Source: Sipunculus nudus (lineage: Eukaryota; Annelida; Sipuncula; Golfingiida; Sipunculidae). From it: a DNA stretch of 64,000 nt. Numbering within the stretch: the stretch's first letter is position 1; each line of letters opens with the position of its first letter. Both the position numbers and the translations under genes were made by a program. Shown here one piece after another: positions 1 through 64,000 of the stretch. The stretch is taken from NCBI GenBank assembly GCA_026874595.1, contig CM049311.1:17073676-17137675 (forward strand), written 5' to 3'. The notes under the pieces were generated by a model. It was not told the DNA's origin. It saw nothing but the letters and a program-made list of their open reading frames with translations, and ran no database searches.

Positions 1-117
1 ACTGAGAGGAGTGTTTGGTTAGTTTTAAGAAAAAAAAATAAATAAAAGGAAAGATATAATTTCAGTTGGTTACTTTCTCATTAAGATATCTACAAATTTG
101 TTTTAACATCTCTTTAG

Positions 118-258
118 TGGCGCTGTGCTCGTGGCAAGAAATTCATTCACCGGTATGTTGACTTTGAAGACCTGGTCAGTGATGTTTACATTTGCGAATC
201 GGAATGGGACGTGGGGGCACTCAGGATTATGATGTTCTTTGACTGGTTGCTACTGTAA
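118..258 (+). CDS. Candidate terminal coding exon of an unrecognised gene
   Basis: A polypyrimidine-AG acceptor (ttttaacatctctttag, ending at 117) is followed by an open frame of 46 codons ending in TAA at 256-258. The peptide starts WRCARGKKFIHRYVDF and ends MMFFDWLLL. It is rich in Trp, Asp and Phe and reads like real protein rather than AT-rich noise, but I do not recognise the family. The rest of the gene would lie left of the window. The phase at the acceptor is unknown; the frame is chosen because it is the only one that is open and protein-like. It could still be chance: only one splice site and one stop support it. Confidence 0.4.
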   Translation, partial: WRCARGKKFIHRYVDFEDLVSDVYICESEWDVGALRIMMFFDWLLL

Positions 259-783
259 GACGTTTAAAGAAAAGGGTGATGTGAGGAAGACCTGACAGAT
301 GAATTAAATGTACATTTTAAGGCATGAAAACTGTTCCTGAAGAAACAAACGGAAATACGCATACCTCATTAGTAGCAGCTAAAGCTGACCCCCCCCCCCC
401 CCTCCCCTTTTCCAGCTGCAACCTGTTTGAAATCGTATCCGATTAAATATGAAGCCTTGAAAACCCCGAAACCCACCCAAACCCCACCCGTTTTCCGGAA
501 ATGGGGAACTTATATTGTGCTCTATCATTAATCCTCCTGGGTTGGAACCCTTCTTTTCATAAAGCGAGTGATGTTTTTCACACTGACTGACCCGCACGTG
601 GGTCAGAGACTTTAATTATATATATCAAATGTCAGGCCAATGTTTAAATCCGTCACTGCAAGCAAGGTAAATCACACGCACAATAGTCCTTCATCCTGCA
701 CTAGACGAGCACAAAAGCAATCCCGTCTTTGCCGGTGCCAGTTCGGCTGTTTTGGGTGGTAGCCTTTCTTCTGTCACAGCTAT
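259..783. other. Non-coding stretch, nothing recognised
   Basis: This could be the 3' UTR and downstream sequence of the candidate exon. It holds a poly-C run at 389-402. The minus-strand open frame here runs through that run and looks spurious. Confidence 0.5.
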
Positions 784-1262
784 AATGACAAATATGGTGT
801 CAAAAAAGTTTTCATACTAGCTTGAAATTCTGAGAGAAAATTTGCAAATTTTAATAAATTTAAGTATCAGCATGAAAATTTTTAACATATTTGATTTGTA
901 TTGTAATATTATTTTCCTTTATTAATCCCCGATGTGTGCGATTCACCGCATACATCCTTAGTCAACACAGATATTGCATAAAACCACAACAGTTTAATCA
1001 ACATGTTTGTATCATGTGTAGAAATAACTTGTAAACTGCATTTCTCCAGTCTGCGTTTAACTTATGGTATTGTAATAATATAGGATTATTCCTATAAACA
1101 TGATCAGATATAATTAAATATAAGTATACATTTTTTTTTTTTTAAGAATCAACTTAATGGCATACATACATTCTCAGTCTTGCGTAAGTTCCCGAATTGA
1201 CTATCATGTTCTGTAACACAATATACATATATAACAATATTATTTTGTATTATAATACAATA

Positions 1263-1301
<39 letters not shown>

Positions 1302-4300
1302 TATTGCAACGTATTTCACGGCTTATTCTAGTTTCACTGTCACAGACATAGCACACAGAGGTGTTGAAAGGCATAGGAAGTAGATATGAGAATCTATTTA
1401 TTGCCAACAATACATTTTCGGCTGCTGGAGCTTCACTATACAATTTTCAGGTCTGATGCGATATAACCGTAACATAATCTTTTTAATATTGGTATTTCAT
1501 ACATTGCAATCACTTTTTTTCACAGAATCCAGCACTCACGATAGTGAAGAGTCCACTGCACGAATTACTTTAGAAAGGCGGTAGTACAATCAGAATTGTC
1601 GCCTGACAATCACAAGTTGATAAACTTGGCCAAACATTGTTTGATGACGGACCTCGAACTGCATTTTAGGTCTAAGGATGTTTGGATACTTATGAAGCCC
1701 AATTCTCAAACATCTGATCTTTTAGACTGAAATGCTTCATGAGCTTTGGTGATCATTAATAGTTATGAAGAACCTTAATACAACCAACTGATATCCAATA
1801 AATTCAAACGAACATGCTATATGTATTACGATCATAGAAAGCTCCCTGAAAACCCAAAGGTGACCTAGAAATGACCTACTTGCCAAATTTATCTGCAGAA
1901 TATGGGAGTTGACCCTGAAGAACTCAAGGGCACCGCACTTCATTTAAAACTAATGCATTATATACCGAGGAATCTTCACATTGTGATACTCTTGCTGATG
2001 AGTTGAATAGAATGTTCAGTACTGCTATAGCCCCTTCTGCATTTTAGTTATATGCATGTATGGGGCATGATTTGCTGATGATGTCAAAGCAATGATGATC
2101 TCCTTATGGATTAGTTCATGACCAACTGCAAAAGTATAAACGCAAAATTTCATCATTAATACTCGTGAGTGGTGTTTGTGCTTATAATGTTACTTACAGT
2201 CATGTGTGATATATCATGTTCCCAGTGAGTTAATTACAGATAAGATTAAAAGAACATTAAAAGCAGATGATTTGTTCGATTGGAAACGTGAGAGAATTCG
2301 CTAAAGTAGTTAGAGACAAGTAACATGGCAGGCGTTGATGCTGTTCATGAAGGCCGCCCATGCCTGAAAAGGTTTAATAGACGAACAGAACCTATTGGAT
2401 TGGACATGGCTGAAAATGAGTTTTTAAAAATTCATAAAAAACTACCTTACTTCGGAGAAACACTGCCAAAGAAAAACTTTACCATTGTTAAAAGCCCTCG
2501 ATTACATTTTATCTTTTCCACAGATGTATCGGGGTGTGAGCCCTGAGCACTCATGAATCTGCTCTCAGGAACTGCTAACTGAATTTGTTATCCCTGTCCG
2601 GAGCAATTTTAAGGTTATATGACATATATTTCTCACTTATGCATTACCATGGGAGGAGCATTATCAGATTTAAGTTGTATTTTCATTGCATGATACAAGG
2701 AAATTTGTGTCTTAACCTCTTTTATATGACTAGGGACACTGCCATGCTTCTTAGAATTGGGTCTTACTGAGACGAAAATTATTTACTTCACAATGGACAT
2801 TGGACACCAGGACCATGTGAGGACCAGGAGGTGACTGGGTCATCAGGAAGCACATGTGAGATCCTTTTGCCAAATTTTTGCTGATTTAAGAAGATGGAAA
2901 CATCTGTGGACGCAGTGTTTAAAACAGCACTTTGAATTCAGGCCAATCACTGAGGACGTTTGACTTAGGCAGCCAAGAAGTAATAAGTTTTAATCTCTGC
3001 GCTGGCTTCTCAGGTTCATTTCCCAGCATGGCCATGCGAACAGGTTGCAGTGGGCCATTTCAGGTGAGTAGTTTCACGGGGTCCTCCGACTCTATAGACT
3101 AAAAAAAAGGCCATCTGTACATCATGCCTAGCATTAGTTATTATAAAAATTTTCACAATCCATGTAAATTATAAAGTTTAAATTTCGTACATTTTATAGT
3201 TTATTTAATTAAATTTATACTTGTCGCATCCAACGCTTTTCTCTTTTCTGTTATGACTGGTGCAAGAAGTTATAGCATGACGTTATAGGTAAAGCCTGTG
3301 AGGTGGACATGGCACCTCGCCTTCTTGCTGTGCTTATACTTAACTTGCAGGTTATTTTTGCAACATAAACTTGTTGATAATCCAGGATATTGCTCTCCGT
3401 TTTTATTAACAATTCTAGATTCATCTTTATAACCTGCACAACATCCTGAAGAGTCAGCACTACCGCCATTGCTTCAACAATTATTTTTATCCACAACAAA
3501 AAAATAAGACAACTATTTCTTTCAGTGCCATCACGTTACTTGTAAAATATTGCAACATGAATAACGTTTTCGGGATATTTCTTCACTTTTAAGAAAAACG
3601 AAGGACCTAAAACGTTATAACTGGTGAACCATAAACTCAACAAGGGTGTTAATGACCGATGGTTTTGTGCTTTTTGTATTGATCATGTACTTTTATTAAA
3701 TGTGTTCATGAGATAGATAAAATGTGTTTCAAGCAATATTTTCTAAATTCTAATGAATCAAAATGTTAGGTTCTGGGAAGACACTAAAATTAGCAGCTGT
3801 TAAAGGTGTTTCTGGGTCGTATGGCTGCCCATTCCTGTGTGCACTCTTGTTATTACCCAGTAAATCCCATGCATGTTGTGTTACCGAGAAAGGTCAATTT
3901 ATGTTGTATTATCCAGATTTTTTTTTTTTAATTTTGAAACTTATTTAATAAGATTTCTTGACCATAAAATGTAAATTTTGACCAAAAATATTGTCATTAT
4001 AGCTGTTACAGAAAAGTTTGGAGTATACTTGGCGGTCATTTTGAAAAAAAAAATGCATTTAAATTCACAAACTAAGGGAGATCTTACCTGTGTCTGTGGA
4101 TAAATTAATTCCTATATGGTCCTGAGGTACTTCCATGCCAAAAGGGACCTTCGTCTCATGACTTAAGTAAACAGCTTAACCGGGGGGGGGGGCACATGAT
4201 AGATTATCGAAAACTATTCAAGCTAATAAGCTGATAATATCCTAGGAATATCCTGGATCTAAGAGCCTCCAAGTTTGGTAAATACTTTCAACATGCGTTA

Positions 4301-5103
4301 ACATATACATGTATAAATACGTATTGTAATTGTATATTTCTATTTAGACTCCCGACCAAGACTAGCTAGGTCTTGCTTTTAAAGTCATTAGACAGACACG
4401 GTTGAGATGATCTAGTCTCTTTAGACTATTAATTTTGCTAAGCTGATGACGAGACGCCACCGACAAGCCAGCTAGGCCTCCACTTACAGCGCCACACCCT
4501 CACAAAGTACCAAGACTGATATGATAGATCTAGTCTTTTGAGTCACTAGACAGACACGGTTGAGGTGGTCTGGGACTACCACGTACCCCGGCCTGTCGCT
4601 TTAGACTATATGAATTATGAGGAGCCGATAGACGTGATGCCACACAAGCCAAGCCTATAAGCCGCGAAAACCGCTACCGCATATCCGCACCGGGACCCGG
4701 GAAGACCGGGAGGAGTCAAAGAGGAGAGAGACACAGCGCCACACTCTCACAAAGTAATGTCATCGTTAGCAAAGTACCAAGACTGACGAGACTATAAGCC
4801 TATGCTTATTTAATGTAATATAATGTCAGGTCTCATGACATATTTCTACTCCCCCCCCCCCCACCCAGTTAGAAAACTTTATCAATCCATACCAGCCTGT
4901 CTCTTTGGAAAAAATATTGCATCCATATTAATTAACAATTAGTCAAGCCCAAAACAAAGGCCAGATGCTTTCAACAGTGTTCATGCGAGTATAACGCGAA
5001 GTAATCAGACAGACTATGACCTCTGGCGGACAAAACATACACTCCTCCGCTTGTTAGGCTATGAACGGTAAAACATCTTGTTTACGGCCGCAGCGAAAAT
5101 CGT
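784..5103. repeat. 4.3-kb direct duplication, copy 1
   Basis: It begins aatgacaaatatggtgtcaa and ends with gcggcc-type sequence followed by gcgaaaatcgt. The whole stretch recurs at 5156-9442 with few substitutions. Differences visible by eye: copy 1 has a (TA)n tract at 1266-1299 absent from copy 2, lacks about 17 bases that copy 2 has near 8740, and has a shorter G-run (4182-4191). Inside lies a 73-codon open frame (2325-2546, starting MAGVDAVHEGRPCLKR) that I cannot assign; copy 2 interrupts it with a TGA. Near 4345-4640 there are two imperfect repeats containing 'tagacagacacggttgag', followed by a GC-richer block (4640-4740). No terminal inverted repeats or transposase were recognised. Confidence 0.9.
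1266..1299. repeat. (TA)n microsatellite
   Basis: Perfect TA run present only in copy 1 of the 4.3-kb duplication. Confidence 0.95.
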
Positions 5104-5155
5104 AACAAATATAGTTTCGGGACATGAAATGCGACTTTTTTTTGTGGAAATACCA

Positions 5156-8100
5156 AATGACAAATATGGTGTCAAAATAGTTTTCATACTAGCTTGAAAT
5201 TCTGAGAGAAATTTTTCAAATTTTAATAAATCTAAGTATCAGCATGAAAATTTTTAACATATTTGATTTGTATTGTAATATTATTTTCCTTTATTAGTCC
5301 CCGATTATGCGATTCACCGCATACATCCTTAGTCAACACAGATATTGCATAAAACCACAACAAATTAATCAACATGTTTGTATCATGTGTAGAAATAACT
5401 TGTAAACTGCATTTCTCCAGTCTGCGTTTAACTTATGGTTTTGTAATAATATAGGATTATGCTTATAAATATGATCAGATATAATTAAATATAAGTAAAC
5501 AATTTTTTTTAAGAATCAACTTAATGGCATACATACATTCTCAGTCTTGCGTAAGTTCCCGAATTGACTATCATGTCCTGTAACACAATATCTAGTTAAT
5601 ACACCGTAAACCATGCATATATACGTATTGCACGGCTAACTTTAGTTTCACTGTCACAGACTTAGCACACAGAGGTGTTGAAAGGCATACGAAGTAGATA
5701 TGAGAATCTATTCATTGCCAACAATACATTTTCGGTTGCTGGAGCTTCGTTATACAATTGTCAGGTCTGATGCGATATAACCGTAACATAATCTTTTTAA
5801 TATTGGTATTTCATACAATTGCAATCACTTTTTTTTCACAGAATCCAGCACCCACGATACTGAAGAGTCCACTGCACGAATCACTTTAGAAAGGCGGTAG
5901 TAAAATCAGAATTGTCGCCTGACAATCACAAGTTGATAAACTTGGCCAAACATTGTTTGATGACGGACCTCGAACTGCATTTAGGTCTAAGGATGTTTGG
6001 ATACGTATGAAGCCCAATTCTCAAACATCTGATCTTTTAGACTGAAATGCTTCATGAGCTTTGGTGATCATTAATAGTTATGAAGAACCTTAATACAACC
6101 AACTGATATCCAATAAATTCAAACGAACATGCTATATGTATTACGATCATAGAAAGCTCCCTGAAAACCCAAAGGTGACCTGGAAATGACCTACTTGCCA
6201 AATTTATCTGCAGAATATGGGAGTTGACCCTGAAGAACTCAAGGGCACCGCACTTCATTTAAAACTAATGCATTGTATACTGAGGAATCTTCACATCGTG
6301 ATACTTTTGCGGATGAGTTGAATAGAATGTTCAGTACTGCTATAGCCCCTTCTGCATTTTAGTTATATGCATGTATGGGGCATGATTTGCTTATGATGTC
6401 AAAGCAACGATGATCCCCTCATGGATTAGTTCATGACCAACTGCAAAAGTATAAACGCAAAATGTCATCATTAATACTCGTGAGTGGTGTTTGTGCTTAT
6501 TATGTTACTTACAGTCATGTGTGATAAATCATGTTCCCAATAAGTTACAGATATGATTAAAGGAGCATTAAAAGCAGATGATTTGTTCGATTGGAAATTT
6601 GAGAGAATTCGCTGAAGTATTTGGAGACAAGTAACATGGCAGGCGTTGATGCTGTTTATGAAGGCCGTCCATGCCTGAAAAGGTTTTATAGAAGAACAGA
6701 ACCTATTTGATGGGACATGGCTGAAAATGAGTTTTTAAAAATTCATAAAAAAAAACTACCGAACTGTGGAGAAACACTGCCAATGAAAAACTTAACCATT
6801 GTTAAAAGCCCTCGATTACATTTTATCTTTTCCACGGATGTATCGGGGTGTGAGCCCTGAGCACTCATGAGTCTGCTCTCAGGAACTGCTTACTGAATTT
6901 GTTATGCCTGTCCGGAGCAATTTAAGGTTATATGACATATATTTCTCACTTATGCATTACCATGAGAGGAGCATTATCAGATTTAAGTTGTATTTTCATT
7001 GCATGATACAAGGAAATTTGTGTCTTAACCTCTTTTATATGACTCGGGACACTGCCATGCTTCTTAGAATTGGGTCTTACTGAAACGAAAATTGTTTACT
7101 TCACAATTGACATTGGACACCAGGACCATGTGAGGACCAGGAGGTGACTGGGTCATCAGGAAGCACATGTGAGATCCTTTTGCCAAATTTTTGCTGATTT
7201 AAGAAGATGGAAACATCTGTGGACGCAGTGTTTAAAACAGCACTTTGAATTCAGGCCAATCACTGAGGACGTTTGACTTAGGCAGCCAAGAAGTAATAAG
7301 TTTTAATCTCTGCGCTGGCTTCTCAGGTTCATTTCCCAGCATGGCCATGCGAACAGGTTGCAGTGGGCCATTCCAGGTGAGTAGTTTCACGGGGTCCTCC
7401 GACTCTATAGACTAAAAAAAAGGCCATCTGTACATCATGCCTAGCATTAGTTATTATAAAAATTTTCACAATCCATGTAAATTATAAAGTTTAAATTTCG
7501 TACATTTTATAGTTTATTTAATTAAATTTATACTTGTCGCATCCAACGCTTTTCTCTTTTCTGTTATGACTGGTGCAAGAAGTTATAGCATGACGTTATA
7601 GGTAAAGCCTGTGAGGTGGACATGGCACCTCGCCTTCTTGCTGTGCTTATACTTAACTTGCAGGTTATTTTTGCAACATAAACTTGTTGATAATCCAGGA
7701 TATTGCTCTCCGTTTTTATTAACAATTCTAGATTCATCTTTATAACCTGCACAACATCCTGAAGAGTCAGCACTGCCGCCATTGCTTCAACAATTATTTT
7801 TATCCACAACAAAAAAATAAGACAACTATTTCTTTCAGTGCCATCACGTTACTTGTAAAATATTGCAACATGAATAACGTTTTCGGGATATTTCTTCACT
7901 TTTAAGAAAAACGAAGGACCTAAAACGTTATAACTGGTGAACCATAAACTCAACAAGGGTGTTAATGACCGATGGTTTTGTGCTTTTTGTATTGATCATG
8001 TACTTTTATTAAATGTGTTCATGAGACAGATAAAATGTGTTTCAAGCAATATTTTCTAAATTCTAATGAATCAAAATGTTAGGTTCTGGGAAGACACTAA

Positions 8101-9442
8101 AATTAGCAGCTGTTAAAGGTGTTTCTGGGTCGTATGGCTGCCCATTCCTGTGTGCACTCTTGTTATTACCCAGTAAATCCCATGCATGTTGTGTTACCGA
8201 GAAAGGTCAATTTATGTTGTATTATCCAGATTTTTTTTTTTTTAATTTTGAAACTTATTTAATAAGATTTCTTGACCATAAAATGTAAATTTTGACCAAA
8301 AATATTGTCATTATAGCTGTTACAGAAAAGTTTGGAGTATACTTGGCGGTCATTTTGAAAAAAAAAATGCATTTAAATTCACAAACTAAGGGAGATCTTA
8401 CCTGTGTCTGTGGATAAATTAATTCCTATATGGTCCTGAGGTACTTCCATGCCAAAAGGGACCTTCGTCTCATGACTTAAGTAAACAGCTTAACCGGGGG
8501 GGGGGGGGGGGGGGGCACATGATAGATTATCGAAAACTATTCAAGCTAATAAGCTGATAATATCCTAGGAATATCCTGGATCTAAGAGCCTTCAAGTTTG
8601 GTAAATACTTTCAACATGCGTTAACATATACATGTATAAATACGTATTGTAATTGTATATTTCTATTTAGACTCCCGACCAAGACTAGCTAGGTCTTGCT
8701 TTTAAAGTCATTAGACAGACACGGTTGAGATGATCTAGGATCACTGCCCCGGTTGTCTCTTTAGACTATTAATTTTGCTAAGCTGATGACGAGACGCCAC
8801 CGACAAGCCAGCTAGGCCTCCACTTACAGCGCCACACCCTCACAAAGTACCAAGACTGATATGATAGATCTAGTCTTTTGAGTCACTAAACAGACACGGT
8901 TGAGGTGGTCTGGGACTACCACGTACCCCGGCCTGTCGCTTTAGACTATATGAATTATGAGGAGCCGATAGACGTGATGCCACACAAGCCAAGCCTATAA
9001 GCCGCGAAAACCGCCACCGCATATCCGCACCGGGACCCGGGAAGACCGGGAGGAGTCAAAGAGGAGAGAGACACAGCGCCACACCCTCACAAAGTAATGT
9101 CATCGTTAGCAAAGTACCAAGACTGACGGGACTATAAGCCTATGCTTATTTAATGTAATATAATGTCAGGTCTCATGACATATTTCTACTCCCCCCCCCC
9201 CCCCCAGTTAGAAAACTTTATCAATCCATACCAGCCTGTCTCTTTGGAAAAAATATTGCACCCATATTAATTAACAATTAGTCAAGCCCAAAACAAAGGC
9301 CAGATGCTTTCAACAGTGTTCATGCGAGTATAACGCGAAGTAATCAGACAGACTACGACCTCTGGCGGACAAAACATACACTCCTCCGCTTGTTAGGCTA
9401 TGTACGGTAAAACATCTTGTTTACGGCCGCGGCGAAAATCGT
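5156..9442. repeat. 4.3-kb direct duplication, copy 2
   Basis: This is the second copy of 784-5103, in the same orientation, separated from it by about 52 unique bases (5104-5155). Corresponding points are offset by 4313-4372 bases, depending on indels, mostly homopolymer and microsatellite length changes. The frame equivalent to 2325-2546 carries an in-frame TGA in 'cctatttgatgg' near 6705. The G-run at 8497-8514 is longer than in copy 1. The high identity of sequence with no visible gene points to a recent duplication, or to collapsed or expanded assembly of a longer array. Confidence 0.9.
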
Positions 9443-9831
9443 CGATTGTGCTTGAACCTGGGCCTTCACCTGCAACTCAGCCGGCTGTAGGTCACATCCC
9501 TTAGGTGAGAATACACCTATCTCTAAATAAGAATTCATAATTGATGAAATCATGTTTTCACGAACGAATAAGATGGAAGGCTTGGGTGACACTTTCAAAT
9601 GGGCGATAATAGCAGAAAAATGAGAAAGATTTTGTGTTGGGGGGGGGGGGGGGGGAGGGGGGGGATATTGCCTCAGCGGCACATATTCAGAATATGGTTG
9701 AAACATGGCATGAGGGGATTTTGAAGGTGTCTCATAAACTGTTGTTTACTTACAAATACTATTTGTAATACTAATATTAGTATTAATAATATCACCTGAT
9801 TACCTGATTACTGCCCTCACTCCAAGGCACA
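9443..9831. other. Non-coding stretch between duplication and hAT element
   Basis: No gene or RNA was recognised. A G-rich homopolymer tract lies at 9640-9664. The proline-run open frame on the minus strand across it is a by-product of that tract. Confidence 0.5.
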
Positions 9832-9839
9832 CATTTCAT

Positions 9840-11390
9840 CAGGGTTCGGTTTTAGGCTGCCCAAAACCTGTTTTCTGCAGGGCAGAGCCGAAAACCTGCC
9901 TTTAACTGCCTAAAATAGGTTATAACCTGCCTAAAACTGCCTTTAACTGTCTAAAACCTTATTTACCCTCACCTATGACTTGTAGTTTAACTATGTTTTA
10001 TTGTTAAACAACTAAATGCATTAAGGAAATATGCTCAACAAATTAAAAATTGAGGATCACTTTATCCAAACTAAACAAATTAAACCATGATACAAAAAAA
10101 GCAATAAATGAATACAACACTACTTCAGGATTTCCTTATGAACACAGTTCTCTGACTCTCCTACCTCCATTACTGCCAATTTATAAAAGAATGCTCTTAC
10201 TTTAAGCTTATAACCAGATACTTTTATTGGCTTTTTGAAGGGATTAAATTTGTGATAAATGGAAAAGAGGTTTCCTGAATTTAAAATGTTGTTCCTTTGA
10301 CACTGATGAATATTCCTTCATACTGTAGTCTCACTAACATACCATGTCTGTTTTGTATGCCTGTAGCTTCAAATGGCAAAAAGCAATGGATTGATTTTAT
10401 CAATTATAACAGATCTTTTATGCTAGCCATAAACTAAAAATATGATAATATCTGATAATGAACAAGAATTTCCATATTTGTTTATTCCCTTCGCTTGGTC
10501 ATCCCTTGTCAAATTTTAAGATATTGTGCACATACTTATCTTCCTTATAATGGTGGATATACTCTCAGTCTCTGTTAATTGTATGATGGAATTGTGAAAA
10601 TGAAACCCTCATGAAACACTATAATTAGTATAAAACTGAAAATGTGAAAATATATTGCAATGAATATGTTGCAAACCACAGAATATTCATAATTACTTTT
10701 GGGCTGTGTTAAACCTGAAGGCCTGAGCAACCTACATGTCATGTTCAGGGGCCCTGACTGCATCACTCAGTAAAAAGTTTGACTCAAGAACAGTCTTCAG
10801 GGCAAGGGCTTTGATTGCATTTTCCTTGTCATATATGAAAGTTCACATGAACATCTACTAGGACACAGCAGTAGGACTTATGACCATTGGGTCTTATGAC
10901 CCCATCACCTGATAAATTGTAATTAACTTGTCTAATCAGGCATGGCCTCCCCTCTGATAGTGATACCCTGCCTTACAAGAGGCATACTGGAGGCTCTATT
11001 ACATCATTCCAGGTAGCAGGGCACTAATCAGGAAACCAAAAGGGTCCTGATAATGACAATACCTTGGCCAATGAAACTATGTGCCACACAAACATGGTTT
11101 CATGCTCCAGACACCTATACAGGCTCTTTGAAGACTGCATTGTGCCAGCAAACAGGAAATCATGCATTACTAATATTTGACAGCTTCCAGAAGCCCAGCA
11201 AAGCCTTGTGACTGCATCACCCCAGACAGTTTGGTAGTTTTATAGATCTTTAAGTAAAAAAATTAAACAAATATAGGTTTTGGGCACTTTTGGTGCCTAA
11301 AACCTGCCTAAAACCTGTTTTAGGCGGGGCAGTTTTAACCAGGTTATAACCTATGGTTGAAACCTTCATGCCTAAAATTTGCCAACCCTG
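9840..11390. mobile_element. hAT-type non-autonomous DNA transposon, 1551 bp
   Basis: The element is bounded by a perfect 8-bp target-site duplication CATTTCAT (9832-9839 and 11391-11398), the size made by hAT transposases. The termini are inverted: the left starts CAGGGTTCGGTTTTAGGC and the right, read from outside, starts CAGGGTTGGCAAATTTTAGG. Both ends carry subterminal clusters of the motif GCCTAAAACCTG and variants (about 9850-9960 and 11290-11380), probably transposase-binding repeats. No intact transposase frame is visible inside; the longest internal frame (63 codons, minus strand at 10575-10766) is unrecognised. Confidence 0.87.
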
Positions 11391-11508
11391 CATTTCATTA
11401 TAATAAGTAATTCTGAAATTGCAATAATATCACCAAAAAAACAGTCTCAACAACTCAAAAAATTCTTGAACATTTCTTACATTGAACAAATCTGAAGTGA
11501 GGATTCAC

Positions 11509-12058
11509 TAGCCCGATTTATTCGTACTCAATATTATTAGGCCCTGCCATATATTGAGTCCGATAGCCATACAGTGAGAGTTTTTACAATATAAGCAACG
11601 GAAGTTGCAACGGATCCGTTGCATCTTCTTTGACTGCCTGTTTACTGCCTAACAACAAGACACAGGATTATACCTTTTTAATACCAATATGTTTTTGTTT
11701 CATGGTTTCGATAGCAACTAAAATTAAACATGGATCATCATTCTTAAATATTTACTGACCTTTTACCAGAGGCATGTCAGCGAGTTTAGTAGGGACAGAG
11801 AAGAACAGTCCAATAGGCGCACTTGATGACCTCACTGATAGCCTCGCTGACTCAAGTGATTGACAGCTAAAATTCTGTTACATTTTGTTTCAACGGGCCC
11901 AGCTCTGAAGAGTGACGCGCTGGCACAGGGTAATAAACACCTGTAAACACTGGTTACATGGGCATTGGTTGGTGTGTAGTCGGAGGCTTATATTGTAGAA
12001 ACTCTCACTGTATAGCTATCGGACTCAATATATGGCAGGGCCTGATTAATTCGGGCTA
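11509..12058. mobile_element. Mutator-like MITE, 550 bp, with 9-bp TSD
   Basis: A perfect 9-bp direct repeat AGGATTCAC flanks the element (11500-11508 and 12059-12067). The ends are long inverted repeats: outer TAGCCCGA...TCGGGCTA, then nearly perfect pairing of AGGCCCTGCCATATATTGAG and the bases following it (11539 to about 11600) with 11980-12043. The left arm carries about 14 extra bases (around 11523-11538) not matched on the right. A 9-bp duplication with TIRs above 70 bp is typical of Mutator-like elements. There is no coding capacity, so the element is non-autonomous. It ends about 490 bp upstream of the HTATSF1 start codon. Confidence 0.85.
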
Positions 12059-12067
12059 AGGATTCAC

Positions 12068-12537
12068 ATGCAATGTTTTACATGAGACCCTTGCAGTTGT
12101 CGCTCCAGCCACAAGCCACAGCCACTGCTCTATTTATCTTGCAGACGGAACACACAAATGGTCTGCACATCACATTTGTAATGAGTTCTTCTGACCCTTT
12201 GTTTTGGGTGCCTGTCCTAGTGACCTGACCACTGGTTACACATGTGATTGTTTCAGCCTGTGACTGTGAGGCGCATGTATTACATTTCAGCTGGGTTGGC
12301 CAGTAGGCTAGTAGTCAGATGTAACACATGCTAACCACTGACAATAATGTCCATGTTGAATACATTTTGATTATCTTGGCTGGCCCTCCACATATTATAC
12401 ACTTGGGTATAAACAAAATCAGCAGCAGTAGGATCAGCGTTTCCTGTCTTATTTTTATGGGATTTCAAGGGATTATCTTTCATTATTAGACATTCGATAT
12501 TGAAATAGGCTTCTTTAAAGTATGAAAATATTTACAG
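12068..12537. promoter_or_regulatory. Upstream region of HTATSF1 coding exon 1
   Basis: The sequence before the ATG ends in an acceptor-like 'atatttacag' at 12528-12537, so this is probably the end of a 5' UTR intron rather than the promoter itself. The part at about 12350-12480 resembles 19817-19940, the right half of the TTAA-flanked MITE in HTATSF1 intron 6 (shared stretches around 'ttttgattat' and 'ataaacaaaa'), so this piece is transposon-derived. No TATA box or transcription start can be assigned. Confidence 0.4.
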
Positions 12538-12543
12538 TGAGAG

Positions 12544-12681
12544 ATGGCTGACCCTGATTTTGAAGAACAGCTTCGTCTGGAGGAAGCTGAACAGAAAGCA
12601 GCAGCAGCCAAAAAGACAAAGGTTGATGAAGATGGGACAGTGTTTGAATGGGATGAAGAGAAAAAAGCATGGTTTCCTATG
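12544..12681 (+). CDS. HTATSF1: HTATSF1 coding exon 1
   Basis: It encodes residues 1-46 (MADPDFEEQLRLEEAEQK... to AWFPM), ends phase 0 and has donor ATG|gtgagt. The acceptor-like AG at 12536-12537 leaves only six exon bases (TGAGAG) before the ATG, with an in-frame TGA, so the 5' UTR is probably split by an intron. Confidence 0.92.
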
Positions 12682-15600
12682 GTGAGTCCACCTTGTGTTG
12701 TCTCTCTGCACAAAGGTCATACTCCTGTGTCTCATACAAGTAAACAGCTGGTTGATGAGAACACTCTGTGGCAATTGCTGGGCCAGCTTGGACATCTGTT
12801 TGTTTAAAAAATTGTCTGGTCAGTCTTATGGGGACTCCTCAGTGACTTGCTGGACATTTTTTTCCCTTGCTCAGTATTGCTCACTCAACCTTGCTTCCCA
12901 TATATCCTGTTTGTTGTGATTCTGTTTTGTAATCCCATTTGCTTTGACATTGTCTGGTGTTTTCAAATCAGGAGAGGTATATAGTTGGGTTTCCTTTTTA
13001 GGCAGGCATAGACGATAGATCCAACTGTATTTATTATTAAGATACAAAGTAAAACAAGGTAAAGTGAGAAATTTGTGTTATGTTTAAAAGAAAAACTGTT
13101 CCAATTCCTGGTTTATGACAAGAAAGACTGTTTTCTGTCATGCAGGTAGCATCCTTCCAAAAGGCCAAAGTTAGATTTATAAAAAAACTACAGCTGTTTC
13201 AGTTTTACAGTCTCCCCTTCATGGAAAACTGATTTCTATACAGACCCCTGCATTGGCCATTGTGATTCCCTGTTACCAGACTTCCCATATTGTTGATACA
13301 CTGTAAATGAAGAGACCAGAATGTCGGCTTTAATATAATTATGTAAAAAAGAATTAACACACAGCTTTATATCTATTAAAAACCATATGATGTCACACAT
13401 TTAAAACTCATTGTTTGTGTTCTTTAAATTATACAACTAGAGATTAACCAATCAATTATTTGCCAAATGGCTAATAAAATCATATCAATGGTAGCAGCAG
13501 TTTTAATTGTAGTTAATTTTTATAATATTTAATACAAAAATACTGAACAGGCTACTTGTACCCACTGTGCTGATTGTTTTGTAGGTGGATGATGATTTCA
13601 TTGCAAAATATCAGATGACATACGGCGTTGACGCCAGCAGCACCACCGAGTCATCCATCAGTTCAACCACCGGTACTGATACCACATCAGCAAACACCCA
13701 AGCACAAGATTACTCACAGTGGTATTATCAGCACTATCAAGGCACTAAAGGAGGCTCTGAAAATTTATCAGAGGAAGAAAAGAAAAAAAATGAAGAGTAC
13801 TGGCAGCAGTATTATAATTACTATTACCACCATCAACAGCAGCAGGGTGAGAAAGGAAACCCAGATAATGCAGAGAAGAAAGATGATGAACATGATGCAA
13901 AGGAAAGTAGTGATAAAGATGGAACAGATGAAAAGTCATTTAACCCTGCCAGCCAGGAATACAGTGATTACTGGGCATGGTATCATTATTATTATGGGGG
14001 ACAGGGAGGGGAACCTGCCAAGAAGGATACAGAGGCTGAACAAACACAGGATGGAGTGAATGATGAGACGAAGCCAAGCAGCTCAGCAGCAGAGAAGACG
14101 GAGAGCACGGCAGCTAAAGATGCCAAATCAGCAGCAAAAAGGAAAGAGAAACCACCACGTAAGATATATATATATACATCTTATTTTGTGGGATTCCATT
14201 TCCAGTGAGATAGTGTACAGGTTCTTAGATATATTTATATATTTTTAGTCCTCTGCCATAAGGAGGGAGGACTACTAAAATTGTCTGTGTCTGTCCTCCT
14301 GGCCCCATCACTGATGCCACACTTTCATTGTCAAACATATAATGGGGGACAACTTTTGCCTTTAGGCCCTAGTTTTTGCTGATGTAGCACCGTTCAACAG
14401 ACATCAATGTTCAACCCCTGCACCCTTGTGATTTGTTAATTAGCTGTCATGTTGGTATTCTGTATGATGTCTAGCTGGGATGTGTCATTACACTATAGAT
14501 CTATGCTACTAGTTCATTGAAAATTCATTACCCGTCCATCATTCTACAAACCTTGTACCATCACAGACACAAGCATATGTGTGTATGCAATATACACTTT
14601 CGTTGTCTTTTTCCTCATGAGGTATTAAAATGAATATTTAATCAATGTATGTTATAAAATTCATTGAAATTATTGCTTATTGGTCATGGGAAAATAAATA
14701 TGCATTACTAATATCTGCCAATCTCAGTACATTTGCATGGGTTTTTTTTATAAACTTTTAAAAATTTTGTTCATTGTTTTAGATTATGAATAAATTATCA
14801 AAATTCCAGTTCACAGTTTTAAATACTGGATAAACAATTTTTTGTCTGACAGCCCTATGATGATGTCTGGTTGGAATATCTGGAAACCCTCCGTTTAAAA
14901 CCGGAGGGTGCTTGTTGGAAAAAAAACTAGTTTCCGGATATGAGTTTCTGTTTAAAACTGTGGTTGAAAAAGAAGAAAAACAGTACTCACATGATGGTCA
15001 TTTACTGTGTGGTGATATCACAAAAAAAATAACCTGTGAATATGAAGTCATCCAAAGTCTACAAAAACACCTGTATCTATAATACATGAATAAACATATC
15101 TTTATATAAATTAAATATAGAGTATTCAAGTTGACTGTGTATTACAGCTTCGTGGTTTGAGATGAGTGAGGAGAACAGTACACACGTCTACATATCTGGA
15201 CTGCCCACTGATATCAAGGAGGAAGAACTGAGGGAACTCATGAACAAGTGTGGCTTGATCATGTACGACCCCATCTCCAGGAAACCAAAACTCAAGATCT
15301 ACAGAGGCCCTGACGGCAAACCTAAAGGGGATGCACTCTGCTGCTATATCAAGGTGATTTGACTTATTCACTTTTTGTCCAACAACCAACCCCCCCCCCC
15401 CCCCCACCCCACCCCCTTCCTCAGAATGAGGGACATTGATTTTTGTCTGTCTGTCTGTCCGGTTTTCGTTTCCGTGCGATAACTTTACTAAATAAAAAAT
15501 ATTATCCCATTTTATTCAAACATAGGTTTGTGATTGCTCTCATGCATACCTTGGTTGGGATAGGTTTTGGAGTGTCTATCTGAAAATTTATTATCACCAG

Positions 15601-18600
15601 CTAGAAATCGAAAACTTTCTCTCTTCTTCCTATTTCTCATAAAAATATTATGACATGGAGACATCTTCAGGGTATTATGAAAACTAAATCACAGTCACTA
15701 TGACATGTGGCAACACTTTCAGGGGAAAATAAAAAAAAAGCAGGAGACATAAATTCCAAGAATATGCTTGTTCTGGTCCAAATACAGTTGTGTTTGTTCA
15801 TCATATCAGTGTATTCTCTTGAACTTTGTTTATAATATTTTGTTGGCAACACGATTTAAGATGGCCAGCTTAAGCTTAAGTTAATGTCTATGTAAACTTA
15901 TTTATATGCATATTTGCATGATAAACTGGTTCAACAACAATGTAGGTATATTTGTGAACCTGCAGAAGTATCCAGCAGCACAGCAAGCACATGGCTATGG
16001 TAGGCCTCCCCCCCCCCCCCCCCCCCCCATCCCCTTCCATCATTGGACTGTGTTATGATTATGGTGATTTTTGGGCCAAATAACTATAAATTCTTGTTAC
16101 CCTTTAGTTTAGCTTGTTATACAGGTTCATCCAGTACAAGCATGTAAGAAGAATCCTTTACCCCCTGTAGCTCAGAAACCCTTTACTGGTCATCTTGTGT
16201 TGACAGGGGTCTCCTTTGAGTAATTGTTTGTGTTCAGGATTGTTTAACATTGCTCCTCCACTGAGCAACTTGTTCTTAAGGTTGTCAACTTGACTTATCA
16301 ACCAGATTTGTCATTTTATATAAGACTTTATAAGTTCATTATGTTAATATATTTAGATGATATGGATGGTCAAGATTTTCCTTAGTTCTAAATGGACAGT
16401 ATTTTTAATGCTTGTTTTAGGTCAGTATTATAATATTCAGTAGCTTAAGTCAAGTATCTGGTTGGTTAGTCAGGTTTAGGAACATGTACTTAAGGGCTTT
16501 AAAGGCCTCGGACAGACAGGCACTTTTGGACAATTTTAGACATAGCAGAACTCTGTCCTGTTTTTATTTAAATTCATAAAGCCTCATATTATTAGATTAG
16601 AAACTTTTTTAAAGGAAGATCCTATGATCATTTTTGTAGTTAGAAATGTCAACCTTCAACATTTTGGATATATATTTTAATTTGTGAACTAGGAAGAAAA
16701 TAAACTTTATTATTACCATATGGATGGACATTATCATGATTTATCATGAACGGTGAGAAAAAGTGAACAAGAATACATGGACGTATATATATATATATAT
16801 AAAATCTACGTGAAGCTAATTCCCCCGTTTACTGGATGCCCAAGGAACGTAACAACTGACATCCTTTTACCAGGATTTTCTTAGCCCACGCAAGGATGTC
16901 ATAATATATCCAGTGCATGGAAATTGCTCATCAGTGATTTTCATAAAAATCTAACACATACACCTGTTTGTTGACTGACACATTGGCCTGAAATGTAACA
17001 CTAATACAAAAGTTTTTATATGCTCATAAATTTACTAGGGATGTGATGGATTTTTGCAAAACTCACCGTAACTACTCACCAATAGATAATCTCGCCAGAG
17101 TTTGATTCTAGGTAAAATCAGTGCATATTTCTTGAGGTTGGAGATTGCCATACTTCATTGCATAGCGAGATAACTTGCCAGGAATGTTTCTTTTATGAAG
17201 CTCAGCAGAAATTTTAACAAATTTAACCTTTGTTCAAGTTCAATTCCTTGCAAATTCGTGCATTTTTAATGAGGACAGAGGTCTTCAGACTTTATGGTGG
17301 TGTTGCTGCTCAAGGTATCATGGTTTTTTTTTATATTCAGATGTCTGTGTCCATCAAGTGTTCTTTATTCCTACAGAAAGAGTCTGTGGAGTTGGCATTG
17401 CAAATTATTGATGGATACAATCTAAGAGGAAGCACTCTTCATGCAGAACAAGCAAAGTTTGAGATGAAAGGTTCATACGATCCAAAAAAGAGAAGACGCA
17501 AACTGACAAACAAAGAGAAGAAAAGGGCAAAGGAGCAGCAGACAAAGTATGTCATTAGTAGTGTAAGATTGTAACATTCTGATCTTTATGATATGAACAT
17601 CCCAACTCTTAACAATCCATGATCTGTGCAAATAATCTGAGTACATATCTTCAGGATTGTAGGAAAAGAAATTCTATCCACCCCAGTGCACTGGGGTTTA
17701 AAATACACCTATATAGTAGGCATACATATGATGAAGAGGATGATGCTGTCTGTTCAAATACATTGAATAAGAATTGTGTGAAGGCAGTTTACATAAACAA
17801 TGGTGTTTTTGTGGTAAGGACTTCATAGAATAATATTTTTAAGCGTGGGCATGTGAAATGTAAACTGAAGGAATTCCCATGAAACGTGACAAATTTTAAT
17901 TTGAAAGGTTGGCAGTTGAGACAAGGCCATCCCCACAATTCCTAGTGGAAGAGGCTTCATTTGAGTAGAAACATCCTCTGGCAGGTGTACAAAAGCATCA
18001 GTTTGCCACTAATTGGGTCATACTTAACAGCTGAGCACCATGACACGTGGGTCGCTCATTGATTTGGGTAAAATTTTTCTATTGAAACTAAACCTTTCAT
18101 TTTATGAATCTCAAATATTTTATTGCAGCAAAGTTGATAATGTATGCAAGCATTGAAAGGTTAATCTGAAGAAGCCTATGGCTTCAGAGATCTATATTGA
18201 GCCATTAATGTGTTTGTTCTGCATTAATTTCACTTCACTCTATTTTCCTTTGTTTATAGGTTACTGGACTGGAGGCCTGATCGTCCTTTAGGGAGTCGAC
18301 CAAAATCAGACAAGGTCATAGTCATCAAAAATGTATTCAAGCCACAGGAGTTTGAGGTAATGCATTTTCAATCAGCTAGATTTAGATAAATATGTTTGAT
18401 TGTTTTATGCTTTTATAACATTCTCTCAAAATCTGCAAGACACACAGTTGTTTTGTTGTCATGTATCTTGTCATAGGAAATAATGTATATATCAATGAAA
18501 CATTAACATATTTCTTTAATCTGATCTTTTTCTATGGAAATAATACAGTACTTTTGTCATATGTTTTTCTGAACAGAGGGATCCATTGGTGTTGTAGCCT

Positions 18601-19169
18601 TGTTTGCTCAGAGTTATTTTATGTTCATTTCACAAAAATTGCAACAAAATTAATCACATGAAAATTTTCTTGTATATGATTTGTTCTAATATATGATAGT
18701 CTCCTGGACACTTCAATCTAAACAAGTGAACCATGCATCAAGACATGCAGGTGACAGACACTGCGAATCTATAATAAGTATAACCTGCATGGAAACTTAA
18801 ATCTCATTTAAAGCATGCAAAAGTGAAAATGACATATGCAGCACAGATTGTTTAAAGCTGTCTTTTGTTCTTAGTTACTACTCTTTTAACTGATAGAAAT
18901 TTTGTTTCTGCATACAATTTCAGTTACCACTTGTTACTGATACATTCTGATTACCCATATATTCCAAATATGACAGATGGTGCTGTAAGTTCATCCATTT
19001 GATGCCCTGTCATAGTTTCAGATAGATGGCACTGTGATACCCCCTTAAAAATATCTGTAATATCTCAGGATTTTTGCCCAAATATTGGAAACAGGTTACA
19101 ACTTTCCAAACAGTTCAAGACCACAGGAGTTCCATGACAAAGGTGGAGTTGGACCACTCTCAATCATTA

Positions 19170-19218
<49 letters not shown>

Positions 19219-21159
19219 GTGTGTGTATGTATTAACAAAAGTAAAGGAAATTTCTGTCTCATCTAGGCATGTCCAGTCTTATATGATCATTATCTCATGG
19301 CCAAAGATGTTTATATGTAATGGTAAGCTTCTGGTATATAAGATGACTCTACTTTCAGCTTGATCCCATGCTGTACAATGACATCAGGGATGACATCAGG
19401 GAGGAGGCTTCCAAGTACGGTGAGGTCAGGAAGATCATGGTGTATGATGTAAGTGTGATGTAACTGTTACAGACACTGGTGCTTTTAAACAAACTTGACT
19501 TAAATTAACTTAAAGGTGCCCATTCACCTATCATTTGAAAAAAGAATTTATGTGATTTATTGCTTCTTCTGTGTATATTTTAATGATCTAAGGGTAATTT
19601 TGGTTGTGAAAAGTTCTTGTGACGCCTTTGTTGAGGATGTATGAACTTTTTTATCAACAACATGTTTGTAAACACACTAGTGTTGACAAATCAGAAAAAA
19701 ACATGTAACCTAAGTTAGTAGCTATAGGTTGCATATATGCAGAGGTAGAAAGGTCACTCATTACAAAATGCAGTTTGCAAAGCTCTGGCTTTTCTGACTA
19801 ACTGCCAGATGCCCTTGTTGAATTTGTTTTGATTATTTTGGCGTGCCCCCATATACTATAAACACATTGATATAAACAAAACAAGCAGCTTGTGTGCAGT
19901 GATTGCAACCTTTACTGGCCTATTTTAATAAAAGCTCAAAAGAATTACCTTTAGTTTATAAGGTCAGATAGGTGAGGGGACCCCTTTAAAAGAAATCATA
20001 ATTTTGTAAAGTCTTGATCCCTATCTAGTTTACCGCACATAGCTTGTCATTTATGGTTTCTGTACAATATGTTGAGTCATGTACTCTACGAAAATGCTCA
20101 CACTCGCAAGAGACTTATTAGGCAAGCAGGACCACTAACTGATTCCGATCACATTTCCTGTGGCATTGTATTACATGGAAAGAAATTATAAATGTGCTTT
20201 CTTAATTTCTGCAGCTTGATTTTTTTAAAATAAACTTTGTGTGCAAATTTGCTGCAATCTGAAGTGCTTTGTCAAAGTATAACTTAATAACATGATCATT
20301 TTACCATTGTTTAGGAAAGCAAGATACAGAAGAATGCACTCTAAACATTTAGTTTAGCATCAGCACATGCTGCTACTTAACTCAATAAATGTCAAAATAT
20401 CTAATTCATATGAATTTTTTTATTTTAAAAAGGTTACTCTTTATAACTTGTAAAAAAATCTCAAGAAGCTGCTGGAAACAACAAAAGATATTGAATACTG
20501 TAACCTACACTGTACTTTGGGGAATCAGACATGGTCATACCCAGAGCCTTCATCTGGCTCTCAAAAGGAAGATGTGAGTCTTATGTCCACCAAACATTCT
20601 CTGCAGATAAATTCCCACTTTCAGACTGTCCTCTGAGTACCTGCCTGTCGTACTTCCTAGACTTTCTCAAAGTCATTTTGTGTACAGACTAAAAAAGCAT
20701 AACTTGTTTTTCAGAATAAATGGTGTCCAACTTACAGATTTTAATACCTGATATCAAAGAATACATTTGAAATTATTTTAACAGAGAAATGAGGATGGTG
20801 TGGTTACTGTGACCTTCAAGGAGCCAGAGGAAGCGGACTTATGCAAGGAGGCTTTCAATGGCCGATGGTTCGCAAAACGGCAATTAACAGCGGAGACATG
20901 GGATGGAAGTACTAAATACATGGTGGAGGAAACTGAGGAACAGAAACAAGCACGCCTTAAAAAATGGGAACAGCACTTAGAAAGTGATGGTAAAAATGCA
21001 GAAGAGCAGGGTCAGGGGTCATCCCAGACTGATACTGTCAGTGATACTGGGTCATCAAGTGCAACTAATTCTGCCACAGAAAAACTGCCAGACTCCAGTA
21101 AAATGGAATGTGACTCCACAAGTGATACAGACAATAATGGTGGAGCCGCATCCAGCTGA
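12544..21159 (+). CDS. HTATSF1: HIV Tat-specific factor 1 homologue (Tat-SF1/Cus2 family)
   Basis: This is a nuclear RNA-binding protein of the Tat-SF1/Cus2 family, which associates with U2 snRNP (through SF3B1) and is linked to transcription elongation. Coding exons join in frame: 12544-12681, 13585-14158, 15148-15353, 17377-17546, 18260-18356, 19359-19448, 20785-21159; 1650 nt, 549 aa, all introns GT-AG. An in-frame TGA at 12538 fixes the start. Residues 34-46 (VFEWDEEKKAWFP) are the family's N-terminal motif. RRM1 spans about 249-335 (RNP2 VYISGL, RNP1 KGDALCCY). The second RRM, about 381-475, is a U2AF-homology motif with the diagnostic R-X-F (RWF, 452-454). Unlike human Tat-SF1, the N-terminal linker is enlarged and Tyr/Gln-rich (about 80-175), and the long acidic C-terminal tail is replaced by a short Ser/Asp/Thr-rich end. 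Downstream lie two AATAAA signals. Confidence 0.94.
13585..14158 (+). CDS. HTATSF1: HTATSF1 coding exon 2 (Tyr-rich linker)
   Basis: Acceptor tgtag|GTGGATGATG; donor CCAC|gtaaga; residues 47-237. It opens with the conserved DDDFIAKYQ motif, then a long low-complexity linker with clusters such as QWYYQHYQ, YWQQYYNYYYHHQQQQ and YWAWYHYYYGG separated by Lys/Glu/Asp stretches. It closes with a basic KRKEKPP segment just before RRM1. The other long frames here are shadows of this one. Confidence 0.92.
14887..14908. repeat. Short GC hairpin in HTATSF1 intron 2
   Basis: CCCTCCG, eight loop bases, CGGAGGG form a perfect 7-bp stem in AT-rich intron sequence. The function is unknown and it may be the relic of a MITE end. 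Confidence 0.5.
15148..15353 (+). CDS. HTATSF1: HTATSF1 coding exon 3 (RRM1, first part)
   Basis: Acceptor attacag|CTTCGTGG; donor ATCAAG|gtgatt; completes split codon 238 and encodes 239-306. It includes SWFEMSEENSTHVYISGLP (the family's GWF...NVYVSGLP block, RNP2) and KGDALCCYIK (RNP1). Confidence 0.93.
15390..15417. repeat. Poly-C tract
   Basis: One of many C/G homopolymer runs; this one starts about 36 bases after the HTATSF1 exon 3 donor. Others: 389-402, 4182-4191, 4850-4861, 8497-8514, 9192-9205, 9640-9664, 16008-16028, 25323-25346, 53127-53143, 54740-54754, 61604-61615, 62947-62970. Confidence 0.9.
17377..17546 (+). CDS. HTATSF1: HTATSF1 coding exon 4 (RRM1 end and basic linker)
   Basis: Acceptor cctacag|AAAGAGTC; donor ACAAA|gtatgt; residues 307-362. 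It starts KESVELALQIIDG, matching the human RESVELALKLLDE block, followed by AKFEMKGSYDPKKRRRK and a Lys-rich linker. Confidence 0.93.
18260..18356 (+). CDS. HTATSF1: HTATSF1 coding exon 5
   Basis: Acceptor tttatag|GTTACTGG; donor TTTGAG|gtaatg; residues 363-395. It contains LDWRPDRP (human LDWRPER) and the first strand of the UHM-type RRM (KVIVIKNVF). Confidence 0.92.
19174..19215. repeat. (TA)n microsatellite
   Basis: Perfect TA run in HTATSF1 intron 5, about 150 bp upstream of exon 6. Confidence 0.95.
19359..19448 (+). CDS. HTATSF1: HTATSF1 coding exon 6
   Basis: Acceptor actttcag|CTTGATCC; donor TATGAT|gtaagt; 30 codons, residues 396-425. It encodes the first helix and second strand of the UHM (DIRDDIREEASKYGEVRKIM). 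Confidence 0.92.
19514..19985. mobile_element. TTAA-flanked MITE in HTATSF1 intron 6, 472 bp
   Basis: TTAA at 19510-19513 and 19986-19989 flanks imperfect 19-bp inverted ends (left AGGTGCCCATTCACCTATC; right, inverted, AGGGGTCCCCTCACCTATC; 15 of 19 match). TTAA targets are used by piggyBac and Kolobok-type transposases. No coding sequence is present. Its right half is related to 12350-12480. Confidence 0.75.
20785..21159 (+). CDS. HTATSF1: HTATSF1 coding exon 7 (UHM end, C-terminus)
   Basis: Acceptor tttaacag|AGAAATGA; stop TGA at 21157-21159; residues 426-549. GVVTVTFKEPEEADLC and NGRWFAKRQLTAETWDG complete the UHM; RWF is the R-X-F motif that binds tryptophan-containing ligand motifs in partners such as SF3B1. 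The tail after about 510 is short and Ser/Asp/Thr-rich. Confidence 0.93.
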   Translation, partial: RNEDGVVTVTFKEPEEADLCKEAFNGRWFAKRQLTAETWDGSTKYMVEETEEQKQARLKKWEQHLESDGKNAEEQGQGSSQTDTVSDTGSSSATNSATEKLPDSSKMECDSTSDTDNNGGAASS

Positions 21160-21194
21160 TATATTGTATATACAGTTATACTTCATTTGTATAT

Positions 21195-21241
21195 AATAAA
21201 TATTCTGATGTACATCTGGCAGTTTTATGTCAATGAATAAA
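21195..21241 (+). terminator. HTATSF1 polyadenylation signals
   Basis: Two AATAAA hexamers, at 21195-21200 and 21236-21241, lie 36 and 77 bases after the stop codon. Either would give a short 3' UTR ending before the hAT element that starts at 21280. Confidence 0.65.
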
Positions 21242-21279
21242 TCTATATAATGAAGCCTGCTGTCACTTTATGTACCTAT

Positions 21280-22270
21280 CAGGGTTGGGGTCCTATTGCG
21301 GGGGTTCTATTACTGTTACTTCATAATCCATCTATTATTATTACTATTACAATAACAATTTTTTTCACCAATTACTATTTATATTACTTGCCTTCTATTA
21401 CTATTATACATGTAATTACTTTACTCCAGCTAGTTGTCCTTAATTAAAAATTACAAATTTATGAATTAAAATTCTAAAGTATAAATTTTTCTGTTGCAAA
21501 TAATACACACACTTTGGCTAAGTTCATCATTATTTCCAGCTAGTTCATGATCAGTAAGGGTGTAGAAAAAAAGAATTTCGATCAGTGCAAGAGTGCACCC
21601 CCGGTCATGTAGGTTCTTATTCACCATAGTTAAAGGCACTATCTTTAACATTTCATTATACATTGCACACAATGTTTAACAGAAAAATAAATACCTTCAA
21701 GTTAAGCACGGTTTAACCGTTTTACAAGAAAAAAGTAAGGTTTGAAGAATCCTGAATCATAAAAATATTTATGAAATGTTTAGTACAATTTAGTGTAGGC
21801 CTAATCAAATATGATCATTTCCTGTTCAACACAATATAAACCAAGTAATATGTATGTATATATGTACATCTTTTAATAATTGAACAGACAATGTGCACAA
21901 AGTCCTTTTTGCTTGTAACATTAACATAAGCATATTCATGTTTATTAAAACATGTGAATATCGATAAAATTGTGAATTGATAACATTGTGTCAGCCACTG
22001 ATTTTTTTACATCTGGTTAGATTACACAGCAACACATCACACTTCAATTGTACCCTTTACATGTGTTTCAATATAATCATACAAACCCCCCATCCCTAAC
22101 ATATTTATGTCAAGGGTTGTAATTGTTAAATTAATACCTAATATTCTATTACTAAGGGTTCTTTTACTATTACTATTACAGGTTAAAATTTCTTGTCTAT
22201 TACTATTACTCTTACTTTTTAAACCTGTAATTTTCTATTACTATTACATATTACTATTACCCCATCCCTG
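21280..22270. mobile_element. hAT-like element with (CTATTA)n-type subterminal arrays
   Basis: The left end CAGGGTTGGGGTCCTATT and the inverted right end CAGGGATGGGGTAATAGT are related TIRs. Flanking octamers GTACCTAT (21272-21279) and GTACATGT (22271-22278) match at six of eight positions, as expected for an aged 8-bp duplication. Both inner flanks carry arrays of 'ctattactattac' (about 21300-21420 and 22135-22260). No transposase was seen. It sits just beyond the HTATSF1 polyadenylation signals. Confidence 0.68.
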
Positions 22271-23312
22271 GTACATGTGTATTATTTTTATGATGCAGGT
22301 TGAATTTTAACTTATGAGCCTTGTTTTCATAAGTCCTCCTGCCATCATTGAATTTATAGCACGCCTGTATTTCAAATGGCTATACTTTGATCCGAGGATT
22401 TGAGGTATTAATACCTTATGGTTGCCTAGTCATCAGTGGCGTCAATTTTTCTTCCAGGGTGGGGGGGGTTGACTTTATATATACATATACACACACACAT
22501 ATATATACTCTTTTCAGCATGTTTGAGTGACATATACAACTATATACATATATAAGTTACCGTAATGTCTACATCAGTTCGTATCCTTCATTAGTTCGCA
22601 CACTATAAATTTCCTGAATCATATTTTTCTATATTACATATATGAATTCGTACACCAACATACTGTGCCGATATTACCTATTGCCGGTGACCACCGGCGG
22701 TCCGTATGAACAGTAATTGTAGCTATGATTAAAACGGCTTTGCATGCGGAGATGAATCAAATGTCTACGCTGTTCACCTGATAACAACACATGTTTATGT
22801 CTTAGTGCGAGGAAGTAACATGATAATTTATCGGAACAATTTTATCAGATTTGCGACTTCATGTATGTAAATAGGAAAAACTGTCGTTTAACTGATACCG
22901 ATGGGCCATCTTTGCTTCAGATTTGTTACAGCATGAATGTGATTTGAACAATAGAACTCGAGGTAAAATATGTGTCTTAATCGATAATATTTTGTTTACT
23001 TAATAATATAATAAGAAGGATTTGTAAGTGGGACAAAAATCACATCAGCTGATGATCATATACTAGTAATCCACTTGGGATAAACCTCGCACGGACCACT
23101 GATCACAGGCATGACCTGGTGCTACAAGACATCAAAGGTAAAATGGAGATCGTCAGAGTGCTTTGAACCGCAGCTACAAAGGATATACCGCTGTCTTCAA
23201 GGGTTTTAATTTGATAAATCCCGGTTATGTCCGTGAAATGATTTTTTTTCCCGCTGTATAAATCTTATTAGAATCTCCCAAATAAAAACTTCCGCGTAAT
23301 TTGTTGGTTACA

Positions 23313-23377
23313 GTGGCCATTTGGTTAAAGGCGCATCAACTGCTTTGGTGTGAACTATGGGCCCCTGGTTCAAACCT
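23313..23377 (+). repeat. tRNA-like segment (probable SINE head)
   Basis: An A-box-like TGGCCATTTGG (23313-23324, with spacing) is followed about 45 bases later by a B-box-like GGTTCAAACCT (23367-23377). The segment does not fold as a clean tRNA, so a tRNA-derived SINE relic is more likely than a tRNA gene. Confidence 0.4.
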
Positions 23378-24084
23378 ATCAAATTTTTTTCCCCTTTTAT
23401 GTTACTCCCCCGTCCCAGTTTCAAAATATGATAAACATATATTTTTTTTCATTTATTACTTTCCACTGAAATTACCAAACGGGTAAAATAAACAATTTAT
23501 TGATATATTAATAAATATGCTGAGATTACATATTCACGGCTGTAATAAGTTCACTTGCCGCCAGGTGGCACCCCGAATAATTTCAATAACGCCCTAAGAA
23601 AGTCACCATTACCATTTTAGTAGGGCGTATTCTGCAATCCATCCAAATAATGTTTGTAAATGAATTAAATGTTGCCATGAAGTATTACAAAACAATGGCC
23701 CATTTTCTTACCACTAAAGATGCTACGCACCGCTGTAGGCCGTGAGAGACCCCTGGCTAATGTTTTCCTTTCATGTCCAAACTGTGAAACACTTCGTTGC
23801 TTGATTGTTCACCAAAAATTTATTTGGTGTGTAATATTAAGGTGATCAGTGACTCCTGTCAATTTTGTTTGCACCACAGCCGTGATCAAATAAATTTGTT
23901 AACATACTAATGAGGTAATGGGTAATGAATTACTGAAGTTCTATTGCGGGTAGCTGGATTTTTGACGATCTTTATGACCTTTTGTGCCGGTCTGTGGGTA
24001 ACGAATGTTAAGTTTGTTACGGCCGGCAGTACAGGCCGTCCCGGTTACCCCCGACCGGCGCGGCTAAAAACCTGTATATTATAC

Positions 24085-24148
<64 letters not shown>
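24085..24148. repeat. (GT)n(TA)n microsatellite
   Basis: A short GT run passing into a long TA run, inside the nested TA-flanked element. Confidence 0.95.
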
Positions 24149-24157
<9 letters not shown>

Positions 24158-25003
24158 AAACACCGGTTTATAAAATGCCAGTTACGGGATAAACTGGATA
24201 TCTTTTTCGTCACCAGCAGCGCTCACATATATTCCCGAACAAGTGTTAAATAATAATTAACATGGGAGTTGCCGTACATCATCTTTTATCGCCCTTCGCC
24301 GGTTCTCAGGTGTCAAACGATCTTCTCTCCTGCAATATTCTAATTTTTCATATTTTACATATAATAATTCACACACTGAGAAAAATAATTATTTTTTCCT
24401 GTACGAATTCAAGTAGACATTACGGTATTTTGTGAATTCTAAGCAAGGTTTAGATATAACATTATTTAGTAAATGGATCCAAAGTCTTTAATTCTATTTA
24501 TTAATATATTCATTTGCAATATTATATTATTCTCTGAAAAGTGAAGGGGGGGGGATGATTACATTAACCATCCCCCCCTTGCCAAAAAGTGGGGGGTATA
24601 TATACCCCCCATCCCCCCCCCCCCCCTATATTGACGTCCCTACTAGTCATTATTGATCTTAGTTCAAATTATGAACTATTAAAATTTCAGCATTACACAG
24701 GTAGTGCCAATGAAGATGTTTTGTATGTGAGGTCATTCTGTGGGTGGCTTCATATTTGCAAGGTAAAAATTTTACTATTTCCACTTTTCAGTGTTATACG
24801 AATGTTCCGTTTTTGTGAGCACATTATAGTAAAATCCTATACAAAGTAAACCATCACTATGTGAATCAGTTATATCATTCAGTAAAATGTGCGCAATATC
24901 TTAATAATTGAAGGGGGACCCAAGGAAACATTGCACGAGTTGGAATACTAGTAAGTGTTCTTTAGTGGCAGATAATTCAAAAGAGCTGATATCATTTATA
25001 ATA

Positions 25004-25192
25004 CATTGGAGCCTCTCCTATTAGGCACCTCCATCAAGTGGGAACCTCTATATAGTGGGCACTTTTTGACAGTCCTGACTTTTTACATATTTATTTTTTA
25101 TGTTCTGACCATGACCTTCGTATAGTGGGCACCTGTATAAAATGGGCATTTTGGCCCAGTCCCAAGGGTGCCCACATACAGATGTTTAACTG
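25004..25192. mobile_element. pogo/Tigger-like MITE, 189 bp
   Basis: TA dinucleotides (25002-25003 and 25193-25194) flank ends CATTGGAGCCTCTCCTA and, inverted, CAGTTAAACATCTGTATG, which resemble the CAGTTGAACCTC-type ends of pogo-like elements. The internal 'agtgggcac' motif appears in both halves. It is non-coding. Confidence 0.6.
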
Positions 25193-25489
25193 TATCAGTC
25201 TTTGAACTTTGAAGATCTATTATTACTTATATGAACTTTGAGATCTATTATTACTTGTAAAAAATATGAATATTTTACCATTAGACTTTCCTTCCACAAT
25301 GGGCCTCTTATTCATGAACCGACCCCCCCCCCCCCCCCCCCCCCCCACAGAAGGAAAAGGCCGCCACAGTATCTGTAGTTTAAATCTACACATAACATTG
25401 TATTCTTTGCAAGACATTTAATTTATATTTATTGACACCTGCAAATAAAGGACAACCACATCATTTGAAGGTCCCAAAAACAGGGAACA

Positions 25490-25712
25490 TGCGTTAAAAT
25501 TGAAAAAGTACAGATGGCACCACCAGTTTGAAGGAACTGATAACACACTCCAAGATCAACATGCATGCAAAGAATGAACGGTGATCGATGCATTAGTTAT
25601 TCATATACTGGTGCTTTTGTATCTAATATTTAATTATTATGGGGGTACTAAAGTCAGCCCAATATCTTTGAGAAAATGATTAACAGAGACCTTTCTGTCA
25701 GCTGAGCTAAAA
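25490..25712 (+). repeat. Fragment of the 'TCAGCTGAGCTAAAA' repeat family
   Basis: It contains a core unit (ggcaccaccagtttg, 'tgcattagttattcat', 'gggggtact') and ends TCAGCTGAGCTAAAA near 25710. The (GGAC)n stretch is missing, so this is a decayed or internally deleted copy of the family seen at 35937-37092 and 47321-48825. Confidence 0.7.
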
Positions 25713-25719
25713 ATGTAAA

Positions 25720-27360
25720 AGATGACACTGTATACGTGTTACTAAGGACATTCTGGCATCGTTTCTCCCAGAAGGCACTGTGATAGTCCTGTCACAAAAT
25801 AATATCAGATTTCTCAGGATTTTTTTAAATATATAAAAAGTTTCACCCTTACGATGCACTTGGCATTTTACTGGACTCTAAAGACCATAAATGGCCATTT
25901 CAGAGGTGTTGTCATGGTTGAGTTGCATGAAAATGGTTGAGTTTCACCACTGTATATAATATATTACAGATATGGTAGAAGGCAACAAATGAAAAACACA
26001 CAATCAGCAAAATAAATTAATGCAAAACATCAATTTTAAATTGTAATAATTTATTAAATGGTTCGAATGGTAATGATTCATTTGAAGTATGATATATCTC
26101 TACTTAACACATTTAACAGGCTACCACACAAGGTATGCCAAGTTTTATAGGCTGCAAACACTGAACACATGACAATGAAACTCACTTCAAAAACCAGGAT
26201 AAATAACTTTATCTAATCCCACATGCACAACAATTTATACTTTTTATGTAAATAAACTAAAAACTTGCGTCTCTGCTGGAGGGATATTCATAACAGGGAT
26301 ATTCATAACACAGACTTTTGTTGTGTTTGTGAAATTTATGGAAGGGATATTTATTTAAGGCTTGTATATTACAAACTTATGATATTGTGTTTGGGATATT
26401 GTGTGAATCATGATTGCAATTTTTGAGATGACAAGACAGGACCTAAGAAAATTTAACATATTCTAGGTTGAGTCTGCTAACATATGGATACATGTACACT
26501 ATGGTTCAGGTCCAAGTCAACAATGTTCTGGGGTATGCCTGGTTTTAATGAGATCATTAAACATTTCTAATCAGATTTATATGTTCATGCACAAATTTGG
26601 AACAAGTTGACTAAATTTTCTACCCTAGAGAAGTAAAATACAGATCTAAATTGTGTATATTAAACATATCTAAATATAAAATAAATTTATGACAAATAAC
26701 ACATCAAAGAAGCATGCAATTGAACAATATATCATCAAATGAATTACTTGTTCTAACTCACAGCATTTTATAGTCAACTTACCAATTAAGTAAAACCTGG
26801 TTGCAAGTCTTTAACTGTATAGCTTAGATATCATCATGTTAAGAGATTCCATAAGTTCTAGCACAGCAACATGCATATTTTATAAGCTTTGCTTCAGGGC
26901 ATCATGTGGAACCGGCTACAACTGCTACACGTAACAATTTGTTTGCTGGATACAGTCATACACATTCCGCATGCCGGATCCAAGCATAGCTTAAGTCACT
27001 TTACTTATTTAGTCAATAACAAAACTCAATATCGATAATTATCCACATGCCACATGACGGCTTCACATTCCCCAAATATAGATTCTCAGCTGAAAGGGGC
27101 CAAATCCCCTATAAACCATGTTGAATTACCACATAAAAAATAGCTTATTCCCTTTCAAATTAATCAGTACCTGCCAAAATATTGCCTACTCCAGTAAACG
27201 AGTGTTAAAAATGGTGGACTGGGCACGATTACACGTGTCAACATATACACAGCGTGTTGGGTCGTGTGCATCTCAGAGCTACAACACGTGTCAAACAGGA
27301 GATGCCCTGACTGACTTGGCCCAAAAAAAAAAAAATAAGGGTGTGTTGCAGCTGACAATC
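25720..27360. other. AT-rich non-coding stretch
   Basis: No exon, RNA gene or clear element boundary was recognised. The short open frames are typical of AT-rich noise. A two-unit repeat of 'gggatattcataac' lies at about 26280-26310. Confidence 0.5.
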
Positions 27361-27753
27361 AGACCTCCAGTCATGCAGCCTTGTTATAGTAACCAGACCC
27401 ACATGGATTGTTTTTACAAACATGCAGAGCCATAACAAAGTGTTAAACAGTCGTATGCACGGTACTGAGACTGCATGCTGGAGAGGTTTAGCTTTGAAAC
27501 TTTTGTATAAAGCAAAACTGAACTGACAGTGTGAAAGAACATTGCTCCTAATTATGCAGACCTCCAGTCATGCAGCCTTGTTACAGTAACCAGACCCACA
27601 TGGATTGTTTTTACAAACATGCAGAGCCATAACAAAGTGTTAAACAGTTGTATGCACGGTACTGAGACTGCATGCTGGGGAGGTTTAACTTTGAAACTTT
27701 TGTATAAAGCAAAACTGAACTGACAGTGTGAAAGAACATTGCTCCTAATTATG
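27361..27753. repeat. Tandem duplication of a 197-bp unit
   Basis: 27361-27557 is repeated at 27558-27753 (both start agacctccagtcatgcagcc and end ctcctaattatg) with only a few substitutions. It has no coding potential. The near-identity indicates a recent local duplication. Confidence 0.93.
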
Positions 27754-29077
27754 TCCCTTGAAAGCTAAATCCAGTTCTAAAACCTGCAGCTACCCCTCCT
27801 CATAAAACAAAGCATCAGCAAAAGAAGATGGTTACTTTTGTAGTGTGATGTTGGTGATTACAGAAACATATTAACCACAGTACAAATTAATTGATAAGCC
27901 AATGATCAAAATCAGAAATAGGCCTGATCAGAATCCTGATCAAACTTCAAGCTGGACCAGTTTTTTATATTTTTCTAGACCACATGGTTATCAAATTAAA
28001 TGATACATCGACAGGATGTTCTCCTCCATTCTGTTTGTTCCCATATGGCTGAAATACTAACACAAAATGCTATAAGCAACTCCATCTGTCACTTTTCTAA
28101 CCTTCATATAAGTTTACAAGAGTACTCATTGACCTGATATTTACTGCAGTGCATCAATTGGTAACTAAAAGTGCAATCAAAACAACAAACACAACAGTCA
28201 ATATAAGCCAAATATGATCATCATATGTAAAACAATATCAAGTAACATACACACCATGCAGCATTATCAATTATATCTATGGAGTACAGTATACCCATAT
28301 GGACCACTGAATTTCTTTTGATATTAATTTCTGCAGTGAAAATTTGAGTCTGCAGTGTGCCATATAACATTAAGTAATATTATCCCTAGTTAGTTAACAT
28401 ATAAACAAGCTCGAATTCTGTGCATGCATGATTCCTGAACATAAAATAGAAAAAATCTACAGAATCTAAGAATAAATACAATAGAACAAAGATGGTTCTA
28501 ACATTTATTATATGAAGACCCTTAGATCCTAAGTTGAAGAGAACATGAAAAAAATAAAAAGAATTTAAAATATATAAATTATAAATATTCCAAAGTAAAA
28601 ATTTATTGTACATTCTTCAAGCACAATCCTGATGCTCTTTGAAAATAAAATTTAATCAAATGGAATTGGTGAATTTCTGTAATTTGAACAGATTGTAGTA
28701 GAACTGAATCAGGTACATTTATTCAAGTCATCTGGACACACTGATCACTTGCCTATTTCAGCACAAAATGCAGTTCTAACTTGTTTATTAAATTACCTTG
28801 AACTAAATCAAATCATCTTGCCTCTAGTGACTGCTATACACATTTTTCACGTACACTACACAACAAACCTGCTTTCATGCTTAGCCGTGTTTTTTTTTGG
28901 AAATGCCAAATGGTTACACCTGTCATAATGAAATACATAAATCATTGCTTCAACTGTACCTGAACTTCACAAATTAAAATAATGCCTTTACTGAAATGCA
29001 ATCTACCTATACTGCATGTTCCATCTTACTAATACTCAGAAAGTGATTAGAACCTTAAATGTGATACAAGCCAACAT

Positions 29078-29079
<2 letters not shown>

Positions 29080-29126
<47 letters not shown>
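29080..29126. repeat. (TA)n microsatellite
   Basis: Perfect TA run in the stretch between the convergent genes. Confidence 0.95.
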
Positions 29127-29129
<3 letters not shown>

Positions 29130-29619
29130 ATGTGTAACAATAATATTTGATACTATTTTATTATTAATATACTAAACAAATAAAACACTGGTGAATAAAT
29201 AACTAGCGTGCCTTGTTCAAAATCTTTATCTCCTTAATATCAGATTAAATGCTTTGAGATCATGTAGTGAGAAAGACTTAACCAGCAACCATGTGAAAAT
29301 ACAAGTGACAGTTTCAGTTTTATAGTATACATTTTAATAAAGTCAACATTACAGAGACAGCCTGTAGCTCCCTCTGTCACTTTCAAATATCTTGCAATTA
29401 AGCTTCATATGTACTGGTAGTCTTCAGTATCTAAATTTGGAGAGAAATCTTTGGATATGAGACTGTACCCACTGATACCCAAAGAGTAGCATATATATGG
29501 CAGGAATACTTTGAGATAATTAGGAGGTCCCACTGCTGAGTGTTGGTCATGGTTGAAATTTAAATCTGCATAAAATGGGGTAAATGGCCAATTTAGTGGA
29601 CCTAATGGTTGGTCCTGTT

Positions 29620-30070
29620 CATGAGTGAGTTACTGACTTGTTCAGCAGTGATCAAAATTTGTTGGTCAAAGCTCAAGGAGGGGTTTATATGCATTTGTTC
29701 AATGTTGCTAAGGGTTGGGTAACTGATGTTTTCAGGGGTGCTAAGGGCAGGGTTACTGACCTACACATTTGTGTTCATGTTTTGAGATACTGGCCTGTTA
29801 AGCTGTGATCATATCTGAGGTACTGACTTATCCAGTAGTGCTCTGGACTGAGTGACTGATCAGGTCTGCTGTGTACTCAGAGTAGGATTACTGACTTGCT
29901 CAGTACATCTCATTGTTGGGTATTGACTTTTACTGAAACGAGCTAGGATACTGACCCATTCAAAAAAGCTTAGGTAAGGGTAACCAATCAATTCTGCAGA
30001 GCTTGTTCAATAGAGCACTGGTGAAAATTACTTGTTTGTTCAGATTAGTTGAAGCAGATTACTGGGTGAC
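29620..30070. repeat. Degenerate minisatellite
   Basis: Variants of 'ttactgacttgttcagcagtg' recur roughly every 60-70 bases (about 29629, 29718, 29751, 29816, 29887, 29946). The units are strongly diverged, so this is an old array. Confidence 0.6.
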
Positions 30071-32722
30071 AGTTGGACCAGTTTCTTCAACTCACAATTA
30101 ATTACATGTATCTAAATTAAAGTATTCTATACTCCTTTTCTTATTCATAGTTTACCCATTGGGTCCTTGTCTGAGTGAAATAACCAATGTACATTAAAAC
30201 CTCAAAATTATGACTACAAATGGGTCATTAGGTCAGGTTTTACTGTTTACTGTATGAAAACACCACAAAGTAAAAACACTTAAACTAAATGCCCAAACTC
30301 ACAATGTGTGATTTGTGTGACATACATAGAATGGGGATCTCTTTCTTAATTCTCAAACAAGCTTCAAACTAATACGATCACAGGTTTAACATAACCTGCT
30401 TATAACAAATATAATAGTCTCATCAAGTTACAGCATTTAAGTGGGATGTTACAAATAGTGTTAAAGACTTTGGTAAAAGAGAACAAATTTCTTAATAAGC
30501 ACATAGCTTAAAGCTGCAGTACCTAAAACCTGACTAGCACAATCACATATGAAACACTGTGACAGTTACAGTCCTTAATAAGCTTCCGCTCTTTTTAAAT
30601 AACTTTAACCTACTGCAGTCTTGTTTAAAATATTGTAGAACACCTTAAGAATTACAACATATCTGCCAGGCAAGTATGTACATATAATCGCCAAACACAA
30701 TCTGAAAGTGTAAAATTATTTTTCACAACCAATTCATTTATAACTGAACAAACCAGGTGTAGCTTAGCTGTTAAGAACTCTGAAATGATACTTATACCTA
30801 ATGTCTAAAAATAAAGGGTGGTGCATATTTCAGCCTATCTATCTGCTAATATATTATAAGAAACCAAAAACAATCGTTCTTGATTGAAAGACTACTTAAA
30901 TTATTATCAGTCTTTATCAATGAACAAAATTTACAATGTTACATGATTCAGACACTCCAGTTATTAGTATACCCAAGCATTACAAATCTGCCTAACTATT
31001 TCTCTTTATAAATATGATTTTTAAATGCAACTCAAACCCCATCTTGCTGACATCCAAGGTGTCCACATACCTCTTAAGCAATAAACCTTAGTTTACAGGG
31101 TGGCTAAACCAGCTTTTTCAAGTGTATTTAATATGACAACCTGGTGGCTTGAGTATAGTCACAATGATCTCAAAACTAATGAGTTACTATTTTTATATCA
31201 TTGACCTTGGAACTGTATGAAGCAGTCAGGTGATGTATAAATATGATACAAAATAGCAGTGTTATTTATTAAGGTACTAATATAAGGGTTATGGGAAACA
31301 CTATTACAGTGTTTCTTTCCTTATTGATAGTTCATCTCATGTTGTGGTTATGATCAGTAAAACGGCATAATTTCAACCTCTAAGGGGACCTCAATGAAGA
31401 TGTCAATTTTCGAGGTGGTCATCTAAAAAAGGTTTTATATAAAGAGCAAAAAAAGAACTGGGACTGTGAGCAAGATTCATTATTTTGAGGTGGTCGTTAA
31501 GCTGAGGAGCTTTTTAAGCTAGATTTGTATTTGCTGAGATTTATAGACAATGTTGTGATAAAAAATTCTAAAATATCCATCTGTTACACTACTTATTCAG
31601 AGGATATATATTGCAGTGAGGATTCAAACTGTGCTTCTTAAAAAAAAAAAAGTTTAAAATTTGCAATAACCTACTCTCATTTGCTGGATCATAATTCTTG
31701 GCTCTGTGCCAGAACCTGGAGGCGAAACCTAACAAAACTTGCAACCGCAAGTAATAGTTTAAAGCAAAGCAGATACAAAACAACTGTAGCATATAGCCGC
31801 TGCTAGGAGTGTATTTTGTTATGACCCTGCCAAATGAGTTATGACATTATTAGTCTGAGGTAGTTGAGATGATGAACCAGTCTTAATATGGTGTGAAAGT
31901 CCATACTCCTAAACAACCAGGTGGTAGAGGTCAACTGATTTTTACTGATGATCGATCATGAAATTACAACCTTTTATCAACACTATTATAAACAGGATAT
32001 ATAATCTGAATCCATTTATATATTTATAATTCTTTTAAATGCTATCACCCAACTCTACTTCACAGTAATGTAGCACTTCACTAACCCAAAAACAGCTTGT
32101 AAACATACCCAGGGTCTGGTGCATTTGTACAATGCAAATGCAAAACATTGCAGGGTTAACAGATCTATGACTGTCTGCATAGTAAGGAATTACAGAAACT
32201 TATTTTTGATCTTCTACATTTTACAATATGTTGCCTTAATTAACCAGCCACACAAGTTATCAAACAGAGCCCCTGGCATTTGTGATCTAGCACATCATTC
32301 AAGGTTTATATCAATAGCCGTAGATGATTCGGCTAATAAATACAGTGGTCACATATCAGCCCGGTTCTCAGTGTACCAAGTGAAACAATGCCCAAGAATG
32401 AAATCGACAATCTTCATGGAGCGTGTGACATCACTTTGCTTTGTGATGCATGACCCGGGAATGAAACTGACAACAAAGCAGGACCCTGAACATATGATCG
32501 TGCCTGCAGGTGTATGCTTTGGAACTGTTTTTCTCGAGTACTTTGTGTAAATATATGGACAGACTGGTTGGGTATTGCCTTTGTTTTGGGTAATAACATG
32601 TGGTTATTAAATAGCCAGTTTTGCCACCATCTGAAATAGTGAATTGCCTAAGAGGTGAGCGGTTACCTTGAACGTAACATAGATGCTTCAAACCAACAGT
32701 CCTGTCCACAGCAAGGTAATCC

Positions 32723-32869
32723 TCAATGAAACCTATACTGCCTCAGCGGTTTGAGGAACTGTGCCTTTGGTGGTTGCGTCTCATCATCATTTTTCTTTAT
32801 CTCTGTAAAGCGTTCTCCTTTTGTTGTCACAACCTTGTTATCCAGGTACCTTGTCATCTTTTTGGGTTC
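32723..32869 (-). CDS. CUEDC2: CUEDC2 coding exon 8
   Basis: Acceptor gtttatag|GAACCCAA; stop TGA at 32725-32723; residues 254-301. TRYLDNKVVTTKGERFTEI and the terminal LKPLRQYRFH match human IRYIDNQVVSTKGERF and LKPARKYRFH. The + strand frame over this exon is a shadow. Confidence 0.94.
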   Translation of the reverse strand, partial: EPKKMTRYLDNKVVTTKGERFTEIKKNDDETQPPKAQFLKPLRQYRFH

Positions 32870-32920
32870 CTATAAACAGAAAAGATTGTTTCTGCAGGTA
32901 CACTGCTACCTGAGGGGAAA

Positions 32921-32993
<73 letters not shown>

Positions 32994-33676
32994 GACCTAC
33001 AAAATAACTCATTCTTAAAAGAATAAATGTTTTTAAAGGTCCAAGGGCTTTCTATGAACTGTAACCTCTTATTTATTGGTTATATCTTTTGAGTTGTTAA
33101 AGCGTCATCTTTCGTCAGTTATATAAGTGTTTGAATGTCAAGTGACGCCACTCTGGCATTCGAAATGAAGACAACATGTCCCTCAAATATACTTCCATAC
33201 TTTCAGGTGAGCATATCTTTTCATACCTTGTTTAATATTAAAAGTAATTCTGCTTGAAAAATTCTGTATGTGAATTACGTAGTTATCATTTTCTAGGCTT
33301 GTTACATTATTATGCCAAGTTTGGCTGTAACACTACATTATCTGGAGTAAGGCCCAGTTAGGCCATGGGGCCATGTTTTAAGTAATAATGCTCAGTTTGA
33401 CTAAGATGCCATGTTTTTAGTAAAACTGCCCAGTTAGGCCATCAGGTAACGATATTAATAAATGTAGCTTTGTAAATTTCTTGCCATGTGGCATGTACCT
33501 TATATTTGTTTAATTGCATGTACAAGTCTACAGATGGCACCATGACTATGGCATTCAAACTTTGAGGACAGCATGTCCCTCAATTGTGCTTTTGTCACTT
33601 CTTTCAGAATAAAGCCATGTGTCACGTAGTGTCCTGGGTCGTCTATTTCTCCATGCTTGTGTGTGCCTCTTGAGCC

Positions 33677-33733
<57 letters not shown>

Positions 33734-36700
33734 TCTTACATATAGGAACAATTAGAAGCCCTGGCCAAGGATATTAAGTGATCTTACCTTCTTTGGTAGC
33801 ATCGGCTTGTGCTCTTTTTTATCATCATCTGTGTCTATGTATGAGTATCTACAATGTACAACATCATGATCATCTAATATAAATAAAGGCATTGCATTAT
33901 GATCAAAAACTGTTAAAACTTAACATAATGCCAACAAGCCTAGGAGATATTAGGGAGAAACAATGCCCTTATCTGCATCAGGCCCACACTCAGGCACAGT
34001 TGGGAATACTACCTAGATGGATCCACTTTCCATAATTTTTAGTGGGTTTCAATCTAAATTACACCATAAATCAGAAAAAAATAAAATATTTAGACACACA
34101 ATCTGAATTTCTCCACAGATTAAAGCCATCAGCTTACTGTAATGCTAAGTAGAATCCAACTAGTGCATCAAAGGGCTACACTCCTCAAGCGGCGGTTATT
34201 TACTGCAGTCATCCCAGGCATCTGTGTAACTGCTGCTTGCTATAGCAATGTTCTCTGGGCAGGAACACCAGCACAGAATTGTTATCAGACCACTGATATT
34301 CCATTCAAAATTTTAAACATGCGACTCGTTGGTCCGATACCACCTATTCTGGCATAGGGCCAAGGAACAGACCATTAAGAGCTTGTGTCCCGGTGTGATC
34401 AAATAAACAAGAGCAGGTGTCGCAAAATTTGGCTGGACGCACAATGCAATATCAGTGGTCTGATTAAAATTGTTTGCTCTGTACACACTCTGATGTTGCT
34501 GCCCAGAGCACCTCGCCACTGCAAGCAGTGGTTACACACGAAAAGATATCTGGGTCAACTGTAGTGAATAACTCCCGGTAAAGCCCAATTGATAATGTGT
34601 CTCAAGTGCTTGTTCACTGGGGATACATTCACTAGTTACCTTACAACAGGCAAGACTGCAGGCAAGAAGAAGGAAAATTCTGAAAATGAAACTTTTTGCA
34701 AGAAAAGAAATTAATGAAATCTAAGAACTTACTGCATTCCTGCTTTTCCATTAGAATTTGATGCCCATAAATATATTTAAATGAACATCAAGATGGTTTT
34801 ATTAAGGTAAACCCTATATGTACTGTAGACGTATATACACACATCATACTGACCTTGCAAGGATTTCTTGTTTCACCTTCTTGTCATCCAACACTGCCAC
34901 TGTCTTCTTCTTAGCACTTGGTTTCTTAGTCTAATTTCCATGATAAAAAATAAAATCATTTTTACAACTGCAAATTATAAATTAGGAAAACTTAATTAGT
35001 AATAAAATTACTCACAATATTTTGAACCAACCTTTATTTTGTTTATCTTAATATTATATATATACATTTTTCTGGTTCATAAACAATTCTAAGTTCTTCC
35101 CTTATGACAAAATATCCCAGCCTCTAACTCAAGTGATTGTATTTTAAATCAATGCAAAGTCTTAAATAATTTGTTACCATACTCTTCTTATGAACAAGGC
35201 AAAGTATTTTCATATAAAATATACTTTTGTCCAAAACCATCAAACTGGCAGACAGAGCCCTTCCTGAGATTCATAGCCAATTCACCCTGATACAGAAAAC
35301 AACTGTTCACTTGAGCATAATTATAGTCAAGACAAGGGTACCAGGTCTTAATATAAGTGTTAAAACTGGGTGTGCTTTGACCATCCATTGATTTAAATAT
35401 ATAAACATTACCAATCTTATGCTAATTTGAATACAAAATTGAACTCTAGATATATACATACATGTACTTGTAAATTCTAAAAACCGCACTCTTTGTCAAA
35501 AACTGGTGCTTTCATCTGAGCAGAGTGAGTGAGAGCCCAGTTTTTTAAGCCTAAATATAACTGAATATATGACTATCATTCTGTCCTGAATCAGCTAAGA
35601 TCTATTTTATTAACAGTTAATACCTTGTAGGACAATGAATCAATGATGCTGTCCCCACACTCTTGTCGGTGGAGCACGAGCTGGGCCGCCTTGTCAAGGT
35701 CACCTCCAGCTAACGACAGACAGTGTGACACCTCCATTCCGCAGGACGCCGGGAACATCTCAAGAAGCACCTTGACCTGGTCATTACCTCCATAGTCCTA
35801 CGATTATAAAGAGAAAGGAAGTGATTAATATGTAAATTATAAATTAGGCAAAAAAAAATCCCACATCCAAAATTATATTTTAATTTTCGTCTTTCAAGAA
35901 GATAAATAATACTACTTTGATGAGATTTCGACCTGTGCCACCTGTCTTTGTTAGGCACAACAACAAAGGTGAAGGAACAACTATGCTGGGTTTCGGAAAG
36001 ATTGGTCCAAGGGTCTCAGAGGAGTTCTCTGGAAACTAATGCAGAGTTTTTGTATCACATTTTTAATTATTCTGGGCGGTACTTACGAGCCCCATAGCTT
36101 GGAGAATATGGGTAACAGAGACCATATTTCAGATTTCCATAGAGACTTTTCATGGACCTCCTTTGATGTCATGTTATAAGATTCAAGATCCAGCGGTTAC
36201 GATTTGTGCCCTGTTACAGATGACATCTTCTTTGAAGGTATCAAAAATAGAGAAAACAAATTCGTAAAAATTAGAAAAACACACATGGCGCCACTAGTTT
36301 GCAGGAACTGATGGAACACTCCATGATCATCATTCATACAAAGAATCATTCTGATCAATGCAGTAGTTATTCAGATACTTGAGCTTTTGTATCAAATTTT
36401 TTTTTATTCTCGGGGGTACTTATGAGACCAATAGCTCGGAGATTATGGGTAATAGAGACCTTATTTCAGATTTGCACAGAGACTTTTCATGGACCACCCC
36501 TGATGTTGAGTTAGTAGATTCCAGGTCCAGCAGTTACAATTTGTGCCCTGTTAACAAATGACAGCTTCTTTGAAGGGATCAAAAATAGAGAAAACAATTG
36601 TGAAGATTGGAAAAAAATATAGGTGGCGCCTCCAGGTCCAGCAGTTACAATTTGTGCCCTGTTAACAAATGACAGCTTCTTTGAAGGGATCAAATATAGA

Positions 36701-39700
36701 GAAAAAAAATCATAAAGATTCGAAAAAATATAGGTGGCGCCACCAGTCTGCAGGAAGTCATTGAACATCTCATGATCAATATTCATGCAAAGAATCATTC
36801 TGATCAATGCAGTAGTTATTCACATACTTGAGCATTTGTATCAAATTTTGCACTATTCTGGGAGGTACTTCGGAGCCCCATAGCTCAAAGGATATGGGTA
36901 ACAGAGACCTAATTTCAGGTTTTCAAGGAGATTTTTCATGGACCTCTCTGGATATTTAGTTTGAAGATTCCAGGTCCAGCGGTTACGATTTGTTCCCTGT
37001 TAATGGATGGCCGGACAGACGGCCAGACAAACGGACGCCGGACAAAGGATGATTGCTATAGCTCAGATGACTTTCAGTCAGCTGAGCTAAAAATTGTCCC
37101 CCTGCACTGATTTAAAAAAAAAAGTGCCTGAAAACCATACCGCTTTTTTGGCCTTAGGCAGCAGCAAAAATCTGAAATTTTTCAGATATTTTTTTCATGG
37201 GAATGATGTAGCCTAGTAGTTAAGACGTGAGAATTTGAGCTGAAGATCCCTGGTTTGAACACCCCGGTGCCTCAATGGCATAATGGTGAACGGCTGTTTA
37301 GAACCTCAGAGATTTTCTCTAAAACCCATAAGGCGTATTGTTATAATATTTTTATCATATGGACCCTACTGTGTCTTTCCCTAATATAACACTAATGGGT
37401 TTATTTCCTCATGTGGTTTACTCCTGTTATTGTCCTTTGTGAAGTTTCATGGTTCATCCTTTATGAATTCATAATATTTCAGTTGGACTGAGGAGTTTAA
37501 GGACTGTTGTGTTCACCTTTTTGCCCTCACGTAGCATACCTTCATGTTATTATAATAAGAAATGTTATTTTTGTGAAGTAAATGCAACTCTTTTTTTTTT
37601 CCAATGCATTTGCTCCATCAGGTGGTATGCCAGTAAAGGTGTATCATAGTTAGCTGCATCAAGACCTATAAGGGCACACATACATACACACACAGGATAA
37701 AGAGAAAGCTGGTAGAACATGAAGAGAACAAGCTATATTTTTTTTAACCCTCTTGTTCATGGAAAATAAAAATATTCAACAAAGAATTCCCAGGTGAAGG
37801 TTTTATAAACCCACACAAATCCTGTTCATTATGCAATGTGTACTAGAAAATGTTTAAATCAGCCAAATCATTATCCCTGTACCTGTGATGTAGCGCCTGG
37901 GTCTGATGACTCGCTAGACTCGCTGCACTGGCGTTTCTTTGATACTTCTTGTCGAGCAGCCAGTGTCGGGTCGTCTTGCTTTGTGTGTGCAGGTTCTTGC
38001 TGATCAACTAAGTACTGTTGACTGCTTATTGGCTTGCCATTTCTCATATCTGAAATGTAATGCATTATGATTTATTATAAATATATGTACCATGTTTACT
38101 GGCAAGTTGTAGATATATGCTTATACATCAATCACATAGGAATTATAAGAACTCTTCTGAATATAAATTATCGGTACCCTAAGTTCAATAATATGTACAT
38201 AGAGAAGGCAGGTATATATCCAGCACCATTCCCGCCCTCTGACCTCAGAGTTCACAGTCAGTGCACTGGCTGTCCGAGTTCCATTACATCCTTCAGCAAG
38301 AACAAACTTTAAGGCTCCATGAGGATGCAAGTATTTTTGTCATTTTTGATAACAACTTATGGCCTACAAGTACGCTGTCATTTGATATAAACCAGACCGA
38401 TCATTAGCTTATTTAGTATACTTTCTAACTACACCTAACATGAGCAACAAAAATTCTGTTTTAACTCATTCTGGTTTAAACCCCTCTGCGTTTTTGTTGA
38501 ATTTTTGACTGCATGAATACAAGCATGGCTAGCATGGGTTACTGGATGCAGCAAACTTGTACATAATACGTGCAATGATTCATTACCTTAGAGACAGAGT
38601 TTCAGTTTAGGATGCAAGTTCACCTGTTCATTTGTGACGATTCATCATTTGTAACCAAATGTCACGATAACGGGCTGTTTACCACAATATGAATGCAACA
38701 TGATGAAAGACAACTGAGATGGACTCCTTGATATGGCTTATATCATGTAATATGAACCAGCCCAATATAAATGCCTACTGAGCCTTGTTGTAACAGCTGG
38801 TGTATATCTGGTTTTGAATTTTACATAGATTTTGTTAACCTTGGTCATAATCTGGTCAATCATCTTAACTGACAATCAGGCAGATCACATACACAAAATA
38901 TCAAAGACAATTATGTACAATTATGTGGGAGCTAGTTATTTTGGACACAACAAAGTAAAATGAGTACGTCAAGAATGCAGTATACACACACTGGAGGTCT
39001 TGTGACCTCAGATAATATTTATTTAAGCAGATTTTGCTAAGAATCAAATTCAGGTGAGGTAAAGGCCTGCCAAAGGTAAATAACCAATAAAAAAAGTAAG
39101 TGCTGTGGAAAAAAGAGTAGACTATTTTAGAATAAATGGTAAACTAGATGTGTCGGTGCGACACGAATGCCCCTGCCTGGGGCAAATTAGAAACATTTGT
39201 TAAATTTTGTAAAATTTTTTTAAGTTCAGGAGGTGTTGTATGGTCAAAAGTAGGTCAAGAAGGGCAAAATGCAAACTCGATCTGTAACGGGTCATTATCA
39301 AGGAACACACCAAAAATCAGGCCAGTATGCAGGCACTGTGAAAAAAAGTCCATACATGTGCATTTTTCTTTCATGACATTTTCTATGTTCAGGATCTGTC
39401 ATATGGTCAAAAATAGGTTAACTGGGACGAAACGCGAACTCCACCTGTAAGTGGTCATTATGCGCCCACAGACCAAACATTGGGCCAGTATCTGTAAGCA
39501 TTGCATTGCGAATCTAGAATATTAGCAAAAGCTGGTAATCAGTTATAAATTTAAATTGGAGAGGTATGTACCATGTTTTATAACAATCCATCAAATGCTT
39601 CCTGAGAAATATCCCCCTATGTTTTTTTTTCTATACTAAGCTCTGTGACCTTGAAAAGTAGGTCAAGACCACCCATCTTTGAACCTGACCAAGATTTTGT

Positions 39701-42700
39701 AAATATGATGCAAAAGCACTGAAGTAATGAAGTTCCTTAGTTGAATACCTTTGGAGATATCCTGCACAAAGGCCAAAACTAAAAAATCCGATAAAATTTC
39801 ATTAAAAAATCAGAAATTGCAGGTGACGCCACCAAAATTGTGCAGAACATACAGACCACCAGTCCCAATGATCATAGTAAGTTTTGTGAAAATCCACACA
39901 ATGGTTCCTGAGATATAAGCTTCTGAGTGTTTTTCTATAATCAGTTCTAAAATGTAGAAAAATGGGTCAAGGTCACCCATCTTCGAACTTGACTGAGATT
40001 TTATCGATATACATCTTCACTGATGAAATAAAATTCCAACGGTGAATCCTTTTAGAGATATCCCGCTCACAAGGTAAAAGTTAACAGACGCGGAACGGAC
40101 GGACGGTCAGACACCCGACAGACAGATGGACGGATAGATGGACAGCTTGGGTGATGACAATAGCCCATCAGCCTATGAGCTGAGGGCTAAAACGGCTGTA
40201 CAAGTACATTTGTCAGAAAATTTATATTTTTCATGAAATTTTCTCTGTTGAGGAGCCGTAAAACAATCAAAAGTAGGTCAACCTGGACGAAACGCAAACT
40301 CCATCTGTAACTGGTCATTATCTGCATAAACACTAAAAATCAGGCCAATATCTGCAGGCATTGCCAAAAAAAGTCTGTACATGTGTTTTTGTCATGAAAA
40401 TTTCTATTTTTCATGAAATTTTCTAAGTTAAGGAGCCATAAATGGTCAAAAGTAGGTCAACCGGGAGGAAACGCAAACTCCATCTGTAACTGGTCAATAT
40501 CTGCATACACACTAAAAATCAGGCCAATATCTGCAGGCATTGCGAAAAAAAGTCTGTACATGTGTATTTGTCATGAAAATTTCTATTTTTATGAAATTTT
40601 CTAAGTTTAGGAGCAGTAAAACAGTCAAAAGTAGGTCAACCGGGAGGAAACGCGAACTCAATCTGTAACTGGTCAATATCTGCATACACACCAAAAATCA
40701 GGCCAATATCTGCAGGCATTGCGAAAAAAAAGTCTGTACATGTGTATTTGTCATGAAAATTTCTATTTTTCATGAAATTTTCTAAGTTTTGGAGCCCTAA
40801 AACGGTCAAAAGTAGGTCAACCAGGACGAAAGGCGAACTCGATCTGTAACTGGTCATTATCTGCCCACACACCAAAAATCAGGCCAATATCTGCAGGCAT
40901 TGTGAAAAAATGTCCGTACAACTGTTTGATTTCGGAATGACGGACATGGGTAAAACTTTATGCCCCGGCCACTTTGTGGCGGGGGCATAAAAAGAGAAAA
41001 ATTAGTGGCAAAATTCCCAATTTTATGTCACAAACTGAATAAAAAGATGTGCTTCACACACTTAGGATGTGTACATATATTGATCAAGTCAGAAACATAC
41101 ATTGCACATTCCCTTGCATGAAGATAAGGGCATTTTCTACACATTGTGACACATGCTAGACATTTGTAACTGTCACACACAAAAATTGCAGTGTCCCATT
41201 CTAGTTCTCACTGGACTGGTAAAACAGGAGAAAAAAAATGATCATTGTGACAAAAAAGTCTGGTGACCTCTGACCTATAAAAATATGCATGGATTTTTAC
41301 AGAGATTAAAACTCAAGTGAGATACTTTATTGGTTTATATTCATTGAAATTTATCATATTCCTCATGATGAGTTATTCTGGGGACACCACAAAATCATCA
41401 GGTGATCTCTGACCTGTTAAATATAAGACCATTTCACAAAGAAACAAGGTCTGGTGAGATATTTTGTAAGTTTACACTTGTAATGAGTTTCATGAAAACC
41501 AATCAAATGTTAATGTGTCAAGAGTTTTGCTGTACATACCATAACGTCTACAATACAGACATATATTATCATTGAGCTTGTCTGAATATGCTTCAAAGAT
41601 GTGGTTAAAGTACTTTTAAATTGCATTAAGAATGAGGTGTCACTAATTGTCTCATTACCTGAATTTCTGTGTTGTCCAAGTTTGTTTGCCAGGTCAAACA
41701 TCCAGTCACACACTTTTCCACTGAAACACAGGACCACATAAAATTAAAAGTGATTCATGCAGATGCAAATATATTTTTTTTACAAAAAAGATAAGTATTA
41801 CAAACAATAGTATATGTTTTGACTAGCTTGTTGTAAAAGAACACTGAAGCAGAAAATAAATATATACATTCATAAAATCGTATAAAAAAGATAACTGTCT
41901 AGAGAATTGTTTTCAGCAAGGGATTGGTTTACCGTAGTTCCCAGATTGCCGACATATAGGTACTCATTACAGTTTTTTTAGAATAACGACCAATAAAGAA
42001 TCCAGATTTCATTATTTGAAATACTGGTAGATGGTGCGTTGAGTGATTTCAATCTTTAACTAAGCATTCACTTTCTTCAGCAATCTCTTATGGTTAACCA
42101 ATTCAAAAGAAGTCTCCACTATCTTCCGAGCCATTTTAAGAACCCTGTAAAGTAACTTCTGTTCCTCGACATTGAAGCTACCTCCCCACACAGTGACAGA
42201 GAGTGTCAAGACAATCTCTAAAACTGCTCTATCAAATTTCAGCAGCATTAGTAAGCCTTGACCAATCCCTTTTAAGTCTGATTAAATAGTACAGCCATTG
42301 CTGGGCCTTCTTCATACAATAATTTACATTTACGTCCAGCTTAAAGTTAGATGATATATGGATACCTAAAAATCTAAAACAGTCAACAATTTCTACTGCA
42401 GAACCATTAATTTCTATGGGCAAGATCACTAAACTTTTACACTAAAAAAGGCTCTACGATCGTTTTTCCCAACATTCAACTCTAAGTTGTTTTCAGAGCA
42501 CCACAGTGGTCACTGTTTCAGTTCAATAAAGCTCAGATTAAGGATGCATTTAATGTATCAATTAAAAGATGCTGCATCATTTTTTCTGATCCTCAGAAAT
42601 AGGTAAAAGATGTCCAGTGAATAAACTGTGATTTATACAAGAAATAATGGTTAAGAATATCTTAATATCTTATGTAAATCAGACAGCATATTTATTATGG

Positions 42701-45700
42701 CCATCAGGCTTGGGTCAAGTACAGGGGGTCAGTACTTGAGTACAAGTACTTCAGAATTCGTCAAGTACAAGTACAAATACAAGTACACAATTTTTCAATG
42801 TACTTGAGTACAAGTACAAGTACAGGGGTCTGTACTTGAGTACAAGTACAAGTACTTTTAATTAAACAAGTGACCCATGGGTCATGACGCTCAGCTGCCA
42901 AGCATGACCTGCGACATCATGGGCTGCGATTCACAACTTCTAGTAAAATTGTTGCAGAACCTATATGCCAATTTTGTTTAAACTTTCTACGTTGCCATAA
43001 ATTCTTATCATATATGTCTGGTGAAAACATAGTGAATGATGGTCTGAGGCAAAATGTATGGTTGTTGAGCTATCAGGAACTAATCCCACAGCTTGCCTGA
43101 TACCTGTCAGTCTCAAAAGGGATACCACACAGGCCACATATAAGATCAAAATATAGCAAAAGATCAAGGAAATCCATGCAAGAATTATTGTGAAATGGGT
43201 GCTTCCATATTAATTTTTATTCAATACAAGCCAACTGTACTGAGCTTTCATAAATGATGGTCATATTTATTAAGAAATCTTTGACCCAATGCAAGTTTAC
43301 ATTAATATACATCCCACTGCATTCACTTTAATAGTTCTTGAGATAATATGTTCTTAAGGCATTTAAAGATGGCTTCCTGGTGGCCATATTGGATTTCTGA
43401 CAGGTTGGAAATTGAACAACAAACATCCTCTAAAATGGACCAAACATCATAAAAAATCACAGAAAATGCCCTGGCAAAAGGATTTCTAAAATGGCTACCT
43501 GGCAGACATAATGGTTTTCTGACAAGTCTGACATTTGATATCACACATCCTCCAATAAGACACTAAACTTGTAGCAATTGCTCCAAGGAATGTAACAGTT
43601 ATGAATGTCCAACACAATTCAAAAGGCATGATCAGGTTGGAGAGCTCTCATATCAGATTTATGCAAATGTAAAAAGTGCAAATCCAATTTGTTTTAATTA
43701 TCAGCTTGCTATTCAATGGGGTCAGCAGGGTAGGTAAACTGCAAAACCTAAAAGAAAAGAAATGCAGAAAGCATCACTAAGAGTCTTGTAATCAAATAAA
43801 GCAATCCTAAATCCAGGTACAGACCCACATATTATCAGAACAAACACTTGCTGGTATATCTGATGATTTGTATAATAATATTCAGATATCTAGAAAACTA
43901 AGTTTATTGCTATGATTCCATGATATAAACTGCAAAATGTTCCCACCATTTTATATATCAGTAGCTAAACCTTAAATTTAACTCTCATAGTCTTAATGCC
44001 TGGCCAAAGCATTCCGGCAACAGTGTTTTTGTTATGCACTAATGATATATCCTTATCACTCCATGAGCTGATACAAAAGGGAGTCACATATCACAAGTGT
44101 CACTGACAATTATGGGCACACAGTGAGATGTACCAGTTGTGAGTGCCATGGTTATATATACAAGAAAACAAGAAAAATAGAGATGGTCTACAAAATAAGT
44201 TATTGTGAACATCCCTGACCTATGACCTTGGCCTTCTGCCCACATATCAACTGGATTCTTTCTAAATGATGGGTAACTACTAACCACTTACATCTGGCCG
44301 GGTGTAATTACTTGGCAACCAATAAGTGAATAACTTAGACCTGCAACCTTTAACCTCCTGACCAGCTGACCTCAAAATCAATTAGTTGTTTCTTCATACA
44401 AAAAGACCCATAAATATGAAGTTTGAATCACATTCAGTGATGCATAGATGTGGCATATGTGAAAGACTGAAAGTTTGGGTTAAACAGTTTCACTTGAAAT
44501 ATGTTCAAAAGCATTTAGAACAATATTGTGACCTTGACCTTTGACCTTTTGAACTCACCATCAATAGGCCTTTCCCCTATTGGTAGGTAAGCCATATATG
44601 ACAGATGGAAAGTATAGATTGAAAAGTTTGCCTGAAAATGACTCCACACAAGAAGAGGGTGCTGTGAACTTGACCTTTGACCTCAAAATCAACAGGTCTT
44701 TTCCCCTGTTGGCAGAGAAGTGATATCAGTGCTGAAAGGTTTGGAATGAAAGGTCTAGCTTGAAATGTGTCCACAACCTTTTCAAAGAAGTGGATCCTGT
44801 GACCCTGACCTTTGACCTCAACATCTATAGGATTCTTCTCCCATTTAGTAGGTGAGCTATATGTAAAAGATCAAAGAATTGGGATGAAAGGTTTGGCTTA
44901 AAATGCATCCACAGGCTTTTCAAAGAAGTTGGTTCTGTGACCTTGACCTTTGACCTTGTGACCTCAAAATAATTATGTTTGTTCCCCTGTTGGTAGGTGA
45001 GCTCTATGTGAAAGATGGAAGGGTTGGGATGAAAATTTTGGCTAAAAGAATTATTTCTGGGGGATGCAAACACACCCCATAACTTCGAGAATATAGGTCA
45101 CAGTGACCTAATTTCAGGTTTGCAAGGAGATCTTTTTAGAACCTCTAAGACTGCATAGGGTTCATGGCCCTAGCCCCTACAGTTACAATTTGTGCCCTGC
45201 TAACGGCCGGACGGCCGGCCGGACTGACGGACGGAAGGACGACGGACAAAGACTCATCGCTATAGCCCAGCATGACTGAAAGTCAGCTGAGCTAAAAACA
45301 AAAAAAAGCCATTTTTCTGAGTATTTATTGATAAAACAATTACCTATATTCTACACTCTGTTACACAGTCAGATATCAGTACTGGTACACAAAAAAGGTT
45401 GGTTGATACTTCAATTGCTGAAAGTTTTTTATTAGTTATTCTAGGTAATCCAGGGTGACAGTCTTGATGGCCTTTCAGTATTTATATACACAATTACACA
45501 GCCATATATCAGTACACAAGAAATGGTGCTTTGATGACTATTCTTAATGACTATTCTTAATCTGCCAATTCTGTCACTTATTATATAGTGGCTTTAGAGT
45601 CTCTGTAATAGTCTGTCAGGTGTGTAAAACTCACAGCTGATCAGCTCAACAGTCCACCTGAGGGTTGTGTATAGTTCAGCTGTGACAACTCAAATCCAGA

Positions 45701-48700
45701 TTTACTCATTACCAACCAGACCTGCTCAGTTACCATGGCTAATTAGCCTGGAGCATGAGCAGATGTAACCTGGGACAAACTTACTCAGCTCAGTGGGTAG
45801 TGTTTCTACAAGCAATTCATATAATCAGGTCTGAGGATCTGAGCAGTTTGGGACTGAGGTATAGTTTTAGTTCATCAGAACAACTCACAAAACAAGCTGA
45901 ATTATTCAGTCTGGTGTCAGTTCTGTCTGAGCCTATCAGTCAAACACAGTGCTAAGATTTCTGTCTGACCTGAGGTCTCCTAATGCTGTTTTTATGGTAA
46001 GTAGGTTAGTGGTTCTGTATTCAAAATAATTTAAAAAAATACATGTACTTGACTAGTACTTGAAATGTACTTGACTTTTCAAGTACATTTTTAGCAAGTA
46101 CAAGTACAGTACAAGTACTGTACAAGTACTGTACTTGGTAAAAAGTACCAAGTACAAGTACAGGCCAAGTACTGAAAATTTTGTACTTGAGTACAAGTAC
46201 CAAGTACAAGTACATGTACTTGACCTAAGCCTGATGTCCATATACACCTTATTCAAAATAACCATTTTGTGTCTATGGAAGATCTGGAATGGGAAGATAT
46301 ATACCTCAAGAATATGTTCACGCTCATTTCAAAAGTTTCAGTAAATTTTGTCATGAGGCAACATTGTATGAGGTGCGTCTGAAAAGTAATGCGACAGGAG
46401 TCACAAGGATTTATTTCAACACCAAACAAGAAACAACATGGGCAGGTGCATTGTCCTGGTGAAGCAGCCACAATTGCTCCTGCCAAAACTTGTCTCTTCA
46501 AGCACACTGAGCAAAGCAAATGCCACAGGACCTCTTTGTAGACTTGCTTTGGCAAGAACTCACTGAAGATGATGCCTCTAGCATTGAAGAGTGTGATCAA
46601 CTATACTTTGAATTCAAATTTTGATGACAATGCACCAGCTCACAATGCCCTCAGCATCCAACAGTATCCGGCTAAGAAGAACATCACCATACTGGAACAA
46701 CCTCCCTACTCACTTTATCTTGCTCCATGTGACTTTTTCCTTTTCCAATAGCTCAAAGGAATCCTCAAGGGGACCTATTTTGAAGGTGTGGTAGCCCCCA
46801 AGAGGAATGTAACAACCGAGCGGAGAGGAATTCCAAAAGAATCCTTATCACAGTGCACAGAACCATAGCAGAGAAGGATGGAAAAGTGCAAAATTAGACG
46901 CGAGGGGGTTTACTTTGAATAGGAAACCATAGTTTCTTGTTTGGCACTGAAATAAAATTGTTTGTGACACCAGTCTCGTTTCTTTTCAGACACAACTTGT
47001 ACATATTAAAAATATAACAGGCAACTTAAAACACCAAGAAATATACATATGAACATCTTCAGTGGATAGCTGACCTTTGAATGAAAGAAAACCCTGGGAG
47101 ATAAGCTTCCATCATCTCAGTGAAGGTTTCTATGTCAAAGGCATCATCTCCTTCTTCCATGCCCAGCTCCTCCAGGACACCCACCATATAACTCAGCACA
47201 ATCTCATCAATCGCACTAAAAAGATAGTCATACATAAGAAATAACAAACTTACATGGTCATGTAACCTGCATATAAAAGTACATACATTTCACTACACAT
47301 AGGGTGATCAAGAGATAAGAACTACTGGCCCATGGGCCATGACCCTCAGCTGGATTGAAGGAATGTTAAACAAAAAGCAAAATGATTGCCAGAGTGCCAA
47401 AAATCATGAATTATGAGAAGAGTCCTTAGAAATGTCTGGTTTAGGAGAAAACTCTCTAAGACTGATTGACATGCCGAATTTTAAAACCAATACCTTGAAC
47501 CACTCCTAAAAAATGAGCAATTTTTACCAAAAAAACATGTATGGATAGACACACAAGAAAACTATTGCAGATAGCACAACCAGTCTTGAGTAATATTTGG
47601 AAGAGTCAAAGATCTATGGGTATCCACCAATTCAGGCCAATACAGCAAATCACTAGTGAGAAAATAGCTTTTTTTACTCTACAAAAACAGGAAAGTAGGT
47701 GGCGCCACCTGTCTGGCTTATGAGAAAACTTTCCAAGATTGATGCACATGCCAAATTTCAGACCAATATCTTGAACCATTCCTGAGACATGAGCAATTTT
47801 CACCAAAAGCATATGTACGGATGGATGCCACAGGAAAATGATTGCAGGTGGCTCAACCAGTCTTGTTTATGAGATATAGGTCTTGAGGATCCATGAACAT
47901 GCACATATCAACCCAATACATTGAAGAACCACTAAGACAAACAGATGGCGAATGCATAGATGGACACTATGCAAAAAGTATTGTGGGTGGCACCACCAAT
48001 CGCATTTATGGGATAGAGAGATCCTAGGTCTATGGACAAGCAGACTTTCAGCACAATACATTCAGCCACTCCTGAGATATGGGCTGTTATCTCAAAGACA
48101 CCCAGATTTATACTGTACAAAAAGGATTGCTGGTGGTGTCACCTGTCTTTGTTAGGCACAACAATATAGGTGAAGGAACAACTATGCTGGGTTTTGGAAA
48201 GATCGGACCAAGGGTCTCAGAGGAGAGAAACTAAAGCAGAGTTTTTATATCGCATTTTATTTATTCTGGGGGGTACTTACGAGACCCATACCTTAGAGGA
48301 TATGGGTAACAGAGACTTTATTTCAGATTTCCTTTGAGTCTTTTCATGGCCCACCTTTGATGTCAAGTTAGAAGATTCCAGGTCCAGCAGTTACGATTTG
48401 TGCCCTGTTAACAGATGACAGCTTCTTTGCAGGTAACAAAAAGAGAGAATAAAATTAATAAAAATTGAAAAAATACAGGTGGCACCACCAGTTTGTAGGA
48501 ACTGATGGAACACTCCATGATCAAAATTCATACAAAGAATCATGGTGATCAATGCAGTAGTTATTCAGATACTTGAGTTTTTATATCAACTTTTTGATTA
48601 TTCTGGGGGGTACTTATGAGACCCATAGCTTGGAGAATATGGTAAACAGAGACCTTCTTCTGGTTTCCAAGGAAATTTTTCATGGACCTCCCTGGATGTC

Positions 48701-49508
48701 AAGTTAGAATATTCCAGGTCCAGCAGTTATGATTTGTGCCCTGTTAACGGATGGCCGGCCAGACGGACGACAGACAAAGGGTGATTGCTATAGCTCAGAT
48801 GACTTTCAGTCAGCTGAGCTAAAAATTGGATGTGTATGTTTTCTATGATTCTGTTGTTCTCCATTATTATTGAGAGGCTTTTAAGTTAATATAAGTATTC
48901 TTTCAGTGAAATGGTTTACTTGCTTTAAATTTTAGGTCACATTCCTTATATACAGTGGTCAGGTTACATTTTTCCATGATTCCTTCTACTCATTCACTGC
49001 TTGCAATAGCAGGCCTTGCTGAATATCCCCACTGGGGCACAGGAGAAGAGCCAAGAATGTTCTGACCAATAAGAGCAGATTATTACAGATTTCAGTTTCA
49101 AATATGAGGGGGGGGGATTAGTTAAGGGTTAGAGTTCCCTTGAAATCCCCTCAAAAGGCAATGTGTCCATATTTAGCAACCATGAAACCCTTAGTCTGAT
49201 GGTTTATGAACATTCTGCAAGCAACAGAAAGTTCAATATACATATGTAGTCAAATCTGATAGTTTTTTAGATGTCTGATTTTTTTGCATAACATTTTGTG
49301 ATGCTAGCTCATGCCATTCTGAGATAGGATGGGTTAAGGTAAGGAGGACAGACGATGCAACACCATTGCATAAGTTCAGAGGTTCGCTAAAAAGAACACT
49401 GTGTTACAGACTCAGCCCAATCCCTGCTCACCTGATTGATGCATCTGCATCATGGTCCTTCAAGAACTTAGAAAGGGAAGTTTTCACCAATTCCTCCTGT
49501 GTTGACAT
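32723..49508 (-). CDS. CUEDC2: CUE domain-containing protein 2 homologue
   Basis: This is an adaptor protein with a ubiquitin-binding CUE domain. In mammals CUEDC2 has been linked to steroid-receptor turnover, IKK dephosphorylation and Cdc20 control in mitosis; whether those roles hold here is unknown. Minus-strand exons in order: 49432-49508, 47075-47215, 41659-41720, 37883-38049, 35624-35797, 34854-34930, 33788-33848, 32723-32869; 906 nt, 301 aa (human 287), all GT-AG and all phases joining. Conserved blocks: IDEIVLSYMVGVLEELG (27-43), FTEMMEAYLPGF (about 55-66), CUE domain about 156-196 with M163-F164-P165 and GGDLDKAAQLVL, then TRYLDNKVVTTKGERF and the C-terminal RQYRFH (human RKYRFH). 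The variable middle (94-149) is Gln/Ser-rich. The introns carry MITEs, a LINE remnant, a mariner and repeat arrays, none of which interrupts coding sequence. Confidence 0.94.
32925..32992. repeat. (TA)n(CA)n microsatellite
   Basis: The TA run ends in CACACA. It starts about 55 bases upstream of the CUEDC2 exon 8 acceptor, close enough that length changes might affect splicing (inference). Confidence 0.95.
33682..33731. repeat. (TA)n microsatellite
   Basis: Perfect TA run about 55 bases past the CUEDC2 exon 7 donor, in intron 7. Confidence 0.95.
33788..33848 (-). CDS. CUEDC2: CUEDC2 coding exon 7
   Basis: Acceptor cattgtag|ATACTCAT; donor AAGAAG|gtaaga; residues 233-253, RYSYIDTDDDKKEHKPMLPKK, matching human [21 protein letters not shown]. 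At 61 nt it is the shortest exon. Confidence 0.9.
34142..34610. mobile_element. Long-TIR MITE in CUEDC2 intron 6
   Basis: 34175-34305 pairs, inverted, with about 34430-34590: left 'gtgtaactgctgcttgc...ttctctgggcag...cagaccactgatatt' matches inverted right 'GTGTAACCACTGCTTGC...GCTCTGGGCAG...CAGACCACTGATATT'. The arms are about 130-150 bp with a short non-palindromic centre. The exact ends and target duplication are not clear. The open frames here are by-products of the repeat. Confidence 0.75.
34854..34930 (-). CDS. CUEDC2: CUEDC2 coding exon 6
   Basis: Acceptor gaaattag|ACTAAGAA; donor GCAAG|gtcagt; residues 208-232, ending DDKKVKQEILAR, equivalent to human KDELKSFILQKY. The Lys-rich start could act as a basic patch. 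Confidence 0.9.
35624..35797 (-). CDS. CUEDC2: CUEDC2 coding exon 5 (CUE domain)
   Basis: Acceptor aatcgtag|GACTATGG; donor TACAAG|gtatta; 58 codons, residues 150-207. VKVLLEMFPASCGMEV and LAGGDLDKAAQLVLHRQ match human VDVLLEVFPTCSVEQ and ARGDLEEAVQMLVEG; MFP is the CUE ubiquitin-contact motif. Confidence 0.94.
35937..37092 (+). mobile_element. Hairpin-ended array element (TCAGCTGAGC family), copy F
   Basis: It starts with 'acctgtctttgttaggcaca' (also at about 48139) and has about three core units containing 'ggtacttacgagccccatag', 'caacagagacc'-like and 'gcagtagttattca' motifs (about 36066, 36400, 36849). Then follow a (GGAC)-rich stretch (about 37005-37045) and a 3' hairpin, GCTCAGATGACT-ttc-AGTCAGCTGAGC (37061-37087), then TAAAAA. 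The 5' palindrome seen in complete copies is absent, so this copy is 5'-truncated. It lies in CUEDC2 intron 4, minus-strand gene. Confidence 0.72.
37205..37340 (+). repeat. tRNA-derived SINE-like segment
   Basis: A-box-like TAGCCTAGTAG (about 37209-37219) and B-box-like GGTTTGAACACC (37252-37263) are spaced as in tRNAs, followed by a non-tRNA body ('cctcaatggcataatggtga'). It follows a repeat array and has no clean tRNA fold. It is probably a SINE. Confidence 0.5.
37883..38049 (-). CDS. CUEDC2: CUEDC2 coding exon 4
   Basis: Acceptor acatttcag|ATATGAGA; donor TCACAG|gtacag; residues 94-149. It is a low-conservation linker rich in Gln, Ser and Lys (includes KKRQCSESSESSD), placed by phase and position rather than by similarity. 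Confidence 0.85.
39143..40990 (+). mobile_element. Hairpin-ended array element (ATGCCCC family), copy A
   Basis: The start is ACTAGATG, then the small palindrome TGTCGgtgCGACA, then CGAATGCCCCTGCC. The core has about 180-bp tandem units ('caggccaatatctgcaggca' at about 40341, 40521, 40701 and 40881, with older units at 39250-39500). The 3' end is a hairpin, ATGCCCCGGCCAC...GTGGCGGGGGCAT (40960-40988), then AAAAA. The 3' hairpin arm GGCGGGGGCATAA complements the 5' motif. A different array with its own (GGAC)n and hairpin ending 'gagggctaaaac' (about 39500-40195) is inserted in the middle. The overlapping open frames repeat with the units and are not genes. Confidence 0.8.
41659..41720 (-). 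CDS. CUEDC2: CUEDC2 coding exon 3
   Basis: Acceptor tgtttcag|TGGAAAAG; donor ATTCAG|gtaatg; residues 74-93, GKVCDWMFDLANKLGQHRNS, aligning with human IGDMMQKLSGQLSDARN. Only 62 nt. Confidence 0.88.
42060..42520 (-). pseudogene. L2/CR1-like LINE reverse transcriptase remnant
   Basis: Minus-strand translation gives, with at least one frame break and stops, WCSENNLELNVGK, then INGSAVEIVDCFRFLGIHIS, KKAQQWLYYLIRLKRDWS and LTLSVTVWGGSF...KMARKIV. This is the C-terminal part of the reverse transcriptase of L2/CR1-type non-LTR elements ('FKYLGVHIS...KKAQQRLYFLRKLKR...SVWYG...RVVK.A'). The 5' part of the element and the catalytic YADD region are missing. It is a dead 5'-truncated copy in CUEDC2 intron 2. 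Confidence 0.85.
42705..46233. mobile_element. hAT-like element with CAAGTACAAGTAC arrays, 3.5 kb with nested repeats
   Basis: Ends CAGGCTTGGGTCAAGTAC and, inverted, CAGGCTTAGGTCAAGTAC match at 17 of 18 positions. Flanking octamers ATGGCCAT (42697-42704) and ATGTCCAT (46234-46241) match at seven of eight. Subterminal arrays of CAAGTACAAGTAC in both orientations lie at about 42710-42860 and 46030-46225. The interior holds the hairpin-ended array element at 42866-45298 and about 700 bp of other unassigned sequence. No transposase was seen. Confidence 0.8.
42866..45298 (+). mobile_element. Hairpin-ended array element (TCAGCTGAGC family), copy D
   Basis: It starts ACAAG, then the perfect palindrome TGACCCATGGGTCA (42871-42884), then TGACGCTCAGCTG. 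Core arrays: two units with 'atggcttcctggtggccata' (about 43370, 43490), then about 140-bp units with 'gaccttgacctttgacctc' (about 44530, 44671, 44803, 44940). A (GGAC)-rich stretch lies at about 45205-45245, followed by CATGACTGAAAGTCAGCTGAGC and TAAAA. The 3' CAGCTGAGC is the complement of the 5' GCTCAGCTG. It is nested inside the hAT element at 42705-46233. Confidence 0.75.
46369..46999. mobile_element. Head-to-head mariner remnants sharing outer TIRs
   Basis: TA dinucleotides (46367-46368, 47000-47001) flank ends TGAGGTGCGTCTGAAAAG and, inverted, CAAGTTGTGTCTGAAAAG. The plus strand right of about 46620 encodes a mariner transposase segment (DNAPAHNALSIQQY ... PPYSLYLAPCDFFLF, D34D spacing) with stops. 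The minus strand left of about 46600 encodes another segment of the same protein (ITLFNARGIIFSEFLPKQ, VYKEVLWHLL, then after a frame shift HQDNAPAHVVSCLVLK). Both halves end in the same 3' end sequence, so two broken copies face each other. Neither is functional. Confidence 0.85.
47075..47215 (-). CDS. CUEDC2: CUEDC2 coding exon 2
   Basis: Acceptor atctttttag|TGCGATTG; donor CAAAG|gtcagc; residues 27-72. This is the most conserved block, matching human LDEVIFSYVLGVLEDLG and AFTEMMEAYVPGF. Confidence 0.94.
47321..48825 (+). mobile_element. Hairpin-ended array element (TCAGCTGAGC family), copy E
   Basis: Start ACTAC, then palindrome TGGCCCATGGGCCA (47326-47339), then TGACCCTCAGCTG. The first core section has units with 'ttgaaccactcctgagacatgag'-like sequence (about 47490, 47770, 48060). 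From about 48139 the second section matches copy F ('ctttgttaggcacaacaa'), with units near 48260 and 48600. Then come (GGAC)-rich sequence (about 48745-48775), hairpin GCTCAGATGACT-ttc-AGTCAGCTGAGC (48793-48819) and TAAAAA. This is the most complete member in the window. It lies between CUEDC2 exons 1 and 2. Confidence 0.78.
49340..49396 (+). repeat. 3'-end fragment of a related array family
   Basis: 'ggacagacgatgcaacacc', 'cataagttcagaggttcgct' and AAAA parallel 61380-61437 ('ggacgacgccacaccgtcac', 'ataagctcacaggttcacta', AAA). It abuts CUEDC2 exon 1 in the intron. Confidence 0.5.
49432..49508 (-). CDS. CUEDC2: CUEDC2 coding exon 1
   Basis: ATG (49508-49506) starts MSTQEELVKTSLSKFL, ending with two bases of codon 26; donor ATCAG|gtgagc. 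On the minus strand a strong acceptor, tttcctgtttcttgcag, ends at 49517, leaving only 8 nt (CACAGACA) before the ATG. A non-coding first exon therefore probably lies at higher coordinates. Confidence 0.9.
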
Positions 49509-49516
49509 TGTCTGTG

Positions 49517-50249
49517 CTGCAAGAAACAGGAAAACTATTATGGTCCTTTCAATATGCTATTTCCCAAATATAAAAGTAGATTCAAATATCCCCACTTAAC
49601 TACTCATTCTCAACTCATCTTGCATGGCTATGATGATAGAGCATAGATGACATGTTAACACATGGTTGCTGGTTCAGGACATGGTGAAGAGCTTCACCAT
49701 TGCATGTTCAGGAGTCAAAATGTAAAAAAAACTGTTAAATTCCCTCAGGTTTTTTTTCTTCAAATTTTTCAACATGTGCATTTAACAATGCCAATGTTGT
49801 CCGTGTTCAGGTTACCCTCCAAATAAACATTTGGAACAGGGTGTAACCACTGATCCAGAATTTTATCAATAAATACAATTGTGTTACAAGTATAAAATTT
49901 AAATTTGAGGGGAAGCCAAGCTAGGTTGGACCAAGTTGAAGCCTAGCTAAGCTAAGCTGCCTAGAGTATGGGGTAACTATATAACACAGGTGAGGGCTCC
50001 ATCACCCACTACACTCTGTTAAACTGGGCTGGCCTGATGTAAACAATACTTTACATGGTGTCTAAAAACTTGAATAAAAGCTACTCTTTTAAATCAATTC
50101 CATTGAAATTTCAGATTTTAAAAGATTAAATCCTTATGTATACATGCTGAGAAAACTAGTGTGTACAGGGAAAAAAAGGTGCTTTGCCAAAGTTGGACAA
50201 AATTTAAGATATAAAAATAACTTTAAAAATTTGCACAATTCAGATCTTA
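49517..50249. other. Region upstream of CUEDC2 coding exon 1
   Basis: This should be 5' UTR intron sequence, judging by the acceptor at 49517. No first exon or promoter can be named from sequence alone; it could lie anywhere to the right. Confidence 0.4.
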
Positions 50250-50392
50250 CTGTAGACATCTTACTGTATGCCGTATTTTGGAATTGTAGGTCTGTAGGTT
50301 TCAAAATGTGCCCTGTTGACAGCTAGATGACAGTCAAAGGACCCTGACCATAGCTCAGACAACTTATAAGTCAGCTGAGCTAAAAATCCAAT
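50250..50392 (+). repeat. 3'-end fragment of the TCAGCTGAGC family
   Basis: 'tgtgccctgttgacag', then 'agctcagacaacttataagt' and CAGCTGAGCTAAAAA. The core and 5' palindrome are missing, leaving a truncated relic. Confidence 0.7.
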
Positions 50393-50589
50393 GTGTTGAG
50401 ACAACCAGTTGATCACAGTGGCACTAAGAAAACTGCCATTCTGCATTAAAAGCTCTATCACATTCCAAGGCAAATAATGTTAAAATAAAGGAATTAAACA
50501 GATTAAATGTGCTAAGGGGACACTGCCAGGTGCCATTGTAAAGGTGACCACAGCCAGGCAATCACCATGTGCCCTGGAGTTTTTATGTA

Positions 50590-52304
50590 CTGCATTTCCT
50601 TGATCAGACTCTGGGCCTTAAATAGTCGCCTGCCTTATTTAGTGCCGGGGCAAAACAATGTCGTAGAAAAATAAACGCCGGTCTTGTTCACAGGCCTGGT
50701 GTAGTTTCCAAGTTTGCTGCCTGATGTCTTTTCCCTTTACTATAATTGGTGCATTTATTGGTCAAATTGAGCATAGATTGTTGTAAGAATTTCAATTTGT
50801 GTTGTATTGATTATATGGTTGTTTCTTCTATAAATTATTTTTTAGCATACGTGAATGCCCTTTTCAAGAGGGACACCAAATATTCCTGATACGTCCATTA
50901 TGTTTAAAGCAGATCACTGATCCTAATAAATGCTATATAATTACGTCAGCAGTGAGAAAGCTAACACTATCACTGCTGTCAAGCTAGGTAAAACAGTACC
51001 CGGCTTGACACAACTGGTACAACTTGGTACGGTGAAAGTATACCTCTCAGATGGTTGAACAGTACTGTTCAAATATGTTTTGGCACATATTTCTTGTGTA
51101 GCATGAAGACACCAAATGATGGTGTCGAGCGGTACAATTTGTAGCTACTGTCAAGCAAAGATACGCTGCTTGCTTTCTTTTTTAAGTGCCTTTTTAAGTA
51201 CATCCCCACTGTAAGAAAATTATCTCCCAAAACACAGGTGGACATAGGTTCACAACACAAAGTAAAATTACTTAGGTAACCTTTTCAGGAATGAATGGAT
51301 GAGTTTATTTATAATAGCATCATGTACAATAACACATGAACAAAAGCAATAAATGTCTTCTTTACCGTTAAAAAAAAAGAGTACATCACCACTGTTTCCA
51401 AAACCATGCACTGAGATAATCTTTAAAGTTAAAAATAGTATTTACTCTTGTCCACAACTATATATTCAGAAATATTTCTGGCAGTAAATGTCACATACCA
51501 GTATATACCAGGTCCGAAAGGTTTCACTATGCTGTGTCAAGCTGAATCAGTTAAAAGTCAGACGGAAAGTGTTATGAAAACGAATTACGCAGTGCAGTTA
51601 TACGTACCAGCCCCTGTTTTTTTATGGAACCGATATTACTAGTTGTATACAGTGCACAGTTAATGGAAGAGCCACCTGTGTTAAGTATAAACCAGGTGAG
51701 AAACCCTTGAATACACTGTGTCGATCTGATTCAGTTGAATTCTTGACAGGAGGAAAGTTTCATTAAAAATTAATGATGCTATACCATTATAAGTACCCCC
51801 CCCCCCTGTATAAGGATTGAACCAATGTTACCAGTTGTATGCTGAGAATAGTTAATGGAAGAGCCACTCCGTGTTCAGAGGGTAGGAAATGTTACCAACT
51901 GCACGCGGTATAAAATAAACATGAAACACCTGGGTACCTTGATATGAGAGGCCCGCGCGGACCAGTTCTTGTTGACAAAGTTCTGCCATCTCACACTGTG
52001 ATTCCCTGTTAATTCTTATTTATGGCACGTGATTGTGGAGACTGCGCATGTCCCATAACCCTATGACATCTAAGTAAATTTCAAAAACACAATCCATGTA
52101 CCGACAGTGTTTTCAATTGTGTTCCTCAGTGGTGACTGGCAGGTTTATTGTTTCAGCGTGTTCATTTTTTAGTATGTCAGATGAGCCTGATAACATATTT
52201 TTTATAAATGCTGGCCTTAAATAGGAGCCTGCCTCATTTAGATGCCAGGTCAAAGCTACATTTGAAAAAATAAACCCCGGGCATCTGTTCAAGGAAATAC
52301 TTCA
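50590..52304. mobile_element. TIR element with 'ATTTCCTTGA' ends, 1.7 kb
   Basis: Left CTGCATTTCCTTGATCAG and inverted right CTGAAGTATTTCCTTGAACAG are related, and both continue into similar subterminal sequence ('ccttaaatag.cgcctgcctta' on the left; 'ccttaaataggagcctgcct' read directly on the right). Target duplication was not determined. Inside lie two diverged tandem units of about 183 bp (about 51500-51683 and 51684-51870) sharing 'gttaatggaagagccac'. No transposase was recognised. Confidence 0.6.
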
Positions 52305-54835
52305 GTTGAATCACATGAGCTTCTGGCTGATCTTTCTAGACTAGAAGTAGAAGGCACTGATCAATTATTTCTGTCCAAATTTAAACAATTTCTTTCACGT
52401 TTTTTTCAGTATATTTTGACAAAACAAGTATAAAATGAAATTTCCAATCATGCAGATCAGAAAAAGATTCTGGATAGCAGAACATAAAAATATACAGGTT
52501 GGTCGGAAACTAGAGGCAGAAGTAATTTTTTACGATATCTTTCCAATGAAATGAGGGATAACTGAAATGAATTTTTCTTAGAATCATGAAAAAGGAAAAG
52601 TTGAATTTTGCTTTTAGCTTTATATATACCATTGGAAGTATTTTGTATAAGTTGGAAAGTGATAAGCACCACTGATTTCCCACAAAAGATCGGGAATTCT
52701 ATTCTACTAAACAGTTTTGTACAATCCTGGTCAGATATTAGGACAGGCATTTAGAATTCCATTCATCAAAAATAAATTCCTCAGGAAACCGGGAATTCAT
52801 ACAATTCCCAATGTTTCCGCAAATTCATACATTTCTGATGTTATCAATATTATTACAGGTTTCGCCACCAGATGGAGACAGATCCAAAACGCAGACATAC
52901 AAAAAAAGGGATAAGAATGCCATAACCACGTAAACATAGATGCCAATAGTGTTTTTTTTGTATTGACTAAAACAGCAGCCTGAATTGTAAATTCCCTCCC
53001 ATAACTGTTTGTGATGAAATGTGCGAAACTGAAAACAGTTTGGTAATAGTTACAAAAAGAAAAAAAACTATCATCGAAATTGTCAGTTTACTGTAACACC
53101 ACTATCATCATTTCCCAGAATGACACCCCCCCCCCCCCCCCCCACACACACCAAACACACTGACACAGTGTCAGTGACATTGTCCTTCACAAATTAGTAT
53201 AACAGCAACAATTTCATAAAACTGACAAGTGCATGCTGATATTTAGAGGGAGTGAAACTTATCATTTGAAAAAAAAGAGCATGCCATCATAATTGTTGAT
53301 ATATTTTAAAAGAAAATATTGCATTCCCGGATGAAATGTGCAAGTTTGTTTACAAACATTACGACAATGGCTTCGCTCGTCTGCGCTATGGCCAAGCTTT
53401 CTTAAATCCATCAAAATTCGTATGTACTTACCATCCCTTTTCCAAATCAACTTGAAGAACTTGATATCAGTCGTCAAGAACCTGGACGTGCCAATGAAAT
53501 GGATGCCGTTAATGTGCTAATTTATTCTTATGTAAGGAAATTTATGAAACACTAATATCGAATTTACCCGCTGGTCCGGGGATTACCGAAATAAACATGC
53601 GAAAGTTCCGGTGTACTCTAAAAATAATGGCTTCAATTACTTCCTACCGTGGAATAAATAAAGCCCAACACAATTTAGCCTAATTTTAATGAAGATATCG
53701 CCAGTTTTTTTTTATTTTCACTCGCTGGTCTTTACAAACATGTAATTATATAGTAAAAACTCTTTAAAAATTCTGGTGTTATCTTAAGAAAAAAAGAAAC
53801 ATTAATTTCGTATCATCTTACCTAAGTGGGCACATGAATGACAATGCAAACTATAGTAGGCCTATGGCTGTAGCCCAGTAGGCCTAAACCTCAGTAGCCG
53901 ATTTTGGACTTAACTTTAAATAAATTGCAACAAAAATCATTTGGATCCCATGCTTTCTTTAAGATCCCCAGACTGATATACTAAAAGTTCCAAGGAATCC
54001 AAGCATGGGAAAAAATATGGATAATTTCAATTGACCATAGCCTATAAGGCTATGCCACAAAATGTGTGTTTTTTTTTTAAATTTCATAGACAAGGGTTTT
54101 GCTTCATAACTATGGTATCTTGCGTATTGAAATCAAGAGGCCTGCTCAATAGAGAAGGCGAGTTGCGCCAACATAAATTTAACTTTGCTTAACAGACAAT
54201 ATCAATATAATTTGTCTATGGATACGATAACGCAAGTTATAATATCACATTTATTTTACAATTAGCTAGGCCTTTTCGCTTTTAACAAGGACAAAAGGGG
54301 CCTAAATTTAGTTCAATTAACACTCACAACTGCAATTTACACAATTTAGAAAAATTGTTCAAAACTTTATAATGATATTTTTTTCTTTCAAAAAAGAGTT
54401 CGACTTGGTATAATCAAATAAATTGTAATTATTTCTGTCATATCGTAATAATATACAATACTAAACGGAGAATACAATATCAACTGGGGTTTCAAAAGTC
54501 AAACCAGTTATTATTAGTTATTTAATTGATACATTTTTTTTTTGGTAACCCATGTGACTTTCGACTTTCAAATTACACGTGCCACGTATAGTATAGGAAC
54601 ACATGGGTTTTGTGAAAATGGTGGATATGACACGGCTCAAAATCAGCCTGAGTGCTGGATCACCGGAAATTTAGCCGAAAAGTTTAATACAGGGTGATAT
54701 ATTAATCTAGTAAAGTACTGGACGCTGACTTCCTCAACCCCCCCCCCCCCCCCCGAAAGTGCTCTGACAGGCCATATAGCTTAATTTAATTACTGACGGA
54801 TTACGTTTTCGCAGGCATTACGCAATTTAATCTTT
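52305..54835. other. Non-coding stretch, no feature assigned
   Basis: It holds poly-C runs at about 53127-53143 and 54740-54754 and short AT-rich frames only. The untranslated first exon of CUEDC2 could be here, but nothing marks it. Confidence 0.4.
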
Positions 54836-55367
54836 AGACGGGTCAAGGTTTGGAAAATATAGCTCAATCCCGAACAAATTGTTTTATGGTGATTTTCTGT
54901 ACAAAAGGATCCGCTTATCAATAAATCAAAAGTTTACCAAAATGGTACACTGGGGAATTATTTTCAAATGGCTTCCAAGATGGCCGCGAAGCCCCTCAGA
55001 TAAAAATAAATAATTTAGTTTTCATTAAAGAGTTTTAATTTTGGTACGTGTTACTAGATTATTAATTGGGCCCAAACATCCAATGGAACAAATAAAAACA
55101 CCATTACGTATTTATATTACTGGCAAATCAAAAATAAGGTCCAAAATGGCCGCCAAGTCCTTAAAAATGGCCATGAATCGTTCATTTTTCCTCATAGAAT
55201 TGTAATTATGGTATATTATATTTGGTTTTTGGGTCCTGAAATTCACTGTAACCAATAAAAACCTCATTACGTATTTATATTGCTGGCAAATTCAATATAT
55301 ATAACGTCCAAAATGGCCACAAAGTCCTTAAAAATGGCCATAAATCATTCATTTTTCATCATCATAG

Positions 55368-55548
55368 CAGCAGCTATGGACCATCTTCAGAAGACTATCA
55401 AGAGCTAAATCAATGCTTACCAGCAATAGAACTAACTGATAATCATCCAGTTTGTGACATATATGTTACCTTTTTCCCAAGACTGTTGCATAATATAATA
55501 AGACAGAAATATCTAGTGAAGGATGCAACTTTTCCTTTCGAGATTTAA
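55368..55548 (+). CDS. Possible coding fragment inside the foldback-like element
   Basis: After an acceptor-like 'tttttcatcatcatag' a frame of about 60 codons runs to TAA at 55546-55548; it includes SSEDYQELNQCLPAIEL, CDIYVTFFPRLLHN and LVKDATFPFEI. The composition looks protein-like but I recognise no family. It could be a captured exon, a fragment of an element protein or chance. Confidence 0.2.
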
Positions 55549-56309
55549 AGCTAAGGATGCGTACATGGCGAGGAAGAGTCATAGGGAATTCCCGGCCTCT
55601 AACAGCTACCAGTCCACAAATTCCAACCAATGCACAGTGGATGTAACACCCAACCTCTCTTGACAAGAGCCTGGTCTTCAAATTTCATCAGAATCCTACT
55701 ATGGGGATCTTAAAAAGCCAATCCTTTTAGAGAAAAGCGCATATTGCTGGCGGACCTAAAATGCCAGAGTCGGTACTAACTACTAAAGTTTGAGGAGCAT
55801 GCCTTGTCCACATGGCAAACGTATATTTTTTCTAGATAATGGCCTGTTTCAATCATCTAACTAGAGAACAACCTGAATATCACAAACACTTCAGTCAGAT
55901 AATCAGAAAAAAAATCAAAATAAATTGGAAGCATCTGAAATCCAAAACAGTGCCACGTTATCAACTAAGCCATCAGCCGATGCACAAGTCCCCAGGATCA
56001 CCAGGGCCGTGCCTGTAGCCGAATTTTTGATACACTACCGCCTAGTCGGATAGATCCTTACACTGCACACTACACCGACCACCAGGAAACAACCAGGTCC
56101 TAAAGAACATTCTATATTGATGAATTGAAACAAACATAGCTTCTTTTCCACTTTGCCACCAGCCTAGAAAACATACTGACCTCCCACGGAACTCTGTCAG
56201 GAGCTGGTAAACAAAACGGAAACCAGTTCAGAAGAAGGAGGAATCAACATTCGGTTCACCAAAGAATAAACCAGGAATATCTGGTTGAAGATGAAAAAAA
56301 AAAAAAAAA

Positions 56310-57616
56310 ACTAGACGACCATAGGTCGAACGCTTGCCGGAAATCGAAAGTGAAACACAGACGGACAGACAGAACATATTGTCGGTTTTCTATTAATGGA
56401 ATGACTCTCAGGGACATTGCTGAGAATATGTGGCCCGGAATTACATATGAGACAAAATAACAGGCAAGCAGATAAAGCTGACAACAAAAGACGAACAGAC
56501 AGACAAGATTGACACCAGATGACATAATCTAGTTATTGAGAAGATTCAAAGGAAGAAAGTGAGTTATAATTTATGTAATTTAGATTTATAGTTTTGGAGA
56601 TATGGCGAATTAATGATATACTTGGGAGGCTCGACTGTAGCGCCCTCTAGCGGACATATTTCGAAGACGACAAATGCGTTTCGTATTATTAGTGTATGAC
56701 ATGAGAGGTCCCAGTTTCCAAAGGATTCCGTCAAAGATGTGGCCTGTAGAATGCTATATGTAAAGCGTAAGAACCAGCAAGCAGGCGACTTTGAGGATAA
56801 CGGACAAACAGATGGACACACTGCCAAAGTGACAGAAGATTGAAACCAGATGCCTTAATCAGGTTATGGAGAAGACTCAAAGGAAGAAAAAAGCTATAGT
56901 TTATGTAACTGAGGTTTATAGTTTTGGAGATATTGCCAAAGCGTGATATGTTGGGGAGGTTCGCATCCAGCGCCCCCTAGCGGCCCTATTCAAAAAATAA
57001 AAAAACAATTTAGAGATCCTAGTGTAGGACTTATAATATGTCAGTTTCAAAAAGATTCCTGCAATAATGTGGCCTTTGGCGCAAGATGAATGAAATCTCG
57101 AAATATCTCTATTCACGAGATATTTTACAAGATACTGCAAGACTTGTAATAAAATCTTGTAGTACTAGTTGAATGCTACCTGATGCAAGAAACTAGATCA
57201 CTCTAGCTTTAAAACTGACAAAGTTAGAAAAATAAGACCCCTTATTTTCGAATATCATGACTTTTCCCCCAAAAATTTGTAACCATGGTTACGGCAAATT
57301 TTAGTCAGCTACACACCAGATGACAGGCCTTGGAATGACGATTAAAATGGGCTATTGTTGAAGTAGATACGACTAATAGTCACAAAGATATGAAGAAAAA
57401 CCCGTTTTGAGAAGTTTTGACGACCTTGACCTTGACCTTTGACCTATTTTAACCAAAAACAATAGGGCACCTAGAAATTATGTTTTTCATCATCCGTGTA
57501 AGTTTCAAGGTTACTGTGGCCAAATTGTGGCCAGGAGAGTGATGACAAACAGACAAACAGACATACGCAACTGACCAATAAGCTTGCCGAAATCTTTGAT
57601 TCCGGCAAGCAAAAAA
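56310..57616 (+). mobile_element. Hairpin-ended array element (GCTTGCCGG family), copy C
   Basis: Start ACTAGA, palindrome CGACCATAGGTCG (about 56315-56327), then AACGCTTGCCGG. Two core units of about 335 bp ('tttatagttttggagatatg', 'cagcgccccctagcgg'; about 56590-56660 and 56920-56990), preceded and followed by CAGA/GGAC-rich sequence. The 3' hairpin GCTTGCCG...CCGGCAAGC (57582-57610) is followed by AAAAAA; CCGGCAAGC complements the 5' motif exactly. It is nested in the foldback-like element. Confidence 0.78.
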
Positions 57617-59962
57617 TACTTCATAGCCTGGCAGAATGTTTTAACCTCTAGAAAGAACGGTTTTGAGGAGGTGAAGAGTCCGGCCCTAGTAGCATGGTGA
57701 ATTAAGGAAGATGTATGCATGGTGAGAGTAGAAGGCTGACAAAGTCCAGCACTGTGCTGAAACTTATCAAAGCAGTATATGGAACCTGCAAACAAAGTGC
57801 CACCCCTCCTCCATACAAACTTCATGCACCATTACAAGTGAAAAGTGTCAACAATGAGAGAAATTTCCACTCATACATATAGACTTTCCACCGTCATTGC
57901 AGATAAACTGGAACAGATCCATCAGTAACCTATAGGATTGAATCCTATTCGAGCTATACTACAGGAGGTTATGAGGTTATGAGGTTATACATGTGCATAT
58001 TAAATAAACATGTTAGCAGCATGTTTTTTTCATTATATTTGACAGAGCTTGTTCTAATTAGACTAGAGCTAGATATGGCTTAAATTTCAAGACATGATCT
58101 CATGTACAGGTATAAATTCAAGACCGAGGTCAATTCCGTCCTTTACATCATATGGCAAAATTACTTGTGATCCCCGAGTACCTTCGTTCTGTATCCTCCA
58201 TAATTTCACTGTTTTAGAACTGCTTTATGTTTTTACAATGCATGGGTGACCATCTTGGATGTCATATTTGATATTTTAGGTTACATGTTTACCCAATAAT
58301 ACTTCTCATCTTAATATTTTGATTTGTATACCCTAAAACCTAGAGGCACACATCAAACTCGCATTTGTGATAAAAAGTAACTGCTGCTAACCATATTAGT
58401 GTAGGATTATTCGGCGGCCATTCCTTTTACTGTCTCGGATATATAGGTTACCAACTGATTCAGGCTTTATTTTTACTTTTCCTTTATCACTGGAAACGTT
58501 TTAACCCTAAAAAGAATAGCTATTGGCACCAAATTACGGCAATAACATATGGAGTGACTGGAAATGATGTAATCGGTAGCCATTTTGAGCCAATTTGATT
58601 TGCCAGTCCCATGACTGCACAGCGATGCGTTATTTGGTTTCAATGGATTCACAAACCCAAAATGTAGTAGTAGTAATAGATACCAACATTTCAACCCTAT
58701 GGTGAAAAATAAATGTTGAGGCAATTTTTCAGATTTTACGGCCGTTTTGGACGCCATCTTGGTTATGCCAGTTACATAAATACGTAATGTATTGTTGGTC
58801 CCATGCAGTGGATTTCTTGAGCCCAAACACCTGGCAGTAGATACAAACATGATTTATACCCATTTTCGGTTTAAACAATATTTTATTGCAAATCACACGG
58901 GTATAAGAAAACAGGGCACAGGCCTTTATTAATTCTTCTTCTTTAAACATTTTTATAAGGACTTGGCGGCTATTTTGGACGCCATCGTAGATCTTTCAGT
59001 AACAACAATACGTGATGATGTTTTTATTGGTTCCATTGGATTTCTGAAACCAAAAAACCCAATAGTAGAAACCAAAATTACAAATCTGTGATGAATACTA
59101 AATGATTCATGGCCACCTGAGGGGCCAGGCGGCCTACTTGGACTCCATTTTAAAAATAACAACTTCCCCAGTGTCCTATTTTGGTAAACTTTGATATATT
59201 GTTAAGCTTGTCTTATAGTACAGAACATCACCGTAAACCAATTTCTTGCAATTTGTTGGGTATTATTCATATTTTGACCTGTCTACTTCGGTTCCTGCGC
59301 AGAAAAGAAGAATGATCGCCTTATCCAGTTAATAAATACAACAAAATAAAATGAGTACATGACCAAATAATTTGTACATTACTGTTTCCAAACATGTTGC
59401 TGAAAATAGTTTTTTTATTAATACAACATATTTGCGTCAATTAAAATCCTTTGGGGTCCGGTAAATTATCTGCCTATATATTTAGCCGGACTCTACGTTC
59501 GGTGCAAAAATTTTGCCAGTTTCGAACCCTAACATGTGTTCTACAGCAGATAATTTCACATGTTTAATCGTTTTGATATCGCTAGTAATGGGGTTAAGAT
59601 CACACATTTTATTTTATTATTTTTTTTTGGTTAGAGATAACCGCCTCCATTTTGCTTTTAAATGCTAGCTATACTCTAAGTATTTGTACATCTGCATAAC
59701 CCCATTCCGGTTTCGGACTATACGTGACAGGGCAGCATCACACGCTTCCTCTCATTTCATATCCTGGTGTTTACCAGGTGTGGTGACTTCTGCACCTGCG
59801 GGCTCTGGATGTGTTATCTTGGGTCATACCTTCGAGGAACTCCTGAAAAGCGTGTTCGTTTGTGAGTGAAACACGGCCGTTTGGCACGGCCTTACCATTA
59901 AGCCTGCAGAGCCCTCAGCCTGGGCGGGGGCCCACCATGAAAAATCTCACCGCCTCGGCTAA

Positions 59963-60016
59963 GAATGGACCTCACGATCTTCCGGCTTTGAGTCCTGTGC
60001 TCTACCCAGGAGCCAC
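59963..60016 (-). repeat. tRNA-like segment, minus strand (SINE relic)
   Basis: On the minus strand TGGCTCCTGGGTAGAGCA resembles a tRNA A box/D arm, and GAGGTCCATTC, about 35 bases later, a B box. The intervening 'ggactcaaagccgg' does not form a proper anticodon arm, so a tRNA-derived SINE is more likely than a gene. Confidence 0.45.
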
Positions 60017-61374
60017 ATGCAGAAGTTGGTCTTGGGTTGAGATCACATTTTAATATGTTACCATATATAACGAAATTCTCAAATTGATTTAGTCTAATGC
60101 CATCCCTGATAACTTTTTTTTGCGAATGCGGCATCAGGGTGTATACAGGTGAACCGTGGTTAACTGATGGCACTATAAGTTGATGCGCACTTTCATTTGT
60201 AATACTATCAGCCAAAACACTTTATCTGATAGAAACGAACAAAAAAGTTGAGGACATGCAGCACAGAAAACAAATTTATGGGCATTATGTCTTTCTAATC
60301 TTTCAGTTAAAGTACTTGGAAGAAAAAATAAATAAAAGATCACCAACACTGGTTTAATTTTAAGTATGATTTAAAATAAAACAATGACAAGAACTGTCAA
60401 TCAACTGCTGTGTATAATTTTGAGCGATAATATGAATATTTTCATACTAGTTATTTTTTCCGGACCCTGATTGGATTAATCTGACTGTCTCTAGCCCCAG
60501 TTATAACCAAATTCTGTTTTAAGATATTATCGATATATATAGACCCCATCAGCTATAAACTTATAATTGCATAAAAGATCATGAAGTAGTAACACTTTAG
60601 AATGTTTAAAAGGAATTGATAAGGAATACACTTTATTTATCAACAGATTTGTTTCTAAGGCTCAAACTATAGCTATAATAACTATATTTTACAAATTTAC
60701 TTACGTGTAAATATTTTGTTTGATACAAAACAATCGATAAGAGCACCGACCAGGTGTCACACCACACACGCAGCGGACATATATTTCTCATGGCCCGTTG
60801 CCAAATCTGAAACAGCTGGCAGTCTGGCAAAGTTATAAATAGATACAAACCGAATATTGGCTGGTTGCCGAACCTGTTTATACATAATGAAAGACTTTGC
60901 CTACAATGCTTTTTAGACATATTCATCAGATATTTTTATCAAAATATGTAGAATAAAAACAGATACTATTTGAAAGCAGAATCAGAATACAGATATACTC
61001 ATAATCTGCATGCATTTGTAAGCAAGTGCACATCTTACACATAAGTTGCATATGGAACTTTTTAAACTTCTTGTACAGTTCTGCTTTTAAACCACAGGGC
61101 TCACAATATGTTACTATAACATCAATCTCCTAGCTGTGTTAACCGGAGAATCTCACAGTCATTTTATTTATAAAGGACTCATAATTAAGGCAAAAATCAT
61201 TTTGAACATTTGAGTAATCCTGAACAGAGGCCACCATAGAATCATTTTGTGCAGGGTTTAGGAATTTTAAATAGCAGTTTTGCAGCAGAAGATTTTATAT
61301 AGGCCTACTTGGCCACATGAGCAACTTAAGTGTTCTATGACTCTACTAAAAATCAATGAACTGATCTAATGGAA
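60017..61374. other. Non-coding stretch, no feature assigned
   Basis: AT-rich with scattered short frames. The minus-strand 97-codon frame at 60633-60926 (MNMSKKHCRQSLSLCINRFG...) matches nothing I recognise. Confidence 0.4.
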
Positions 61375-63095
61375 TCACGTACGGAAGACGGACGACGCCA
61401 CACCGTCACATAAGCTCACAGGTTCACTAAAATCTACTGAGCTATAGCGATCACTCTTTGTCCGTCGTCCGTCCGTCCGTCCGTTTACAGGGCACAAACG
61501 GTAATCATAAGACCTAGAAACTTCTTACTGTACATCGAAAGAGGTCCATAAAAAAATTAGGTCTCTGTTACCCATATTCTTTGAGCTGTGGGGCTCCGAA
61601 GTACCCCCCCCCCCCCAAGAATAATGGAAAATTTGATACAAAAGCTCAAGTATCTAACAACTAATACATTGATCCCCATGATTCTTTGCATGCTTATTCA
61701 TCATGGAGTGTTTCATCAATTTCTGCAGACTGGTGGCGCCACCTGTATTTTTTCGATTTTTTTACCTCTATTTTTGAGACCTAAAATGATGCGTTCATCT
61801 GTTAACAGGGCACAAATCGTAACGACTGGACCTAGAATCTTCTTTCTTGACTTGCAGGGAGGCCCATAAAATTAGGTCTCTGTTACCCGAAACCCTATGA
61901 GCTATAGGGCTTCAAAGTACTCCCCAGTATAATGGAACATTTGATACAAAAGCTCAAGTATCTGGACAACTAATGCATTGGAGTGTTTCAACAGTTTCTG
62001 CAGACTGGTGGTGCCACCTGTATCTTTTCAATTTTTTACGATTTTATCTCTGTTTTTGAAACCTTAAAAGATGCGGTCTTCTGTTAACAGGGCACGAATC
62101 GTAACGACTGGACCTAGAATCGTCTCTCTTGACGTGCTGAGAGGCACATTAGATGTCTCCTTGGAAACCTCATATTAGGTCTCTGTTACTCAAACCTACT
62201 GAGCCATGGGGCTTTGAAGTACCCTCCAGAATAATGGAAAATTTGATACAAAAGCTAAAGTATCTGAACAACTAATGCATTGATCACCATGACTGAAAGT
62301 CATCTGAGCTATAGCGATCACCCTTTGTCCGTCATCCGTCCGGCCGTCTGTCCAACCGTCCGTCCGTTAACAGGGCACAAAACATAATGACTTGACCTGG
62401 AATCTTCTAACCTTACATCCGGGGAGGTTCATAAAAATTCTCCTTAGAAACCTGAAATTAGGTCTCTGTTACCCATATTCTCCGAGCTACGGGTCTCGGA
62501 AGTACCCCCAAGAATAATAAAAAAAAATTGATAAAAAAGCTCAAGTATCTGAAAAACTAATGCATTGATCCAAATGATTTTTTGCATGCATACTGATCAT
62601 GGACTGGTTGGGGTGCTAGCTGTATTTTTTCGAATTTTAATATTTCGAAATCACTTTCTGAATAACTAATGCACTGATGGCCATAATTTTTTTTCATGCA
62701 TATTGATCATGGAGTGTTTTATCAGTTGCTGTATTAATACTGCTGGCGCCACCTGTATTTCTTCAAAATTACATGTATTTTTTTCTCTGTTTGAGACTTT
62801 CAAATGAAATGGACTTCCGGCAGAAAGGCACAAATTGTAACCGTTGCACCTAGAAGCTTCTCACATTACATCCTGGGAGGTCAATGAAAAGTCTCCTTGG
62901 AAACATGAAATAAGGTCTCTGCCATCTCCTCCAAGCTTTGGGGCTTGTAAGTACCCCCCCCCCCCCCCCCGGGATAATGAAAAGTTTGATACTAAAGCTT
63001 CAATATATGAATAACTAATGCATTGATTGCCATGATTCTTTGCTTATTTGGGGGTTTCATTAGTTCCTGCAAACTGGCGATGCCATGCACCTGTA
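61375..63095 (-). repeat. Inverted arrays of the TCAGCTGAGC family
   Basis: Read on the minus strand these are the same core units as at 36000-37090 and 48140-48770. At least two 3' ends appear: near 61430 ('gagctatagcgatcactctt' then (GTCC)n) and near 62285 ('tgactgaaagtcatctgagc' then (GTCC)n), so two or more elements lie in tandem or nested. Core landmarks 'tggcgccacctgtatttttt' and 'aacagggcacaaatcgtaac' recur about every 300-350 bp. A plus-strand 3' end of another family (61380-61437) abuts the first. Confidence 0.75.
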
Positions 63096-64000
63096 TCTTT
63101 ATGCCCATCCCTTACAGGGGAGGCATATTATTTCCAGTGCAGTTGTCTGTCAATGTCGTCTTCATCTGTAGGATATCTTGTGAACACGATAACTTTGAAG
63201 GGCTGCATATTTTCCGTCAAAATTTAAAACACTCAATTGTTCATATCCAAAATCTGGGAGGAGTTAAAAAAAACTGGTGACCTCGGCGTTCATCTTCAAG
63301 GTCAAATCTGCTGGAATTTTTTTGAGCCCCATAACTTTTGAAGTATTCCTCATTTTGTCCTCAAATTTGGTACACTTATTGTTCCTTCAAAGTTCTCGGT
63401 CGCTTTTGAAACCCGGTGACCTTGACCAGGATCTTAAAGGTCAAATCAGTGGCATATTATACCTATTGTGTTGTGAACGCGATAACATTTGAAGTATTTC
63501 ACATTTTGTCCCGAATTTGGTACACCAATTGTTCCAACCAAAATCACGAAATAGTTCGAAAATCTGTGACCTTGACCTCCTTGGTCAAATCTTCAGAAAT
63601 GTGAAATTTTTGTGAACCCCATAACTTTTGAAGTATTTTACAATTTGTCCTTAAGTTTGGTTAACCAATTGTCACTACCAAGTTCTCTGACAAGTTTAAA
63701 ACCTGGTGACCTTGACCAGGAAAATCAAGGTCAAATCATCTGAATTATAGTTATTGTCTTGTAAAGATGATAACTTTTGAAGTATTTCGCATTTTTCAAA
63801 TGAAGCAGTTGTCCATTAACAGGGCACAAATCATGAGTGTTGGACCTAAAATCTTCTAACTTGAAATCCTCGAGGTTCCATGAAAAATATCCTTGGAAAC
63901 TTTAAACAAGGTCATTTGCAAATTAGGGGAGAAAACATGATTTTTAAGCACCAAGTGAGTCAGATGGGGCACAAATTTGATCCATTTGGCCTAAAATCCT
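63096..64000 (-). mobile_element. Hairpin-ended array element, minus orientation, runs off the window
   Basis: On the minus strand the 3' end is TATGCCTCCCC...GGGATGGGCAT (63101-63126), resembling the ATGCCCC-family hairpin of copy A, followed by AAAG. To the right are units of about 140-155 bp marked by 'ataacttttgaagtatt' (about 63328, 63483, 63621, 63769) with 'ggtgaccttgaccaggatct' motifs. The 5' end is outside the window. Confidence 0.65.

Follow-up and report, generated by a model that had tools for sequence, protein, structure and literature searches.

The repeat elements A, C, D and E, which lie in the window (the whole 64-kb stretch of Sipunculus nudus DNA analysed here), are very probably non-autonomous Helentrons of the HINE/DINE-1-like kind, most likely mobilised in trans. 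A preliminary description of this DNA had already pointed to Helentron-associated DINE/HINE elements, and this lead is backed by the ends of copies genome-wide, by a T-rich target, by the lack of duplication at two empty sites and by Helentron-type Rep genes in the genome. It had also claimed four sequence-unrelated families with an undescribed architecture; the observation is largely real, and its novelty claim is not. What had been claimed as an undescribed architecture can now be annotated as three HINE end types, which occur in very large numbers in the S. nudus genome.

Orientation and layout of the elements

The palindrome, the adjacent motif, the tandem core, the terminal hairpin with the complement of the motif and the A-run were all found in A, C, D and E where they had been placed. 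The minus strand is the element orientation for all four, and the preliminary description had read them backwards. When reverse-complemented, each shows a T-run, a 5' subTIR with a complementary IR, a GTCY-type microsatellite and central tandem repeats, and in the 3' half a 3' subTIR followed by a palindrome and the T-rich target. The former "3' hairpin" corresponds to the 5' subTIR and IR, the former "motif" to the 3' subTIR, and the GGAC tract to the GTCY-type tract. After the palindrome, the 3' termini of the window copies read CTAGT in A and C, CTTGT in D and GTAGT in E, each followed by T. Predicted folding, with DNA parameters requested, forms the 5' hairpins from the subTIR paired with the IR, at −13.9 (A), −12.5 (C), −10.2 (D) and −10.6 kcal/mol (E). 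Within the window the GTCY-type tract is clear in D and E, variant in C and a remnant in A; the tandem repeats have periods of 179 in A and 138 in D, and were found by self-comparison in C and E.

The architecture appeared novel because the elements had been read in reverse orientation, and this candidate was dropped when reversing them gave the published HINE/DINE-1 layout. Both features that had been held to be undescribed are printed for Drosophila DINE-1 (PMC2374699) and for Cg_HINE (PMC7492417), in the available text of these papers, and are therefore already published: the palindrome is placed next to the 3' subTIR, and the GTCY microsatellite stands by the 5' subTIR and IR.

Element A (39143..40990, minus strand; 5' end at 40990, 3' end at 39143) is interrupted by a nested element, B. 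Its 5' subTIR and IR, the earlier 3' hairpin, lie at 40958..40990, its central tandem repeats at 40189..40920 (period 179, 4.1 copies) with about 1.7 further units at 39205-39503, past B, its 3' subTIR, the earlier motif, at 39167..39177 (10/11 identical to the 5' subTIR), and its 3' palindrome at 39150..39164. Element B (about 39511..40192, minus strand) is a HINE-like insertion in the tandem array of A. It has a clear 5' hairpin and GTCY tract; a 3' subTIR and palindrome were not recognisable when its sequence (39511-40192) was inspected. It is positioned in the A-run of an A monomer (a T-run in element orientation), and the array continues on the far side. The claim that a (GGAC)n tract stands beside the hairpin held for D and E, and failed for A and C. 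The tract near 40096-40150 is separated from the A hairpin by about 800 bp and falls within the nested element ending at about 40192, and its assignment to A itself was dropped, the tract being part of B; the microsatellite of C consists of GACA/GACAAA units on the plus strand, a GTCTG/GTTTG variant in element orientation. Across the genome, the 200 bp next to the 5' end hold 2-5 GTCY units in A copies (16 copies with a recognised 5' end) and 3-10 in E copies (9 such copies).

Element D (42866..45298, minus strand) begins with a T-run at 45294-45298, followed by its 5' subTIR and IR hairpin (45264..45293), a GTCY/GTCC-type microsatellite (45203..45249; GGAC on the plus strand), tandem repeats of period 138 (44650..44956), the 3' subTIR (42889..42897) and the 3' palindrome (42871..42884), all on the minus strand. 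Element E (47321..48825, minus strand) likewise has a T-run at 48821-48825 and a 5' subTIR and IR hairpin at 48792..48820; its core (47433..48753) holds two sets of related units by self-comparison (47433/47710 and 48239/48575), and its 3' subTIR and palindrome lie at 47345..47352 and 47326..47339. A further D/E-type 5' end was found on the minus strand at 37060..37093, and others lie near 25713 and 50386, also on the minus strand. At 62280-62320, a plus-strand D/E-type 5' region starts mid-hairpin right after core-like sequence, as if it were a truncated internal copy. D itself is located within a non-coding-looking element (42705-46233) whose inverted ends read CAGGCTTRGGTCAAGTACA and which is flanked by the 8-mers ATGGCCAT and ATGTCCAT, alike at 7 of 8 positions; the ends and the 8-mers suggest that this enclosing element may be a hAT-like transposon. 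Element C (56310..57616, minus strand) has its 5' subTIR and IR hairpin at 57582..57610, its 3' subTIR at 56332..56342 and its 3' palindrome at 56316..56328.

The end types number three, not four, and the notion of four unrelated families was dropped, because D and E have the subTIR and hairpin in common. Over 11 bases, subTIR identity is 6-8 between unrelated end types and 9-10 between D and E, and the best match between an element's own 5' and 3' subTIRs is 10 in A, 11 in C, 10 in D and 9 in E. The reported pairing of motif and hairpin within each element stands insofar as the own subTIRs match at 9-11 of 11 bases; for D and E some of this complementarity is trivial, because CTCAGCTG contains the self-complementary CAGCTG. 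That pairing is kept while the sequence changes had been claimed more generally, and what was found is one two-sided change between the palindromes of D and E (TGACCCATGGGTCA vs TGGCCCATGGGCCA), weak evidence alone because only one compensatory case, from a comparison of two subfamilies, is involved; such a stem change has already been stated for DINE-1 (PMC2374699).

Copies, ends and target sites

Could the shared plan be nothing but chance and low-complexity sequence with no common mechanism? A feature considered on its own often falls within chance expectation; the combination is rarer. Among 2,000 random pairs of the same spacing drawn from the 64-kb window, an inverted match as long as that observed was found at frequencies of 0.14 (A), 0.004 (C), 0.011 (D) and 0.044 (E), a palindrome as long at 0.14, 0.37, 0.053 and 0.052, and a terminal hairpin with an ungapped, perfect stem of the observed length at 0.49, 0.025, 0.51 and 0.48, respectively. 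A strict grammar with the microsatellite recovered D and E and gave 1 match in 60 one-strand shuffles. A looser grammar without it recovered A, C and E, missed D, whose stem has a bulge, and also gave two matches in simple-repeat-like sequence; in both-strand shuffles it gave none in 82 of 100 and one in 18 of 100, which leaves some room for coincidence. The ends of the elements are settled by copies elsewhere in the genome: exact ends are kept in unrelated flanks, and a 33-base pattern for the D end (31 bases fixed) has 5,889 matches genome-wide (2,961 + 2,928) and 0 in the reversed control. This refutes the chance explanation for the ends, and as a whole it deserves almost no credence.

The genome that was searched spans 153 contigs and 1.43 Gb; in it, the first-look candidates for the 3' regions numbered 3,105 for A, 2,748 for E, 1,581 for D and 1,900 for C. 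The best 40 per element were scored and all copies were fetched from these, so that the fetched copies favour intact ends. For A and D the sample is the 20 best each, the window copy excluded. For E it is 20 of the 39 others; four matches were passed over (C2:48859754, C15:39455747, C5:29245647 and C11:11032461). In three of these four the match begins only at base 6 or 10 of the end, and in the list of the best 40, 34 of the 40 main rows begin at base 1. For C it is 15 of the 39 others, with most of a cluster on contig C1 passed over.

Aligned at their ends, the copies show the termini as proposed. The termini are kept or nearly so and the sequence beyond them differs; T follows the 3' terminus directly in 71/75 fetched copies (A 20/20, E 19/20, D 18/20, C 14/15) and is lacking there in 4/75. 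The D end type is represented by thousands of exact ends. It also has full-length copies that resemble the window copy at about 95%: 12 of the 20 fetched D copies align across all 2,433 bases at 94.1-95.8% in different flanks. Exact motifs recognised the 5' end in only 9/20 fetched stretches of E and in 16/20 of A; among the recognised 5' ends, the T-run before the subTIR is mostly 5 long (D 12/18, A 10/16, E 7/9). The palindrome keeps all 7 of 7 pairs in 13/20 E copies, its 6-bp stem in 18/20 A copies, and is kept in 20/20 of D and 15/15 of C. In a viral contig collection, neither the 5' nor the 3' end pattern of the D/E type had a match, and the A hairpin pattern matched 3 contigs, of which the one inspected (L001), with one GTCY unit in 200 bases, looks like chance; an Rfam search at the gathering score gave 0 matches.

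Two A copies of the 20 (L043 and L045) have a sequence resembling the D/E-type 5' end right after their 3' end, exact in L043 and degenerate in L045, and look like insertions of A into another HINE at its T-run. In 7 of the 15 fetched C copies (L092-L098, judged by eye), the 3' end abuts sequence like C's own 5' region, with the microsatellite and CTCTCC/CTCTACAGG in 6 and a C-type 5' hairpin in L094. In addition, C matches form a cluster at 65.28-65.44 Mb of contig C1, and the two observations together look like head-to-tail arrays.

Two paralogous empty sites show the target. For a D copy (L057), the flanks, once joined, can be aligned across the junction with a related repeat in L059 at 177/204 identities, and only 4 bases of L059, at the junction, are missing from the joined flanks. 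In element orientation these are four Ts, and the filled site shows them within the T-run of the element; the target as read from this alignment is therefore a short T-run, with no duplication seen. At the second site, L066 and L010 are similar at 79%, again with 4 T-rich bases at the junction. Insertion into TT or T-rich sequence without target-site duplication is seen in the T after the 3' end in 71/75 copies, in the two empty sites and in nested B, with moderate strength for the target preference because the joined-flank sites number two.

The same sites bear on a rival explanation, by which the four elements would be the MITEs of some cut-and-paste transposon with short inverted repeats, a class to which the pearl-type elements of bivalves used to be assigned. 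Such a transposon would fit their short inverted end repeats, lack of coding capacity and high copy number, and pearl and DTC84 were indeed classed as MITEs (PMC5139131); however, their two ends are built differently, the repeats at the 3' end stand in a subterminal position, and a target-site duplication of fixed length, by which a cut-and-paste MITE is tested, was found at neither of the two empty sites, which makes MITEs a very improbable explanation.

Coding capacity, Rep genes and proposed mobilisation

None of the four elements contains a long open frame. The window holds 19 ORFs of at least 90 aa, the largest of 207 aa, and those touching A, C or E are of 100 aa (in A) and 104 aa. The 104-aa ORF (57511-57825) has no match in Pfam, and a Pfam search with 9 of the 19 ORFs gave one sub-threshold match and neither a Rep nor a helicase. 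Elsewhere in the window, 46370-46990 is a degenerate relic whose translation reads DDNAPAHNALSIQQYPAKKNITILEQPPYSLYLAPCDFFLF and which is presumably mariner-like. A direct duplication of about 4.3 kb spans 784-9442 (784-1224 vs 5156-5591, 95.5%; 1309-5103 vs 5623-9442, 97.1%), and an exon-like stretch at 17230-17571 matches HIV Tat-specific factor 1 (HTATSF1; E 1e-10), with neighbouring open frames that may be further exons.

In the genome, Helitron_like_N (PF14214) has 143 matches out of 150 scored candidates. The Rep motif at 12 fetched loci is RGSPH in 10, RGLPH in 1 and neither in 1, and the form with S has been assigned to Helentrons and that with L to Helitrons (PMC4067079); RGSPH was read in Rep genes of the same genome without a link to the ends of A, C, D and E. 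Some Rep genes of Helentron type are intact, with open frames of >2,200 aa (L075, L076, L084 and L086), and in one of them the upstream coding stretch contains numerous repeats, each about 50-60 bp long. An autonomous partner with the ends of A, C, D or E was not found in the stretches fetched around part of the 143 matches: the flanks of two intact Rep genes gave two short chance-like matches to the element ends, the element ends had no match at E 0.01 in 16 Rep-region loci, and among the matches listed by a lax inverted-repeat scan there was nothing but noise.

The single RGLPH locus and the termini raise the question whether the four could instead be canonical Helitrons of the non-autonomous kind (TC at the 5' end, CTRR at the 3' end, insertion between A and T), since the 3' terminus is CTAG, with T behind it, in A, in C and in most E copies, in keeping with the CTRR|T rule. 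The 5' end, however, is a T-run with a subTIR and not TC, D ends in CTTG, the subTIR and IR are features of HINE/DINE-1, and the base before the T-run varies; canonical Helitrons are thus hardly a likely source.

For A, C, D and E as non-autonomous Helentrons, the putative mobilisers are Helentron Rep/helicase proteins encoded elsewhere in the same genome. In the course of events suggested by the literature, the Rep would nick the T-rich 5' end, where the T-run is followed by a subTIR and complementary IR able to fold into a hairpin, and the helicase would peel a single strand off; at the 3' end, the palindrome between the subTIR and CTAGT/CTTGT would serve as terminator, and the freed strand would then join into a T-rich target. 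We consider it unlikely that one Helentron Rep reads structure (5' hairpin, 3' palindrome and CTWGT^T) and not subTIR sequence, moving three unrelated end types, and that C-type elements in addition target a GTTTG/GTCTG microsatellite of their own kind, building head-to-tail arrays.

Comparison with known systems

The bivalve elements pearl and DTC84 are alike in being modular and in containing tandem repeats internally, together with a segment that is microsatellite-like or palindromic; they differ in having been classed as MITEs when described, and are set beside A, C, D and E by description (PMC5139131). HINE-Mo of the mite Metaseiulus occidentalis has subTIRs, a 3' palindrome, a T-rich target, no target modification and variable terminal Ts, and its host genome shares with the present one the Rep motif with S, but HINE-Mo is without an IR and has a known autonomous Helentron partner (PMC4067079). 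In Cg_HINE of the oyster Crassostrea gigas, the left flank comprises a 5' subTIR, a complementary IR and a microsatellite (GTCY, GTCC or GTCK in several), the right flank a 3' subTIR and palindrome, and tandem repeats lie between the flanks (PMC7492417). As with A, C, D and E, the target is T-rich or TT, and the available text of that paper gives no TSD and no linked autonomous partner, so that the question of which autonomous Helentron moves the elements is likewise left open for the oyster Cg_HINEs; the host genome is another one, and the likeness is one of layout (PMC7492417). DINE-1 of Drosophila has subTIRs, a partial IR by the 5' subTIR, a GTCY microsatellite, central repeats, a stem-loop past the 3' subTIR and a TT preference. 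It has conserved core blocks, and its likeness to A, C, D and E is again by layout (PMC2374699). In DINE-1, the sequence of the stem that lies past the 3' subTIR varies from species to species, which suggests compensatory change, and several end types are possible per genome, as in D. willistoni, where DINE-1 has three subTIR types (PMC2374699).
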